This document shows positions 1 to 64,000 of a stretch of DNA of 64,000 bases, one piece after another; position 1 is the first letter of the stretch, and every line of letters begins with the position of its first letter. The position numbers and the translations under genes are program-made. The DNA comes from Porphyra umbilicalis (lineage: Eukaryota > Rhodophyta > Bangiophyceae > Bangiales > Bangiaceae), in assembly GCA_002049455.2 (NCBI GenBank), contig KV918834.1:211105-275104 (forward strand). Direction: 5' to 3'. Below the pieces are notes generated by a model, which saw nothing but the letters and a program-made list of their open reading frames with translations, ran no database searches and was not told the origin of the DNA.

Positions 1-148
1 GGTGAATGATTGCGTGGCTGGCGTGCCAAAGTCACGTCGACAGGAAACGCAGATCGCCCGTTAGCATGCGACGCCCGGTGCGCCGCAGGCCTCCCACGAG
101 CAGCCCGGCTCGCCTAAGACCGTCCAAGTCCGGGGTCTAGACGGCAGC

Positions 149-290
149 CATCGCTCATGCTGGTGGCATGGCACAGGTGGCCCAAGTCGACACGGTTTGG
201 GTGGTGTGGGGAGTTCAAGTCAGTTGCAATTCAATATTTGGATTCGGAGAAGGACCCAGACGGTCAACGTCCTTGAAACTATTGCGGGTC
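149..290 (+). repeat. SINE-like copy 1 with tRNA-type promoter boxes
   Basis: The sequence contains TGGCACAGGTGG (169-180), which resembles a pol III A box with one mismatch in the pyrimidine position, and AGTTCAAGTC (212-221), which fits the B-box consensus GWTCRANNC. The 31-base gap between them is normal for a tRNA. The head and the downstream body (a GATT.GGA.AAG segment followed by GGACCCAG) recur at 5368-5527. This copy is diverged by point changes and small indels. I infer a tRNA-derived SINE; the parent tRNA was not identified. Confidence 0.5.
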
Positions 291-830
291 CCCGAACTCT
301 TGTCCTGGTGGCCAGAGACCGGGACAAACTGCGATTTTCGGTTAGGCATGAAACCCGCCCTACAGTTCCCTAAACTTGCAACTAAGGCGCTTCCAAATGT
401 TTTTCAAGTACGATCCGGGTACACATTAATGGCGACGCCTGCAGCTGAAGTCTATGTGCAGGGCCCTCCATTTTGGGCAACCGTTCTTAGGTGGGATCTC
501 CCGCCTCGCTCGGTCCCGTCTGAGCAGGATCTCACTGTTCTCACCCTGGAAAGCGCATTCCTTGATGCTCAAGCCGTGAGTATAGCCTGCACCTGGCCGG
601 GACGCACTGATTGTCGAGTCTTTCTGCAGATTTTGATCATGCATGGTTTTCCTGCGAAGACCCAGGTGCCACCCGTGGGCCAGTTTCTGTATTTTTCTTC
701 GCGCTTTCGCGTGCGGAAGATGAAGATTGCGCTGCGCGCGGAGACGGGAACTGTGGGGCGAGGAATAGGAGGCGGGTCACGTGCAGTATGACACCATGAA
801 GTCGGCTGCCATGCGCCAACTTGCTGATTC
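291..830. other. Stretch without a recognisable gene
   Basis: Open frames here (for example one of about 200 codons running from 168 through 791) have no domain-like pattern and overlap the SINE copy. I see no RNA gene and no further repeat. Confidence 0.4.
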
Positions 831-1816
831 TTGCATCTCGAAGATGACCAGAGCCTAGAGACGGTCGCTTACAACACTCGCATGTTCCGCCGGACACTGA
901 CTCGCTTGTTGCCATACGTGAAGGACACAGGGGAGGTTCATTACACACCAGCAATGTGGAATACGCTCACGGACAGCTTTTTGAAGTGCCCGGATCTGCG
1001 CTCGGCGGTGCTTTTCGCGATAGAGCAGGGCCCAGAGGCATTTCTGGACGAGGATTCTGACAGTGTCACAAACCTTCATCAATTGCCGGGCGACGATCTC
1101 TCCATTTCGCAATCCTCTGTATCTCGCATTATGTCTGCCACCGGCTTGACGCGTAAGGAGATCGAGACTGCTTTCATTCCACGTAACAATCTTGAACTTG
1201 CGCGCTGGGTCCTGGATCAGTGGGACATTCCTTTGCGTGCGCGAGTTTATGTTTATGAGGCCCACTGTTGCGGCCGTTCTGCCAACCGGAAGTGAGCATG
1301 GCCTTTGCGTGGTCAGTGAGCTGCATGCTACCTTATCAACTCTCGGGGGGTGAGCAAGAGAGTTTTTGTTGCAATGAGGCACGAGCGAGTGCTAGACTGG
1401 AAGATCACGCAATAACCACCCGGACAGTCCTCTGTCGACTTCATGCTTTTCGCCGCCGAGCACTTGCTTTCCCACGTGACTGCATATGATCCAAGTTTAT
1501 CCTGGTCTCAACAGGCTGAGCAGTGCGTCCTGATCCTGGATAATGCCAGGGTCCACGATCAGGCCGCCCTTGGGCTTATCGAGAGCAAGGGCGTGCCTGT
1601 GCGCCTCCTACCTCCCTACACCCTGACTTAAACCCCATTGAGGACGTCTTCTCTGTCGGGAGTAGTTGGCTGCGGCGTTACGCGACGCCGGTGCAGTTCA
1701 ACGCTTGGCCGTTCTACTGCATTGCTGTCATGCTCTCCTCAATTTCCCCAATTTCCCCAGCCATATGCCGTGGCTTGGTAGAGGCGGCCGTGCGCCACTG
1801 CGCGCTGTTCATCTGA
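831..1816 (+). pseudogene. Decayed IS630/Tc1-superfamily (DDE_3) transposase
   Basis: Conceptual translation shows the order expected of a DDE_3-type transposase. There is an N-terminal helix-turn-helix (about 1090-1170, containing SSVSRIMSATGLTRK), then the first catalytic strand with VYVYEAHCCGRSANRK (about 1240-1293), then a middle strand VLDWKITQ (about 1390-1410). The second catalytic strand VLILDNARVHDQ is at about 1528-1565 and the third, DLNPIEDVFSVGSSWLRR, at about 1625-1680. The C-terminus ends at TGA 1814-1816. The copy is dead. The first catalytic Asp is replaced by Tyr (V-Y-E for V-D-E), a stop follows SANRK at 1293-1295, a TAA lies at about 1411, and one base is missing in PPYT(P)DLNP near 1625. 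No ATG opens the frame; it starts after TGA 825-827. Family assignment is confident; the element ends were not found. Confidence 0.8.
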
Positions 1817-1974
1817 CGTTCGGGAATAGATTCTTATTTTTCTGTCTTCGTGCGGGCGGTGAGAACGACATTGACCACGTGCTTACAACGATGACTCAGC
1901 AGCTCCATGCACCTTACTATCCGGCTTCTCTGCCTTTTGTGGCCGGAAACTTTTGAAAACATTCTGTGCCTGAC

Positions 1975-2610
1975 GACGGCAGCGACGAAGACGCCAGGAC
2001 TCGCAGCGGGCGCTCGGTGCCGGTCCACAAGCAGCAAGATGATGCGCGTGGGTCGGCGGCGTGTGGCCCGTGCGTGGACCTATGTGGACGCCGCGGCGCC
2101 AGCGTCGTCGGTGGCAATGGGACGGAGTGTGGGACGCTGCGGTACGGTTGGATGCGACGAGGGGGTGGTCCCAGGCCAAAGAGGGGGCGGAACGTAAACG
2201 GTGCCAGAGAGAACGGCGGTTTGAGGTGCGTCGGTGCGGTATGTGGGCTTTACGCGGAGCGCACTGCCACTCTGAGTGAAACGAGGACGCCACGGGCGTG
2301 TACGCAGAGCGCGGGGTGGTCGTAGCGCATGCGCTATAGTGACATTTGTTTGCGCTGGTGAATGACAGGCAAACGAAACACGGACACTGACGCTTTGCTG
2401 TGGCATTTGCTGTTGTCCGGGGGTTTCCTGTTTCAATCGGCAATTCTGATGCGCACACTGAACTCGTCAGGGGTAGAAACGCCAGGAATCGCCGCGGGCG
2501 CTCGCTGCTGGTCCACAAGCCGCAAGATGATGCGTATGGGCCGGCGGCGTGTGGCCCGTGTGTGGACCTGTGCCGACGCTCTGGCGTCAGCGTCGGCTGT
2601 GACAATTTGA
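1975..2610 (+). repeat. Diverged direct repeat, offset about 488 bp
   Basis: About 130 bp around 1990-2130 recurs around 2478-2612. Shared blocks include GTCCACAAGC (2023 and 2511), then GCAAGATGATGCG and GGCGGCGTGTGGCCCGTG. A weaker third match (CAAACG..CACTGAC..TTTGC.GTGGC) links 2372-2405 to 2841-2873 at an offset of about 470. The units carry substitutions and small indels and no long conserved frame, so I read them as old repetitive DNA and not as a gene. Confidence 0.55.
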
Positions 2611-4267
2611 CGGGGTGTGGAGGCCTTTTGTGATTTCGAGTCGGTTTCACGGGTGGTGGTGAGCGTGTGTCGGTATGTGCGTGCTTGGGTTCGTCAGGGC
2701 TGGGTCTTATCCGTGTCAGTGCGTGGCATGCCGGCGGAGACGAGCTTTGACGCTTTCTATGGGCTGACGGAGCATCTGTCGTCCATGCAGAGCGAGAGGA
2801 TGCCACATTGTGCGCGCGGCAATGTCTACGGTAAGCACGCCAAACGCAGGCACTGACACATTTGCCGTGGCGTTCCCTCTTTTTTGGTGGCTGCCTGTGC
2901 TCCTTTTGCTTCTATGATGCACCTGCTGAACCCAACAGGCATGTATTTGCCTTCGGTGCGGCGGCGACGTCTTGAGTTTGTGCTGAGGACAGTCATCTTG
3001 CATGCGCCGGATTTGGTGCGCAAGCCAGCCGAGATCCGCCAACATCTGTCGGAGGGGGTCGGCGGCGGAAGTTTTGGGCGAAATCCGCCGCAATCCTCTC
3101 AACTGAACGCGTTTGCCTCTCTTTGCTGGTTCCTCCATTGAATGCACACCGGTAGTCCTTCTTCGCTGTTGCTCCGTTGCCTACTTCTGTTTCCCCTTTC
3201 AGCTGTGCCTTTGTGTGCCGACTCGGACATTTCTCTCTTTGATATGTGGTCTACTGGAGTTTTGTGACTTGCGTGGGGCCGTTTTTTTCCGTGTGTGCCT
3301 TTAGTGCTTTGGTTCGCTCTGTTTTTGTTCGTGGCTGTGTGTGTCGGTTGATGTCGTGTGCACTGAAAGGATTTCTTTTCTCGATACCACGTTCCCTCTT
3401 CGGTCCCAGGAGCACAGCACATGTCAAGGGAGGATACAGGATAGTTCTTTGGGGGAGATGGGCCAGTCAAGAGGTAGGTTTGGTGCAAGATTACTGAGGG
3501 ATAGGAATGACTCTACGTTCCAAAAGCAGGCATGTACAACTGAGATGAGATTGCATTTTCGACGGGATTGGTGAGTGGGGACAAGGGCCAGTGAATAAGA
3601 AAACAGGATGTAAGAGGAAGCATGCATGCCGAGCAAGGTGGGAACAGATGCAAAAACCAGTGGGGCGACGCCATGCGCTGGGTCTGTCGATCAGGTCTGA
3701 CCTCGTTGCCTTGCAACACCAAATGACTCGGAGAAGAGGGGCCAGAAAGACGACGGAAAACCAGCCAGAAGGTCCAAAAGAGGACTGGAAAGCGTCTGAG
3801 AAATGCGCCAGTCACGGTCGAGAGCAATCCAGGCGACAGCAGAGGCGACTGGACGACGTGAACTAGAGGATGACGGAAGAGACCCGAAGGAACGCTCGAC
3901 CTGGAAGTCATCCAATGTATCCTGCCGAACGCTGCTACGCGAGTTAATAGGAGCCGGGGGGTTGAGGGGGGGGGGGAAGGGTCAGGTCAAAAGCCAAGCG
4001 AACGTCTGCGGAAAGCAGCGGGGGCGCGGGCGGAGGGGGCCTCAAACCGGCTTGAAAGCAAACCCTGCAGAGTCGATGTGCCGACACGGTGCATTGAGCC
4101 CGGGGGGGGGGGGGGATGGACGCCACACAAGCGCAATAGGCACGGCTCGCAAAGTTGAGCCGCACCGCGCTCGACTGGCGGGTCGAAAGAGAGCCGACGC
4201 GCTGACGTGAGCCAAACGATTGCTTTCACTTTCGACGTGTTCCTATCAGGTCCGCTCATCAGGCCGT
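2611..4267. other. Gene-poor stretch
   Basis: There are no recognisable domains on either strand. GC rises after 3950, where poly-G runs (3962-3975, 4099-4114) appear. It lies downstream of the Cys-rich minus-strand frame that ends at 4268. Confidence 0.4.
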
Positions 4268-4753
4268 CTAGGCGCACGAAAGGCGAGCAGCCCCGGAGGC
4301 CGCACCGGCATCCCGAGCGGCACCAATCGCCGCGTCTGCGTCTTGCGCCCGCAGCTGAGCCGCTGCCGTGCCCAGTCCCGCGTCGTCGACGGTCGCGGAT
4401 CTGGCGACGTGGGCGGCCAAATGCGACCCATTTTCCGAGCCGGAGACCGTAACAACCAAGGCTTTCTGGGCCCGAGCGCGCTTCTCCTTCAATTGGCGAG
4501 GCGTGAGGGCTTGTGCATCGATGATTCCTCGAAGCCGAGCGTGCATTGCGGCCATATCGTGCTTTTCGCACACTGATTTGGCGGCCCGCCCTTGCGAGGT
4601 TACACAGGACAGCATGTCGTCCGTGTGCCCCGGAGTCTTGCATGTCATGCACGCCAGGGAGCACACAGTGCATATCGTAAGGCCACGACGAGTGATACAG
4701 CGATATTTGGGGTAATCCACGAGCGGGCAGGCGGTTGAAAAGTGGCAGGCCAT
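4268..4753 (-). CDS. Cys/His-rich putative zinc-binding protein, unknown function
   Basis: A 161-codon frame starts at ATG 4753 and looks protein-like. The first 60 residues hold about ten cysteines in a CxxC-rich pattern (C3, C9, then CITRRGLTICTVCSLACMTC around residues 19-38, PGH, C49), followed by GRAAKSVCEKHD and a basic helical stretch (TPRQLKEKRARAQKAL), then an Ala-rich tail. The frame is open upstream of the ATG to a TAA near 4862 and adds more Cys (RRCSACRM just before the Met), so the true start may be further upstream or in another exon. The pattern suggests a structural zinc domain, as in many transposon-encoded or DNA-binding proteins. I do not recognise the family. Confidence 0.4.
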   Translation of the reverse strand: MACHFSTACPLVDYPKYRCITRRGLTICTVCSLACMTCKTPGHTDDMLSCVTSQGRAAKSVCEKHDMAAMHARLRGIIDAQALTPRQLKEKRARAQKALVVTVSGSENGSHLAAHVARSATVDDAGLGTAAAQLRAQDADAAIGAARDAGAASGAARLSCA

Positions 4754-5367
4754 CCTGCAAGCACTGCATCGTCTGAGCCACGTTGCTTGGAGGCTCGCTA
4801 CACGATACCAGTCGGAAAACGTGGCAGCGAGCAGTTCATGTCGCGGTGAGCGTGCTCGTTAGAAACGAAATAAGAACGGTACCGCTCCAGTTTAGCACTC
4901 ATGACAGTCACATGCTGATCTTTCTCCTGGCCCCTCCTTCGAGAACATGCTTAAGAGCATTACACGTACCAGGCTGTGAGGGCATGTTGGCGTGTTGGGC
5001 AGCCGGCTGGGCCGCTGCACTAGAAGCGCCGCCGGCCATCTTGAACAAGCGCTATCCGCAGTTGTCGAGCCAGATGATACGAAAAGACGCACTGAAGAGA
5101 GACAGTGATGGACCCAGCGACGATGCCGGCAGTTACGACGACGATGACGGCTGCTGTGACGCCCGTGGCTCGATGACGACGGCCGCGGGCACTATTGCGC
5201 CTCTACCGCAGCAAACATCCGCAATTAGAGTTACACACCAACTCCCGCAGTGTGGTCAACTTGAATGGGAACACTGCTCTAAGAAGCCATAAAGCTTGGT
5301 CCCATCATTTTCGTTGTAAACTAACACTCAATCCCAGTCTCTGGCCACGTGGGGATCAGCAATATAC
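4754..5367. other. Stretch without a recognisable gene
   Basis: Apart from the open upstream extension of the Cys-rich frame (4754 to about 4860, minus), I see no supportable gene. Confidence 0.35.
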
Positions 5368-5527
5368 AGTTCTGATTAAAATCGAGCGGGCATGCTGGTG
5401 GCATGGCGCAGGTGGCTCAAGTAATCACGGGCCGAACGGTGTGGCAGGTTCAAGTCAATTCAGACCCAATTTTTTGATTGGAAGAAGTATCTCTGGACCC
5501 AGTTCGTGGACGTGCTTAAAGCTTTAC
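5368..5527 (+). repeat. SINE-like copy 2
   Basis: This is the best preserved copy. The A-box-like TGGCGCAGGTGG is at 5404-5415 and the B box GGTTCAAGTC at 5447-5456, with a 31-base gap. The unit begins with TACAGTTCTGAT and is followed directly by a second unit beginning TACAATTCTGAT, so copies 2 and 3 form a head-to-tail pair with a 160-bp period. The body matches copy 1. Confidence 0.55.
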
Positions 5528-5660
5528 AATTCTGATGGACATCGAGCGGGCATGCTGGCGGTATGGCGCAGGTGGCCAAATGTGGACACAATTTTGGCGG
5601 TGTGGGAGTCTTGCTGTCAGCGCTTCGAAGTCATCTTCCGAGGTCGGAAGGACGCCGTAC
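5528..5660 (+). repeat. SINE-like copy 3, B box decayed
   Basis: The head matches copy 2 over about 45 bases (ATCGAGCGGGCATGCTGGCG) and keeps the A-box-like sequence at 5564-5575. The B-box position reads GAGTCTTGC and no longer fits the consensus, so this copy is probably inactive. Confidence 0.5.
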
Positions 5661-5830
5661 AGAATGGTGTTCCCGTGGCTCGATGAATGGGCTGGGTTAC
5701 AGTTGGACGGAAGAGCTTTACAAGTGCTATGTAGATCACCTTTGTGCAAGCAAAAAAAACGCTGCACATCCCGCAGGCCAGGAGGAGGCAGCACCGTCAC
5801 ACTATCTTGGCCATTAAACATCTCATTCGC

Positions 5831-6292
5831 CTAGATCTGCCGCCCGTCAGCATCCCGTACAAAGCACGTTAGAAACTGGTCTGTTGCCCAAGCGTGGTAA
5901 AAGACCACCTGGAGGGCGGTGCGCAGGCTCAGAAGGTGCGCGCCGCCGCCGTTAACTTTCACCGCGTTCTGCGAGTCCGCCACGGCCAGGATCAGGTCGG
6001 CGTAACGGCGCTCGCAGCTGGCCAAGCCGGTAGCAAGGCCCAAAACAAAACGCACCCGCTTAAATAGCGCTGCGATGACATTTTCGTGAATTATAAACTG
6101 GATTTGGAGACGTACTGAAAGCGTGCTTAGCGCGGCGGGCGGAGCCGCCGCGACGCCACCGCAGTGCATGGCGCGACGGCAGATGTCCCGCATCGCCGCC
6201 GTAATCAACTCAGGCTCGAAACGAAGACGCGCGCCACCGCCGCCAAGGCATAATCCCGCCGCCGCGGCGTTTGGCAGTCGGCCGCCACGACT
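5831..6292 (-). pseudogene. Protein-like fragment, family unknown
   Basis: A minus-strand frame open from a TGA near 6293 to a stop at 5831 reads as plausible folded protein. It mixes hydrophobic and charged residues (for example FEPELITAAMRDICRRAM near 6220, then RVRFVLGLATGLASCERRYA and ALQVVFYHAWATDQFL). There is no ATG at its start, so it is either an exon or a relic of a mobile gene. A differently oriented protein-like fragment follows at 6309-6440. Confidence 0.3.
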
Positions 6293-6308
6293 TCATGCGC
6301 CTCAAAGA

Positions 6309-6560
6309 CTGACTTCTACGTCCGCACCCGCGTTTTCTTCAACTTTTCCGAAGACCTCGTGGGGCGGATGTTGGCGGGGCGACTGTTCGAAAACCCCGCC
6401 GTGCCGCTTCGCGAAGGGGGCATGTCGATCCCCGCTGCTTTAACGGTCTCAAGCCAGTCAGCAGCGCTGGCTGGGCTGAGGTCGGCAGGCTGCCTGTCGG
6501 GGGGGGATTGTCCTCATGAAAACTCCTTGAAGGAGACAGGTGGGGCTCTACGCCACGCTG
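6309..6560 (+). pseudogene. Protein-like fragment on the opposite strand, family unknown
   Basis: A plus frame contains DFYVRTRVFFNFSEDLVGRM, then LAGRLFENPAVPLREGGM, and runs into a Ser/Ala/Gly-rich tail. The composition resembles real protein, but no start codon or family is recognisable. It lies back to back with the 5831-6292 fragment, as expected for rearranged relics. Confidence 0.25.
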
Positions 6561-6982
6561 GCGTGGCTCTTCTGGCGGACACAAGAGCAAAATATGTACG
6601 CGAAGCTGATCTGAGCGGTGCATAGTAATCTGATAGTGTGTGTGCAGCCGCAATGATTCTTTGCCCTTTTGAGGGCGACGCTATACATCTGAAGCACAGC
6701 CATGCTCCCATAGATCGCATAGAACGACGTGTACAATCATGCGAACCAGCGAGGGTATCCATACCATTCAAGAGCATCTTCCGTGCTCACCACATCTGGC
6801 TCAAGCACAATCTCTGCCGCTGAGAAGGGAATAGGAGGGCCGAGCAGCTGGATGCTCGTTAGGAGCAGCTGGAACACATCTTTCAGTGAGAAAAAGGCTG
6901 GTGGCTCGTCGCCAAGCCTGTGGCCCTTGCGCTTCCTCATAACAGAGATTGACCGGTTCGATTCATCTTCAGATGATTTCAA
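6548..6982 (-). pseudogene. Protein-like frame with one internal stop
   Basis: Two open stretches in one minus frame, 6982-6740 and 6736-6551, are separated by a single stop at 6737-6739. The first holds SLKDVFQLLLTSIQLLGPP and VVSTEDALEWYGYPRWFA; the second continues SFYAIYGSMAVLQMYSVAL. The only start is TTG. This is probably the remnant of a transposon-borne or spliced gene. No family assigned. Confidence 0.25.
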
Positions 6983-7600
6983 TAACCTTTACGTGGCGCT
7001 GTAATTTTCAGACCTACCAGTTCAAACGTAACTAGGCATGGGCCACCGACCACTGTCCATCTCTGCCTTCGTCGCGTGGCGCCAAGTACGGTAGTCGGTC
7101 ACGTGTGGGCACTGCATTTTGACTGTCGACCCCGGGGCCGAAAACTGAAGTAGGATCATCTGGTGGCTTTGGCATGTGTGTTCGTGTGCGAGACATTTCA
7201 AAATATCTCGCGAACGCTCACATTCCGATCCTCAACGTCCCGAATGCGGTCTGTTCTGGGTAGCTCGTCCTTTGTGTGCGGAACTGCCGTTCGAGACAGA
7301 ATTGCAGAAATGAAGCGGACGTGATTGGAACGTAGCGCTCCCATTGTGTTTCACGCGTGCGTGCAAGCTGAGATCCCGTCGCCAGGACTGGGCCAGGGCC
7401 TTGTCTTACTATTCTATTTGTTCGAAGTGATTGGGGTTAAGCGATCACGTCACTTTTCTTGTTATTGATGCCGTGTCAGTCACAAAGCAAAGTTATTGCT
7501 CGTCTCACGAAAATGGCCGTTGCAGAAAGTGGAGAGGCGGAGCCGACAACAGCTCGTAGAAATGAAGTCAGATTGGCTGTTCGGCAAGCCACAATCGAAC
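6983..7600. other. Stretch without a recognisable gene
   Basis: Moderate GC. I see no supportable coding or RNA feature. Confidence 0.35.
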
Positions 7601-7602
7601 TA

Positions 7603-7733
7603 CAGTGCGTTCTCGTTGTAAGAGATAGCTGATTCGGCTCAATATGAAGAAAACGTGGCCCACACGGACTGGTGTGAAAGACTCGCGACCCATCATCTGT
7701 TGTAAACGATTCTCTTATAACGAGAACGCACTG
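7603..7733. mobile_element. 131-bp MITE with 23-bp inverted termini and TA duplication
   Basis: The left terminus, CAGTGCGTTCTCGTT-G-TAAGAGA (7603-7625), is matched by the reverse complement of 7711-7733 at 22 of 23 positions; the only difference is G/A at position 16. A TA dinucleotide lies directly outside each end (7601-7602 and 7734-7735). There is no coding capacity inside. TA duplication and CAGT termini are hallmarks of the Tc1/mariner/pogo superfamily, so this is a non-autonomous derivative mobilised in trans. Its ends do not match the Tc1 elements at 46-49 kb beyond CAGT. Confidence 0.8.
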
Positions 7734-7735
7734 TA

Positions 7736-10700
7736 TTGGCTGAGCAGTGCCGCCAGTAATTGTGCAATCCAAAGACCGCGCCTTGCAGAAGTCACACAGA
7801 GGCATTGCCGCACACAACGAGATTTCCTGACATTTTTGGGCCGCTTTCTTGGGCCTGAAGAGGACATCAAGAGGGTTCTGGGCCAGACCTATGAGTTCTC
7901 ACGAGACCAACAAGCTTCTTAAGATTTCTTGATATCCTGATGTGCATCTCCAGTGCACAGAGCCACATCGGGAGACTCTGTATGGAACTCATTTGATTCC
8001 TTGCCTTTCGAGTGGTCCATGTACTCTGCAGAATGAATATGAGAGCAACGCCTCTGCAACCGCCAGGTTTTGGAGGTCAGCCAAATCTGCGCTAAGAACT
8101 CCAGTCAGAAGGATACCCGGTTGCAACCGCACTCGAAGGCGAGCGTCAGGCAGGACACCAGCTCCGTTTCGCCATTCCCCGACCGGCACCCTGCTGCGTC
8201 CGCTCCATGCTGCAATCCCCGCGGGCGTCTTTTCTTCTCCTTCATCCTCACTGCTCACGTCACCGGCGTCCGCACTATGACGGACGTAGCCGCGCCGGGC
8301 TCGGGCCCGCCGCCGCCAGGGACGGTGGCAGCCCTTCAGTTGCAGTGGCCGGCCGAGGGCGGTTGAAAGGTGGTGAATAGCCCCTAGTTGAGGGGGGGGC
8401 CTCTTTTCGTGGTGTTATCGGCGTCGACGGGCGGGGTGTGCTTGTGTCGGGCTGATGGGCGGCGAGGGCGTTATGCGAACATCTCGTCTGTTTGGGAGGT
8501 CGGTTTGGTCGCCTAAAAGCATTCCAGGTGAGTACTGGAATCGCCTGGTACTGCTTCCCGTGCTGCTCGCGCCGCTTCACGGGCGGCTCACCTGCTGCGG
8601 AGCTACCCCTGGCCGACGCGGCAGAACACACATAAACGGCAGCAGATCCAACACCTTTTCGTCTCATCATACTCAGTCGTCTCGACCCAACAGGTGCGTC
8701 TTCTGTCACACCCCCAGCTTCCTATTTCGGCTGCACACGCCAAGTTCTGTGGCTCACCACCCCTCACCCCCCCCTTCCCCCCCCCGTTCACGCACGCTTT
8801 GGTGCTTTACTCCCATGGAGCTGCCTTGTTCTGTGCGCGGTCCCTTCGTGTCGTTGAGATAAACACATGCTCGTCTTTTTTCTTGTCGTTTTGACCACAG
8901 CTGCCCTCGTCGATCTCCCTTGTTGGTGCTGATCACCGCCGGTGGCTCTCTTGCGTTTTTTTTTTTTTAAAGGGGGAATGAAGGTCACGGCGGTGGGTAT
9001 GTGCACTCTGAGTTCGAGGCGGCTTCTCCCTCCACGACTCGAACAGCATTGTACGCACTGTGGACGGGCTAGAAGAACTGATGCCGACAGTAAAGAAGTG
9101 CATTAAACTGCAGCGAACGCAAGCTCAGTCCCGCAGCGCAGAAGAAAGACCAAGACAATAAAGAACAAGAGCAGCGTGTGTGTTTATGGCACAGAACAAG
9201 GCAGCTGACCCACGAAAAAGAAAGCAAGAAAAACGAATGCAAGACGAGACGAAAAACAGAAGTGATTGGAACAGGAGTGGGGGGGGGGGGGCGAGGGGGA
9301 TCGTGGGGCGGCAGGGGGGGGGATCGGGGGGACGCCTCGGCCGCAGCCGCGGCGACGGCGACGTCGGCGGTGGGGGGGGGGTGGGGGGGCTGCGGATCGC
9401 GGCGGCGACGTGGTCCGAATCGACGACGCCGGCGTCGGGTCGACACTTGCGTCCTGATCGTCACAAATTTGATCATGTGACCTCGACCGACCCAGAACGG
9501 GCCTGTGATCTGGACCGTCGGGCCATCGTTCAGGGATCAAGATAGGGTCAAGAGATGCTGCGATTCCCTATGATTTCGCAATGGACTTGCCAGCGGTTCG
9601 AAATGGCACGGAGGACGAGATCTACTGGTCTCAGTCCTGCTCGCACTGGGCTGTCAGCTGAAGTGGGCGACACGCCCGGGGCCGCGCTCTGATCATCGAC
9701 ACTGGACGTGTGACGCCTGGCACGCGCGCCACGGGGGGAACAGCGAATTTGGTCGACGGGCCTGGCATCCCGACGTGCGGGGCCAGTGACGGCGCTGGAG
9801 AGCTCTTCGATGTCATGCGTTGCCGTGTGTGTTGGAGCACCCAAATTCTATTGAGCACAGAAGTGGGTTTGAGACTTTTTCTGGGACACGTCACTTAATT
9901 GTGGCCGCGCTTGCAAGAAACCAGGAACATATGGGACGCACTTTTGATGTCGGCCGAGTGCTAGGTTTTTTGTGGAACGACTGTACTATTGATCTTGGCT
10001 TAGTGCTAGGTTTTTTTGTAGAACGACTGTAGCTTGTTATCGCTTTGCACTTGCTCATGTACAGAGCCCCGACATCTGGCCGACAACAGGTCGATGCACG
10101 CGTCTATAAAGTTTTCTTCTCATGGAAGCAACAAACAGGAGACAAAAGATGGCGGGGACATCGCCTTAGCGGCCCTTGTTCCAGCTGGAAAGCATATCTT
10201 CGGCCGCAACCACATTTGAGAGAAAGCACGCCCAGGTCAGGACGCTCAGGTCGCGACGGCGACTGGTTGTCACGGTGGCCATTGTTCGCGTGGGTGGCCA
10301 GCGACAACTACATTCCCACGTCCGGCACGCTGTCTCCACTCGCGGAGGCCTTCTCGCCTCCTTCAACATATCCAAAGAAGGAAACATGGCCGGGGCGGGA
10401 GCCGTCCGATACAACTGCGGAAAGCCGGCCTGCTCGTCAGATCATAGGACTTGTCAGACTACAAGTCAAATCGCGGAAGCCTGTTCCAATGTAATGGGAA
10501 AATCGTTTCGAGAAAGAGTCCTCATTCTTTGCCATCGGCGCAGCACTGCCGAAGCAGTCGACAGAGAGATGCACACGCGTCAAGCGCCGCTGCATACAGA
10601 GCCACAAGCAAGCACTTTTTTCTTGCAGCGGTGCACTCTTCAACTCACAACGAGACGGCACCGAACGTACTGTGCAAATAGGCTTGGCAACGGCGCCTCC

Positions 10701-13700
10701 GAGCAACCCGGCCCTCGACGCTGCCATCAATCGAAGTGCTTTCATGGATATGAAATGTGCCGACAGCACTCACCTTCATGCCTCGCGAAAGGAGTGTCGT
10801 AGTGTCTCAGTTTGCCAGTGGCAAGAAGGACAGGGGCGTTCGCCGAGTCAGGAACACTCGGCGTCACTAGGCCTGCTCGCATACCGAGGCAGGTGCCACC
10901 ACATTGCTTGGCGTACGCTCCATTGTCGTAGCTACTACTATGAGCACAGGCAGGACCGCCTCCAGAAGGTCTACATTTCTGTATTATTCCAGCCTTCGTC
11001 TGAAAGCCGTGGCGGCGCGGCGCAGTATTGCCGAGGGATACAAAGGGTATCTGCTTCTGCCGAAATTGCTGTCCACCACCACGAGCAGGCGCTTCGGCGA
11101 GCACTTGCACGAAACTGGGCTGATAGGGATATCAGGGGTTAACGGAGTCGCATCCATGTATACTACAATGAAAAGATGACTGTGGCGTCACTTGTCGACC
11201 GCACCGCGACATGAAGTAAAATTGTGAACCTCCACGGCCACACTAGAGAGAGCGTGAGCTCCAACGAGCGCCACAAACGCACGGCGAGTCCATCGTGAAA
11301 CGCAGGTTGGCCTCGGGCAAAGGCGTGCCACAAGCGATGCAGCAGCGCCCACCGTGGGACCTGGCTGAAGCACACAGCGCGGGCTGCAACGCTGGATGTA
11401 GCGCATGTGGCGGCGCAGCCGCCGCTGCTGCGAACCTCCACCAAGTGCAACATCGGCTCGGAGAACCGCAGCGCACATAACAGCACCGACAGACGGGGCT
11501 GCAAACGATGACGTGAGCCCTCTGGGCGGGCGATGGCAAAATTGGGGCACCCACGTGAGAGGAATACCTTTAGTGGGACCGCACGCCGTGGTGACGGAAA
11601 AGCAACATGGGGGTGTCTTGGTAGAGTGACTACCAAACGACTGGGAATGGTCGTGTCGCGGTCGCGGTCTGTACAGCTACTGCCGCGGGATAGAGCACAC
11701 GCTGCAGCTGCGAGCTCAACGGAGCACGTGCAGCGTGCACAAATAAACAAGACATCCGCGCACGCGACGTTTACGCTCTGGCATATACAGTTAGTTGATA
11801 CGGAGGCCGGCCCGCGTGACCGCGTTTGCTGTGGAGAAATTCTCGCGCAGCGGACGACGTTTTTTAATCACAGGGGTCCAAGCGTGTGCGGGTGGGGCGT
11901 CACAATCAAGACGAGGCTAGTGAGGACGCTGCAGTTCGTGCGCCCGTCGGCAGCAGTGCCGCGGGTGTTGCCAGTGTCGGCGATCAAGCTGACACAGAGC
12001 AAGGCGGCTGCTCATCCAGCTCTGAGAGCTAAGCGCCGCATGAAGCAGAAGACGAAGGGCCTGCCACACACGCTGGTGAGAGCCCTCAGGACGATGTCTT
12101 TACAGAAGACGAAAGCAGCGCGGATGGTGACGTCGTGACAGTGGCCATCGCCCAGCACGTCGGAGATCGTGAGGCGTTTTCAAGACAAGGATGGGATCAA
12201 GGAGGTATCCCAGGCCCAGTCAAGGTCCCTACCATTCCAACCGAGTGGGCTAATGGCGTTGAGGTGCCAACTCAAGCGTTCAAAGGCGTTTCGAAGAACC
12301 TCGTTCTCTTCACGTACCGAGTACTGCTCCGCCATACAAAGGATGCAACGGAGTCTTTGCCACGGCAGCGTCGTTGAGAACTCGTTAACGCGATGACCCA
12401 CAACCTCAACAAGCTCGTACGCGACACCATTTCAGTGCATTTGAGACGCGTAAATGCGTGAAGAGAAAGGTGCGTCGCGTTCACTGCCAACCACAAGTCC
12501 AACGACAAGTGCTGGGTATGCGTCGCGGCGCGGTATACGAGCGCGTGTAGGAGCGCGCGAAAACCAGCGAAGAAAGTGGAGTACTTCTCTCGAATCGCAT
12601 GGTTGAAGGCCTCTTCGGACAACCCCATCCCGGGACCTGAAACGATGGCTACCGTGAATGCCGCCCGACTCAATGCCTTCGAATGAACCACAACCACCTG
12701 TATGGATACTGTCTCAATGGTAACAACTTTCCAGAGCTCTACATCGACGGATACTTTTCTCTCCATCTACTCTCAGCCTCCCAATTGATGGTCTCCAGGC
12801 ATGGCGGCAACAGGGGTTCAGCGCGTGGCCGTTCATTACCATGGTTTTCGGCCTTGCCGAGGACAGACGGGCTCGCAGCATTTCGCAGCTCCAGCAGCTA
12901 TTGCACTTGGAATGATTCCTCCATACGATCTTCGTGGAGCGCAACCAACTTGTGTGTGGTATCTCTGGCGTAAGGAATCCGGCATGGAGGGCGAGCAAAC
13001 CCGTCGGACCCCTTTTCTGCAAAGGTCACTGGTGAAACGCCGGCTATTGCTAAGATCATCAACGATAACGGTCATAACGGACGAACACCCGATCGGTGTC
13101 GTAAGATTCAAGCGGCTCAGTTCGACAACATTAAGTCTTACTTCCCGCCTCGCCATTCAACTAAGAAGGCTACATGATTCAACGTTCGGGCAAATCGAGC
13201 ACGGTAAACGCCAACGAGCTTAGTGACCGACGTTCGCGTCGCGACAGAGGCGCGCGGTAAACCAGGCTTGTGCAGCGCGGTCCGAGAGAAAGAGAAGGTC
13301 TGCGGCTTCAAAGGGTACTCCTTCCTATGCTCTCAGAGCCCTGCGGACACGGCGCGGTACCTGCACCTCAAGTGCCTAAAAAAGCTCGGATCGACTGTGC
13401 CTCCATATGACGCCATGCATCTGCTTTTCTGAAACGTTGTGCCCCTCGTTTGGGTCTTCTTTTTGAGCGCATGGAGGGTCCCTGGGGCAGCCCACAATGA
13501 GATGGTGATGTGTGACGCGGAATCGGACGCAGCCGAGTGCAAGTTCCGAGCAGCGCGGGCAACGGTACGTTGTCTACAATAGTGGTTTCTGCGAGACCTG
13601 AATACACACCACTTGTCCGACGAGGCGGCAGATTGAATGTACTATGTCCTCTCCGCGAGTGAAGCTGTCCTGTTTGGGCACATTTTTGAGATCTACTTCC

Positions 13701-13708
13701 TGAGGTAC
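7736..13708. other. Long gene-poor region with scattered low-complexity tracts
   Basis: No frame shows a recognisable domain. Notable content: poly-C and poly-T runs at 8765-8790 and 8957-8969, a G-rich purine block at 9280-9400, a short imperfect duplication (GTGCTAGGTTTTTTGT.GAACGACTGTA, about 9958-9987 and 10003-10032), and degraded protein-like segments around 12960-13200. Either the region is intergenic or its genes and elements are too decayed or too intron-split for me to see. Confidence 0.4.
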
Positions 13709-14407
13709 CTATCGCTTTGTCACGCATGTTGACTCTTGATCCGAACGGCCGGACTCAGTCGGGCGGAGCTGCTGGTGGCAGACAATCACCTGAAGAAATA
13801 TTGCACGGTCTTCTACGAGCACGTGTATCGAACCGGCCGCCATAAACTGCCGGTGTGTCAGTTTCCGATATCCGCCCCACTTAGCATTGTGCCTGACATA
13901 GTGCACATCAATTGGTCTTGGCTCACTGCCCATCACCATCTTCTCGTTCCGAGTAGCGGCCACCTGTCGCACCCATGTGACGCTCGGATCATTCACACTG
14001 CTGAGGAAGCGCTTCACACCAAAGTCTTTGTACTCAGCTCGAAGGGAAGCTGCGCTCTCGCTGCCCTTTCGGTTGAGTTCCGTAGCAGACAACCGTTTTT
14101 CCCGTTCTGACGGCAGCCGAGCCCGTAACTCTTTGCGCTTCACACTAGAGTCGGCCGCAGGCCTGCCAAAGAATGCGTCACTCACAATGGTCGGGTATTC
14201 TGGAAAGGTCTGAACGCGCACCCTGAGCTCATCCCCGGTATGTCGCTTGGGCATGCGACTGGACGGAGGACGCGTCTCGGGGGCTACTACTCGGAAAACG
14301 TGAGCACCAAATGTCCGAATCGACGCAATTTTTGATCGAATCAGACGGTGCATTCCGAATTCAGGAACCGATGTCAATTCTGTAACAGGTGCAGAGTGGA
14401 ACTGCAT
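13709..14407 (-). CDS. Hypothetical protein, 232 codons
   Basis: An uninterrupted frame begins at ATG 14407. It is basic (many Arg/Lys), with a central charged segment (VKRKELRARLPSEREKRLSA) and a His/Trp-containing patch (PIDVHYVRHNAKWGGYRK) near residue 165-185. There is no signal peptide or membrane span. I do not recognise a family. It precedes the 153-bp repeat array. Because nearby frames are decayed, it could be a transposon-derived relic or a chance frame. Confidence 0.3.
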   Translation of the reverse strand: MQFHSAPVTELTSVPEFGMHRLIRSKIASIRTFGAHVFRVVAPETRPPSSRMPKRHTGDELRVRVQTFPEYPTIVSDAFFGRPAADSSVKRKELRARLPSEREKRLSATELNRKGSESAASLRAEYKDFGVKRFLSSVNDPSVTWVRQVAATRNEKMVMGSEPRPIDVHYVRHNAKWGGYRKLTHRQFMAAGSIHVLVEDRAIFLQVIVCHQQLRPTESGRSDQESTCVTKR

Positions 14408-14800
14408 GACATGTGGTGACGAGGACCCAACCGCCTGGGCAGACGCCTCCCCTTCGTCGTTATGTGCTGCTGCCGGGCCACGCGCCTCATTGGCATGTGA
14501 GCCGCGGGTTTAGGGGGCATGTACTTCTCTGGCAGCATCAACATCGTGCTTGATAGCACCTTCTCGGCGCTCGGCCGTGGTTTCACGGCGGCGGCTGACC
14601 TCTGTGGCACCTTTGACGTGGTCAGGGCAGTGTTTTTTCATCGAAGCGTTTTCGGACACAGGTCCGAGCTGCATTGCCCCATAGATGGAAGGTACGTATG
14701 ACGACCCGGAGCGACAAAGTTTTCCTCTGAAGCATGAAGAGGACAGAGCCTCTGAAATAAACCTGAGGTCCTCCGCGTCCAAGCCGGATAACGGATCGTC
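14408..14800. other. Stretch without a recognisable gene
   Basis: I see no recognisable coding or RNA feature. It forms the upstream flank of the repeat-protein pseudogene. Confidence 0.3.
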
Positions 14801-16390
14801 ATGGCGCGAGGCAGAGACTCCACTAAACAAACACATATCATCCCAAATTTGACCACCTCCCACATCACAACCGCTACCGCCATCATCGTCCCGATCGTCG
14901 ACAGTTGCGGCGTCGGTGGCCACATGTCGCACGTCTCCAGCAGCCCCGTCATGATGGCGTCGATCGCGTGCGCTAGCGACAACGTGTCGATCTCCGTGCG
15001 CGGCGGCGTCGACACGGGAGTCTACGGCGCCGCCACCTACGCCATCACGGGTGGCGGCATCTTGTCCTCGTTGCACATGAACACCATCAACAGCAACTCC
15101 ACCATCACGGCGTCGGTCATCCGTGCGTGTTGCGAGGTCTTCATCGCCGTCGACGGCGGAGTCAGCACGGGCTCCGACATCGCGGCCGTCTACTCCAACA
15201 CGGGTGTCGGCATCGTGACGTCGATTCACATGCTTGCCAACAACGACAACTCCACCAACACGGCGTCGGTCCTGCGCGCGTGCACCAACTCGTCCATCGC
15301 CATCCACGGCCGCAACATCTCGTTCGCCGTCGACGGCGCTGCTGGCAGCGTCAGCACGGGTGCCTGCAGGCACTTGTGACTCATCAACAACGGCTCCATG
15401 CTCACGGCTTCCGCCGTGCGCAAGTGTGGCAACTTGTCGATCGTCGTCGAGGGCGCCGCCGCCAGCGTCACGACGGGCGACGACTGCGCCTAAGCCTCGC
15501 CCGTCACCGTCGTTACTGTCGGGCCTTTTCTGAACGTGTGACGAATCTGTAACATCGCCACGATCACGGCGTTGCCCTTGCGCGCATGCGTCCACTTCGG
15601 CATCGTCAGGCGTCGCGGCGTCAACGCGGGCGCCGCAAACGCGGCCGTCTCCTCCATCACGGCCATCGGCATCACGACCTGCACGAACATGTTACTCATC
15701 CACAACAGCTGCACGATCACGGCGTCGGCCGTGGGTGCGTGAGGCAACTGAGACGTTGCTGTGCCCGGCACCGTCGACAGGGGCGCCGCCAACTGGGGCG
15801 ACTCCTCCATCACGGCCATCGGCATCACGACCTTCACGGACATGTAACTTATCCACAACAGCTGCACGATCACGTTGTCGGCCGTGGGCGCGTGCGGCAA
15901 CTGAGATGTTGCTGTGCACGGCAGCGTCGACACGGGTGCCGCCAACGGGGCCGTCATCTCCGTCACGGCCATCGGCATCAGAACCTCCAGGGGACATTCA
16001 ACTCATTCACAACATTTCCACGATCACGGCGTCGGCGGTGGGCGCGTGCGGCAAATTGGACGTTGCTGTGCACCGCACAGTCGACACGGGCGCCGCCCAC
16101 AGGGGCGACTCCTCCATCACAGCCATCGGCATCACGACCTCCACGGATATGTCGCTCTTCCACAACAGCTGCACGATCACGGCGTCGGCCGTGGGCGCGT
16201 GCGGCAACTTGGACGATGCTGTGCACGGCACCGTCGACACGGGCGCCGACAGCTTGGCCGTCCCCTCCGAAACGGACGTGGGCGTTTCGACCTGCATGCA
16301 CATGTAACTCATCGTCAACAGCTCCACGATCACGGCAACGGTCGTGCCCGCGTCCGGAAACGTGTCGAGCGCGACACTTGACCTCATCTT
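14801..16390 (+). pseudogene. Pseudogenised protein built from about ten 51-residue repeats
   Basis: A frame starts at ATG 14801 and encodes repeating units of 51 residues (153 bp). Typical unit elements are IHNNSTITASAVRACGN, then IAVHGTVDTGAA, then SITAIGITTS.HM. Unit anchors lie about 153 bp apart (about 14938, 15091, 15244, 15390, 15547, 15701, 15854, 16008, 16161, 16314). The Ser/Thr/Val/Gly alternation suggests a beta-solenoid-like fold (inference). The frame is broken by TGA at 15377-15379 and by TAA where other units have TTA or TCG at the same codon (around 15846 and 16305), so the gene looks dead. Antisense frames are also open because of composition. Family unknown. Confidence 0.5.
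14931..16380 (+). repeat. Tandem repeat array, period 153 bp, about ten units
   Basis: Measured offsets between CACAACAGCT-type anchors are 153 (15701 to 15854), 154 (15854 to 16008), 153 (to 16161) and 153 (to 16314). The first three units are the most diverged and the units from 15.69 kb onward the most similar, as expected if the array grew by unequal exchange towards its right end. Confidence 0.8.
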
Positions 16391-16457
16391 TGTCCTCATG
16401 GGCATGGCTGTCGGCTCTGTCTGCGTCTTTGCTCCCACGAGCGCCGCGATACCCCGC

Positions 16458-18782
16458 TCAACAGGGAATGGAGCCGTCACTGCCGCCGCCATCGCTGCCG
16501 TTGCCGCCATCGCCGCCGCGATCGCGCACGCTGTGGGCGCCTCGATACCCTGCTCGACCGGAAATGGAGCCCCCACTGCCGCCGCCATCGCTGCCGCCGC
16601 CGCCATCGCCGCCGCCATCGCGCGCGCTGCCACCTGCGCCGGCGTCTTCGTCGTCTTTTACGTCCTTCATGCAGTCTCCGCGGTCAGAGGCCTCGTCGTC
16701 AGACAGGTCGCACCCGTTCAAAAGCTCGTCGACTGGTTCCTGCTCATGCCAGACCTGGCCACCAGGGCGGTGCGCTTCAACAATGCGGCGGACGAGGCCA
16801 CGCAGGCGCCGGGGGGAATGGGCCTTGCGCCATTGCGGGCCATCGTCAGCGCTCAAAAGGCCCGCTGCTGCTGCGGGCTCAGCAGAGTGGAGAAGAGAAA
16901 AGTACGCCAGCAGGTTGTCGGCCGTGTCCGCCATCTCTCCGGCCGGGGTCCCCATTCGGCGCACCGGAAAGCGTATCCTCAAGCCTCTATTCACTCGCAT
17001 TCGCATCCCAATGCAGTCCTTGCTGCGCAGGCGGGTCTGGCAAAAGGCTGCGGTCAAGGAGCGGAAGAGGCCGTTCATCACCTCAAAGTCAACCTCCGAG
17101 CCTCCATTCCCCGCGTATGCTTTGATGAGCACCACGACGGCCCCGTGAACGGGCTTGGCTTCGCCGTCGAGCACGGCCTGAACAACTGACGGCACAACCT
17201 TGTCTAGGCCTCGAATAACCACCCCCGACCAACCCCGTCCACTGTAAACCGGCATGACGACCGTACCGCCGCTGAACACGAGGCGGTCGAGAGAGACGCT
17301 GGCAGCCCTATTCACGATCAAGACGTCGTCCGTCAAGGCGTCCTTAACGTCATCGCCGTCCAGTGCAAAGAGCACGCGAAGGCCACCGATAACACCACTG
17401 CTTCTCGCCTAGTAGAGAAACCACAGTAGTAGGCCGTCCATCATGCGCTTGGACATTTCCATGCCCTCTTCCAAGGACGCCAAGTACGTTGCCGAGAGTT
17501 GTACGTGCCGCTCGGCGCGGACCGGGAAGAGGAATCGTGGTGGCACTGGGAGACTCGATGCGGAGGGCACCGGACAAACGGGCACAGAGCGTGTCCTTGA
17601 GGGTGCGCCTGCGCTAGAGGCGCGTGGCAGCACTTCAGGCCCATGCGGCGGCGGGGGTGTATAGGTCGTGACAGTGGCCGTCGACGGGGGGTCGCCATCC
17701 CGACTGGCCTTTCGATGAAAGCGCTTGGGGGGAGGTGGGGCTTGGCGTAAGAGTGGCCGTCTACGTGCGCTCGGGTCGGCCACAGCCTTGGCACGCGGCG
17801 TGAACGGCGTGTTGGAAGGACGTGGGGCCGGCACAGGAGCAGGAGGCGTAGCGAAAGGGTGGACAGAGGGCAGGGCACGGTGGGCCACGGCAGAGCTTTG
17901 GCCCTTGCATCCGTGGGACGCTAAGGCTTGCTGGAAGAGGAAGCCTGCTGCCGCAGTGTCGCCACATCTCGGCACACCGTCGCCGTCTTCGTGTAAGATC
18001 CTTACAGCTGAAGCCAATAGCGAATCAATCGCTTCGACGTCGCCACAGCCGCCACGGCACTGCCTCAAAACTTGCAGCCGGTTGAGGCTGGGCACGTACC
18101 TCGGCCCGGCGAGTTCCAGGGCCGACAAGAGCATCCGCAACTGCGTAGCCGTCAGCCCGCCTACACGACCAGCCAATACACGCCGCGCATCGTTGATGAC
18201 CGCGATCATGTCGGGCGCAGACTGGGCCCCGTCGACCACATGCACCGCCCCACGTTCCATAGCATGTGTGCGCTGTGCCACCCGCCTTCCATGGCCATAC
18301 GCTGTAGTCTGTTGCGTCGCCCCCGGCCGACCCCGTACAATCATCCCACGCACGAGCTGGAGACCCCTGACAGATATGGAAGCACTGTCTGCCACCGGTC
18401 CGAGCGGCGCTCTGCTGCCATTGCCATGGTCTGGCACGTGGGAGGGCTCAACACGGCGAATCGGCTGGCCCTCGCCACCGCCGAGTTCTGTCCCGCTGCC
18501 ACGGCCACGACGACGGCCACGGCCGCCACCGCGTCTGTTTCCGAGGATGCTGCCGTGCGTAATCGCGAGGGTCGATTGGGCATTACTATCGGCTTCTCGA
18601 GCTAGCGCCACCGCCCCTCATTCAAAAGCATACACGGCATCGATCTCCCGCGCGGCTTCTTCAGCCACGCCGGCAGTCATAGCCTCCGCCCGCCGACGGG
18701 CGCGTGCCACCTGACGACGTTGTTTGCGAGATAACTCGCCCGGCAGCGGCCCGAGAGACTCTGATGCATCACCCCCCTCCAT
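16458..18782 (-). pseudogene. Large unknown gene interrupted by two in-frame stops
   Basis: One minus-strand frame runs from ATG 18782 to the stop at 16458 (about 775 codons) and contains only two stops, TGA at 18620-18618 and TAG at 17411-17409. The three segments each look protein-like. The first has LSRKQRRQVARARRRAEAM. The second (18611-17412) has RVGGLTATQLRMLLSALELA and a long Pro/Arg-rich linker. The third (17408-16458) has VNRAASVSLDRLVFSGGTVV, DKVVPSVVQAVLDGEA and RRMGTPAGEMADTADNLLAY, and ends in an Asp/Gly/Ser-rich tail with two similar blocks. No indels disturb the frame, so either two nonsense mutations hit a once functional gene or the stops are bypassed. Function unknown. The 164-bp satellite lies just upstream and the repeat pseudogene just downstream. 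Confidence 0.45.
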
Positions 18783-18889
18783 AGCCTGCACCCACCGACC
18801 AGGTGACGAGCCAAAAAGCGCAGCAGAATCAGAGTGGCGGTCAATAAAAAAGTTGGTGGTTGGTCGAGGGTAATGGGCAGAGCCCCCTA

Positions 18890-19800
18890 CATCACCACAG
18901 CGCGATCAGCTCTTTCGGGCGATCGGCGGCGGACTGCCTCGTACCCACCTTAGGGGTGAAGGGAGAACTTCCACAGTGAGGACCGCCCACCCGGTGGGGC
19001 GGCCAACTAAAAAAAACCAGCAGTTCGCCCCAGCAAAGGGACACAGCCCGCGGGAATAATTGCGCGCAACGGCCCTCCTGGGCGGTGTGCACGAGTTCAG
19101 CGCGCACCCACCGGCGGGGTGACGAGCTCGAAAAAACAAGTCAAGCCGGCCCACCTGGTGTGCCGGCGACTAGCAACAGCCAGCGGTTGGCCCACGAAAA
19201 AGGGACACAGCCCGCGGAAATAATAGCGCGCAACGGCCCTCCTGGGCGGTGTGCACGAGTTCGGCGCGCACCCACCGGCGGGGTGACGAGCTCGAAAAAA
19301 CATGTCAAGCCGGCCCACCTGGTGTGCCGGCGACTCGCAACAACCAGCGGTCGGCCCCAGCAAAAGGGACACAGCCCGCGGTGCAAGTAACGCGCAACCG
19401 CCCGCGCAGGCAGTATGGACGTGTTCGGCGCGCACCCACCGGCGGGGTGACGAGCTCGAAATTACAAGTCAAGCCGGCCCACCCGGTGTGCCGGCGACTC
19501 GTAAATGCCAGCGTTCAGCCCTAGAAAAAGGGACACATCCCGCTGCACAAGCCAGCCCCGCTCGCCCGAATGGGCGATTGGTGACACTCTCACACAAGCA
19601 CGCGCCGGCGGGGTGACGATTGATAATCCACAGTGAAGACCGCCCACCCGGTGTGGCGGCCACTCCAAAATGCCAGCGGTTGGCCCCCCGCGAGAGGGAC
19701 ACAGCCCGCGGCTCCGCCAATGCGCGATCGCCCGTTGGGGCGCTCCGCGGCGGTCTGGCCCGCACCCACCGGCGGGGTAGCGGGCCTCAAAGCTCAATCG
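18890..19800. repeat. Satellite-like tandem array, period 164 bp, five to six units
   Basis: The TCAAGCCGGCCCACC-type core recurs at about 18977, 19141, 19305, 19469 and 19633, exactly 164 bp apart. Other conserved blocks in each unit are GGGACACAGCCCGCGG and CACCCACCGGCGGGGTGACG. The outer units are more diverged than the middle three. Since 164 is not a multiple of three, and the many short frames are simply the unit read in shifting registers, I treat the array as non-coding. Confidence 0.8.
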
Positions 19801-21012
19801 TGCCCCCAAAAACAAAGCAACGGGGAAGTGGGAAAGGTGGGAACAGGGTGTGCAATAGTAGAATGAGATCAAGAGAGGGGGGACAGTATTAACAAGCAAG
19901 TAGTGGATCGGTACATGCATCGCTGAAGTACTAGACGTACTGAGGTACGGTACAGTGATGGCACTAGCTCGACGACGGTGACCCGTCATGCCGAGACCGC
20001 ACGTGCTGCTCTCCGAGTGCGGCGGAGGACAGTACCAGGCTCGGCCACGTGCTCTGGGCGTGCCACGGCCAGTCGTGGCCGCCACAGCCGCGCGTGCCGC
20101 TGAGGGGCTGTGCGCTCCCCCCCCCACACCGGATACGTCGGACACCCACGTCTGGCAGGCTGCGCGACGGGCGCGGAACACCATGTGAGATCACCCGTCG
20201 GCCCCGGCTGGGTGGGCCGAATAGTGAGCAATCTCGAGAAACGATGGACACTGTTGCCTGGCGGCGACGTGGAGGGCGCGGAGCACCATGTGAGATCACA
20301 TGTCGGCGGTGGACGGGTGGACCGGATACTGAGCAATCTCGGGAAACGATGCAAAATATTTACCACATGCAATCACACGTGCAATCAAATACACGCCGCC
20401 GTTGCCGACAGAGATCTGCAGCAATACTGTAATCAGCACCGGCGACGTTTCAGCGTACCCTGACTGGCTGCTAGACCAGGGTTTAGGGACTCATCGCACC
20501 AGGACGTGGTTCTGGTTCTACGTGATTAGTGCAACATGCATATGACGTGACGCGACGGCGACAAATACGTCAACTTACGGTTTTCGTGCCCCGCATCTCC
20601 CGCTGGAGAGCAGTAGGCTGCTCCACGCATGTCCTGTATCCGGCTCTGAGAGGGCATCTGCGCCTGCTCAGGGAGGTCATGAGGTCCAGCTCTGCGGGGC
20701 ACTGACCCACGGAGATCCTGCTCTGGTGCTCGGGAGCTATGCGCTCGCCTCATATCCGACTCACTGAGAGCGTACGCCTTCTCTTTGGCTGCTCCGAGTC
20801 ACTCTGTAGTGCAGCGCCCATAGCTACGCCCACCACACCTGATCCTGGGATTACTCCACTGTGCCTGAGACCTCGCTACGCTTGCGGCTCGCACGGTGCG
20901 CACGGTAACTGAGACTTGGTGACACGTGCGGAGATACACATCTCGACTGCCTCCCTGATGCGCTTGCGGAGCGACGGACGTTGATTGAGACGCGGTCACG
21001 GTTGCAAATACA
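19801..21012. other. Gene-free stretch with a 105-bp duplication
   Basis: A segment beginning GCGCGGAACACCATGTGAGA at 20171 is repeated as GCGCGGAGCACCATGTGAGA at 20276, together with GAGCAATCTCG.GAAACGATG downstream in both copies (20225 and 20330). Nothing else is recognisable. Confidence 0.5.
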
Positions 21013-22040
21013 ATGCCCAGCAGGGACTCTGATGATGCTCCTGATGCTCCCCCCCCATCGCCAGTTGTCAATGGCGCCCTGTTCGCGAGCGTCTGGAACG
21101 CACATGGAGTACGTTTCCCGCTTGAATCAGTGGTGTTTCGTGCACGGCTTCTGTCCGAGTTCCTATCTCGGATGATCCCTGATCGATTACTGATTGTACG
21201 AGTTTTCGGACGCTGTCTAACCCGTACGCATCATCCTCGTACTCGTGCCTTTCTGCCGCTGTGGCGCACCACTTGCTGAACCAGGATGACTTGAGTGTTC
21301 TGTCTTCGCGGTACGCGCAGGCGATGCTAAAGAAGATCTCCAATGGAACAGTGAGCCCTGGGAAAAGTGGTAGTACCGTGGACTCGCCCGAACACGATTG
21401 CCTCTCATGGCTGGCCCCCCCTGGACAGCTGGTAGGACCCAACAGAGACTGTACTCGCTCACTTCGTGCAGTCATGACCAAAGCTGTCGAGAAGTACGTG
21501 AACCAGATAGATTACGCTGCTCACGGCTGGTCAGGAAACAGACGTGCTGTACACATGGCACTGAAGAAGGCTCTACGCACACGCTGCAACCGAAGACGCA
21601 CCTTTGCTCGACTGCTTGCATATCGGACTCTCGGAGTATACATGGACAGTGGTGTACCGGAGGCATCCATGGAACGCGTGGTCCTCAGTGCGGGCGCAGA
21701 AAATGTCGCTTCGGGCGGCGCGCTGGCCGAGAGCACAGTCGTTGGGTACCAACTGAAGCTAAAAGACGGTGACAACGAGGTCGATCGAGCGCTTGATCTG
21801 AACGGAGCGGCCGCGACAATCATTGCTGAGCTTCTCTTTCTGGACTCAAGTGAAGTGTGGACCTCTGTGCGAGCAGCCGGAGCCGCCTGTCTGAAGAGCT
21901 ATGTGGATACTCCACAGTACCCAAAGTTTTTGCGCCCGGAGAGTACCGAGGCTCGCAGCGGCGTCTTCCGGTGCATGCGGGATGAGTTGCAGGACCTCAA
22001 GGCTGGCGATTTCAATCTCTCCGATGAAGAACAAGACTAG
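21013..22040 (+). CDS. Unrecognised protein-coding gene, possibly two exons
   Basis: A plus frame open from a TGA at 21180-21182 to TAG 22040 reads as convincing protein. It contains RTLSNPYASSSYSCLSAAVA, then LNQDDLSVLSSRYAQAMLKK, then KYVNQIDYAAHGWSGNRRAV, a basic helix (KKALRTRCNRRRTFARLL) and an acidic end (DFNLSDEEQD). The frame itself has no early ATG. A second open frame from ATG 21013 to about 21200 could be a first exon joined through a short intron or frameshift. It is one of the few intact-looking frames in this half of the window. No domain recognised. Confidence 0.45.
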
Positions 22041-23235
22041 AAGGCTCGTACCGCTGCTACTTGCAGTCAACCCCTTGTCGTCTACCATGCTGTCAAGGCC
22101 CACGACTCAATGCTGACGCCAGGATGACGTGCATACCGTCCTGAATACGTTTTTCATATACTGGTGGTCGCGCACGTTTTTTTTGTCGTCGCTGTTGTGT
22201 TTGACCGTCCATTTGTCTTTCTATTAATGTCATTTATTTGCTGGATCCTGTCGTTTTTCCATATGTTTTCCGCGGGTTTCTCCAATATATTTTCTTACAT
22301 CCCGTCCACGAGAAAAACTGAGGGACCTCCTATCGGTAAATCTGACAGATACACAGCGTACCCACATACGGAATCGTCTTGAAATATGTCCTTGGGACTA
22401 GTTGCGCGCGTCGTCGCTCGAAGAAAATCAAATGCAGCTCTTCAGCCGGTCCATGAAACCATCATGTGGATAATACGGTCCTCCATATTGAGGACCTCCT
22501 TGGAGGAAATACCTGGCTTCATTTGCCGCAATGTTCTGTCGCACTTTCCCGGAATCATCGTCATGCATGTGTCTCGCATCGTACACAGAGCTAGTCCTTT
22601 GTCTATTCCGGGGATGGTTTGGCCGTCTGACGTCGCACTCGTCCCTGGTTCAGGCTCTTGCGCAGGTCTCAAGCGAGGAATGAAGCGTTGCTCGTGCTCT
22701 TGCTTCGAGTACATCGCCTGAATGGGATTTTGATAAAACTCTGGACCAGTGTCTTGAAAATGCCTATGGTTTCACTTCGGGTTCAGTCCAGAGACCATAC
22801 CCCAAGATACGCCGCGAAGCTATGTTGTAAAACAGCCTGCAAGACAGTCGTGGAAACAGTCCGGAAAACAGTCCGGACAACAGTCCCTGAACTGATCTCA
22901 GGACCATCTTGCATCGAAAACCAAGGTAATCACAGGATTGCACCAGACAAATTCCGAGAACGATCTGCGGGACGAATCGAGCCGTCTCAGGAGATAATCC
23001 TCAAGATTATCTCTCAGAATTGCAGGAACTTTCCTAAAGATACGCCTCAGAGCTGCCTTCGATCGAAGAATAATTCTTGCTCCTTATTTCTTTCAGAAGA
23101 ACAGATCTCACTTTATCTCGTGAATTTCATACCACCACGCAGTGTCTCCCCAGCAGCGTTTGCGCGTGAATACATGATAAGCACCACTGCGCTGGGGTTC
23201 CAAGGTGGGATTTCCCCTCGAATTTTCTTGCAGGG
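22041..23235. other. Gene-free, AT-richer stretch
   Basis: This is one of the most AT-rich parts of the window. A short tandem motif of about 12 bp (GGAAACAGTCC, GGAAAACAGTCC, GGACAACAGTCC) lies at about 22851-22890. A plus frame from 22658 runs into the CCG-repeat block but shows no domain before it. Confidence 0.4.
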
Positions 23236-23472
23236 GCCGGTGCCGGCGCCCAGAGAGGCGGGGACGCCGCCGCCGCCGTCGCCGCCGCCGCCGCTGTACC
23301 GGGCGGCCGCGACCCCGCCGCAGGTTCGGGCGCGCCGCAAGGCCAATATGCCGCCGCCGCCGCCGCCGTACGAGGGGGCCGCCACGCCGCCGCAGGTGCC
23401 GGCGTACCGGGCTGCGGCAAAGCCTCCGCCGCCGCCGCCGCACCAGGCGGCGGCGACGCCGTCGCAGAGATA
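23236..23472 (+). repeat. CCG-rich block encoding a Pro/Ala repeat, left copy
   Basis: Runs of CCG alternate with GCGGCGACGCCGCCGCAGGT-type segments and read as (P)n-x-YRAAATPPQV in the plus frame. A very similar block in the same orientation occurs at 25445-25740, on the other side of the inverted-repeat element, so the element may have landed inside, or duplicated, one original block. Confidence 0.6.
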
Positions 23473-23489
23473 GGAAACGCCGAAAATTG

Positions 23490-25437
23490 CATTCACGGAT
23501 GAACGCCGTGAATGCAGCCGTGAATGCTGTGCTCGCACCTGAGGGGGGGGGCGGAGGGGAGCGCTGGGGGGGGGGGGGGGGGGGACAATTAGAGCATCGC
23601 TGACAAATAAAACATATGATTTTCGATGGTCTCGTCGATTCTTACCATCGCTGACCTTACCTATAGGATTACCCAGCGACGTGCACCCCCCCCCCCGCTG
23701 CCAGCCGCCCTCTCCTCACCGCACGGCCACCGTCGGGCTTCTGCCGTCGCAGCCGCTGCCGCAGCCGCTGCCACAGCCGCTACCCGCTGCTCACTCCCTG
23801 CCTGCGGCGGATGCCCAGGGCCGCTGTCGCCACGAGCCCAGTACCTGCGGTGGCAGTCCGGCCGCCGCCGTCGCCGCTCCATCCGCTTGCCGGTTGCGGC
23901 ACCTCCCCGCCGCGCCGCGCCCCGCCGCCCCCGCCTCCCCCCCCCCCTCACATGCTTCCTCCTGGTTTTCGCTCACGAATCCCCCACGTGTGTGTATCAC
24001 GCGTCAAGAACGACGGGTGACGGTTGGGGGCAGTGGTGACCGGCGGCGGACCGCTGGCGCCAGGCGCGGCGGCGGCGGGTGTGCAACATGGAGTGGGACG
24101 ATCCTGTAGCTTTCATCAGAGTGTTTAATGCTGCATGTATCATCTCTGATGTCTGGGGGGCATAAGAACTGCTGTTCAGAGGCTGAGCAGCAGGACGTGA
24201 GCCGGCGGAGGTTGGGGTGCTATTGTCTTCATCTGCAATGTTAAAGTGTAGAACAGGACACGAAGAAGTTGTCTGCGCGCTTAGCCACTTATACTACCGT
24301 TCATAGCGCACTTGATAGACCCAGGAACGACTCACGAAGAAAAAGATGTTGTCATCGTCTCAAGAAGTGTCTCGTGCACACCCCCCACGTGAACCGATCT
24401 GGAACCCGGCAGGAAGGGCAATCCGGAACATGCCCTCGCTGTGCAAACATACGTTGTTGAAACATGGGCATCTCTCTGTTATTTCTAGACCTCTTGAGGG
24501 CGCTGAGAAAGGTAGTGCTACTTGCTAAGCTCACAGACATACACTTCTCTGCACATGAACAAGGCCGCAGTGTGTGCCACTCAGCCTTTCACCACCACTC
24601 GTACCGCGTTTCCCAGCGCTACGCCCACACACCCGGAATCAGCACCCCACCCTCCCCAGCAACAGACAATAAGCCCCTCGTTTACAACGCCGCAGCGCCC
24701 CGCGCTGTCGCGGTGGCGGCCCCGGTGGACGCGCATGTCGCGACGGGGTCTGCGGGAGAGGTCAAAGGTGGCAGGGGGGGAAGCCGGCACGCAGCGGCAG
24801 CAGAGAGCGATGGCGACGGCAGCGGGGGCGGCAGTGGGGGCGGTAGCGAAGGAGGCGCGACAGGGGCAGCGGCGGCGGCCGGGTAGCCGCCGCATGAGCG
24901 GAATACGGCAGCGGCCGCTGCCGGGCGCCGGTGACATGGCGGGGGGGGAGCACAAGCGGCGCGGGAGGCAGTCGGCACTGCGGCGGGGGGCAGGGGGCCG
25001 GCAGCGGCAGCGACAGCCGGCAGGCAGTCCGCAGGCGGGCGGCGGCCGTGCGGCCGTGGGCAGGCGGTAGCCAGGCAGCCGCAGCAAAGACGCGGCCGGC
25101 GGCAGCGGCAGAGGCCAGGTAGCGCTGTAGGCGGGGGGGGGACGACGGCGGGGGCTGCAGGAGGCAGCCGGGCAGCGAGGGGATGAGTGACGGGGGTGAC
25201 GGGCTGCATCGTAGGGGGGGTAGCGGGACGTCGCTGGGTATTCCCAATGATCTATAGGAAATAGGAAGGGATTCATGTCAGTAAGCCGGCCGGGTGTCTG
25301 CGTCAGAACGGCCCATTGGAGACCGACAGCTGGGACGTGTCTGATCGTGCCCTGAGCGCTCAGACTGAAACAACGACGCTCTCTGATTGGCCAATGTAGC
25401 ATTCACGGGCAGCATTCACGGCCTGCACCCGTGAATG
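23490..25437. mobile_element. Foldback-type element with hairpin-bearing inverted termini
   Basis: The left end (23490-23528) and the reverse complement of the right end (25398-25437) align over about 39 bases. Both consist of CATTCACGG, a 7-base spacer, CCGTGAATGC, 2-3 bases, then CCGTGAATGCT. Each end is therefore itself a small hairpin (stem GCATTCACGG, loop ATGAACG on the left). A second inverted match, CCTATAG followed by TACCCAGCGACGT, lies about 160-180 bp inside both ends (near 23660-23685 and 25225-25256), and the interiors are mirror-like C-rich on the left and G-rich on the right. No transposase is visible, so it would be non-autonomous. No clear target duplication was found. Confidence 0.6.
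24640..25200. repeat. GC-rich low-complexity core of the foldback element
   Basis: GGC/GCA-rich imperfect repeats (CGGCAGCGGC-like) with several G runs dominate. Frames of 150-270 codons on both strands here are compositional and show no domain. Confidence 0.5.
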
Positions 25438-25444
25438 GTGATCC

Positions 25445-25740
25445 GCCCGATTCCTTCACGCCGTCGCAGGTGCCGGTGCACATAGAGACAGCAACGCCGC
25501 CGTCGCCGCCGCCGCCGCCGCCGCCACCGCCGCCGCCGCCGTACCAGGCAGCGGCGACGCCGCCGCAGGTGCGGGCGGACAGCGAGTCGAAAACACCGCC
25601 GCCGCCACCGCCGTCCCAGGCGGGGGCGACGCCGCCGCAGGTGCCGGCGGACCGCAGGGACGCGATGCCGTCGCATGTGCCGGCGGACCGGGAGGGGGCC
25701 CCCTCGGCGGCGGCGTGCCCCGGGGCACGCCGCCGCCCCC
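25445..25740 (+). repeat. CCG-rich block encoding a Pro/Ala repeat, right copy
   Basis: This is the counterpart of 23236-23472. It reads (P)n-YQAAATPPQVRAD, then SQAGATPPQVPAD in the plus frame, with a (CCG)n microsatellite at 25500-25540. An attached frame continues to 25916 without recognisable domains. Confidence 0.6.
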
Positions 25741-26332
25741 GCCACCGTGCCAGCATTCGCACGCAAGCCAACCACTGCGGTCACTGCGCTGGGCTTGGAT
25801 GCAGAGATTGGAAGCAGGATAGCAGACGGCGACAAGGAGAGAAGACGGGGGTCAAGGGGCGGGAGGAGCAGAACGCGCACCGGGTTTATTCGCATCCAAG
25901 CAAAGACGAGCCATAGAAACAAAAAGTCACATGCAGCGTCGCAGCAAAAGCAATGGCCGGCACAGGCAGGCGCCAGTCAGCACGCACACAGGCGCAGCAC
26001 GAGTGGGCAGAGGCGCAAGCCCGTCCCGACCGCCCTCCGCCGCGCGTGTCCCACCAAAGCGCCCGCCCGAGGCGGGCGCGCGTCGTGGGAAGCGTCCACC
26101 CACCGCGGGCGGCGCCGTGCCAGTCCAGCCCGAGGGCGGCACAAGCGCCGCGACAAAGTCAAGCAGGGCGTAAAACCAAGCATAGGGGGGGGGGGGGGGG
26201 GGCACCAAGCGCGCAGCCGCGCAAAACGCCCGTCCGTAGCCCACCGACCAACGTCGGCGGGGCCCCGCGGCGGGCGGCCCGGCGCACCCGCGTGCGCCCG
26301 CACCCCCCACGGCGGGGGGCGGGGGCGCGCCC
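25741..26332. other. Intergenic flank downstream of the membrane-protein gene
   Basis: Marks the transition from moderate to extreme GC, with a poly-G run at 26187-26202. No gene supported. Confidence 0.35.
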
Positions 26333-28050
26333 CTACTCGGCGTCCCAGGCGCCCCCCCACTCGGTTTCCGACTCGGCGTCGGCGGCGAGTTGGACGAGGA
26401 GCGCGGCGTCGGTGGCGGGCGCGGCGGCCGCAACGGGGCCGCCCGTGCCAACGGTGGTTGCAGCCGCCGGCGGCGCGAGCGCAGTGCCCCACGGGACGGC
26501 CAGCCGCTCCGGCACGGTCGGCTCCTTCCACGCGCGCCCCGCCGCGGGGCCGCCGCGCAGACGCGCGTCGGCGCCGTCGGCGTCGTGCGCGCCCCACGCC
26601 GAAAAGGCCGTCTGCTGCGACCGCGCGCCGTCGGTCGGGGGCGCCGCGACCGGCGGGGGGCCCGCGCCGCCGGCGGGGTGGCGGCCCGAGTGGCCGGCAG
26701 CGTCCCACCCCGAGTCGTCCTCCGTGGCGGGTACGGCGGACGGCTGCAGCGTCCGCAAAAAGCTCGAGATCAACGAGTGGGTGGGGGCGCCGGCCGACAC
26801 GGCGGGCACCCCACTGCCCACAGGGGCCCCCGCGGGGGTGGCCGGCTCCGCCTTGGTAACGGGCTCCTCATCACAGACGAGCGGCTCGGGGAGGGGCACC
26901 CCGGGTTTCTGGCGCGTCGCCGTCAACAAGAGCGGCACCCGCGCGTCGTCGTCGGGGCCAGCACCGGCGGCGGCCCGCGCCGCAGCGGCGGCCCGTGCCG
27001 CCACCGCCGCCGGTCGGGCGCGCCACAAGGAGTAGGCATAGGCGACCGACACGGCGGTCCACACGGCCAGCAGCACCCACAACGACCAATGGTCCATGTC
27101 GTCAGCCCCCGCCACGAGCGCCGCCACCTCGGCTGGGCCAAGCGCCGACGCCACAGGGGGTGGCACGACCCCGCCGTCGGCGCCCGCGGCGGCCGCCGCA
27201 GCGGCCGTCGCGTCCGCGTCCGCGTCTGCCACGCGCGGGGGGGGCGTCAACACCTCCCCCGCCGCGTGGGCGGCGGTGAGGCTCGCCCACAACGCCCCCG
27301 CCCCCGCGTCCGCGTCGGCCACCCCCCCCCCCCCTCCCCGTCGCGCGCCGCACACAGGCGGTGCGCGTCGCCCGCGTCGGCGCCGACGACGGCCGCAAAA
27401 AAGCGGTCGTCGGCCGCCCACCCGTCCATACACAGGTTCAACTCGCGTTGGCGCGCGTGGAGCCAGTCGACCGGCGGCGGGGGACCGGGCGGCACGTCCC
27501 CGCCGCCGCCGTCATCGTTGCCGCCGCCGCCGCCAGCCTCCACGGCCGCCGCCACCGACGTGGCGGCCACCTCCCACCGACGCCGGCGGAACGCCGCCAA
27601 CCGTGCCTCGACGGTGCGGCACTCGGGCGACGGGGGCGACGGCGGGGGGCGGCGGCACGCCGCCAACACGTAGCTAACGACGGGGTGCACGAGCTGCTCC
27701 GCCGCCTCGGCAGCGGCGCCGGGGGGGGGGGGCACGTCTGAGATGTAGCAAAAGTGGAGCACCTCGGCCGCCGCCTGCGCGACGCACGAGGTGGCCGCTT
27801 GGCGGGCCGTCGCGGTGGCCACCGCCGCGGTGATCGCGGGGGTGGTGTCTGCGGCGGCGGCGGCGGCGGCGGCGGGCAGGGTGATGGCCGCGGTGGCGGC
27901 GGCGGCGGCGGCGGCGGCCACCCGCGGAGTGGACCTCCAGCGGGGGCGGCGGCACCGCCGGCGATGGGTACCGACGGCGGGGGGCCCGCCCGTGGGGCAG
28001 GCCGCACCACGCGCGCCGGCGGCCGGCGCAACCACCAACACGGACGCCAT
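26333..28050 (-). CDS. Putative single-pass membrane protein (frame broken at a C tract)
   Basis: Two minus frames join into one plausible protein. The upstream part (start ATG 28050, weak context) is Ala-rich, then has a Cys-containing region (TSCVAQAAAEVLHFCYISDV, later SYVLAACRR and PECRTVEARL) and VDWLHARQRELNLCMDGWAA. The frame then shifts at the 13-C run 27322-27334. The downstream part (to stop 26333) has one clear membrane span, WSLWVLLAVWTAVSVAYAYS (about 27095-27030), followed by a basic Arg/Ala stretch and a 200-residue Pro/Ala/Thr-rich tail. This suggests a type I topology with a Cys-bearing lumenal or extracellular part and a long cytoplasmic tail. The open frame also extends upstream to 28272, with hydrophobic residues but only a GTG. 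No family recognised. Confidence 0.45.
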
Positions 28051-28468
28051 TGGAGGGAGGGGGGGGGGAAGGGGAGGGGTGGGGGGGTGGGGGGGTGGGG
28101 GGGGGGGCGGGTCGGCCGCGGCGGACACGTCTGCAGGGCACGTCGCTACCGACGGCCGCTGCCCGACGGTCACGCCCAGACGGCCGGCGTCGACGGCGAC
28201 GTCGTCAATCCCAAGGACGACAACGGACGCGGCAACTCCCCAAACCGCCTGCCACGGACCCCACACCCCCACACCGCCGGTCGGCGAGCGCGCCAGCCCC
28301 GCCGCGAGCCGGCACCCGTCTTATACAGGCGGGGGTGCCGGGTGGAATCGGCGCGCGCCCGTGTCGGCACGGCCACCCCCGCACACTGTTGGCGGCCGAG
28401 CCGCCGCTACGGGGCGCGCGGGCGCCGGTGCGCCCGCCGCCGCCCGCCGCCACCCGCCGCCGCCGCTG

Positions 28469-28499
<31 letters not shown>

Positions 28500-29713
28500 G
28501 GGCACCCACCACACGGGCGGCCGACCGATGCGGAAACACCATCACGGGCGCGGCGGCGGCCGCGCAAGGGATGACGGCAATGGGAACGCGTCTGCCGCGG
28601 GCGGCGGGCGGCGGCGCGGGCGGCGGCGAGGCGGTCCACCGGGCCGCCCACCGTGGGGGTCCGCCACCCCCCCCCCCGCCCCGGGGTGGGGGAACCGTCT
28701 TGTGGGGGGGGAGCGGGGAGCCCGCCGCCGCCCGCCGGCGGGCGTCGGGGTGCCGGCGAGGGCGTAGGGGGGGACCCCGCATCGGGCGCGGCGGCCCCCC
28801 GCCACGCCGGGAACGGGCGCGAGCGGGGCGCGGCCGCCGCGGCGCGGGCGGCGCGGCGCCACGGGGGTGCCCGAGGCGGCCACCGCACGCCTCACAGAGG
28901 CGCCATCAGGGGGAGCTTGGTGACGGCCACACGGGGAACGAGCGCACGCCGGCAGGCAAAATGGGGCGGGCGCGCCGACGGTCGCTCCCAGGGGCCCGTG
29001 ACGGTCGCGGGGGGGGGGGGGGGGGGTGGGCGTGACGGCGGCCGCGGCGCCGCCGCCGCGGTCGCGACCGCTCGAGGCAACGCCCACGAAAATGCCGCAT
29101 TGCCACGTGCACAATGAAAATAACAAAAGATGAGCACACGTGGCAAGATACCCAACGGCAGCCGCCAGCTTCCACACAGCACGGGGGACAGCGGCGCGTC
29201 GGCGGACCTCGGGCGGGGAGGCGCGGCAGAGGCATCTCGGCAACGGCAGGCGCCAGCTGGCTGCCGTCTCGGCTGTGCGCCAGGACGAGGCCGCCGCGGG
29301 CGCCTGTTGTTGGCTGGCGCAGCCGCGGCGCTGTTGTGCGCGGCGCTGTCGGGCGCCGCGGCGGCGCCAGCCAACAAAAGGGGCTGTCGTGCGCGCCCAC
29401 GCGGCCACCGCCATGCCGTCGGCTTTGCGCGCGCCGCCGACTCGGTCGTCCACGGCGGCGCGGCACAGCGCGACGGCGGTCCCGGTCGCTGCCCGCGGCT
29501 CCCCGCCGCCGTCGCTGCTGCGTGTGACGGGCCCCGCAGTCGTCTCGCCATGCCGACGGCCTTTGCCGCCCCCCCCTCCCCGCCCTCGCCCCGACGCGCC
29601 CAGCCGTCGGCGGGTGGCGGCGGTGCCGACGTCGCAGCGCCCCCCTCCGCCTCCCCCCCTCGCCGCCCGTCGGCCGGCGCGCCAGCGCGCACGGCCGGCC
29701 GGCCGGCGCCGCC
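28051..29713. other. GC-extreme divergent intergenic region
   Basis: The region lies between the minus-strand membrane protein and the plus-strand ankyrin gene and should hold both promoters. It is packed with G runs (28058-28110, 29008-29026). Frames of 200-400 codons exist on both strands but are composition artefacts. A plus frame at 29130-29717 has a signal-like hydrophobic segment, but that segment coincides with a DNA palindrome (29308-29376). Confidence 0.4.
29308..29376. repeat. Inverted repeat, 24-bp arms, potential hairpin
   Basis: The left arm begins TGTTGGCTGGCGC and continues GCCGCGGCGC; the right arm is its reverse complement with one mismatch. About 22 bases separate the arms. 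It lies upstream of the ankyrin gene. It could be a small foldback element or a cruciform-forming site. Confidence 0.6.
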
Positions 29714-30952
29714 ATGAGCGCTGATGGGCGTGACGTGGCGGGCGGCGCCGTGCGGGGCGGCGGCGCCCCCCCCCGCTGCACCGGGGACGTCCTCGACGGC
29801 AGCGGCGGCGGCACGACCTCCTTCCCGCCGTGCGCGTACGACGTGGCGTTTCACGACGGCTACGCGCCGCCCTTTCGCTTCTCCGTGGCCGCCGACGGGA
29901 CGCCGGAAGGGGCGACCGCCCGCCCCCTGGTGCTGGTGGCGGGGGGGGCCGAGTCGTTCGCCGCCGGCTCCTCTACCGCCGCCGCCGCCGGCGCGTCGGC
30001 CCCCCGCCGCCGACCACCCGCGCGGTGGGTGGCCGTCGTCCCCCCAGACGCTGCGGGCGGCGCGCCGGCCGTCGCCGCCCCCGACACGCCCGCCGAGGAG
30101 CTCGGCGGCGCCCTCTTGGCCGCCGCCCGCGCTGGCGACGCGCCGCGGCTCCTCGACTGCCTCGCCGCCGGCGCGCCGGCGGCGGCCACCGACGCGGCCG
30201 GCCGCACGGCGGTGCACTACGCGGCGGCGGGCGGCCTCGCCGCGTGCGTGGCCGCCCTCCTCGACGCGGGTGCCGACGCCGACGCGCGCGACGGGCGGGG
30301 GCGGTCGCCTTTGCACGTGGCCGCCGCGCGTGGCGCGGCGGGGAGCGTGGGGGTGCTGGTTGGGGCCGCCGCCGGCCCCGGCGGGCGCCGCGCCTGCGCG
30401 GCGCGGCGTGGTCATGGCCACCGCGGTGCGCGGGCGGGGGCAGGGGCCCGTGGCGTGCCCCGCCGAGCCGACGCGGACGCCCCTGCCGGACGCCGCGCAG
30501 CCGACACGGCTGCCGCCGCCGCGGCGGCGGCGGCGGCGGCGCCGCCGCCGCCGTCGCCCCCGCCACCGGCCGACGTGGACGCGGTCGACGAGGACGGGGT
30601 GACGCCGCTGGCCGTCGCCGTCGCTGCCGGGTGGCCCGACGTGGTCGACGCGCTGCTGCTTGCGGGCGCCGGGGTGCGGGCGGGCGCGCCGCCGCGGGGC
30701 GCCGGCGGGGCGCTCGACGTTGCCGCGTCCGCCGCGGCCGCCGCCGACCACCGCGCGCGGCGGTGGTTGTGGCTCGCCGGCGGCGCCAACCGGGCGGCGC
30801 ACCGCGCGTGGCGCGTGTGGTACACGCTGCGGGTGGCAGACGCGGCCGGGGGGGGCGTGCCGCCGTCGGCGTCGTTGACGGAGGATGCCGGGAGCGGGGG
30901 GGGCGTGTGCAGACGTGCGTCTGGGGACGGTCGGGCAGAGCGAGCCGATTGA
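29714..30952 (+). CDS. Ankyrin-repeat protein
   Basis: The frame of 412 residues starts at ATG 29714 in a good context (GCCGCCATGAGC). Ankyrin units begin near residue 127 (LLAAARAGDAPRLLDCLAAG), followed by two clear repeats with the TAVHYAAAGG and SPLHVAAARG signatures (about residues 160-225). After a degenerate Arg/Ala-rich stretch there is another repeat, DEDGVTPLAVAVAAGWPDVV (about 288-325). The N-terminal 125 residues are Gly/Ala-rich with a globular-looking piece (AYDVAFHDGYAPPFRFSVAA). Ankyrin repeats mediate protein-protein binding; the partner is unknown. The degenerate part around 30365-30530 might hide a frameshift in another ankyrin unit. It converges on the DUF3727 gene with a 170-bp gap. 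Confidence 0.75.
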   Translation: MSADGRDVAGGAVRGGGAPPRCTGDVLDGSGGGTTSFPPCAYDVAFHDGYAPPFRFSVAADGTPEGATARPLVLVAGGAESFAAGSSTAAAAGASAPRRRPPARWVAVVPPDAAGGAPAVAAPDTPAEELGGALLAAARAGDAPRLLDCLAAGAPAAATDAAGRTAVHYAAAGGLAACVAALLDAGADADARDGRGRSPLHVAAARGAAGSVGVLVGAAAGPGGRRACAARRGHGHRGARAGAGARGVPRRADADAPAGRRAADTAAAAAAAAAAAPPPPSPPPPADVDAVDEDGVTPLAVAVAAGWPDVVDALLLAGAGVRAGAPPRGAGGALDVAASAAAAADHRARRWLWLAGGANRAAHRAWRVWYTLRVADAAGGGVPPSASLTEDAGSGGGVCRRASGDGRAERAD

Positions 30953-31123
30953 GTGAAGGGAAGAGCCGGTGCGGTGCGCAGGCCATGCATCTGCCTAAGA
31001 GAGAAAACTCAAACGACAAAGGGAATGTGCCGTGAGATCCCCCACCCACCCAAACGCGCCCGCCCCACCGCGCGGGCCACCCGCCCAGCCGGGCGCCCCC
31101 CCCACCGACGGCCATGGCGGCGC

Positions 31124-31820
31124 CTAGAGCAGCTCCGCCTGCGCCTCGAGGGCGTCCTCAATGATCGGCGTAACGGCCGCCAGCTCCGCCGCGTCGGGCA
31201 CAACGAGGACGCCGTCGCGCGCGCCCGTGTCCCGCGCGGTGCGGGCGACGAGCACCACCGGCTCGTACGGGGTGCACACATAGTAGCGCGTGGTGTCGAC
31301 GCAAAACTCGGCGAGGACTTGCACCTCCTCGCCGCCGTCGGGGCCGTCGGTGGCGTCGTCGTCGCCATTTGCGGCGGCGATGCCGTTGGCGGCCGCCGCT
31401 GCCGCCCCAACCGTGTGGGCGGCGGCGCCCCCCCCGTCAGCGCCGCCGTCCCTGTCCTCATCCTCCTCGTCCTCCTCGTCCTCCTCGTCCTCGTCCTCGT
31501 CCTCCTCCTCTGCCAAATCCTCGGCGGTGAGCACAAACGCCGTCCGGTGCAGCGTCCAATCGTTCTCCGCCATAACCGACGCGGCCGTCGGGAAGAGACC
31601 GTCGAGCGCCGCCTCGTCGTCGACGGGCGCGAGGACCGGCTCCCCCTCCTCCTCCGTCATGGTGGCAATGACCACCGGCTCGTCGCGCGGCGCGCAGACG
31701 GCGTACGAGGTGCCCCGCGCAACGACCGTGTGCGCAATGACCGCCGGCAGGGTGCGGCCGGTGGCCACGTCGCGCACGAGGACGCGCTCCGCATAGTCGT
31801 CCTCGTCATCGTCGTCCTTT

Positions 31821-31851
<31 letters not shown>

Positions 31852-32143
31852 GGCTGCCGCCCCGTTTTGGGGCCCCGCTGGTGCCGGCAAAACACCGGGT
31901 GGGGGGGTGCCGCGACCGGCCAGCGGCTGGCCGCCGCGCCGCCGCCGCGCCGCCAACGTGGGCGGGGTGCGACGCAGCAGCGGCAGCCGACGTGCGAACG
32001 CCAAAGGAGGTGGGCGTGGCGGCGGCGGACGCACCGAGGCTGCCCCGGCCCACCAGTGGCGGACGGTGGCGGCAGGCAGTTCTGGCAGCGGCGGGGGCGA
32101 CGGGGCGGCGGGCGGCCGCCGGAGCAGAGGTGAGAAAGGCCAT
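31124..32143 (-). CDS. DUF3727-type protein, probably plastid-targeted
   Basis: The frame from ATG 32143 (MAFLTSAPAAARRPVAPAAA) to the stop at 31124 gives 339 residues. The first 90-100 are Ala/Arg/Ser/Pro-rich without acidic residues, as in plastid transit peptides, and are followed by a Gly run and KDDDDEDD. The mature part has the two-fold layout of cyanobacterial and plastid DUF3727 (DUF1292-like) proteins. The first half holds VRDVATGRTLPAVIAHTVVA, YAVCAPRDEPVVIATMTEEE and LDGLFPTAASVMAENDWTLH. After a long Glu/Asp linker the second half holds VQVLAEFCVDTTRYYVCTPY and a TPIIEDALEAQ end. The molecular role of the family is unknown. The upstream frame is open to 32464, but the first good Met is at 32143. 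Divergent from PHS1 with a 600-bp shared upstream region. Confidence 0.75.
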
Positions 32144-32742
32144 TGGCAGCAACCGTCTAGGACGCGAGGCAACCTGATCAGCGGCGAGAGAGGGGTGGCA
32201 AAAGACGGGATGGGGTTGGGAAAACACAGAAGGTGCTTTGGCAGATGGGCGCTGGCGGGGCGACAGGCGAGATGGAGGCGCAGAGACGGCCAAGCTCGGG
32301 GACGGCGGCGCTGGCGGGATCAGGTTGCCCCGCCGTTGCCGGCCAAGGTGCGGAATCTGGGGGCGTACCGTCCATCGGGGTGAGCGATCTGCTGGAGTTG
32401 ATGCGCACCCACGAAAAACGATGTGAAATGCATGATACTTGCCGATGTGTTTGATTTCTTGCAACGGCTTGGATGGCCGAAAGCACAGTGGACCTTAACT
32501 TTGCCACACAGTCACTGACTTGGTGTCTGGTATCGTGTGATCGACCTCGACGTTGACTCGTCGGCATCGCCGCAGCCGCGTGGCAACTGCGCGGGCTGCT
32601 CCATCGTTGCGCACGACCCTTGACTCTACCCCGCCTACTCCGCTTCCACACGTTCTCATTTGGCATCCTTTTCTTTGCCGCGCCATTGCCGTTGGTGCTC
32701 CACATTGGGCGGCGTGGACGGTGGGAACGGCTGGGCCTCACC
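32144..32742. promoter_or_regulatory. Shared upstream region of DUF3727 and PHS1 genes
   Basis: This 600-bp gap between two divergent starts has lower GC than the flanking genes. I see no confident TATA box or known motif; the assignment as a bidirectional promoter rests only on gene orientation. Confidence 0.3.
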
Positions 32743-33785
32743 ATGGCCTTGACGATGGCGCGGGGCTACTTGTTCGTCTACAACATGGCGATGTGCCTTG
32801 GATGGTAGGTGGTCAACGTACCGTGTAGGAGGCCTCATGGTCGTCTGTGGGGAGTGCCTGAACCAGGCGGTGTCGCTCGCGCTTGTCTTTGAGCGGATGT
32901 GAGCATGGAGTGCGGTGGCGGCTGGCCTGCTCGGTGGCCGTTGCGCTGCCTTTCAGACCTTGTCTTGCTCTACCGAGCCTTGTGTTGAGGAACCTGGTCG
33001 CTTGCTGTCCTAGCACCGATCACTGACGGCTTTCCCTCCTTTGACACCCCTCCGTGGCCTCGTCCAAATTCCTCCCCATCTGTTTTTTGGCCTCCCTCTT
33101 TCTGCATGTCTCCTGCCCGCCCTGCTGACCTTCCTCCCTCCCACCCGACAGGGCCTACGTCCTGGGCCGCTTGCTGGTCACGGTCGCCAACCCCCCACCT
33201 CCCCCCGACCCCGGCTACCCCCACACCCCCGTCTGGGACGCTGTCGAGGCGCCGCTGAAGCTCTTCCAAACCGGCGCCGCCGCGGAAATCCTCCACGCCG
33301 CCACCGGCCTCGTCCGCACCCCTGTTGGCACGACGGCGCTGCAAGTGTCCTCCCGCCTCTTCCTCTTGTGGCCCATCCTCGCGGGCCTCCCGCCCGTCCG
33401 CGGGCGGGCGGCGGTCGGCAGCCTCGTCGCCGCCTGGGCGGCGACCGAGGTGCCCCGCTACGCCTTTTACGCCGTCGGCGCCGCCGGCGCGGCGGTGCCC
33501 CGGTGGCTCGTGTGGCTCCGCTACAGCACCTTCCTGCCCCTCTACCCGCTCGGCGCGGGGAGTGAGGTCGCCCTCATCGTTGCTGCTCTGCCGGTCGTGG
33601 CGCGTGCGCGGGGGGCCTACCTCAGCCTCGCCATGCCCAACCGGTGGAACGTGGCGTTTGACTTTTGGGTGTGGTGCGCGTTTATCATTGTCATGTACGT
33701 GCCGGGACTGCCGTTTATGTATACGCACATGATGCGGCAGCGGCGTAAGGCGCTCGGGGCGGCGCCAAAGACGAGGGCCATGTGA
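32743..33785 (+). CDS. PHS1: Very-long-chain (3R)-3-hydroxyacyl-CoA dehydratase (PHS1/HACD/PASTICCINO2 family)
   Basis: This enzyme carries out the third step of the ER fatty-acid elongation cycle, dehydrating 3-hydroxyacyl-CoA to trans-2-enoyl-CoA. Exon 1 is 32743-32804 (MALTMARGYLFVYNMAMCLG) and exon 2 is 33152-33785. Removing the GT-AG intron restores a TGG codon and the conserved CLGWAYVLGRLL junction, giving 231 residues, slightly short of but close to family length. The active-site region is clear: EVPRYAFYAV followed by WLRYSTFLPLYPLGAGSE, with the catalytic Tyr (near 33530) and Glu (near 33564) of the family. Several hydrophobic spans and a final FDFWVWCAFIIVMYVPG match the polytopic ER protein. 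The start has a good context (CTCACCATGG), although an open frame reaches up to 32620. Converges with Ku70 across 220 bp. Confidence 0.9.
32805..33151 (+). other. PHS1: Spliceosomal intron of the PHS1 gene
   Basis: The donor reads GATG|GTAGGT at 32805 and the acceptor CCACCCGACAG at 33151, preceded by a pyrimidine-rich tract (TTCCTCCCTCCCACCC). The 347-bp intron is phase 2; splicing avoids the TAG that would otherwise end the first exon. It is the only intron I can define with confidence in the window. Confidence 0.88.
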
Positions 33786-34004
33786 TGGGGGGGGGGGGGA
33801 GGGAGCGAGGGCGGACGCGGTCCGGACACCTCGAGGTGGGGAGGGGGGGAAGGCAAGCGGCGAGCGGAATGACAAGAGCGACGGGGGTCCACACGCAAAG
33901 GGGCATGGTGCATTGCAGAAACAGCGCGCCCGCGGCTGTGGCGGCGCAAGCCGTGCGGGCCGGTCGCTCCACCGGGGGCACGACCGCCGCCACGCCGGCG
34001 GCGG

Positions 34005-36996
34005 CTAGATGAACAAATCGCTGCCGGCAGCGGCCGGCGGGTCCACCCCCCCCACCCCCCTCCCCCCCCGCCCCCCTCCGCCTTGAGGAGGTGCAACCGC
34101 ACGCGGTCGACAATCTCCGCCTTGCGCCCCGTGACGGGCAGCCCGTGGGCGACGCAGTACACTTTGAGTTTGGGCACCGTCTTGCGCTCGAGGCACCCGT
34201 CCTCCCCCGCCCCCGCCCCCGCGTCAAACGGCCCCGCCTCGTCCACGGCGGCCGCCGCTGCCGTGCGCTTGGCATCCGCCGCCGCCGCGCGCGCGGTCGC
34301 CCGCTCGGCCCGCACCGCCGCCGCGCGGGAGGTGGCGGTGCCAAACCGGGCGGCGGCGGCGGCGGCGTCAAAGGCGGGGCCCCCGAGCGCCGCCACCCGA
34401 AAGGCGGCGAGCGCGCCGGCCGCCGACGCGGCAATCGCCGCGTCGTCGGGCTGCAGGGGGTCCGCGGCCAGGGGGGCGAGCGCCGCCGCGGCGGCGGCGG
34501 CGAGCTCCCCACCCCCACCGCCGCCGCCGCTGTCGCCGACGCCGCCACCGGCCGCCGCCGCAGAGGTAGGATCCCCGTCGGCACCCGCCGACGGCGCCAG
34601 CGCCGACAGTGGCGGCAGCGTGCCCGACGACGTTGCTGCCGCGGCGGGGCCGGCGGCGGCAGACGGCAGCGCCTCGGCGAGCGCAATCGCCTGCACGACC
34701 GCCCAGTGGCGGGCGAGCACCGGGTCCCGCACGTGCCACGGGCGCCACGTCGGCGGGAGGGCCATTTTGCGGACGACGCGCGCCGCCGCGGCGGTGCCGA
34801 CCGGGACGGGGGATCCGTCGAGCTCCTCTGTGGTTGGGGGGGGGGTGGGGGGGGGGTGGCGCCCCCGTCGTCGCCCGAGCCGCCGCCACCGCCGCCGCAA
34901 CTGTCGTCGCCGTCGCCGTCGCCATTGTCATCGTCCCGCTGCCGCCGGGAGCCGACGCGCGGCGCAGCATCGCCACCCCCCTCCCCCCCCCCCCCAACCT
35001 CGGACGCGTCAGCCACCGGCGTCGGCACGAGCGCCTTCCACCCATCGTACAAGTCGTCGGCGTAGGGGAGCCACGTTAGGTGAAAGCCCGGCGGCTCCAC
35101 CTGCACGGCCCCGTCGAGCACCTCCTCGGCCGGGACGAGGACGCCGAGGCGCACGCCCGCCCCCTGCCCCCGCAAGCTCCCCCCGACAAGCGCCACCTTG
35201 CCGCGGCGGAGGCACCCTTCGTGCAGCGCCGCAAATGCCACGGCGCTCCCCGACCACAGCGCCTCGTCGGCAACGACAAAGGCGCTCGCCTTGACACTCC
35301 CCGCCGGCGGCGGCAGGCGCCCCGAGCCGACAAAGCCGAGGAGGTCCACCCCGCGGCGGCGGTGCGCGCAGCGGAGTTCCGTCAGCTCCGCCGCCGTAAA
35401 CGCCGCGTCTGCCCCGTCGACGAGCGTGTAGGCGTGCCGCACCGCATCGGGGGTGAGCAGCGGCCGCGCGGTTTCCGCGCACCAGGTGGCCGCCGCGGCG
35501 GCGACGGGGAGGTTGGTGCGGCGGTCGACGAGGACTTTGGGGGGGACGGGCGTGCGCGCGACGCGGTTGTACACGGCAATGCCGAGGGTGATGGGCCGCC
35601 CGCGGCCGCCGGGCGGGGCGGTTTGCGAGGCGGCGGTGGTGGCGGCGGCGGCGGGGGTTTGGGCGCCCCCGCCGGGCGGCGGCGGCACGTCGGCCGCCGG
35701 CGGCGTGCACCCGATGCGCAACACCGTCCGCGCCGTCGCGCGTTTCGGCGTGCCGACCCGCCGCACGGTCGCGCGGAGGGTGTCCACGTCGGAAATCGGG
35801 GTCACGTCGAGCGCGCGGGAGCCGCCGCCCTCGCCGGCCGGCACGTCGTCCTCCTCTGTGTGAAAGACAATGTGGGCGAAAAACTTGTGCACGTCAAAGG
35901 GGGGCGCCCGACCCTCCCACGGCGATGGGGAGAAACAGGGTTGGCCGCCCACGAGTTGGCTGACGCCCGCCGTCGGCGGCGTGCCCCCAAAGAGCGCGCC
36001 CGACGAAAAGGCCGAAGCGCCGGCGCCGGCGGCCGCAGTGGCCGCCGCCGACGCTGCCGGCGGCGGCACCCCCACCAGCGGCTGCAGACGCACAAACGCG
36101 CCCACGTCGGCCAAATCCATCGCGTGCTTCTCCGCGTTGGCGAGCGTCGCCGCGTCCCCCCCCGCCGGGTCGTCCGAGTTGGTCAACACAAACACCCGCT
36201 TGTGCGCCAAGAAGCGGTCCCGCTCCCGCTCGGCCGTCGCGCCGCCGCCGCCGCCCCCACCAAACGCCGGGCCCTTTTTGGCGTGCAGCAGCGCCATGCG
36301 GCACACCCACAGGGCGTCGCCAAATTGGCACCCGCCGCCGCCGTCGCCGTCACCGTCGCCGCCGCCGACGCCACGACCACGACCACCACCGCCGGCGGCC
36401 GCCCCCCCCCAACGGCGTCGAGGTGGCCCGGCAGAATCACCCCCCCCACATCCGTCTCGTCCACCTCCCCCGGCGCCGTCGGCGGGGCGGGCCCGCCCGC
36501 GAGCGCGTCGGCCAACCCCTGCACCGCCCGGATGGCGGCGACGGACGGGGGCGCGAGCTCCCGCACGACCCACACCCCGGGCACGGCGCGGGAGTTGCGC
36601 GACCGCACGGTGCCGTAGAGGACCACGCCGACGACGTCGCGGGGATGCGTCCGCACCTTGTCGCGGAGCGCGTCCGCGGCGACTTGTAGCGCCGCCGACG
36701 CGAGCGTCACGCAACCCCGCCCGGCCGACGCGCCAGAAGGTAGGGGGGGGGGACGGCGGGGGCGGCGGAGGCGGCGGCGGAGGCGGGGGGGGGGGGGGGG
36801 CGCCCGGCTCCGCCTTGCTGGCGACCGTAAAGGTGGTGAGCATCGGCATGGACGCGTCGATGAGAAAGACGAGGGCGGTGTGGACGTCCTTGCCGCGGCG
36901 GGACGCCCAGCGGGTGCGCGCCGCTTCGGCGGCGGCGGCGGCGGCGGCGGCGGTGGTGGGGGAGGACGCAGGGGCGGCCGCCGGTGCAGACGCCAT
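34005..36996 (-). CDS. KU70: Ku70 (XRCC6-type) DNA end-binding protein; frame shifted at G/C tracts
   Basis: Ku70 pairs with Ku80 to form the ring that binds broken DNA ends for non-homologous end joining and telomere maintenance. The start is ATG 36996 (CCACCATGGCG). The N-terminal von Willebrand A-like domain begins with DVHTALVFLIDASMPM. It continues in a second frame (VAADALRDKVRTHPRDVVGV, then VLYGTVRSRNS and WVVRELAPPS) and returns to the first with FGDALWVCRMALLHAKK. The Ku core beta-barrel follows (ITLGIAVYNRV, TPDAVRHAYTLVDGADAAF, LLGFVGS, and VEPPGFHLTWLPYADDL near 35090-35055). The C-terminal arm (WRPWHVRDPVLARHW) and a SAP domain (KLKVYCVAHGLPVTGRKAEI, about 34175-34115) are in another frame, and the end is probably GSDLFI then TAG at 34007-34005. 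The SAP domain separates Ku70 from Ku80. Shifts fall at 36785-36800, 36402-36410, 34836-34856 and about 34049-34078, all G/C homopolymers. Confidence 0.85.
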
Positions 36997-38147
36997 GGTG
37001 GCAATGGAGGAATGAGCGAGCCTGCGGAGTAAGGGTAAAGCGATGCGACGGTGCAGTCCGCTGGGGACGACCGGGGGCGCCACGGTGACGAGCGCCGTGG
37101 GAGCTCTGCCGGCACGAAGAGGACCAAGCACGGCGTCTTGTTCAAGACCACTCGTGCTGCTCGTAGTCCTCTTGGGATGCACACCATATTGGGAGTGCGA
37201 CAATTCCACACTGGTTCCTAAAGCAAGCGGATTAAATGCGTCGGATAGTCATCAAGCGGCATCACAAAGCGCGACGTTTTCGTGCCAATCATCAGCACGT
37301 CAGCACTGGCGTCTACAGGAGCACCCGCCCCTCTCGCCCGTCCCGTCGCGCCCCCGCGGGCCCCGCTCGTTCCGTGCTCGCGTCGGTGCCGCCGGCACCG
37401 CGCCACCCCCAGCACGGTCGGTGCCCGGCCGCAACACCGCCGCGCGCGGCGCAGGGTGCCCCATCCACCGCCACCGGAGCGCGTTGGCGGCCGCCGGCAG
37501 GGACCGCACGTCGGCCATCGCACGTGTCACGCCGGTGGCCACTGGGAAGTCGGTCAATGGGGGGCTGCGCGGTCGGGAAAAGACTCACCCATCGGCCGCC
37601 ATGGGCCCCGTGTAGGCGACCACGGCGACGGAGTAGACGGTGACTTGCCTACGCGCGTACCTCATTGGCGGGTCCGGTGGCTGCCTTTGTCGACGTTGGT
37701 GCATGCACGTGGCCGCTCGTCGCTGCCGCCGCTGCCTCAGCGCCTTACATACCAGACGCCCCGGTATGGCCCGACGTGTTGATTCCATGACAACGAGATC
37801 ACCACCGCTATTGCCATCGCATTGGCCGTCAAATCACCTGGCTGGGTCACCATCGCCGCCTCGGGGAGGAGACGGGGCGCTTGCTATGAGGACAGTCGAC
37901 CACGCCAAAGGAATGAAGAAAAGACTGTTTAACTCACAGGGGACTATCGCGACCCTATGACCACCATCCCTACGTCCAGGGAAACACACAGCCAGCCAAT
38001 GCATGACATGAAAGAAACCGCACCACATAGCCAAACAAGGAGAGCACAAAATGCACCCTTGAGAACAGCAGAAAGAAACACCACACATCACAGTCATGGC
38101 TCCCATTGGACCACAAGGCGACCACCATCGGCCGCCATGGTCCCGCC
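36997..38147. other. Intergenic region upstream of Ku70
   Basis: The first 500 bp are GC-rich and probably hold the Ku70 promoter. GC falls after 37750. Short frames on both strands show no domain. Confidence 0.4.
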
Positions 38148-39611
38148 TCACGTCTCAATCCCGGTCATGCCGCGCCCCCCAGCCACCGCCGAACCCATCC
38201 GCGACGACAGCACCTGTACTGCCTCCCCCGCCAGCGACAGCCCCGACATGCCCGACCCATCCGACAGGCCGCCGCCGCGCTCCGCGCTGCACACACCCGC
38301 GTCGACGCGGCTGCGCGCGTCACCGCCGCCACCCGCCGTGTCACCATGGACGCAGTGGTCCAACTCGAGCGACCCGCACGACTGGTCCGCCGCCGGGTCC
38401 CCCACGCTGCCACGGTCGCCACCACAAGACACTGGGGAGGACACTGCCTTGACCATCGTCGATACAGGCGCCCCCGTGCCGACCGCGGCCGTGGCGGCGC
38501 CAGCGTCGGCGGCGCCGCTCGCGCGCTGCAGCGATCCAATGACGGCATGCAGCCGCGCGTTGCGCTCACGCAGCTCCACATTGTAGGCAATGGCCTCGGC
38601 CAGCCGCTTGGCGACAGCGTCGCCCGGCGACAGCGACGGCGAGGGGCCGCCGCGCGCCACCACCCCCGGCTGCGCATGCGTCGACGCCAGCGGCATGGAG
38701 GCGAGGGCGGCGGCCGCCGCAGCCGCGTCTGCCGTCTCGGACGAGAGCGTCGGGGCCACCGCGGCCGCCGCTGCCGTTGCATGCCGCGTCGCGGTCGTCG
38801 CCGCAGCGGGCGCCTTGGCGTCCGCCGCCGTCTCTGTCGCCGCAACAGTAACCCCCCGCGCCGCCGCCTCCCGCGCCTTGTGGCGGGAGCGAGCGGCCGA
38901 CGCACGGTTCCGCAGCCGCCGCCGGTGGAGCATCACCTCCCGCTCCGACGCCGACATCTTGCGGCTGCGAGCGGCGGTTGTGCCAGCCAAGTTGGCGCGC
39001 GCCAGCTCGTCGAGCGCTAGATCCGCCGGGGGGGGCGGGGACGACTTGCGGCGGCGGGTGCGGGTGATCTTGCGCTTGGGGGGGGGCGTCGGCCGCGCCG
39101 CCGGAGACACCGCCCCGGCGGCGGGACCGGCCCGAGCCGCTGCAGCCGCAGTAGAGGGGGTGGGGGGCGACGCCGCCGCCGCCCAGTGCACGCCCACATG
39201 GCCACCAACGACGCCCGGCACGGTCACCGCGGTGGGGGCGACCGCGGTCGGCGGGGCCAACGCGGCGGGGGCGCCCGACAGGGGGTTGTTGGCCGCCGAC
39301 AGGCCCGCCGCAACCGGCAGCGGAGCGGCCAAGTGCATCGGTACTGGGGCGTACGCGTAGGGGGCGTAGCCGCCGCCCATCCCATACATCCCCGCCGCCG
39401 CCGCCGCCGCAATCGCGGCCGACGACGACGGAGCGGCCGACGGGTAGGCAGGCAGGCGCAGCGGCGCCGCGTACAGCTGCAGCACCAGCGGGGCGGGCGC
39501 GAGCACGGGGGCTGCAGGGGCGGGGGGAGGGGGCGGGGGCGGCCGCGCCGCCAGCGCCCGGGGGGGCGACGGGCGGCGCACCAATGGCCGCGGCGGCGGA
39601 GACGGCGTCAT
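38148..39611 (-). CDS. bZIP-like transcription factor with basic region and zipper set far apart
   Basis: The frame of 487 residues starts at ATG 39611. Residues 1-170 are Pro/Ala-rich with a Met/Tyr/Gly patch (MYGMGGGYAPYAYAP), and a basic NLS-like KRKITRTRRRKS lies near residue 185. The basic region at about 217-245 (REVMLHRRRLRNRASAARSR) fits the bZIP signature N-x7-R. In a normal bZIP a leucine follows nine residues after that Arg; here it is Gly and an Ala-rich stretch follows. A zipper-like segment with Leu every seventh residue and Asn in between (VELRERNARLHAVIGSL) appears only at about 344-360, some 90 residues later. The C-terminus is Ser/Gly-rich. Bzip factors bind DNA as dimers. 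The gap could be an in-frame retained intron, since algal and plant bZIP genes often carry an intron in this hinge. Confidence 0.7.
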   Translation of the reverse strand: MTPSPPPRPLVRRPSPPRALAARPPPPPPPAPAAPVLAPAPLVLQLYAAPLRLPAYPSAAPSSSAAIAAAAAAGMYGMGGGYAPYAYAPVPMHLAAPLPVAAGLSAANNPLSGAPAALAPPTAVAPTAVTVPGVVGGHVGVHWAAAASPPTPSTAAAAARAGPAAGAVSPAARPTPPPKRKITRTRRRKSSPPPPADLALDELARANLAGTTAARSRKMSASEREVMLHRRRLRNRASAARSRHKAREAAARGVTVAATETAADAKAPAAATTATRHATAAAAAVAPTLSSETADAAAAAAALASMPLASTHAQPGVVARGGPSPSLSPGDAVAKRLAEAIAYNVELRERNARLHAVIGSLQRASGAADAGAATAAVGTGAPVSTMVKAVSSPVSCGGDRGSVGDPAADQSCGSLELDHCVHGDTAGGGGDARSRVDAGVCSAERGGGLSDGSGMSGLSLAGEAVQVLSSRMGSAVAGGRGMTGIET

Positions 39612-41958
39612 GATCGAGGGAGGGTAAAAAAGCAGAGCGGAGGGCGCAACAGCCGATCCCCGGCCGGCTGGCGCGGGGGTGCTGGCAAACCCCGGTCGAC
39701 ACGATCAATCAACGCATGCGGGGTCGACCACAACGGCCCGTCGGGGTCGAGGTCGGACGCGGCCGCGGCGGCGGCAGCGACGGCCGGGCGGTGGCCGGTG
39801 GGGGGAATCGTGGTGGCGGCACGACCGCCGCGGGCGGCGGCCACACGCCGCCGGGCGCGTGCGGGCGGCTCCCACCCGCCGACGGGCGTGCCAGCGCGCA
39901 TGGCATCCGCACCCGCAGGGCGGGCGTGGCGCGGCCGCCCGCACGCGGAGCGCCGCCCCCGTCGCCAGAGGGGGTGCGTTGCGGGGTGCACGGCGGGGCA
40001 TGTGGAACCTGGGTCGCGCCGCCGCCCGCCGCCAGTCAGATGTTAGCTCGGGGGGGCCCGGCGCTGCGCACACAGGCTGCGACGGGGGGGGGGGGGCCCG
40101 CCGCCGGCCGCGTGGCGCTGGTGGTGGTCGCCGCTGGCCACCACCCCGTCAGTGCCTCACAGACAACCCTGGAGACAGTTGGGCGCGCGCCCCCCCCCTG
40201 GTTGCCAGCATCAAAAACGGGGGTCTCGGGGGGCACGCCCAAAATCTCAACGGCGCAACGGGGCGGCCACCCAAAACCCTCTGACGCACAAACCCGCACC
40301 GCTGTTGTATCTCAAGCGTGCGGTCGGCCAATGGGCGGCCGTGGAAGCGCGGGTGGAGGCTGCTTGCCAATCGGGTGGGCGCCGGTGGCGCTGCCGTTGG
40401 CGACGGGGAGCCGCGCCCCTGGCACTTGGATGGTCGGCAGCGGGGTACCGCGAGCTCAACGGAGATCAGCGCGGCGACCGAGCGGCGGTTCCTGGCCACA
40501 AGCGAGGAGGCACGTCTAGAAGCTGGGACCTGTCGCCCTGATCCAGATGCATTGCTGTAGAACTTGCCTGACGCCCCGGCAACTGGTATTTTTTCACGAG
40601 TAGTTGACGCGTGATCGCTGTCAGATGGATGACTCCTCGAACCTTGCGCGCACAAGCGCGCGCTTGTCTGTCCCCCCCCGCGGCGCAGCGGGCGGCTGCC
40701 CGACGCGGGCAGCTGCCCAACACCGTAGGCATGGGTTCCACCCCTGCCGCTGCCTGTGCCGAGCTCGGCTCGCTGCTTTTCGACATACTGGCGCTGGGGT
40801 GGAGGCGGCACGGAGCCGGGGGGCCGCCGTGGCCGTGGTGGCGGCCGACGCGGTGGCCTCGGCAGCGGCCGCCCCCGCGCGGTCCATGGTGGTAGTCGTT
40901 TCCTGCCACGGCAGGCTCACCTGCGCCGACACAAACGCAGACGACAGGGCGTCGGACACAAGCACACACTCTCCGCCGACGGTGCCGTGGCGGGCGGCGG
41001 CCGCCGCGGAGAGCAACACACCGACCTGCCCGTGGACGTCGCACGCAGCGGTCGTCCCCCGGTGGCTGTCGGCCCCCGCACGCGCGCCGGCCGCTGCCGC
41101 GACACCCGTGGCCGTCAGTCCGCTCGCGACCGTCGGTTCCAGGCGCTGCGCGCCGCCGCACGCAGCGGCCGCGCACGCCCCCCGGCCGACGCGGGGTGCG
41201 CGGCCGCCGCGGCCGCCCGACACCCCCGCCGCCGCGCGGGTGCGCGGCGACGGCCGCGCCGCCGGTGCGGCCCTGCGCGCATGATCCCGCGCACCCGCAG
41301 CGGAGGCGCGGCGGCGCCCCGGCGGGCGCGGCCTCCCCCGCCCCGCCACCCCCCCCCCCCCCCGCGCCGACCGGCGTCACGCCCCCCCGCCGCACCGCCG
41401 GCGTACCGCCGGCGGCGCGCCACCCCCGGCGCGGCGTCACACCCCACACGCCGCGCCTCGGCGGCGCCGCCGCCGCGCCGCCCGCCGCCGACGGGGCGCC
41501 CCGCAGCCGCCGCCGCCGGCGGCGGGTGCGCGGCGCCCCCCCCCGCCGCATCCCCCCGCGCGCGGCGCCGGCTGCCGGCCGGCCACTGGCGGCGGGGCGG
41601 GGGCGCCCCCCCCCGCCGACACGGGCGGCCGTACCGCCGCGCCTGGTCCCAGCTGGTCCCAGCCGGCGGTCGCCGCCGCCCTGCCAGGCGCGCGCGCGCG
41701 CGCCCGCCGCGCGGGCGGCGGCCGCACGGCGGGCGGCGGGGCCGCCCCGCCGCCCCGGTCGCCGGCGGCCGCGCGGGGGCGCGACGGAGACACGTGGCGA
41801 TTGGGCGCCGCCGCCGCCATCGCGGGCGCGGCGCGCGGCGGCCGGCGCGCCTCCCCCCGCCGCCGGCGGTCGCGCCGCCCGCCCCCCGCCACGGCGGGCA
41901 CCCCCCCCCCCCCCCGCCCCCCCGCCGCGGTTGGCTGCCACTGCGCCCGCCCGCCGCC
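39612..41958. other. GC-extreme intergenic region between bZIP and QueA
   Basis: Frames of 220-560 codons are open in several registers on both strands, as expected at this GC content. None shows a domain I recognise. The least unlikely is a minus frame at 40621-41349 with a non-repetitive middle part (GGECVLVSDALSSAFVSAQV); I do not call it a gene. Poly-C and poly-G runs occur at 40083-40096 and 41349-41362. Confidence 0.35.
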
Positions 41959-42237
41959 ATGCACCCCGCCGTCGCGCCGTCGGCCCGCCGCGCCGCGTCG
42001 GCGGCGGCGGCGGCTGCGCGCGGCGGCGGCGGGCGTCGGGCGGCCGCCGCCGCGGCCGCCCCGCCGGCGGCGCGGCGGCCGCGGCGCCCGCCGCCGCCCG
42101 CCGCCGCCGCCGCCGCCGCCGCCACCGCCGCCGCCGCACCGGGCGTCTGCCCATCGCTGCGGAGCGCAGGGGTCACGGCGGTGGCCGGCCGCCGGGCGCT
42201 CGGCTCGATCCCCCCCGCCGCGGCCGCGTCGTCGGGC

Positions 42238-42274
<37 letters not shown>

Positions 42275-43862
42275 CGGCGGCGGGGGCGGCGGTGGCAGCG
42301 TCCCCTCCCCCACAAACGGCCCCGCCTCTGGCGGCGGGCACCCCCCCCCCGCACTCGCCACCCCCGACGGGCCACCCCGTGGTCCGCTCTTTGACGACGC
42401 CGCCGCCCCCCCCCCCCGCCGGCGGCGGCGGGTGCGGTGGACACCCGCCTCGCGCGCGCGCGGGCGGTCGGCACGGGCGCCTATGACTACCACCTCCCCC
42501 CCGAGCGCATTGCGAGCCGCCCCGCGGCGGGCGGGCGGGACACCTCCAAGCTCCTCGTTGGGGTGCTCGGCGACGCTGGCGCCGCCGCCGCCGCGGCGGG
42601 CGCCCCCGCGCCCGCCGACAGCGTTGACGTGCGGCACGCGGCGTTTGGGGATATCGTCGCCCTGCTGCCGCCGCGGACGACGCTCGTCGTCAATGACTCG
42701 GCGGTGATTGCCGCGCGCGTGCGGGTCGTCAAGCGGTCGACGGGGGGGGGGGGGAGCTCCTCCTCTTGTCCCCCGGGGGGGGGGGGACCCGGCGGCGGCG
42801 CTCGCCACCCCGCTCCCGGCGGGGGAGTTTCCAGTCCCGGGGGGGGGGAGGGGGGGGGGGGGCGCCGCCACTGGCGGCAACGGCGGCAGCGGCGGCAACG
42901 ACCCGCCGCCGTGCGAGTGGGCGTGCATGCTCCGCGGCCGCCACGTGCGGGTTGGGGACGAGCTCGCCACCCCGTGCGGGCGCCTCCTCGCGCGCGTCGT
43001 GTCGCGCGGCGGCGGCACCACCGACAGCGTCGTGTCGTTGCGGTGGGTGTCCCCCCGGCTGCCCGGGGCGGCGGGGAGCGCCCCCCCCCCGCCCCCCCGC
43101 CGTCGCTGGGCGCCGCCCTCGACGCTGTCGGCACGACGCCGCTCCCGCCCTACATCCGCCGCGCGGCGACGCCCGCCGACGCGGCCGACTACCAAACGGT
43201 TTTTGCGGCGGCGGCCGGCTCCGTCGCCGTCCCGACCGCCGCCCTCCACTGGACGCCGCGGCTGCTCGGGCGCCTCGCGGCGGAGCGGCCCGACGTGGCC
43301 GTCACGCCCCTCACCCTACACGTGGGGGCGGGCACGTTTGCGCCTCTGACCGCCGCCGACGCGGCGGGCCACGCGATGCACGGGGAGCGGTTTGGGGTGC
43401 CCGTCCCGACGGTGGCGGCCGTGGCGGCGGCCGCCGCCCGGGGGACCCAACCGTCGCCGTCGGCACGACGGCGGTGCGGACGCTCGAGTCGCTCTACTGG
43501 CTCGGCGTGCGGCTGCTGGGGGGGGGGGCGCCGCCGCCGCCGCCGCCGCCCGACGGCGGGTCGCCCGAGTGGTTTTTGGACCAGTGGGAGGCGTACGCGC
43601 TCGCCGACGCGGCCGACGCGCGGCGGGCGGCGAGCGGTGGCGGCGGCGGTGCCGCCGCCGGCGGGGCGGGCGGGGCGGCCCCCCCCCCCCCCGCCCCCCC
43701 CCCCCCCGGGCGGCGTGTCGGTCGCCGCCGCCTACACGGCGCTGGCCGACTGGGCGGCCGCTCACCGCGTGGCGGCCATCACCGGCACGACGCGCCTCCT
43801 CATTGTGCCCGGCTACCCGTTTGCGGTTGTGGGGGGGGTGGCGACCAACTTGCACCAGCCGC

Positions 43863-43894
<32 letters not shown>

Positions 43895-44098
43895 TTGGGC
43901 AGCCGCCGCGCGCTCGGGCGCGTGTATGGGGCGGCGCTGGGGGGGGGGTACCGGTTTTTGAGTTATGGCGACGGCTGCTTTTTTGTGCCGGGGCGGCTGC
44001 TCGGGGGGGGGGGGGGGGGGGGGGCGGGGGAGGGGTGGAAGGGGGGGGGTGACGCAGCGGCTGGGCTGAGCGCGCTGTGTAGCGCGCGGCTGAGGTGA
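41959..44098 (+). CDS. queA: QueA: S-adenosylmethionine:tRNA ribosyltransferase-isomerase, frame shifted at G/C tracts
   Basis: QueA transfers and isomerises the ribosyl part of AdoMet onto preQ1 in tRNA, making epoxyqueuosine. Family blocks appear in order across three frames: AYDYHLPPERIASRPAAGGR and LLPPRTTLVVNDSAVIAARV (42475-42725), CEWACMLRGRHVRVGDELA, then LPPYIRRAATPADAADYQTV, VPTAALHWTPRLL and LTLHVGAGTFAPL (43139-43350). These are followed by TVAVGTTAVRTLESLYWLGV, EWFLDQWEAYAL, LIVPGYPFAVVGGVATNLHQ, STLLLLVAAFLG and YRFLSYGDG (to about 43975). The ESLYWLGV, QWE-Y and LHQPRSTLLLLVAAF features are those of Bacteroidota-type QueA. Host-style poly-G/C insertions (42742-42754, 42775-42786, 43679-43707) separate the conserved blocks. 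An Ala-rich leader from ATG 41959 may be an organelle transit peptide, joined across a 12-C run at 42406-42417; that start is inferred. QueA is unusual in a nuclear genome. Confidence 0.8.
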
Positions 44099-45611
44099 GC
44101 TCGTACCGTAGCGGGCGGCGAGGCGACAGACGGTCTACCCCTGCCATGGGGCCATGGCGACACGGGGGCCCGGTGCCATGCATCTGAGGGTGTCGCCGCC
44201 CGCGCCACCGCCACCATTTTTGGGCCGCTCGACGCGCGCGCTGATGGCCACGGCGCCCACAGGTTACCGTTGGTGCCGTTGGGTTTCTCCCTTGCCGGTC
44301 CGGTCGTGGGCGGCAAGACGCCCGCGGGGTCCCCGACGCTGACCGCCGTCAAGCGGGCGCCGACGGTGAGGCATCCGCAGCAAGCAGCGTCGCCTGCGCC
44401 CGACTCGGCCTCGGCACGACCCCCCGGCGGGCCGCACCCATCGATCCACCGCCGGCGCGGTCGCGTCGACCCGCGTGCCCGACCGCCGACGCGTGCACCC
44501 GCCCCCCGCCGACGGCGGGGCCGTCGCCGAGCCGTCCCCGCCGCCCGCCGCCAAAAGCCGCGCCCCGCTTGGCGCGCTGCCACGAGGCGCCCGCGGCGCG
44601 CCGCGGCCGGCCCGCACACCTCGCGCGGCCGCCGGCGCCGCGGGGACGGCGCGGCCGCTGGGGCGGCGGCGGCGCCGCGCGCCGCGGCGGGGCGGCGCCG
44701 CGCGCCGCTCGGGCGGGGGCCCCGCGGCCGAGAACCCGTCGCCGCCCCGCCGGCGCGGGCGCCGACGGGGCCGCCCGACGGCTGTAGATTGGCTGGCGTC
44801 CACGCCCGGCCGCGGCCGTCGGTGGACTGGCCGCACCGCCGCGCCGCCGCCGACGGTCCGCCAGTGGCGCCGCACGCACGCGCCACTGGCGCGTGCGTGC
44901 GGCTGTGTGTCTGGCTGACGCCGGCGCCCCCCCCCTCGGCGCCCCGCCCGTGGCGCAACCCCACCGCGGGCGCGCGCCGGCGCACCCCCGGGCCGGCGCG
45001 TCGGTCGACCCGCCAGTGGCACGCGTGCCGGCGGCGCGCCGCTGCCCCGCCGTCGGGCCGGCGCTGGCCGCCCGATGGGTGGCCGGCGCGCGGCGCCCGC
45101 GCGGCGCTGGAGCGGCCGTGGCGGCGCGGCCGACCCGCCACGGCCGACGGGGCGTCGGCGGCCGGGCGTCGACGTGCAGGCGTTGGGTGCAGGGGGGTGG
45201 GGGTTCACCCGCCCCCGGCGTCGGCCGCCCCGCGGGGCAGCCGTCGCGAGGCAGCCGCCTCGCGACGGGTCGGCGCCGGTGCACGTCGCCGCCCGCGGTG
45301 CACCATCCGCTCCCCTCCCGTGCACCAGCTGCGCTACGCGACGCTGCTGCCACAGGAGGCCACCGTTGCACGGTCGTGGGCGCGGCGATGTCTGTGGCCT
45401 GCGTGCCAACGGGCTACAAAAGCGAGGACGGTGGCGGTGGCCCGGCATTGACACCCACGCCGACACCACGGCGTCCACCCCACTGCCTCGCCATCGACTT
45501 TCGCGGGTGGTTACCCTTTCACTTCCTGCTCTTTGGCCGCTTGCACCCCCCCTTTGGTGCCCGTGCTTGTCCTGCCGCCTCTGGTGGCATACCCCTTTAC
45601 TACTAGTCGCC
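44099..45611. other. GC-extreme gene-free stretch
   Basis: Frames of up to 520 codons on the minus strand (44264-45832) and 390 on the plus strand are mutually overlapping Arg/Ala/Pro/Gly sequences without domains, so I regard them as artefacts of GC content. Confidence 0.4.
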
Positions 45612-45770
45612 ATGGTCCCCCGTGTCCAGACGATGCTGTGTCTGTGTGTGCTGCTCGTCGCTGCCATCGCCTGTGGGACAGACGTCGTGCGCATGCCCAC
45701 GGCTGTGGCGGCCGCCGTTGCCACCCCCCCGTCGCTCCGCGGAGCGCCCGTGTCCGCCCCCACCAAGTAG
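45612..45770 (+). CDS. Possible small secreted peptide, 52 residues
   Basis: A short frame begins at ATG 45612 in an excellent context (GTCGCCATGG) and ends at TAG 45770. It opens with a short basic start and a hydrophobic stretch (VQTMLCLCVLLVAAIACG), then a polar tail, as expected for a signal peptide followed by a small secreted peptide. No homology is recognised and chance occurrence is possible. Confidence 0.25.
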   Translation: MVPRVQTMLCLCVLLVAAIACGTDVVRMPTAVAAAVATPPSLRGAPVSAPTK

Positions 45771-46086
45771 TGGTGCGTGCCGACCTTCTTTGCCCTGCAG
45801 CGCTCGTACAAGCCTCCACGCATGCCGCTCATTCATACGCCCTCGGTGATTCTCTTTCGGGCTGCGGAGGAGCTCCGCAAATGGCTGATTGACATCCCAT
45901 GGGTTCTGTGAGCAGTCACTTATTGGTGTTTGAAAAGCTCACTCTGGGAGGTAATCAAAGTGTTGACGTGGGTGCTTGCAGCCAATGGGTGCGATAAATT
46001 TCGAGAAGGAGCCAACGAGAAGCGAGAATTGGCCTCGAAACCCAGATGAGACAAAAGACTCCCCGCACAGTAGATCTTACACCAGG
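45771..46086. other. Left flank of the transposon pair
   Basis: AT-richer than the sequence to its left; no gene is recognised. It ends at the TA target dinucleotide 46087-46088. Confidence 0.4.
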
Positions 46087-46088
46087 TA

Positions 46089-46115
46089 CAGTCAGTGAGC
46101 AATTTTATCCGTACG
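46089..46115 (+). repeat. Left terminal inverted repeat of copy 1
   Basis: Differs from the right-end repeat by one base (C versus T at position 5 of the terminus). Confidence 0.9.
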
Positions 46116-46277
46116 ATTTTGCAACTTTTTTTCTATCCCGGATCAAGTCCCGCAATCGGCCTCCATGCACCAGCACGCGCCACAGTTCTCGACTTTGCCT
46201 CCACATGCATCGGCAGCGTGCGTCTTCGTGCGCCGACAGCTGACCCCCCCCGGACCAGAGCGCGGCTACCAACCACC

Positions 46278-47336
46278 ATGGGGGGACGTACTCGTCGTCC
46301 CCTGTCCGTCGGCGAACAAGAAACAATTTCTACTCTCCTCCGGCAGGGAAAGTCACTTGCTGCTATTGGTACGATTCTGGGGCGGCCGAAAAGCACCGTC
46401 GCCTACGCGGCGGAGGTGGCGCGGGCGACGGACAACGGTGCCAAGGTGGACAAACGGGGCCGCCCCAAGTCCCTGACGGAGCGAGAGCTGCGCTCCCTGC
46501 GCCGCGCCGTGGACGAGAACGGCTTCTCCACAATCCGGGCGTTGACGGAGAAGGTCAACCAGACGCGCACCCAGGCGGCTGGAGGCTCCCAGAAGGGTCC
46601 CGTCTCCACCTGGACGGTACGGCGGGCCGTCAAGGCCATGGGTTTTGAGTCCCGCGTGGCTTCCAAAAAACCCTACCTGTCGGACCGGAACAAGGCCAAG
46701 CGGCTGGTGTGGTGCTCAGAGCGCAAGGACTGGACGATGGAGTGGGCATCGGTCTTCTTTAGCGACGAGAGCTCGTATGTCGTCCGGGACGCGAGCGCTC
46801 ATCGCGTTTGGCGTCGACCTGGCGAGCGGTACTCCCCATCTCGGCTGCGCCCGACCTTTAAGAGCGGCCGCCAGAGCGTGATGGTGTGGGGGGCTTTCTC
46901 GGCGCTGGGACGGTCACCTCTGGTGCGCTGCGAGGGCAAGATGACGGCGGTCTCGTACGGCGCGCTGTTGGAGGAGCACGTTGTGCCCAGGATTGTTGAG
47001 GACTACGGCTCGACGGACGCGGCCTGGTTCCAGGAGGACCTGGCGCCAATCCACACGGCCAAGTTGTGCAAGGCCATCAAGCAGAAGCACGGTATTCGCG
47101 TCCTTCCCTGGATGGCGCAGAGCCCGGAACTCAACCCCATAGAGAACGCGTGGGGCGAGCTGGAGCGCCGGCTGCGGCTGCGACCGAGGATGCCCAAGAC
47201 CAAGGACGAGCTGTTTGCTGCTCTGTGTCACGAGTGGGAAGCCGTCCCCACCTCTTTCTTCAAGGCTTTGGCGGAGTCCATGCCTCGACGGGTGAAGAAG
47301 GTGATTGAGGTAGGGGGTGCGAGCACCAAGTGTTGA
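46278..47336 (+). CDS. Tc1-type DD34E transposase, copy 1
   Basis: The protein cuts out and inserts the element at TA sites. The start is ATG 46278 in a perfect context (ACCACCATGG); the frame is open further upstream to 46095, but that extension crosses the terminal region. Its 352 residues match Tc1 transposase length. Two helix-turn-helix units form the paired DNA-binding part: residues about 8-50 (SVGEQETISTLLRQGKSLAA then KSTVAYAAEVAR) and about 75-130 (ending STWTVRRAVKAMGF). The catalytic triad is complete: Asp in VFFSDESSYV (about 162), Asp in WFQEDLAPIHTA (about 253) and Glu in ELNPIENAW (about 288), with 34 residues between the last two. No stop or frameshift is present, so it could be active. 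Confidence 0.95.
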   Translation: MGGRTRRPLSVGEQETISTLLRQGKSLAAIGTILGRPKSTVAYAAEVARATDNGAKVDKRGRPKSLTERELRSLRRAVDENGFSTIRALTEKVNQTRTQAAGGSQKGPVSTWTVRRAVKAMGFESRVASKKPYLSDRNKAKRLVWCSERKDWTMEWASVFFSDESSYVVRDASAHRVWRRPGERYSPSRLRPTFKSGRQSVMVWGAFSALGRSPLVRCEGKMTAVSYGALLEEHVVPRIVEDYGSTDAAWFQEDLAPIHTAKLCKAIKQKHGIRVLPWMAQSPELNPIENAWGELERRLRLRPRMPKTKDELFAALCHEWEAVPTSFFKALAESMPRRVKKVIEVGGASTKC

Positions 47337-47403
47337 CCAGCATAGAGCGTGGAAACGATGATTGCATATTTGCAAAAAGATCCGCACTAATCTCAATATT
47401 ATC

Positions 47404-47430
47404 CGTACGGATAAAATTGCTCACTAACTG
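47404..47430 (-). repeat. Right terminal inverted repeat of copy 1
   Basis: Inward-facing copy of the terminal repeat, followed by TA 47431-47432. Confidence 0.9.
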
Positions 47431-47519
47431 TACCAACCTCCGACGATCGGCGGGGCCCGCTTGCGTGGTTGTGGCAACGTATGGCACTTCCCCAAAAAAT
47501 GGACACCCCGCGGATCGTA
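47431..47519. other. 89-bp unique spacer between the two Tc1 copies
   Basis: The spacer begins and ends with TA and is not palindromic, so it is genuine intervening DNA and not a folding artefact. It contains a C-rich segment and ATGGCACTTCCCC, with no coding capacity. Confidence 0.85.
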
Positions 47520-47546
47520 CAGTTAGTGAGCAATTTTATCCGTACG
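47520..47546 (+). repeat. Inner terminal inverted repeat of copy 2
   Basis: Identical to the inner terminus of copy 1 in mirror orientation. Confidence 0.9.
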
Positions 47547-47613
47547 GATAATATTGAGATTAGTGCGGATCTTTTTGCAAATATGCAATCATCGTTTCCA
47601 CGCTCTATGCTGG

Positions 47614-48672
47614 TCAACACTTGGTGCTCGCACCCCCTACCTCAATCACCTTCTTCACCCGTCGAGGCATGGACTCCGCCAAAGCCTTGAAGAAAGAGGT
47701 GGGGACGGCTTCCCACTCGTGACACAGAGCAGCAAACAGCTCGTCCTTGGTCTTGGGCATCCTCGGTCGCAGCCGCAGCCGGCGCTCCAGCTCGCCCCAC
47801 GCGTTCTCTATGGGGTTGAGTTCCGGGCTCTGCGCCATCCAGGGAAGGACGCGAATACCGTGCTTCTGCTTGATGGCCTTGCACAACTTGGCCGTGTGGA
47901 TTGGCGCCAGGTCCTCCTGGAACCAGGCCGCGTCCGTCGAGCCGTAGTCCTCAACAATCCTGGGCACAACGTGCTCCTCCAACAGCGCGCCGTACGAGAC
48001 CGCCGTCATCTTGCCCTCGCAGCGCACCAGAGGTGACCGTCCCAGCGCCGAGAAAGCCCCCCACACCATCACGCTCTGGCGGCCGCTCTTAAAGGTCGGG
48101 CGCAGCCGAGATGGGGAGTACCGCTCGCCAGGTCGACGCCAAACGCGATGAGCGCTCGCGTCCCGGACGACATACGAGCTCTCGTCGCTAAAGAAGACCG
48201 ATGCCCACTCCATCGTCCAGTCCTTGCGCTCTGAGCACCACACCAGCCGCTTGGCCTTGTTCCGGTCCGACAGGTAGGGTTTTTTGGAAGCCACGCGGGA
48301 CTCAAAACCCATGGCCTTGACGGCCCGCCGTACCGTCCAGGTGGAGACGGGACCCTTCTGGGAGCCTCCAGCCGCCTGGGTGCGCGTCTGGTTGACCTTC
48401 TCCGTCAACGCCCGGATTGTGGAGAAGCCGTTCTCGTCCACGGCGCGGCGCAGGGAGCGCAGCTCTCGCTCCGTCAGGGACTTGGGGCGGCCCCGTTTGT
48501 CCACCTTGGCACCGTTGTCCGTCGCCCGCGCCACCTCCGCCGCGTAGGCGACGGTGCTCTTCGGCCGCCCCAGAATCGTACCAATAGCAGCAAGTGACTT
48601 TCCCTGCCGGAGGAGAGTAGAAATTGTTTCTTGTTCGCCGACGGACAGGGGACGACGAGTACGTCCCCCCAT
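47614..48672 (-). CDS. Tc1-type DD34E transposase, copy 2
   Basis: It encodes the same 352-residue protein as copy 1, with the start at ATG 48672 in ACCACCATGG context and an intact DDE triad. The two genes converge, with stop codons 277 bp apart, so read-through from either would give transcripts complementary to the other. Confidence 0.95.
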   Translation of the reverse strand: MGGRTRRPLSVGEQETISTLLRQGKSLAAIGTILGRPKSTVAYAAEVARATDNGAKVDKRGRPKSLTERELRSLRRAVDENGFSTIRALTEKVNQTRTQAAGGSQKGPVSTWTVRRAVKAMGFESRVASKKPYLSDRNKAKRLVWCSERKDWTMEWASVFFSDESSYVVRDASAHRVWRRPGERYSPSRLRPTFKSGRQSVMVWGAFSALGRSPLVRCEGKMTAVSYGALLEEHVVPRIVEDYGSTDAAWFQEDLAPIHTAKLCKAIKQKHGIRVLPWMAQSPELNPIENAWGELERRLRLRPRMPKTKDELFAALCHEWEAVPTSFFKALAESMPRRVKKVIEVGGASTKC

Positions 48673-48834
48673 GGTGGTTGGTAGCCGCGCTCTGGTCCGG
48701 GGGGGGTCAGCTGTCGGCGCACGAAGACGCACGCTGCCGATGCATGTGGAGGCAAAGTCGAGAACTGTGGCGCGTGCTGGTGCATGGAGGCCGATTGCGG
48801 GACTTGATCCGGGATAGAAAAAAAGTTGCAAAAT

Positions 48835-48861
48835 CGTACGGATAAAATTGCTCACTGACTG
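48835..48861 (-). repeat. Outer terminal inverted repeat of copy 2
   Basis: Matches the outer terminus of copy 1 (C variant at position 5), followed by TA 48862-48863. Confidence 0.9.
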
Positions 48862-48863
48862 TA

Positions 48864-50512
48864 CGCACGAGGACCCCTCTCACAGGCACCGTGAGGGGCG
48901 GCTCGTTGTCGACGGAGCGCACGATGTCCTACAGAAAAGCTCAACACGAGTTCGAATGCAAGGATATTTCTCGCCCATCACGTGGCCGGGATTGCGGAAT
49001 CGAGGAGGACGAGCGGTCTGATGGCCCATTGTCTTAGCCAAGTGGGCCAGATATTAATATCGGGCTACTTGTTTCCATTAAGATTCCCAGTTTCGACATC
49101 GTGCAGGACATCGTGCGAGATGCACAGTGTCCACTTCGTGCAGCGCTAATCGGAAGCCCCTAACTGAACCCGCGGAGGCGGGTCGGCTGATTTCGTCCCA
49201 GTGAGAGCTCCCAATTTCGGGCCTCTGTGCCTGAAAAAAGCACATTGTGCAGGACATCGTGCCAGCCGATCGAGCGTGCAATCCCCTATGCGCAGCCGAC
49301 TGCTCAGCGCTTTCGCGAAGGCAGAAGAGTCCGCGTCCGAGGACTTCGATGTGCTTGGGGCACCTGTAGTGCATGGGTATCAATTGATGTGCTTTACTAT
49401 ATTTGTGCAAGAGTTCCGTCATGTACAAGTGTGAGTAGTTGACAGGCTGTTGATCCGTGGACCTGTCTCCAAATCCAACTGGGCGGCTCGACGGCGCTCG
49501 TGTTCCCTGGTTCTTCATGGGCTGTGCCCTCGAGCCCATGGCCCTGCGACTTCCTTGCGACGGACTCACCTTCAGTGATGGGCACATCTTCGAGTCCCGC
49601 GTATGGTCCTGAGCGGCATTGAGACGCCCGGTTCTTTGTACGTTCTTGCCTCTCCAGGTTGGTGGTGTCGCTCGGCTGCACCTTGCCCACCCTCCCTCGC
49701 CTTTGTGGCGGTGGTGCACGATGATTAAAACGCACTCTTCAGTGCTATTCCTCGTTGATGACCTGACGGACGTATATCGTGTACGGCCGTTGGGACTGAT
49801 ATAGCAACTTTTAATTGCATTTTGTATGAGTGCCAATGAGGACCTTGCTTTCAGGTCTCTTCCGCTTGCGCTTTGTTTATCGGGGCGAGTGCCTCGCTCG
49901 TCCATGTGCTGACTTGTTCTCGCTTATGTGAGTCATCTTGGCTGTTTCTGGCTTCCAGTGCTTCCGCGGTTGTCATGTCGCTCGATTGTCTCACCGTTGT
50001 GCATCACGCGCGCAGGTGGACCTGTCTGCGGTCCTTGCCTTGTCCCCCCGATAGAAACCCTATGGTTTGTAAAGAGCAGGGCCTGGCCTTGATTGTCATC
50101 TTCTCGTTGCATCCGGTTGCAGTGTGACGGCCGAGGCAGTCGCAAGCCCAACTGGAAGGCGCTGCCGACTAAGGGCCGCAGCATTTCTCATGGCGACTGC
50201 ATGGGCACGATGTTTCGTCAACATCGCCACACTCCACTGCCGCGTACGCCCGCCATCTCGCTTTCTTGCGCGCGAACGCTTGCTAGATAAGAACATGTGC
50301 ATTGGAGTCCTTCCTCAAGCGGAAGAACAGCGCACAGTTGAAAGCAATAGGCTTCGGTACTGAGCGGCTTCACATGGAGATGCGAAGCACAAAAACACAA
50401 GAGTAATCACCGTCTGTACAGAAAAGGGGAGCAAGCATGTACGCCAAAAGGGAGATGAGAGACGATATCAAGCAAGAAACAAACATACAACACAGGCAAT
50501 GCGAGACCGGGC
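48864..50512. other. Gene-free stretch between transposon pair and INO80
   Basis: A minus frame at 49078-49905 (275 codons) has no domain pattern. A short motif, GTGCAGGACATCGTG, occurs at about 49100 and 49247. The last 150 bp lie 3' of INO80. Confidence 0.4.
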
Positions 50513-53500
50513 CTATGCAGCAACCGGTACACTGGCACTGCCCGGAGTGGTTGCCACCGTTGTCACTGACACACCCGCCAGCTGCTGCGCCTTGTCGTCA
50601 ATGTCGTCTTCGCCCATGAGCAAGGCCGCCAAGTCACGCAGATTGGTCGTGTCCGCGTCGGCCTGGTCCGCTTCCGCCGCAATTTGCCCGCCCTTGATGA
50701 CGAGGTCGTTGATGCGCTCCTTCTGCAGCGCGCGACTGCGAATGCGGTCTTCAATGGTGCCCCGCGCCAGCAGGCGGTAGACGGTGACAGGGCGCTCCTG
50801 GCCCAGCCGGTGAGCGCGGTCCATCGCCTGCGAGTCGACCGTCGGGTTCCAGTCCGAGTCGAAAAAGATGACTGTGTCAGCAGCCGTGAGGTTGATGCCC
50901 ACCCCACCCGCACGCGTCGACAGAAGGAAGACAAAGAGGTCGTCGTCTGTTTGCCACTCTGCCACCATGTCGCGCCGATCTGCGAGCGCGGACTGGCCGT
51001 CCAGCCGCACATACTTGAAGCCGGTCGTCTGCACGTAGTTCTCCAGGATGTCCATGACCTTGGTGAACTGTGAGTAGACGAGCACCTTGTGGCCTTCCCG
51101 TTTGAGTCGGCGGAGAAGTGCGTCAAGCACCTGCATCTTGCCCGAGTCGGCCACCAGGCGGCCGCGGTCAGGCATGGAGATGGAGGAAGTGCCGACGGCG
51201 CCTCCATAGTTGCCCGACAGACCCCGCCACAGGGCGTAGTTCTCGGCCACGGACACGCCGCTGTCGACGGGAGGCGCGGGGTAGGCCGACGCCTCAGCCG
51301 CGCGGAGCGCGGCCGCGTGCGACGCGTCTCCGGGAACGAACGCATGAGCTGGCGGGGCTGTCGCGGCAGGTACATGTATCCGTGTGACTCGCAGCAGGCG
51401 TGTGTGCACCTCGACCATCTGGGCCGGAGACTCATGGCCGGGGAGTAGGATCGGCGCGAGACCCCCGCCCCCCGCTCCGCGCGTGCCCCGCATCGGTAGC
51501 AGCAACCGCCGGTGGGGCACGTCCAGTGGGTTCTCCCCACTCGACACGCCCTCGTCATCCGATGACCCGTACACCGTGCGCAGGCGATCCAGGCCTTCAA
51601 CCACACCCGCAGAGATCCGGTGCCACCCATACACGGGCGCAAGCACGCCTGCAATCGCGAATATCTCGGTGGGTGAGAGGCCCCCGGCCAGCCGCAGAGC
51701 AGACAAAGAGCCGCCGGGCACGGGCGTCGCGGGCGACTCCGTCTTGGCCGGTGGGAACCACTGCTTGGTCAACCGCGCCGGCGTGAGGGGCCCGCAAGTG
51801 ACCACGCATGCCTTCTGGCGCTCGGCCTCAGCGAGGGCGAGGCACTGCTGTACCAAAGACGGATAGGAGAGCGACAGCGCCGACTCCCGCACAAGCGTCA
51901 CCATCTGCGGCGGAGGCGGCCCGTCCGACTTGTTCGTCAGCACAGCCGGCGGCAGCGGCGAGATAGAGGGCGGGGGTGACCGCTGGAACTGCAGCGGCGC
52001 CGTCGGTGTACGTCGTTGGAACGTCTCTGGATGGTTGCACACCTTGCGCAGCTGCATGATGATGTTCATGAGTTGCCCCTTCTCCGACGCGTCTGCCGTC
52101 CCGCCGCCACCGCCCGAGTTAACGCCAAGCGTACGGCGGAGCTCCTCAACAGAGATGTTGGCCTTGATTCCCGCGTACAGCTTGCGCTGGCGGGGTGTCA
52201 GGTCGCAGTGCACTACCAGCTCCGTCTTGGGCGGCATCTCGTTCTCCACATCACGTTTGACGCGGCGCAGCATGAATGGGTCCAGAAGTGTCCGCAGCCG
52301 CGCGAGTGTAGTAGAGTCCAGCATTGACGAGGCATTCTTGGCGTGCCCCTCAATGTCTTTGGCAAACCAGTCCGCAAACTCCGTGTGGGAGTCAAAGACG
52401 GTGGGCATGATGAAGTGCAGCAGCGACCACAGCTCCGACATCTTGTTCTGCAGCGGTGTCCCCGTCAGAAGCAGTCGGTTGCGGCACGGGAAGTTGAGCA
52501 ACGCCTTCCAACGCGCGGACGCCGAGTTCTTGATCGCCTGCGCCTCGTCGAGAACCACGTGCTGCCACTTGACGCGCGGGAAATGTGTTTGGTCGGTCAT
52601 GAGCGTCTCATACGAAGTGACGCACACGTGAAACTCCGAGTCTCGCCGGTACATACGCTTCTGCGACCAGTGCTTCCGAAGCTCTTGCCGGTCGGCCTTG
52701 GAGCCCCAGTAGGGGAGCACACGCAGCGACGGGCAAAACTTGCCAACCTCCTGCTGCCAGTTGTGCAGCGTGGCCTTAGGCGTGACCACAAGGAACGGGC
52801 CCCAGTTGTTCTCCGCCTCGGCCAAGTACGCCAGGAAGGAAATCGTCTGCACCGTCTTGCCAAGCCCCATCTCGTCGGCCAAAATCCCGCTGATGCCTTG
52901 GTCGTACAGGGAGACGAGCCACGACAGGCCGCGAAGCTGATAACCCTTCATCTTGCCCAAGAGGATAGAGGGCTGTTTCACCGCGGCCACTTGCTTGTTG
53001 TCCGACCCCGCCAAAGACATGGCAGCTGCCGCCGCTTCCGCCGCGGCCGCTTCGACCGCAGCCGCAGACGCAGGTGTGTGACCCTCGGTTGCCGCTGGCG
53101 TCACCCCGTCCATCGCGTTGGCCGCCGTTGGTGCAGCCAGCCCGCCCTCGTCATCTGCATGACGCGCCTCGTCCGCCGCCCGGTCAGCTGCGGCCGTGTC
53201 GGAGATGGACCGTTGCCGCACCGTCTCGTTGTCAAACTGTGCTAGCTTGGCGCGGTGGGCCACCAGCAGCTCAGCAGCAGCGGCTTCAGACTTGCGTCGT
53301 AGCTCCGCATCGTCCTCCGTGCCAGTGATCGAGTCCATGGTCGCGTCTACACCTGGAGCAGCGACCGCAGTTCCACTGGACGCGGAAGCAGCCCCAGCCT
53401 TATCGGCGGCGGCGGCAGCAGATGTCGCCTGCGCCTTGGCTTGAAGAAAGGACGAGAAGGCTTCGCTCTGGCCAAGCAGGAAGCGGAGCTTATTCTTCTG

Positions 53501-56500
53501 CCGTTGCTCTTCCCGTAGTTCGTCCTCCCGAGTACGCAGCGCCTCCGTCTCGGCCGCCAATCGCCGACGCTCCTCCACACGCTCCCGCTCCTCCCGACGC
53601 CAGTACGTTAACACGTCCTTGAGCAGTCGTCGCGATCGCCGGTTGGCGTCGTCAGCGGCCCGCACAGACCGCAGGCTTCGTTTGCGCGCCTCCCGTGCAC
53701 ACGCAGCCGACACGCCACGTGACAGCTTTTGAAGCGTCGTCGTGACCTGGCCGTGCGCGCGAACGGCCTTGACGACGTCCGTCTTCACAAATGTGTGCCA
53801 GGCGTTCCGGTCCTTTTTCCACCGGATATCGTCCTCTGGTCGTGGCTCGGCAGCAGCCGCTGCCTCCAGCGTCATCCCAGGAGACTGGTCTCGTCCCATG
53901 GTGAGCTCGTCGTCGTCACCTGCATCCCCAATAAACGAGGAAGAGGGTCGACCCGGCAGACTCAAACGGCCGGCCACGTCAGCGGGGTCCAGGTCGGTGG
54001 CGGTGGCGGCCTTCGCAGCCATTTGAGCTGCCTTCTTTGCCACCGACCGAGCCGCTGCGCCCGAGAGGGGACGAGATGGCCCAGCCAACTGCGCCCCAGG
54101 CCGCAGCAGCAAGCGCTGCTTGCCTGACAGCGATACAGGAGGAAATGCAGACCCGCGGTTACCCGACCCCAACTGCGGTGACGTGATGCCGATGTGCGCT
54201 TGACTGGGACTGCTCATCACGTAGCGGCTCTTCTTCACTGGCGGCCGACGGCGGAGAACCACCGAACCCCGTTCACCGCCAACGGCCTTCTCCTTGCGGG
54301 AAGAGCGGAACTTGTTCTCGGAACGGTCCAGCGCACGGTCCATCGCCCGACACGTTGGATCTAGCTCGTATGGCAGTGGAATAGCCAGCCGCACACCACG
54401 CACCGTGATGCACCGGTTGTCATTGGGATCGTCTTCAGCCACCCACTCGGCGGGCAAGGCGCGGTCCGCCAGGGTTGGCACCAGCCGAGCCAGTTGCAAA
54501 GCACCCGCGTGCAAGATGGGCGCCGCCCACAGCAGGCCCCGACCAGGCCGCCTCACCGGCGGGGCGGGCGCGGCATCAAACTCGCCGGACGCCGGCGGGA
54601 TAGCACCGTCACGTGGGGGGATGAGCGCCGGGTCGTCGTCCACCTCCTCCACTGGCGGCGGACCACCGCGCACTCGCGGCCGCCGCCGGCTGCGGCCGCC
54701 AGACCGCCGACGCCCAGGCGAACCGCTGCTACCCGAGCTATCCTCGTCGTCGCTGTCAGATGACCGGCTCGCGTAGCGACGAGTGGGGATCTTGGGCGCC
54801 AGGGCTTCGGGCACATCCGCTGGTACCAGATCCTTGACGCTCGTAAAGCCCGGGGGGGGCTTCGCCGTCGCATCATCGTCCGAGTTGGTCTCCCCCCCAG
54901 CACGTCCTTCCGGTTCTTCCTCCTCGGTAGATGACACGGCCCACTTGCCGCGCTTCTTCCCTGCCGCTGACGGCGCCCCCTTGGCCCGACGGTCAGATCC
55001 ACCGGCGCCCCTGCCTGCCAACCGACCAGCCGACACCCGCGGCGACGAGGGAGCCTCCTCAGCGCGTTCCGTGCGCTCCGCGTAGACACCAGGACCGGGC
55101 TTAGCCTCTTGATGCGCCTTCCAGGACGGTCGCACGGACCGCTGCTTAGGAACTTCCACCCGCGTTGACGCCGCCGCCGGCGTACGAGCAGAGCGGCTCT
55201 TTTTCTTGGGCACATCACGGCCACTATCCAGCTCCGATGCCGACCGACGTCGAGCAAGCGGCTTGACGTCATCGTACACAGGCGGAGCCGGCTCGGCTTC
55301 CACCTCGTCCACCAGTTCCTCGCACGCATCACGCGCGTAGCGCCCGTCCCGCCCACCGACACGACCATCGTGCAGGCCGCGTCCGACCCGACTGTCGCGC
55401 GCATCCTCGCCGCGTGCATCCCGGCCGTCGTACCCATCGTCCGCCTGGTCGCCCATCGCAAATCGCTCATCTCGGACGTGCGGCACGTCGCCGTGTTCTC
55501 GAGCCAACCGCCCGTCACGAACATCACGGCCGTCACGAATATCACGGCCGTTACGGCCATCACGGCCGTTCCGACCTTCGCGCACGTCACGACCGTCATG
55601 ACCTTCCCACTTGTCACCGCCGTACTCATCCCATTGATGATCGCGATTGGACGGCTTGGTAGGGCGGCTGCGAGCGTCGCCGCCGCTGCTGCCGCCACCG
55701 CTGCCGTCAGCACCACGGGCACGGCCAAGGCCCTTGCTCTCCAAGTCCGACTCGCTCTGTCGCCGCCGGTAGACGCGTTCGTCCTCGTCGTCCGACCCGC
55801 GCCGCCGGCTGCCGTGCTGCCCCGAGCCCGCGACGGCACTGCCACCTTCGCTGTCGCTCTGGCGGCGGCGACTGCCGTGCGACGGCCGGTACTCGTCGGC
55901 ACGCGAGGAAGTGGTGATGTATCCACGTGGTCGCCGAGGATACGCGTCCGGCCCGTCACGTGGGTCCTCCTCTTCGGCAACTCCGCTGCCGCGGTAGGCC
56001 GCTTCGACCTGGCCTGGCGAGTATTCCATCGCCTCCATCCCACCGCTGTTACCACCGCGGTAGTACACGTCTTGGGGAGGCGGATGGCTCACCCGCGGGC
56101 GCCCTCCATCTACACGGTACGCAGTTGCTGACGAGTGCGGTGGCGGTGGTGGCGGTGGTGGCGGTGGGGGTGGGGGCGGCGGCGGGATGGGCAATTGTGC
56201 GGCACCCGCCGGAGGCCCGTCGGGACGACCATAGAACTGCGCACGAGAGGGGTGTCCAGGATGACCCCCATGGGCCGAACCCCATCCATGTGGCCCAGAC
56301 CCAGGGGGTGCCGACAGCGGCGGTGGCGGCTCCCCGTAAACGCCACTCCGAGCGGAAACGGTCGATAGCGGCGGCAGCAGCGGCCTTGGCATTCCATTCC
56401 CATACCCACCCTCAGCCATTGATGGGTGAACGGCGCCGTACGGAGACGACCCAAGCCCCCGCTCCAATCCGCCAGCCTCCCGACGGGATAAGGATAGATG

Positions 56501-56986
56501 CGTTGGGTGGCGAGCGCCCTGCTGGGGGCCAATCCCCCGCAGCAGCTGCGGCGACGGGTAGGAGCGCTGGGCGCTCGGGGGCGGGGGAGGCGGCGGCGGC
56601 AGCATGGACTGCGTGGGAGGGCCCATTTCGCTGTAGGGCGCGGCAGCCCCGGGTGACGTGCCCGCCTCGCCGTGTCGCCGAGCGTCGTGGTGTATCGGCC
56701 GCCCGTAGACGGGGCCCTCGGGCGGTCCGTGACTGTGCCCGAGACCCCGCCCGTACCCGTACGTCGGCGGCCCCGGCATGGATGGCAGGGGCGCAACCGA
56801 CGAGAAGCGGCCGCGGGGAGGAGGCAGCGGCGGCTCCCCTCCGCCACTGCCACGAGCGCCCGAGCGGCTCGGCTCACGATGGCCACCGCCGCCACCGTCC
56901 CCCATCGATGGGGACACGTCCGCACGGTGGCTACGACGCGAGGGTGGCACTATGGGTGGGCCCGAAAGCAAGTCATCCATGTTCAT
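50513..56986 (-). CDS. INO80: INO80 chromatin-remodelling ATPase
   Basis: This is the catalytic subunit of the INO80 complex, which slides nucleosomes and exchanges H2A.Z in transcription, replication and repair. One uninterrupted frame of 2157 residues starts at ATG 56986. Residues 1-1000 are low-complexity: Pro/Gly/Ser-rich, with Arg-Asp-Gly repeats near 460-500, basic patches, and a small globular piece (LLWAAPILHAGALQLARLVP). The DBINO domain lies at about 1050-1190 (KDRNAWHTFVKTDVVKAVRA and EEQRQKNKLRFLLGQSEAFS). The Snf2 N-lobe has Walker A DEMGLGKT (about 1370), LDEAQAIKN (about 1477), and LLTGTPLQN. A roughly 290-residue insertion (about 1650-1940), the INO80-subfamily hallmark, precedes the helicase C-lobe (SGKMQVLDALLRRL, VLVYSQFTKVMDIL, STRAGGVGINLTAADTV, DRAHRLGQ). 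No introns. Long compared with most INO80 proteins because of the disordered N-terminus. Confidence 0.95.
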   Translation of the reverse strand: MNMDDLLSGPPIVPPSRRSHRADVSPSMGDGGGGGHREPSRSGARGSGGGEPPLPPPRGRFSSVAPLPSMPGPPTYGYGRGLGHSHGPPEGPVYGRPIHHDARRHGEAGTSPGAAAPYSEMGPPTQSMLPPPPPPPPSAQRSYPSPQLLRGIGPQQGARHPTHLSLSRREAGGLERGLGSSPYGAVHPSMAEGGYGNGMPRPLLPPLSTVSARSGVYGEPPPPLSAPPGSGPHGWGSAHGGHPGHPSRAQFYGRPDGPPAGAAQLPIPPPPPPPPPPPPPPPPHSSATAYRVDGGRPRVSHPPPQDVYYRGGNSGGMEAMEYSPGQVEAAYRGSGVAEEEDPRDGPDAYPRRPRGYITTSSRADEYRPSHGSRRRQSDSEGGSAVAGSGQHGSRRRGSDDEDERVYRRRQSESDLESKGLGRARGADGSGGGSSGGDARSRPTKPSNRDHQWDEYGGDKWEGHDGRDVREGRNGRDGRNGRDIRDGRDVRDGRLAREHGDVPHVRDERFAMGDQADDGYDGRDARGEDARDSRVGRGLHDGRVGGRDGRYARDACEELVDEVEAEPAPPVYDDVKPLARRRSASELDSGRDVPKKKSRSARTPAAASTRVEVPKQRSVRPSWKAHQEAKPGPGVYAERTERAEEAPSSPRVSAGRLAGRGAGGSDRRAKGAPSAAGKKRGKWAVSSTEEEEPEGRAGGETNSDDDATAKPPPGFTSVKDLVPADVPEALAPKIPTRRYASRSSDSDDEDSSGSSGSPGRRRSGGRSRRRPRVRGGPPPVEEVDDDPALIPPRDGAIPPASGEFDAAPAPPVRRPGRGLLWAAPILHAGALQLARLVPTLADRALPAEWVAEDDPNDNRCITVRGVRLAIPLPYELDPTCRAMDRALDRSENKFRSSRKEKAVGGERGSVVLRRRPPVKKSRYVMSSPSQAHIGITSPQLGSGNRGSAFPPVSLSGKQRLLLRPGAQLAGPSRPLSGAAARSVAKKAAQMAAKAATATDLDPADVAGRLSLPGRPSSSFIGDAGDDDELTMGRDQSPGMTLEAAAAAEPRPEDDIRWKKDRNAWHTFVKTDVVKAVRAHGQVTTTLQKLSRGVSAACAREARKRSLRSVRAADDANRRSRRLLKDVLTYWRREERERVEERRRLAAETEALRTREDELREEQRQKNKLRFLLGQSEAFSSFLQAKAQATSAAAAADKAGAASASSGTAVAAPGVDATMDSITGTEDDAELRRKSEAAAAELLVAHRAKLAQFDNETVRQRSISDTAAADRAADEARHADDEGGLAAPTAANAMDGVTPAATEGHTPASAAAVEAAAAEAAAAAMSLAGSDNKQVAAVKQPSILLGKMKGYQLRGLSWLVSLYDQGISGILADEMGLGKTVQTISFLAYLAEAENNWGPFLVVTPKATLHNWQQEVGKFCPSLRVLPYWGSKADRQELRKHWSQKRMYRRDSEFHVCVTSYETLMTDQTHFPRVKWQHVVLDEAQAIKNSASARWKALLNFPCRNRLLLTGTPLQNKMSELWSLLHFIMPTVFDSHTEFADWFAKDIEGHAKNASSMLDSTTLARLRTLLDPFMLRRVKRDVENEMPPKTELVVHCDLTPRQRKLYAGIKANISVEELRRTLGVNSGGGGGTADASEKGQLMNIIMQLRKVCNHPETFQRRTPTAPLQFQRSPPPSISPLPPAVLTNKSDGPPPPQMVTLVRESALSLSYPSLVQQCLALAEAERQKACVVTCGPLTPARLTKQWFPPAKTESPATPVPGGSLSALRLAGGLSPTEIFAIAGVLAPVYGWHRISAGVVEGLDRLRTVYGSSDDEGVSSGENPLDVPHRRLLLPMRGTRGAGGGGLAPILLPGHESPAQMVEVHTRLLRVTRIHVPAATAPPAHAFVPGDASHAAALRAAEASAYPAPPVDSGVSVAENYALWRGLSGNYGGAVGTSSISMPDRGRLVADSGKMQVLDALLRRLKREGHKVLVYSQFTKVMDILENYVQTTGFKYVRLDGQSALADRRDMVAEWQTDDDLFVFLLSTRAGGVGINLTAADTVIFFDSDWNPTVDSQAMDRAHRLGQERPVTVYRLLARGTIEDRIRSRALQKERINDLVIKGGQIAAEADQADADTTNLRDLAALLMGEDDIDDKAQQLAGVSVTTVATTPGSASVPVAA
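55480..55620. repeat. Minisatellite inside INO80 coding the Arg-Asp-Gly tract
   Basis: Units such as ATCACGGCCGTCACGA of 9-18 bp repeat about eight times and, on the minus strand, encode GRDGRNGRDIRDGRDVRDGR. The variation keeps the frame, as expected for a coding minisatellite. Confidence 0.7.
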
Positions 56987-58060
56987 CGGCTACGAAGGGG
57001 GAGTACGACTGCACCGCCCCCCTTGCACGCAAGACCGATCGCCGTCCGTGCGCGCGCCGTGAACTGCAGAGGGCCACCTGCCGGAGGATGGAGAGCACAA
57101 CCACATCCGTATGCAACGGCAAGTGGGCGCGCGGTTCCAACCTGGGAGACGGATCGGCGCCGCAATCGCGCAGCCCCAAGCGCCCCGCACACTCACGACG
57201 CACCGCAAAGGAGGTGGTCGAGCGAGGGGACCTCCCACCACGCGGGAAGCGCAACGAGAAACGTGCTGTGGCGGAGGACGCCCCACCGCAACAAGCCGGT
57301 ACACAAAAGGAGCACGGCTGCACGGACGACGGCGAGGGCGGGGTGCTGGGGCGGGGGGGCGAGCCGTGGCGGCGGGGGTGGGGTGTGGCGGTGGCGGAAG
57401 GGAGCCGAACACCAAAGAGGGGGGGGGCGAAACCAGCGGCGTGGGAGGGGCGCTCCGACGGCGGCGACACCGAGTGCGCGTCGCGGCAACCGCAGCGCCC
57501 GTCCTCCAGCGCCGACGGCGGGTGAGGGAGCGAGCGGCCGTCGCGCCGCAACGGTGGGCCGTGCCGGGCCAGACCCCCGCCGCGCAACACGACGCGGGCA
57601 GGCCGGGCAAGCACTCGGCACACGCCGGGGCGGCGGGGCGCTCCCCCGCTCACGGCGGGCCAGTTCGGCGCCAGCACGTCAGGTGCAGGGTGCCCGGGGG
57701 GGTGGGTGCCACCATGGCCGGCCGGCCGCGCGCTGCACCTGGTCGCGGGGGGGCGCGACGTGCAGGGCGGGGGGGCGCTGGCGACCCCTGTCCGCGCGCG
57801 CTCCCCGCCACCGCAGCGAACCACCGTCCCCCCCCCGGCCACACCTCCGTCGGGGCGCGTGCGCGGCCGCCAAATGGGCAGGCGGGGCGGCGGGACCCTC
57901 GCCCCCCCCCGCGTCCCCGTCCTCCCCACACACACACACACCCCCACCGCACGTCGGCCGCGCGGCCGTGGCAGGGGGTGGCGGGTCACCCGCCGGCAGC
58001 GACGCGGGAGGCGGCTCGACACACGGTGGGGAGGCACAGCGCGTTGATGAAATCTCGTGT
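56987..58060. other. GC-rich region upstream of INO80
   Basis: Probably holds the INO80 5' UTR and promoter. G and C runs are common and a (CA)n tract lies at about 57929-57943. Frames of 300-490 codons on both strands are compositional. Confidence 0.4.
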
Positions 58061-58880
58061 CAGGTTCCAAGGTATCTGCAACAAGGCCGAACCGTATTGC
58101 TGCTCGACCCCTTTGCGTTCAGAGAGAGATCGAAAATGAGTACATAACTCCTCTTTGCCCAATCTTTAAGGAGAAGTTCACATCCTTCGAGACATATGTT
58201 GCGAGACTCGCCGCAATGATCCCTCGGAGGTCTCGGGGAAGAAGTGGAGCAAGACCCTGACGGAGGAAAGGATGTGACACCGGCCAGCATTGAGGATACA
58301 TGCCAAAGATGCATTGAAAGACACGGTCGCTTTATTGTTGCTCGGCGCGGGCACGGGTGGCAGAGCAGACACGAAATCGATAAGAAAGCCACGGTGTGCT
58401 ACAGAGTCACGCAGACATGTAGCTAACTGCACACAGCCGCAAACTCTGACAGAGCTACAGGCCACCGGACAACAGCAAGCTCACCATGTCAGCGACTCGC
58501 GGACACCACGCATGCATGTGCGTATGACACAAGTTACTCGACTTCGATGTCAGCAACACCCATTGGTTTGCAAAGAAACAGAAGCCAAGAAAGAGGAAGC
58601 CATCGCACATATGCATGGTAAGGATACATGGGGGACGGGCGAGCGAACACGAAAAAGAAGTACGTGGTCAGTTCATCCAACCCATCCACCACCCACCCAC
58701 CGCGCGCGTCACACTATCCACACTGCGCCAGTGTGGATCCCCACCCAATCGCCACCACCACTAGTCCAGCGACTGCAAACGTCGTCCGGCCCGTCGTAGA
58801 GTGACTCCCCCCCGCCCCCGTGCGAGCTGGAGAGAATGCGTGGGATGGAGGGGATGCAGATAAGAATACGACAGGAACGA
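58061..58880. other. Stretch without a recognisable gene
   Basis: Moderate GC. Short frames show no domain. Confidence 0.35.
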
Positions 58881-58881
58881 G

Positions 58882-59037
58882 GGCGGTCGGCAGGAGGGTG
58901 GGCGGGGCGATCGAACAGAGGGTGGCCGGGGCTTCCGGCCAGGAGGGTGGGTGGGGCGGTCGACCAGAGGGTGGGCGGGGCGGTCCGCCAGGAGGGTGGG
59001 CCGAGCGGTCGGCCAGGAGAGCGAGCGGGGATGTTGG
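58882..59037. repeat. G-rich minisatellite, period about 24-25 bp, six units
   Basis: Units of the form GGTCGGCCAGGAGGGTGGGC plus GGGG repeat head to tail with substitutions. The regular GGG/GGGG spacing gives quadruplex-forming potential on the plus strand. Confidence 0.7.
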
Positions 59038-61385
59038 CAGCACTTGTGCACTTGGGCGGCAGCCAGGAGCGGGGCTGGGGGCAGCATGGCAGTCACCTGC
59101 ACACATGCCGAGGGCGCGCATTGGCGCCGCCCAGCACTTCGAATTATTATTAATCGCCCCGCTATCCCCAAGCACAAGGCTTGACGTTTTCCAGCCCGCT
59201 GGTTGGCTGCCCGGTTGACCGGGGGCGCATCCTGGGTCCCCATTGGTAGCAGACTATCATGCCAACAGGTACTGAACAAAGTCTGGCTGACACAAGCTAC
59301 GACGGTGAGGCGTCCGAGCAGAGGTCTCCATGTGCCCGCAAGAATGCATACTGTGTACGCCAAGTCTGCCTTGAACTGGGTGTGAAGGGTGCCGTTTGAT
59401 CGCGCAAGGAGGACCTGCCCCATGACCCTGCCAGAGCTCTGCACGGCAATGCCAGCAGCCGTCCCACTCTAGCGACACCGTTTGCGCCCCCATCCTCCCC
59501 GACCCCCTCGGCATGTATGTGCAGCCCCCCTCGCCCCCCCCCCCCCTGCCAGCAGGAGAAAGGAGTGGGAGAGGACAGGAAAGGAGGCAAGCACAAGTGT
59601 CCGTGGTTGGGCGGTGCCCGCAGCTATTGGGAGTAGACGAGTACGCACATGGGTAGGGGTGACCAGGTGGGTGGGGTAAGAAGGTCTCTGGGGGTGTCAG
59701 AAAGCCTTCTCAGACAGAGCCTTTTAGAGATCGACACAGCGACATTTGCGAGGATGGTGTCACGAGGTTTGCTGCATGGAAAAACATTTCTCTCACGACC
59801 TCTCACGGTTCGCATATATTTTAAGTTCTCCGTGACCCAATTTGACAACGTGCTGTGGGGGTGGCGGCCCGAGGTGGCTGCGGCCCACAACTTGTCACCC
59901 CCCCCCCCCCCCCCCTCGCCGGCCGCTCGACCGGCGGCAGCACCCCCCCCTGTGGCGACCCGTTGGGGGCCGCCCCCGGCCACGCTCGCGCGCGCCACCA
60001 ACGGGCCGCCCGACCCCCGCCGCCGCCACCACCCCCGCCACGCCGGCAAACGCTGCGCGTGGCCGACGCGGAGGGGCGTCTCGGCCGCGCGGGAGGCGCG
60101 GCCGACGGGGGTGGCCGCGTCGGCGAGGCCGAACCCGACCGCCCCGCCGCGTCCAGCTGGGACCCGATTGGCCGCTGGGGGCCTCCGCGCAGGGGCTTGC
60201 GCCGCCGCTGAGGCTGGAGGGCGGCACCGGGGCGGTCGACGGGCACGCCACCGCCGCCGAGGGGCTGTCCACGTGCTTGGCCTGGTTGGTGGGAGGCAGG
60301 CGTTTTGTCGTGGCGCGACCAAGCGCGCGAACCAGAGGGCCCGAGGCCCATCTCCCAATCCAGCACTTGACTATTATAGAAAAATGAAGTTGTGAGATGC
60401 TCTGAGCGGCTGTGCACCACACACAAGGAAGGAGCCCTGACTTAATCCCCCAAATTTTGAAGGTCTTGTGGCCCGGGTGTGGGCAGCTGGGGCCACACAT
60501 GATGCGCTGGACCCGTCAGCACGACGGTGGGCACAGCACATGGCCCAGGCACGCGCGGACAAAAAATCTGCCTCTGCGACCTTCTGGAGGACCGATCAAA
60601 TCCAAAACGCTCTCACGCCCAGACTTGGCGCCAACCCCTCTGTCAGGCGTGAGTCTTGCACGATGTCGATTGGTCAGCTCCACGTGTGTAACTGTGGCAT
60701 GTCAAGCGGCTGTTAGTAATTGAAAGAGACAGCCGTGATTTACATGTACTCAGTCACGTGATCCCAGCTCCGAAAAGATCTTTCAATCCTTGTTGTTGCT
60801 TCAGAACTCCAGTTGCGGGGCGGACGCAGTACCCTACAAGTAGGGCGGAAACCCCCCCAACCTCTGTAGGAGCGAGCGACACCAGGACCTGGGCACGGCG
60901 AACACACCCGGGTTTGGACAAACACAAGCTCTGGTGTCACAAACCGGGAGTACCCTCGGTCTGGTGTCACGAACCGGGGGTCCCCCGGTCTGGCGTCATG
61001 GACCGGGGTATTGATACCAGAGCATGTGTTTGTGGTGCCACACGGCTTGGCCCAAACAACAATGCCATGCAGCGCCGCGTGGTGGCGTCTCAGACTCGGC
61101 ACCACATCAAGGATAGCGCGTCTCGGACCGGGCGACTCCCCCCGTCTTGTTTGTTCGATTGCACGGCGGGTCGCGGACGCCCGCACCGATCCCCCCCGCC
61201 AATGGCATGCAGACAACGCAGGTCCAGATAGGTGCTGACACAAGCAAGCAGAGCAGGCGCCGCAAACGACGGGGCGCCCACGACGGCGCCGTGGTGCCCC
61301 CACGAGCCCCTTCCCACCACTCCCCGTCCCACGCCGCACCTGGCGTGCGGCCCGCCCCGGCAGGCCCCGAGCGGCGACGCGCGCG
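59038..61385. other. Gene-free stretch, including the 3' flank of PNGase
   Basis: Contains a short GC-extreme patch at 59880-60260, with a C run at 59900-59916, whose open frames are compositional. Three roughly 30-bp direct repeats of the form GGTCTGGTGTCAC.AACCGGG lie at about 60927-61010. Nothing resembling a gene is supported. Confidence 0.4.
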
Positions 61386-63154
61386 TCACGGCCGCCCATC
61401 CTCCCCGCGGCTCCGCACCCAGTCCGCCCTCCCCGACTGGCGGCCCGGTAGCGCCGCGGCTTCTGCCCCCTCCCCCCCGCCCCCCCCCCCCCCCCGTGGA
61501 GCGCCTCCCAGTCGGCCACATCCCGCGCCGCCGCCGCGTCGCGCCCCCCCCCCGGCGGCAGCGCGTCGAGGGCGGCCGCGTTGCGCTCGCGGATCGCCGC
61601 CGCCAACCACCCCTCCCCCACCACCGTGCGGCGGCGGGCCACCTCTGCGTACGCGCGGGTGTAGCGGCGCGTCACGTCGGCCACCCCATCCGCCCCCGCC
61701 GCCAGCACGTACGTCAGCCGCTTCTTCCACCCCCCCTCGTACAGCAGCGGCGTGTCGAGCGCCGCCTCACACGCGTCGGCGTGCACCCACCGGCGGGCGG
61801 CGGGGGACCACACCTCCGTCCACAGGTGGTCCGTCGCGTCCACGACGAGGCGGGCGGTGAGGCCCGCCGCAATCGCCACCGCCGTTAACGCCTGGGCCCA
61901 CTCCCCGCAGCGGCCGCGTCGCGTCTCGAGCAGCTTGACCGGGTCGCGGAAGCGCCCAAAGCGTGTCACCGCCCCGCACTGGGGGCACGTGTGGAGTTCG
62001 ACGACCGACGCGCGCGCGCGGCGCTCCGCCTCGTTGGGCGTGTCCGTGCCCCGCACGGCGGTGGTGCCGCCACACGCCCAGCAGGGGAGGGTGTCGACCC
62101 AGGTAAAAAAGTCGGCTTTGAACCAGGTGAGGAGGGCGCGCGTCAAGCACACGGCGGGGCAGGTGGCCACGTCCGCCGCCAGCGCAGGGGCGGGGGGGGC
62201 GGGGGACGGGGTCGCCGCCGCCCCGACGGCGCCATCGCTGGCCGACGTCGTCGCCGCTGGGGCGGGCACCGCAACCGGCGCGGCCGTCACAGACGGTGCC
62301 GCCCCGCCCGTGACCGCCGCCACGACCGCGTCCGTCGACAGCACGTCCAGCGGGATGACCAGCCGCACGCGCTCTCGGATGGACGGCTCCGCAGACTCCT
62401 TGACCGCCGCCACGTACCGGTCCAGGGAGACCATGAGGCGGAGGCCGCCGGGGGTGGCCTCGTCTGCAGCGGCGGCGGGCGCTGCCGCCGACGGTGACGC
62501 CGCCGGTGCCGCCGCCGGTGCCGCCGCCGGTGCCGCCGCCGGTGCCGCCGCCGCCGCCGACGGCCACGGCACCGCCCACACCGCCGCCAGTGCCGCCGCG
62601 GCCGCCGGTGCCACCGTGGCCGTCGGCGCGGCCGTCACCGACCGCAGCGCGGCGGCGAGCGCGTTGAGGGTGATGGGCGCCCCCGCGGGCGGCTGCGGGA
62701 CCGACGGCCACGCCGACGCTGGCGCCGCCGCCGCCGCCGCCGCCGGCGCTCCCCGCCGCGCCGGCAGTGGCACTGGCGGCAGTGGCGCCCGCTGCGCGAG
62801 CGCCAGTGGCGCCGCCGCGCGCGCCCCCCTCCCCCCCCGCACCACCGAGATGGCGTCGCCCGGGCGCAGGGGTAGCGCGTCGAGGCGGACCCCCCCCAGC
62901 CCCCCCCACGGGCAGAGGCGGTGTTCCCCCCCCCCGGCGGGGCGGGCGCACCCCCCCCCCCGGCAGGGAGAGCGCCTGCTCGGCGGGCGGGATGTCGGTC
63001 AAGCTGAAGAGCACGTCGCCCAACTCGGTGAGCGTCATGGCCGGGTCGTACGGGACGGGGATGGCCTCGGTCGCGGGGGGGGCGGTGCACGTGAGGGTGG
63101 GGGACGGCGGTCGGGGGGGGGGGGGGGGGGGGAAGCGGGGGGTGGGGGCGCCAT
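61386..63154 (-). CDS. PNG1: Peptide:N-glycanase (PNGase/NGLY1 type), frame shifted at G/C tracts
   Basis: This cytosolic enzyme removes N-glycans from misfolded glycoproteins during ER-associated degradation. The transglutaminase-like core is unmistakable. A zinc site is formed by CWACGG (near 62085) and CPQCG (near 61985). The catalytic Cys is in RRGRCGEWAQAL (near 61912), His in DATDHLWTEVWS and Asp in RWVHADACEA (61835-61785), followed by KKRLTYVLAAGADGVADVTR. The gene probably starts at ATG 63154 (ATTGCCATGGCG). After a 20-G run (63113-63132) a ubiquitin-like N-terminus appears in another frame (LTCTAPPATEAIPVPYDPAM, LTELGDVLFSLTDIPP, later LDALPLRPGDAISVV), then an Ala/Pro-rich linker. 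The conserved end LPGRQSGRADWVRSRGE is in a third frame after the 16-C run 61480-61495, ending at TGA 61388-61386. The length would be about 590 residues. Confidence 0.85.
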
Positions 63155-64000
63155 GGCAATGCCACGCGGGGGGGGGGGAGTCGGTGCCCGGGCGGGCGGG
63201 CGGGGGGGCGGGCAGGCCCGGCACGGGGACGCAGGAAGGGGCGGCAGGGCGCGACGGCCAGGCTGGGGGACGAGCGGCGAGCGGGCAGGGCGCAGGGCAA
63301 GCCGACCGCGGGCGCGCGGGCGCAAGGCGCGCCGCGGGTGGGACACCCACGCCGGGCATGCGCTCGCCGAGCCGACGCTCGGCAGCCGGCGGCTGTGGCG
63401 CCGGCGCGCACGGGCAGCTGCTCCTGCAGAGGCGGCGCGAGCCAGGGGCGTCCCGGTCACCACCACCGGCTCGACTCGGTGCTGTTTTCCCGACTGAACG
63501 CGGCCCGCACACCAAACCCTTGGCGGCGCGAGCGACGGCACACATAGGATACTGTACATACAGTAGGTACTTTTGCGCGACGTAGGGGTGCCACTTTTTG
63601 TACCTCGGGTGTCCTTGCAAAGGGGGGCGCGCCCCTCGGGCGCGCACCTCGCGATTTTTCCACGAACCGCCGCGGCGCCGCCCTTCGTGCGGCCGGCGCG
63701 CGTCTCCGCACGCCGCGCGGCGGCTCCCCGCGCCAACAACAACCGTGGCAAAAGGGGGCACGCGGCGAGGAAGGCGGCCCCCCCCGCAGGCGCGTGTTGG
63801 GGGCGCGCGCGCGCCGGCGGCGTGCTCGCCAGCCCCGTGGCGCTCGGCCGCGTCCCCCCCCCCGCCGCGGTGGCGAATCCCCCCTCCCGCCCCCGCGTTG
63901 CCGCCCCCGCTGGCCCCCTGCGTTGCGCCCGCTGCCGCCGCGGACGCTGCGGCGTCTGCCTCGCCTGCGCCGGCGCTGTCGCCGCCGCGCGTCGGCGCGC
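63155..64000. other. GC-extreme region upstream of PNGase
   Basis: No recognisable gene. A small palindrome, TACTGTACATACAGTA, lies at 63550-63565 in a short AT-richer patch that may mark the PNGase promoter side. The window ends in Ala/Arg/Pro-biased sequence that may belong to a neighbouring gene. Confidence 0.35.

What the first reader, a model, noticed from the sequence alone, without database searches (positions are those of the whole stretch)
41959..44098. A Bacteroidota-like QueA gene in a eukaryotic gene island
QueA is the AdoMet-dependent step of de novo queuosine synthesis and is normally bacterial; most eukaryotes salvage queuine instead. The translation carries the whole family order and, in its C-terminal half, features I associate with the Bacteroidota version (ESLYWLGV, QWE.Y, N-LHQP-STLLLLVAAF, FLSYGDG). 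Bacteroidota are common algal epiphytes, so transfer is plausible. The gene sits among eukaryotic genes and contains the same poly-G/poly-C loops, so it is not contaminating DNA. An Ala-rich leader could send it to the plastid or mitochondrion.
Basis: partly seen in the sequence, partly recalled or inferred. Interest (0 to 1): 0.78.

Follow-up and report, generated by a model that had tools for sequence, protein, structure and literature searches.

The report
Bacteroidota-type queuosine gene in red alga
A red alga carries, among its own genes, a gene for a late step of making the tRNA letter queuosine, of a special long kind known here from Bacteroidota bacteria, and its genome holds other queuosine-making genes too, so this eukaryote may do more than salvage the compound from bacteria.

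Summary
The QueA-like gene is real: one frame alone matches Pfam Queuosine_synth at 215 bits, and eukaryotic genes (Ku, PTPLA, INO80-like, Rad4) lie around it. The assembly carries a red-algal plastid contig. The gene is not canonical QueA. It has an insert (ESLYWLGV...QWE.Y) shared, among the 83 rows compared, only with a second, long QueA paralog of Bacteroidota, found in 46 of 247 sampled genomes of that phylum. Trees with and without the insert group them at 100/99. Canonical Bacteroidota or proteobacterial QueA as nearest kin is rejected; nested versus sister is unresolved. The frame breaks at least five times, at G or C runs, so either the assembly errs or the gene is damaged; a second copy is decayed. 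The proposed targeting leader is out of frame. QueA and QueG in red algae are already in print. New here: the long-paralog identity, and a nuclear-looking QueC in the same genome, although a 2026 paper holds authentic QueC absent from eukaryotes. QueF, YhhQ and a bacterial-type TGT were not found; QueE is only a weak hit. A partial queuosine pathway is shown; de novo synthesis is not.

The parts
41959..42408 (+). Proposed Ala-rich leader, frame 1; not in frame with the enzyme as assembled; function untested
   Evidence: in the stretches compared, the decayed copy on C108 aligns only from 42416 on
42480..42741 (+). N-terminal part of the QueA-like protein (YDYHLPPERIAS...VVNDSAVIAARVRVVKR), frame of 42395-44098
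42748..42775 (+). Short stretch in a second frame (GELLLLSPG) between two poly-G runs; assigned by motif only
42787..43083 (+). Middle part in a third frame (DPAAALATPLPAGEF...CEWACMLRGRHVRVGDELATP...)
43098..43444 (+). Core part (GTTPLPPYIRR...YQTVFAAAAGSVAVPTAALHW...LTLHVGAGTF...), best Pfam stretch
43441..43690 (+). GTTAVRTLESLYWLGV...DQWEAYAL part with the first half of the long-paralog insert, another frame
43492..43786 (+). Region of the insert shared with the Bacteroidota long paralog (69 residues in the joined algal protein, low-complexity loops left out; bacterial long types 51-67; 27 of 28 other rows 9-15)
43708..43993 (+). C-terminal part (TGTTRLLIVPGYPF...NLHQPRSTLLLLVAAF...YRFLSYGDGCFF), frame of 42395-44098
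42742..43707 (+). Interval that holds the five frame changes: G13 42742-42754, G12 42775-42786, C10/C7 43081-43098, G5 43440-43444, C14/C14 43679-43707

Best explanation
This is a nuclear gene of a red alga for a member of the long QueA paralog family of Bacteroidota. It was acquired from that lineage or from a close unsampled relative, long enough ago to reach a long branch and host-like codon habits. The protein most likely transfers and isomerises the ribose of AdoMet onto a 7-aminomethyl-deazaguanine at tRNA position 34, giving epoxyqueuosine, which the alga's own QueG then reduces to queuosine. Shown: family, insert, clade, eukaryotic context, and QueG and QueC genes in the same assembly. 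Inferred: the activity, that the long paralog does the same chemistry as canonical QueA, the organelle, and that the frame changes are mostly assembly errors.
For: PF02547 215 bits. No other QueA match in the genome apart from a decayed copy. Insert shared with the Bacteroidota long paralog and with no other row compared. Tree 100/99 with the insert columns and 100/99 without them. Grouping with canonical Bacteroidota QueA p 0.0019, with proteobacterial QueA p 0.0165, groups chosen after seeing the tree. Best Bacteroidota long hit 265 bits, 45% identity. 44 of 47 conserved positions kept. QueG above its curated cut-off, 264.8 vs 200 bits. Host genes around. Phe is TTT in 11 of 11 codons; QueG piece 4 of 4, PTPLA 5 of 8, Rad4 6 of 10, INO80-like 15 of 35; six bacterial genes: Methylobacterium 3 of 15, Comamonas 6 of 18, Pseudomonas 0 of 8, Deinococcus 2 of 7, Rhizobium 1 of 7, E. 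coli 13 of 19.
Against: Frame broken at least five times. The joined protein scores 272.2 bits against a QueA equivalog cut-off of 324, and 203.8 against 267.45. No bacterial-type TGT found. In 10 of 12 Bacteroidota genomes picked for having the long paralog, canonical QueA is present too, so its own function may differ. The alga row is a long branch of odd composition. That the long paralog is confined to Bacteroidota is not established: genome searches covered Bacteroidota only, other phyla came from plasmid and phage records.
Confidence: 0.66

Rival explanations
1. The window copy is a decaying pseudogene, like the copy on C108, and makes no enzyme.
For: At least five frame changes. A second copy at the end of C108 has 127 mismatches; in the segments counted they fall 39/50/32 on codon positions 1/2/3, no third-position excess. 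The G13 run and its G16 counterpart differ by three, so both copies share that frame offset, which random miscalling does not predict.
Against: 44 of 47 conserved positions kept and no stop inside the segments used. At the G5 break the C108 copy has G6. QueC and the TGT-like gene of the same assembly also change frame, and by my reading the QueG N-terminus does, which suggests an assembly-wide problem in GC-rich genes.
Confidence: 0.2
2. The long paralog does something other than epoxyqueuosine formation, in Bacteroidota and in the alga.
For: Coexists with canonical QueA in 10 of 12 Bacteroidota genomes picked for having it. Its neighbours in three annotated records are not queuosine genes. 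NCBI's product name there lacks queA.
Against: Conserved QueA positions are retained. Three bacterial long types pass the QueA equivalog cut-off, 338.9-349.1 vs 324 bits. The alga has QueG but no other QueA match except the decayed copy.
Confidence: 0.2
3. It is one of the eukaryotic QueA genes already reported for red algae and Chloropicon, inherited from an early archaeplastid or earlier ancestor rather than acquired by this lineage.
For: PMC12301720 passages: closest relatives of Chloropicon QueA and QueG are red-algal, Galdieria has QueA and QueG, ancient origin proposed. Compatible with the sister position not rejected.
Against: Not tested: no other eukaryotic QueA sequence was available here. 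That paper's main text does not mention Bacteroidota. It describes a bacterial-like TGT beside QueA and QueG, which was not found here.
Confidence: 0.5
4. Bacterial contamination or misassembly.
Against: Eukaryotic genes on both sides in a 275 kb contig; host-like codons and homopolymer runs; best Bacteroidota matches only 45-46% identical.
Confidence: 0.03

Closest known systems
Bacteroidota long QueA paralog (annotated S-adenosylmethionine:tRNA ribosyltransferase-isomerase, e.g. WP_004367575.1, WP_055278651.1, WP_010182051.1)
   Same: Insert ESLY..G...QW..Y, TNFHQP.STLLLLV, FRFLSYGD; clade 100/99; 36-46% identity in the 30 best hits
   Different: Algal row on a long branch with low-complexity loops; nuclear; frame changes in the assembly
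Canonical bacterial QueA (E. coli; solved structures 1WDI, 1VKY, 1YY3)
   Same: Conserved family positions, Pfam PF02547
   Different: No insert; alga below the curated QueA equivalog cut-offs
QueA/QueG/BL-TGT queuosine route of Chloropicon and Galdieria (PMC12301720, passages)
   Same: Nuclear QueA and QueG in an alga
   Different: No bacterial-like TGT or YhhQ found here; QueC found here, a word with 0 occurrences in that paper (listing); targeting not testable
QueC family, PF06508 (PMC13329287, section 5 read)
   Same: The alga's C100 gene, joined over one frame change, passes TIGR00364 (181 vs 150.3 bits)
   Different: That paper concludes authentic QueC is absent in Eukarya; this one has a poly-Gly loop and host-like codons

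Membership tests
PF02547 Queuosine_synth superfamily | Score over Pfam gathering cut-off (25 bits) | tested here: met
   215 bits; 105.1, 67.2 and 38.7 bits by piece
QueA equivalog (TIGR00113, NF001140) | Curated cut-off 267.45 / 324 bits | tested here: not met
   203.8 / 272.2 bits for the joined protein with loops left out; 169.7 / 226.8 for the single frame
Bacteroidota long QueA paralog | Insert between ESLY and TQ.II.PGY | tested here: met
   69 residues; 54 bacterial long types 51-67; 27 of 28 other rows 9-15, Collinsella 39 without the motif
Bacteroidota long QueA paralog | Groups with it in a tree without the insert columns | tested here: met
   100/99; nested versus sister unresolved, p 0.288
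QueA function | Epoxyqueuosine formation from preQ1-tRNA and AdoMet | not testable with these tools
   no assay
Q route of Chloropicon/Galdieria (PMC12301720) | QueG present | tested here: met
   C18, two places, 43.6 and 43.4 bits against 25.1; TIGR00276 264.8 vs 200 bits
Q route of Chloropicon/Galdieria (PMC12301720) | Bacterial-like TGT present | tested here: not met
   only a TGT-like gene on C200: over the PF01702 cut-off (70.9 bits) but 44.1-45.2 bits against 306.75 for the bacterial equivalog; a gene could be missing from the assembly
Q route of Chloropicon (PMC12301720) | YhhQ transporter | tested here: not met
   no match; control rang in 9 of 14
Q route of Chloropicon/Galdieria (PMC12301720) | Mitochondrial targeting | not testable with these tools
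   leader out of frame
De novo preQ0/preQ1 pathway | QueC | tested here: met
   C100:183130-183884, PF06508 145.5 and 58.8 bits against 22; joined, TIGR00364 181 vs 150.3 bits
De novo preQ0/preQ1 pathway | QueE | tested here: inconclusive
   C226:14749-14841, E 2.2e-4, profile positions 12-42 only, below cut-off; letters not obtained
De novo preQ0/preQ1 pathway | QueF | tested here: not met
   no match; control rang in 8 of 14
De novo preQ0/preQ1 pathway | QueD | not tested

The most novel reading that the evidence does not exclude
This red alga makes queuosine (or at least preQ0-derived 7-deazaguanines) itself, with nuclear QueC, a Bacteroidota-type long QueA and QueG, against the rule that eukaryotes are queuosine auxotrophs. 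It also uses the long paralog as its only QueA, which would show what that unexplained Bacteroidota gene does.
Probability: 0.22. Interest if true: 0.88.

Novelty: new variant of a known kind. Interest (0 to 1): 0.6.

Why it matters
Eukaryotes are held to salvage queuine only. A nuclear QueA of an identifiable bacterial paralog family, beside QueG and a divergent QueC, makes that rule directly testable in an alga, if it can be grown free of bacteria. It also gives a handle on the unexplained second QueA of Bacteroidota, since the alga appears to have the long form alone. [quoted passage not shown]

Tried and rejected
Contamination: judged unlikely on neighbours and codon habits. Canonical Bacteroidota QueA as nearest kin: rejected. 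Introns as the cause of the frame changes: not favoured by my reading of the poly-G junctions, not tested with transcripts. A viral source: one viral-contig scan with the best long paralog found nothing, but its patterns were narrow, so little follows; 20 phage records matched, four over at least 80% of the query, all under 60% identity, not read further. Q_salvage/QNG1: no match, but the control was silent too, so no conclusion. The C280 hit (E 0.0056) lies in a long protein that does not look like a TGT to me (its likeness to a ubiquitin-chain factor is recalled). Type of the C200 TGT-like gene: left open; among structures, bacterial TGT matches at 1e-7 and the accessory subunit at 3.7e-6. 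Structure prediction was not run, because the gene is not one reading frame. The first QueC codon count used a wrong frame for one piece and showed two stops; one search replaced it.

Of those 80, 8 entered the tree. The tree has 83 rows: the alga, 54 long types (12, 30, 4 plasmid records, 8) and 28 others. Six genes were reached by two calls and stand in it twice, so 77 rows are different.

Full report
What is there. The window is G000:C74:211105-275104 of an 83.8 Mb assembly in 665 contigs. Ten of 11 phycobilisome matches lie on contig C665 of 185,000 bases. Two of these genes match allophycocyanin alpha and phycocyanin alpha chains (that the best phycocyanin entries are red-algal is recalled), so I take it for a red alga. 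The species was not identified. Of 20 open frames of the window scanned against Pfam, 7 matched a family, in keeping with a eukaryote: DUF3727 31127-32494 (-), PTPLA 33129-33782 (+), Ku_N 36186-37217 (-), two Tc1-type transposases 46074-47333 (+) and 47617-48879 (-), SNF2/DBINO (INO80-like) 50516-56989 (-), Rad4 60743-62998 (-). The QueA-like gene lies between the Ku-like gene and the transposases.

The gene. Frame 42395-44098 (+) alone reaches PF02547 at 215 bits. The complete family order needs three frames, with changes at G13, G12, C10/C7, G5 (43440-43444) and C14/C14 runs. A second copy sits at the end of contig C108: 1090 identical and 127 mismatched positions with 37 and 27 gap letters, substitutions 39/50/32 on codon positions 1/2/3 of the segments counted, so it is decaying. 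At the G5 break the C108 copy has G6, as the family reading wants. At the G13 run it has G16, a difference of three, so both copies share that offset, which counts against random miscalling there. QueC and the TGT-like gene also change frame, and by my reading so does the QueG N-terminus. I therefore think most frame changes are homopolymer errors of the assembly, but a damaged gene is not excluded. The proposed leader from the ATG at 41959 is out of frame, and the C108 alignment does not reach it.

Which QueA it is. In tblastn against plasmid records, the joined protein hit 48 records. Four of the five top-listed are Bacteroidota (L018-L021); where annotated (three of the four) they are named S-adenosylmethionine:tRNA ribosyltransferase-isomerase, not queA. 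The alignment shows in all four an insert after the ESL motif that the five canonical QueA compared (E. coli, Magnetococcus, Sinorhizobium, Latilactobacillus, Bacteroides finegoldii) lack. In 83 aligned rows the region measures 69 residues in the alga, 51-67 in 54 bacterial long types and 9-15 in 27 of the 28 others; the exception, Collinsella with 39, lacks the motif. Of 247 Bacteroidota genomes drawn, 246 match the query. By my count of the listed rows, 46 match at 131 bits or more, as long types; the next listed match is at 112 bits. Of 12 Bacteroidota genomes picked because they hold the long form, 10 hold canonical QueA too and two do not (several are MAGs, so absence is weak).

Trees. 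With all columns the alga lies in the long clade at 100/99, beside L140 at 99/88. Without the insert columns it is again 100/99, beside L140 at 91/87. The alga row is long (1.55 and 1.68) and odd in composition. Holding it with canonical Bacteroidota QueA costs 48.6 log units (p 0.0019), with proteobacterial QueA 45.3 (p 0.0165); these groups were chosen after seeing the tree. Holding it outside all 54 bacterial long types costs only 2.6 (p 0.288). So kinship with the long paralog is firm, while nesting inside Bacteroidota, and hence the donor and date, is not. No cyanobacterial or other eukaryotic QueA could be included, and phyla other than Bacteroidota are represented by plasmid records only.

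Is it host DNA. Phe codons are TTT in 11 of 11 in QueA, 4 of 4 in the QueG piece, 5 of 8 in PTPLA, 6 of 10 in Rad4, 1 of 1 in the TGT-like piece and 15 of 35 in the INO80-like gene. In six bacterial genes they are 3 of 15, 6 of 18, 0 of 8, 2 of 7, 1 of 7 and, in the less GC-rich E. coli queA, 13 of 19. Ile is less clear: ATT 3 of 6 in QueA, 12 of 45 in INO80-like. The numbers are small but fit a resident gene.

The rest of the pathway. QueG: C18, two places about 38 kb apart; one copy scores 264.8 bits against a cut-off of 200. QueC: C100:183130-183884, PF06508 145.5 and 58.8 bits against 22; joined, 181 bits against 150.3; a poly-Gly loop from a GGC run and TTT in 4 of 5 Phe codons; top-listed plasmid-record identity 55.8%. 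QueF: none, control 8 of 14. YhhQ: none, control 9 of 14. TGT: only a C200 gene, over the PF01702 cut-off but far below the bacterial equivalog's, of uncertain type. QueE: a 31-position match on C226, E 2.2e-4, below cut-off; the control rang in 12 of 14 genomes, none over cut-off. QueD was not tested. The assembly may be incomplete, and contig C100 was read over 781 bases only, so its nuclear nature rests on that stretch.

Literature. PMC12301720 (passages) reports bacterial-type QueA, QueG and TGT in Chloropicon, with closest QueA and QueG relatives in red algae and a proposed ancient origin, so QueA in a red alga is not new. [quoted passage not shown] PMC5656927 (passages) records a 7-deazapurine nucleoside from a marine red alga, an alternative use for QueC. 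In the listings of ten searches of the open library I saw no title or abstract start that reports the Bacteroidota long paralog as the source of eukaryotic QueA; supplements and subscription papers were not seen.

How it most likely works. Inferred from family: AdoMet ribose is transferred to the aminomethyl base at tRNA position 34 and isomerised to epoxyqueuosine, then QueG reduces it. Where the base comes from (own preQ0 via QueC, salvage, or both), which TGT inserts it, and the compartment are open.

Noticed in passing
G000:C100:183130-183884 (L177): A divergent QueC gene, near-complete over one frame change, with a poly-Gly loop and host-like codons in a red-algal assembly; contig neighbours not read.
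   Followed up: partly
G000:C18:438513 and 476654 (L108, L109): Two very similar QueG copies about 38 kb apart on one contig; recent duplication or assembly duplicate.
   Followed up: partly
G000:C108:221831-223687 (L004): Decayed QueA-like copy running into the contig end; its substitutions lean to G and C (T>G 21, T>C 20 of 127).
   Followed up: partly
G000:C226:14749-14841: Weak QueE-like radical-SAM match (profile positions 12-42); could not be read.
   Followed up: no
G000:C200:52441-53276 (L107): Only TGT-like gene found; split over two frames; catalytic or accessory type uncertain.
   Followed up: partly
window 46074-47333 (+) and 47617-48879 (-): Two Tc1/mariner-type transposase genes with near-equal Pfam scores, in opposite orientation, downstream of the QueA gene.
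   Followed up: no
window 26001-46000: GC rises from 0.54-0.66 to 0.67-0.82 and falls to 0.60 at 46001, where the transposases begin.
   Followed up: no
L018-L021, L027-L106, L120-L161: The Bacteroidota long QueA paralog itself: often beside canonical QueA in one genome, not next to queuosine genes in three annotated records; function unexplained.
   Followed up: partly
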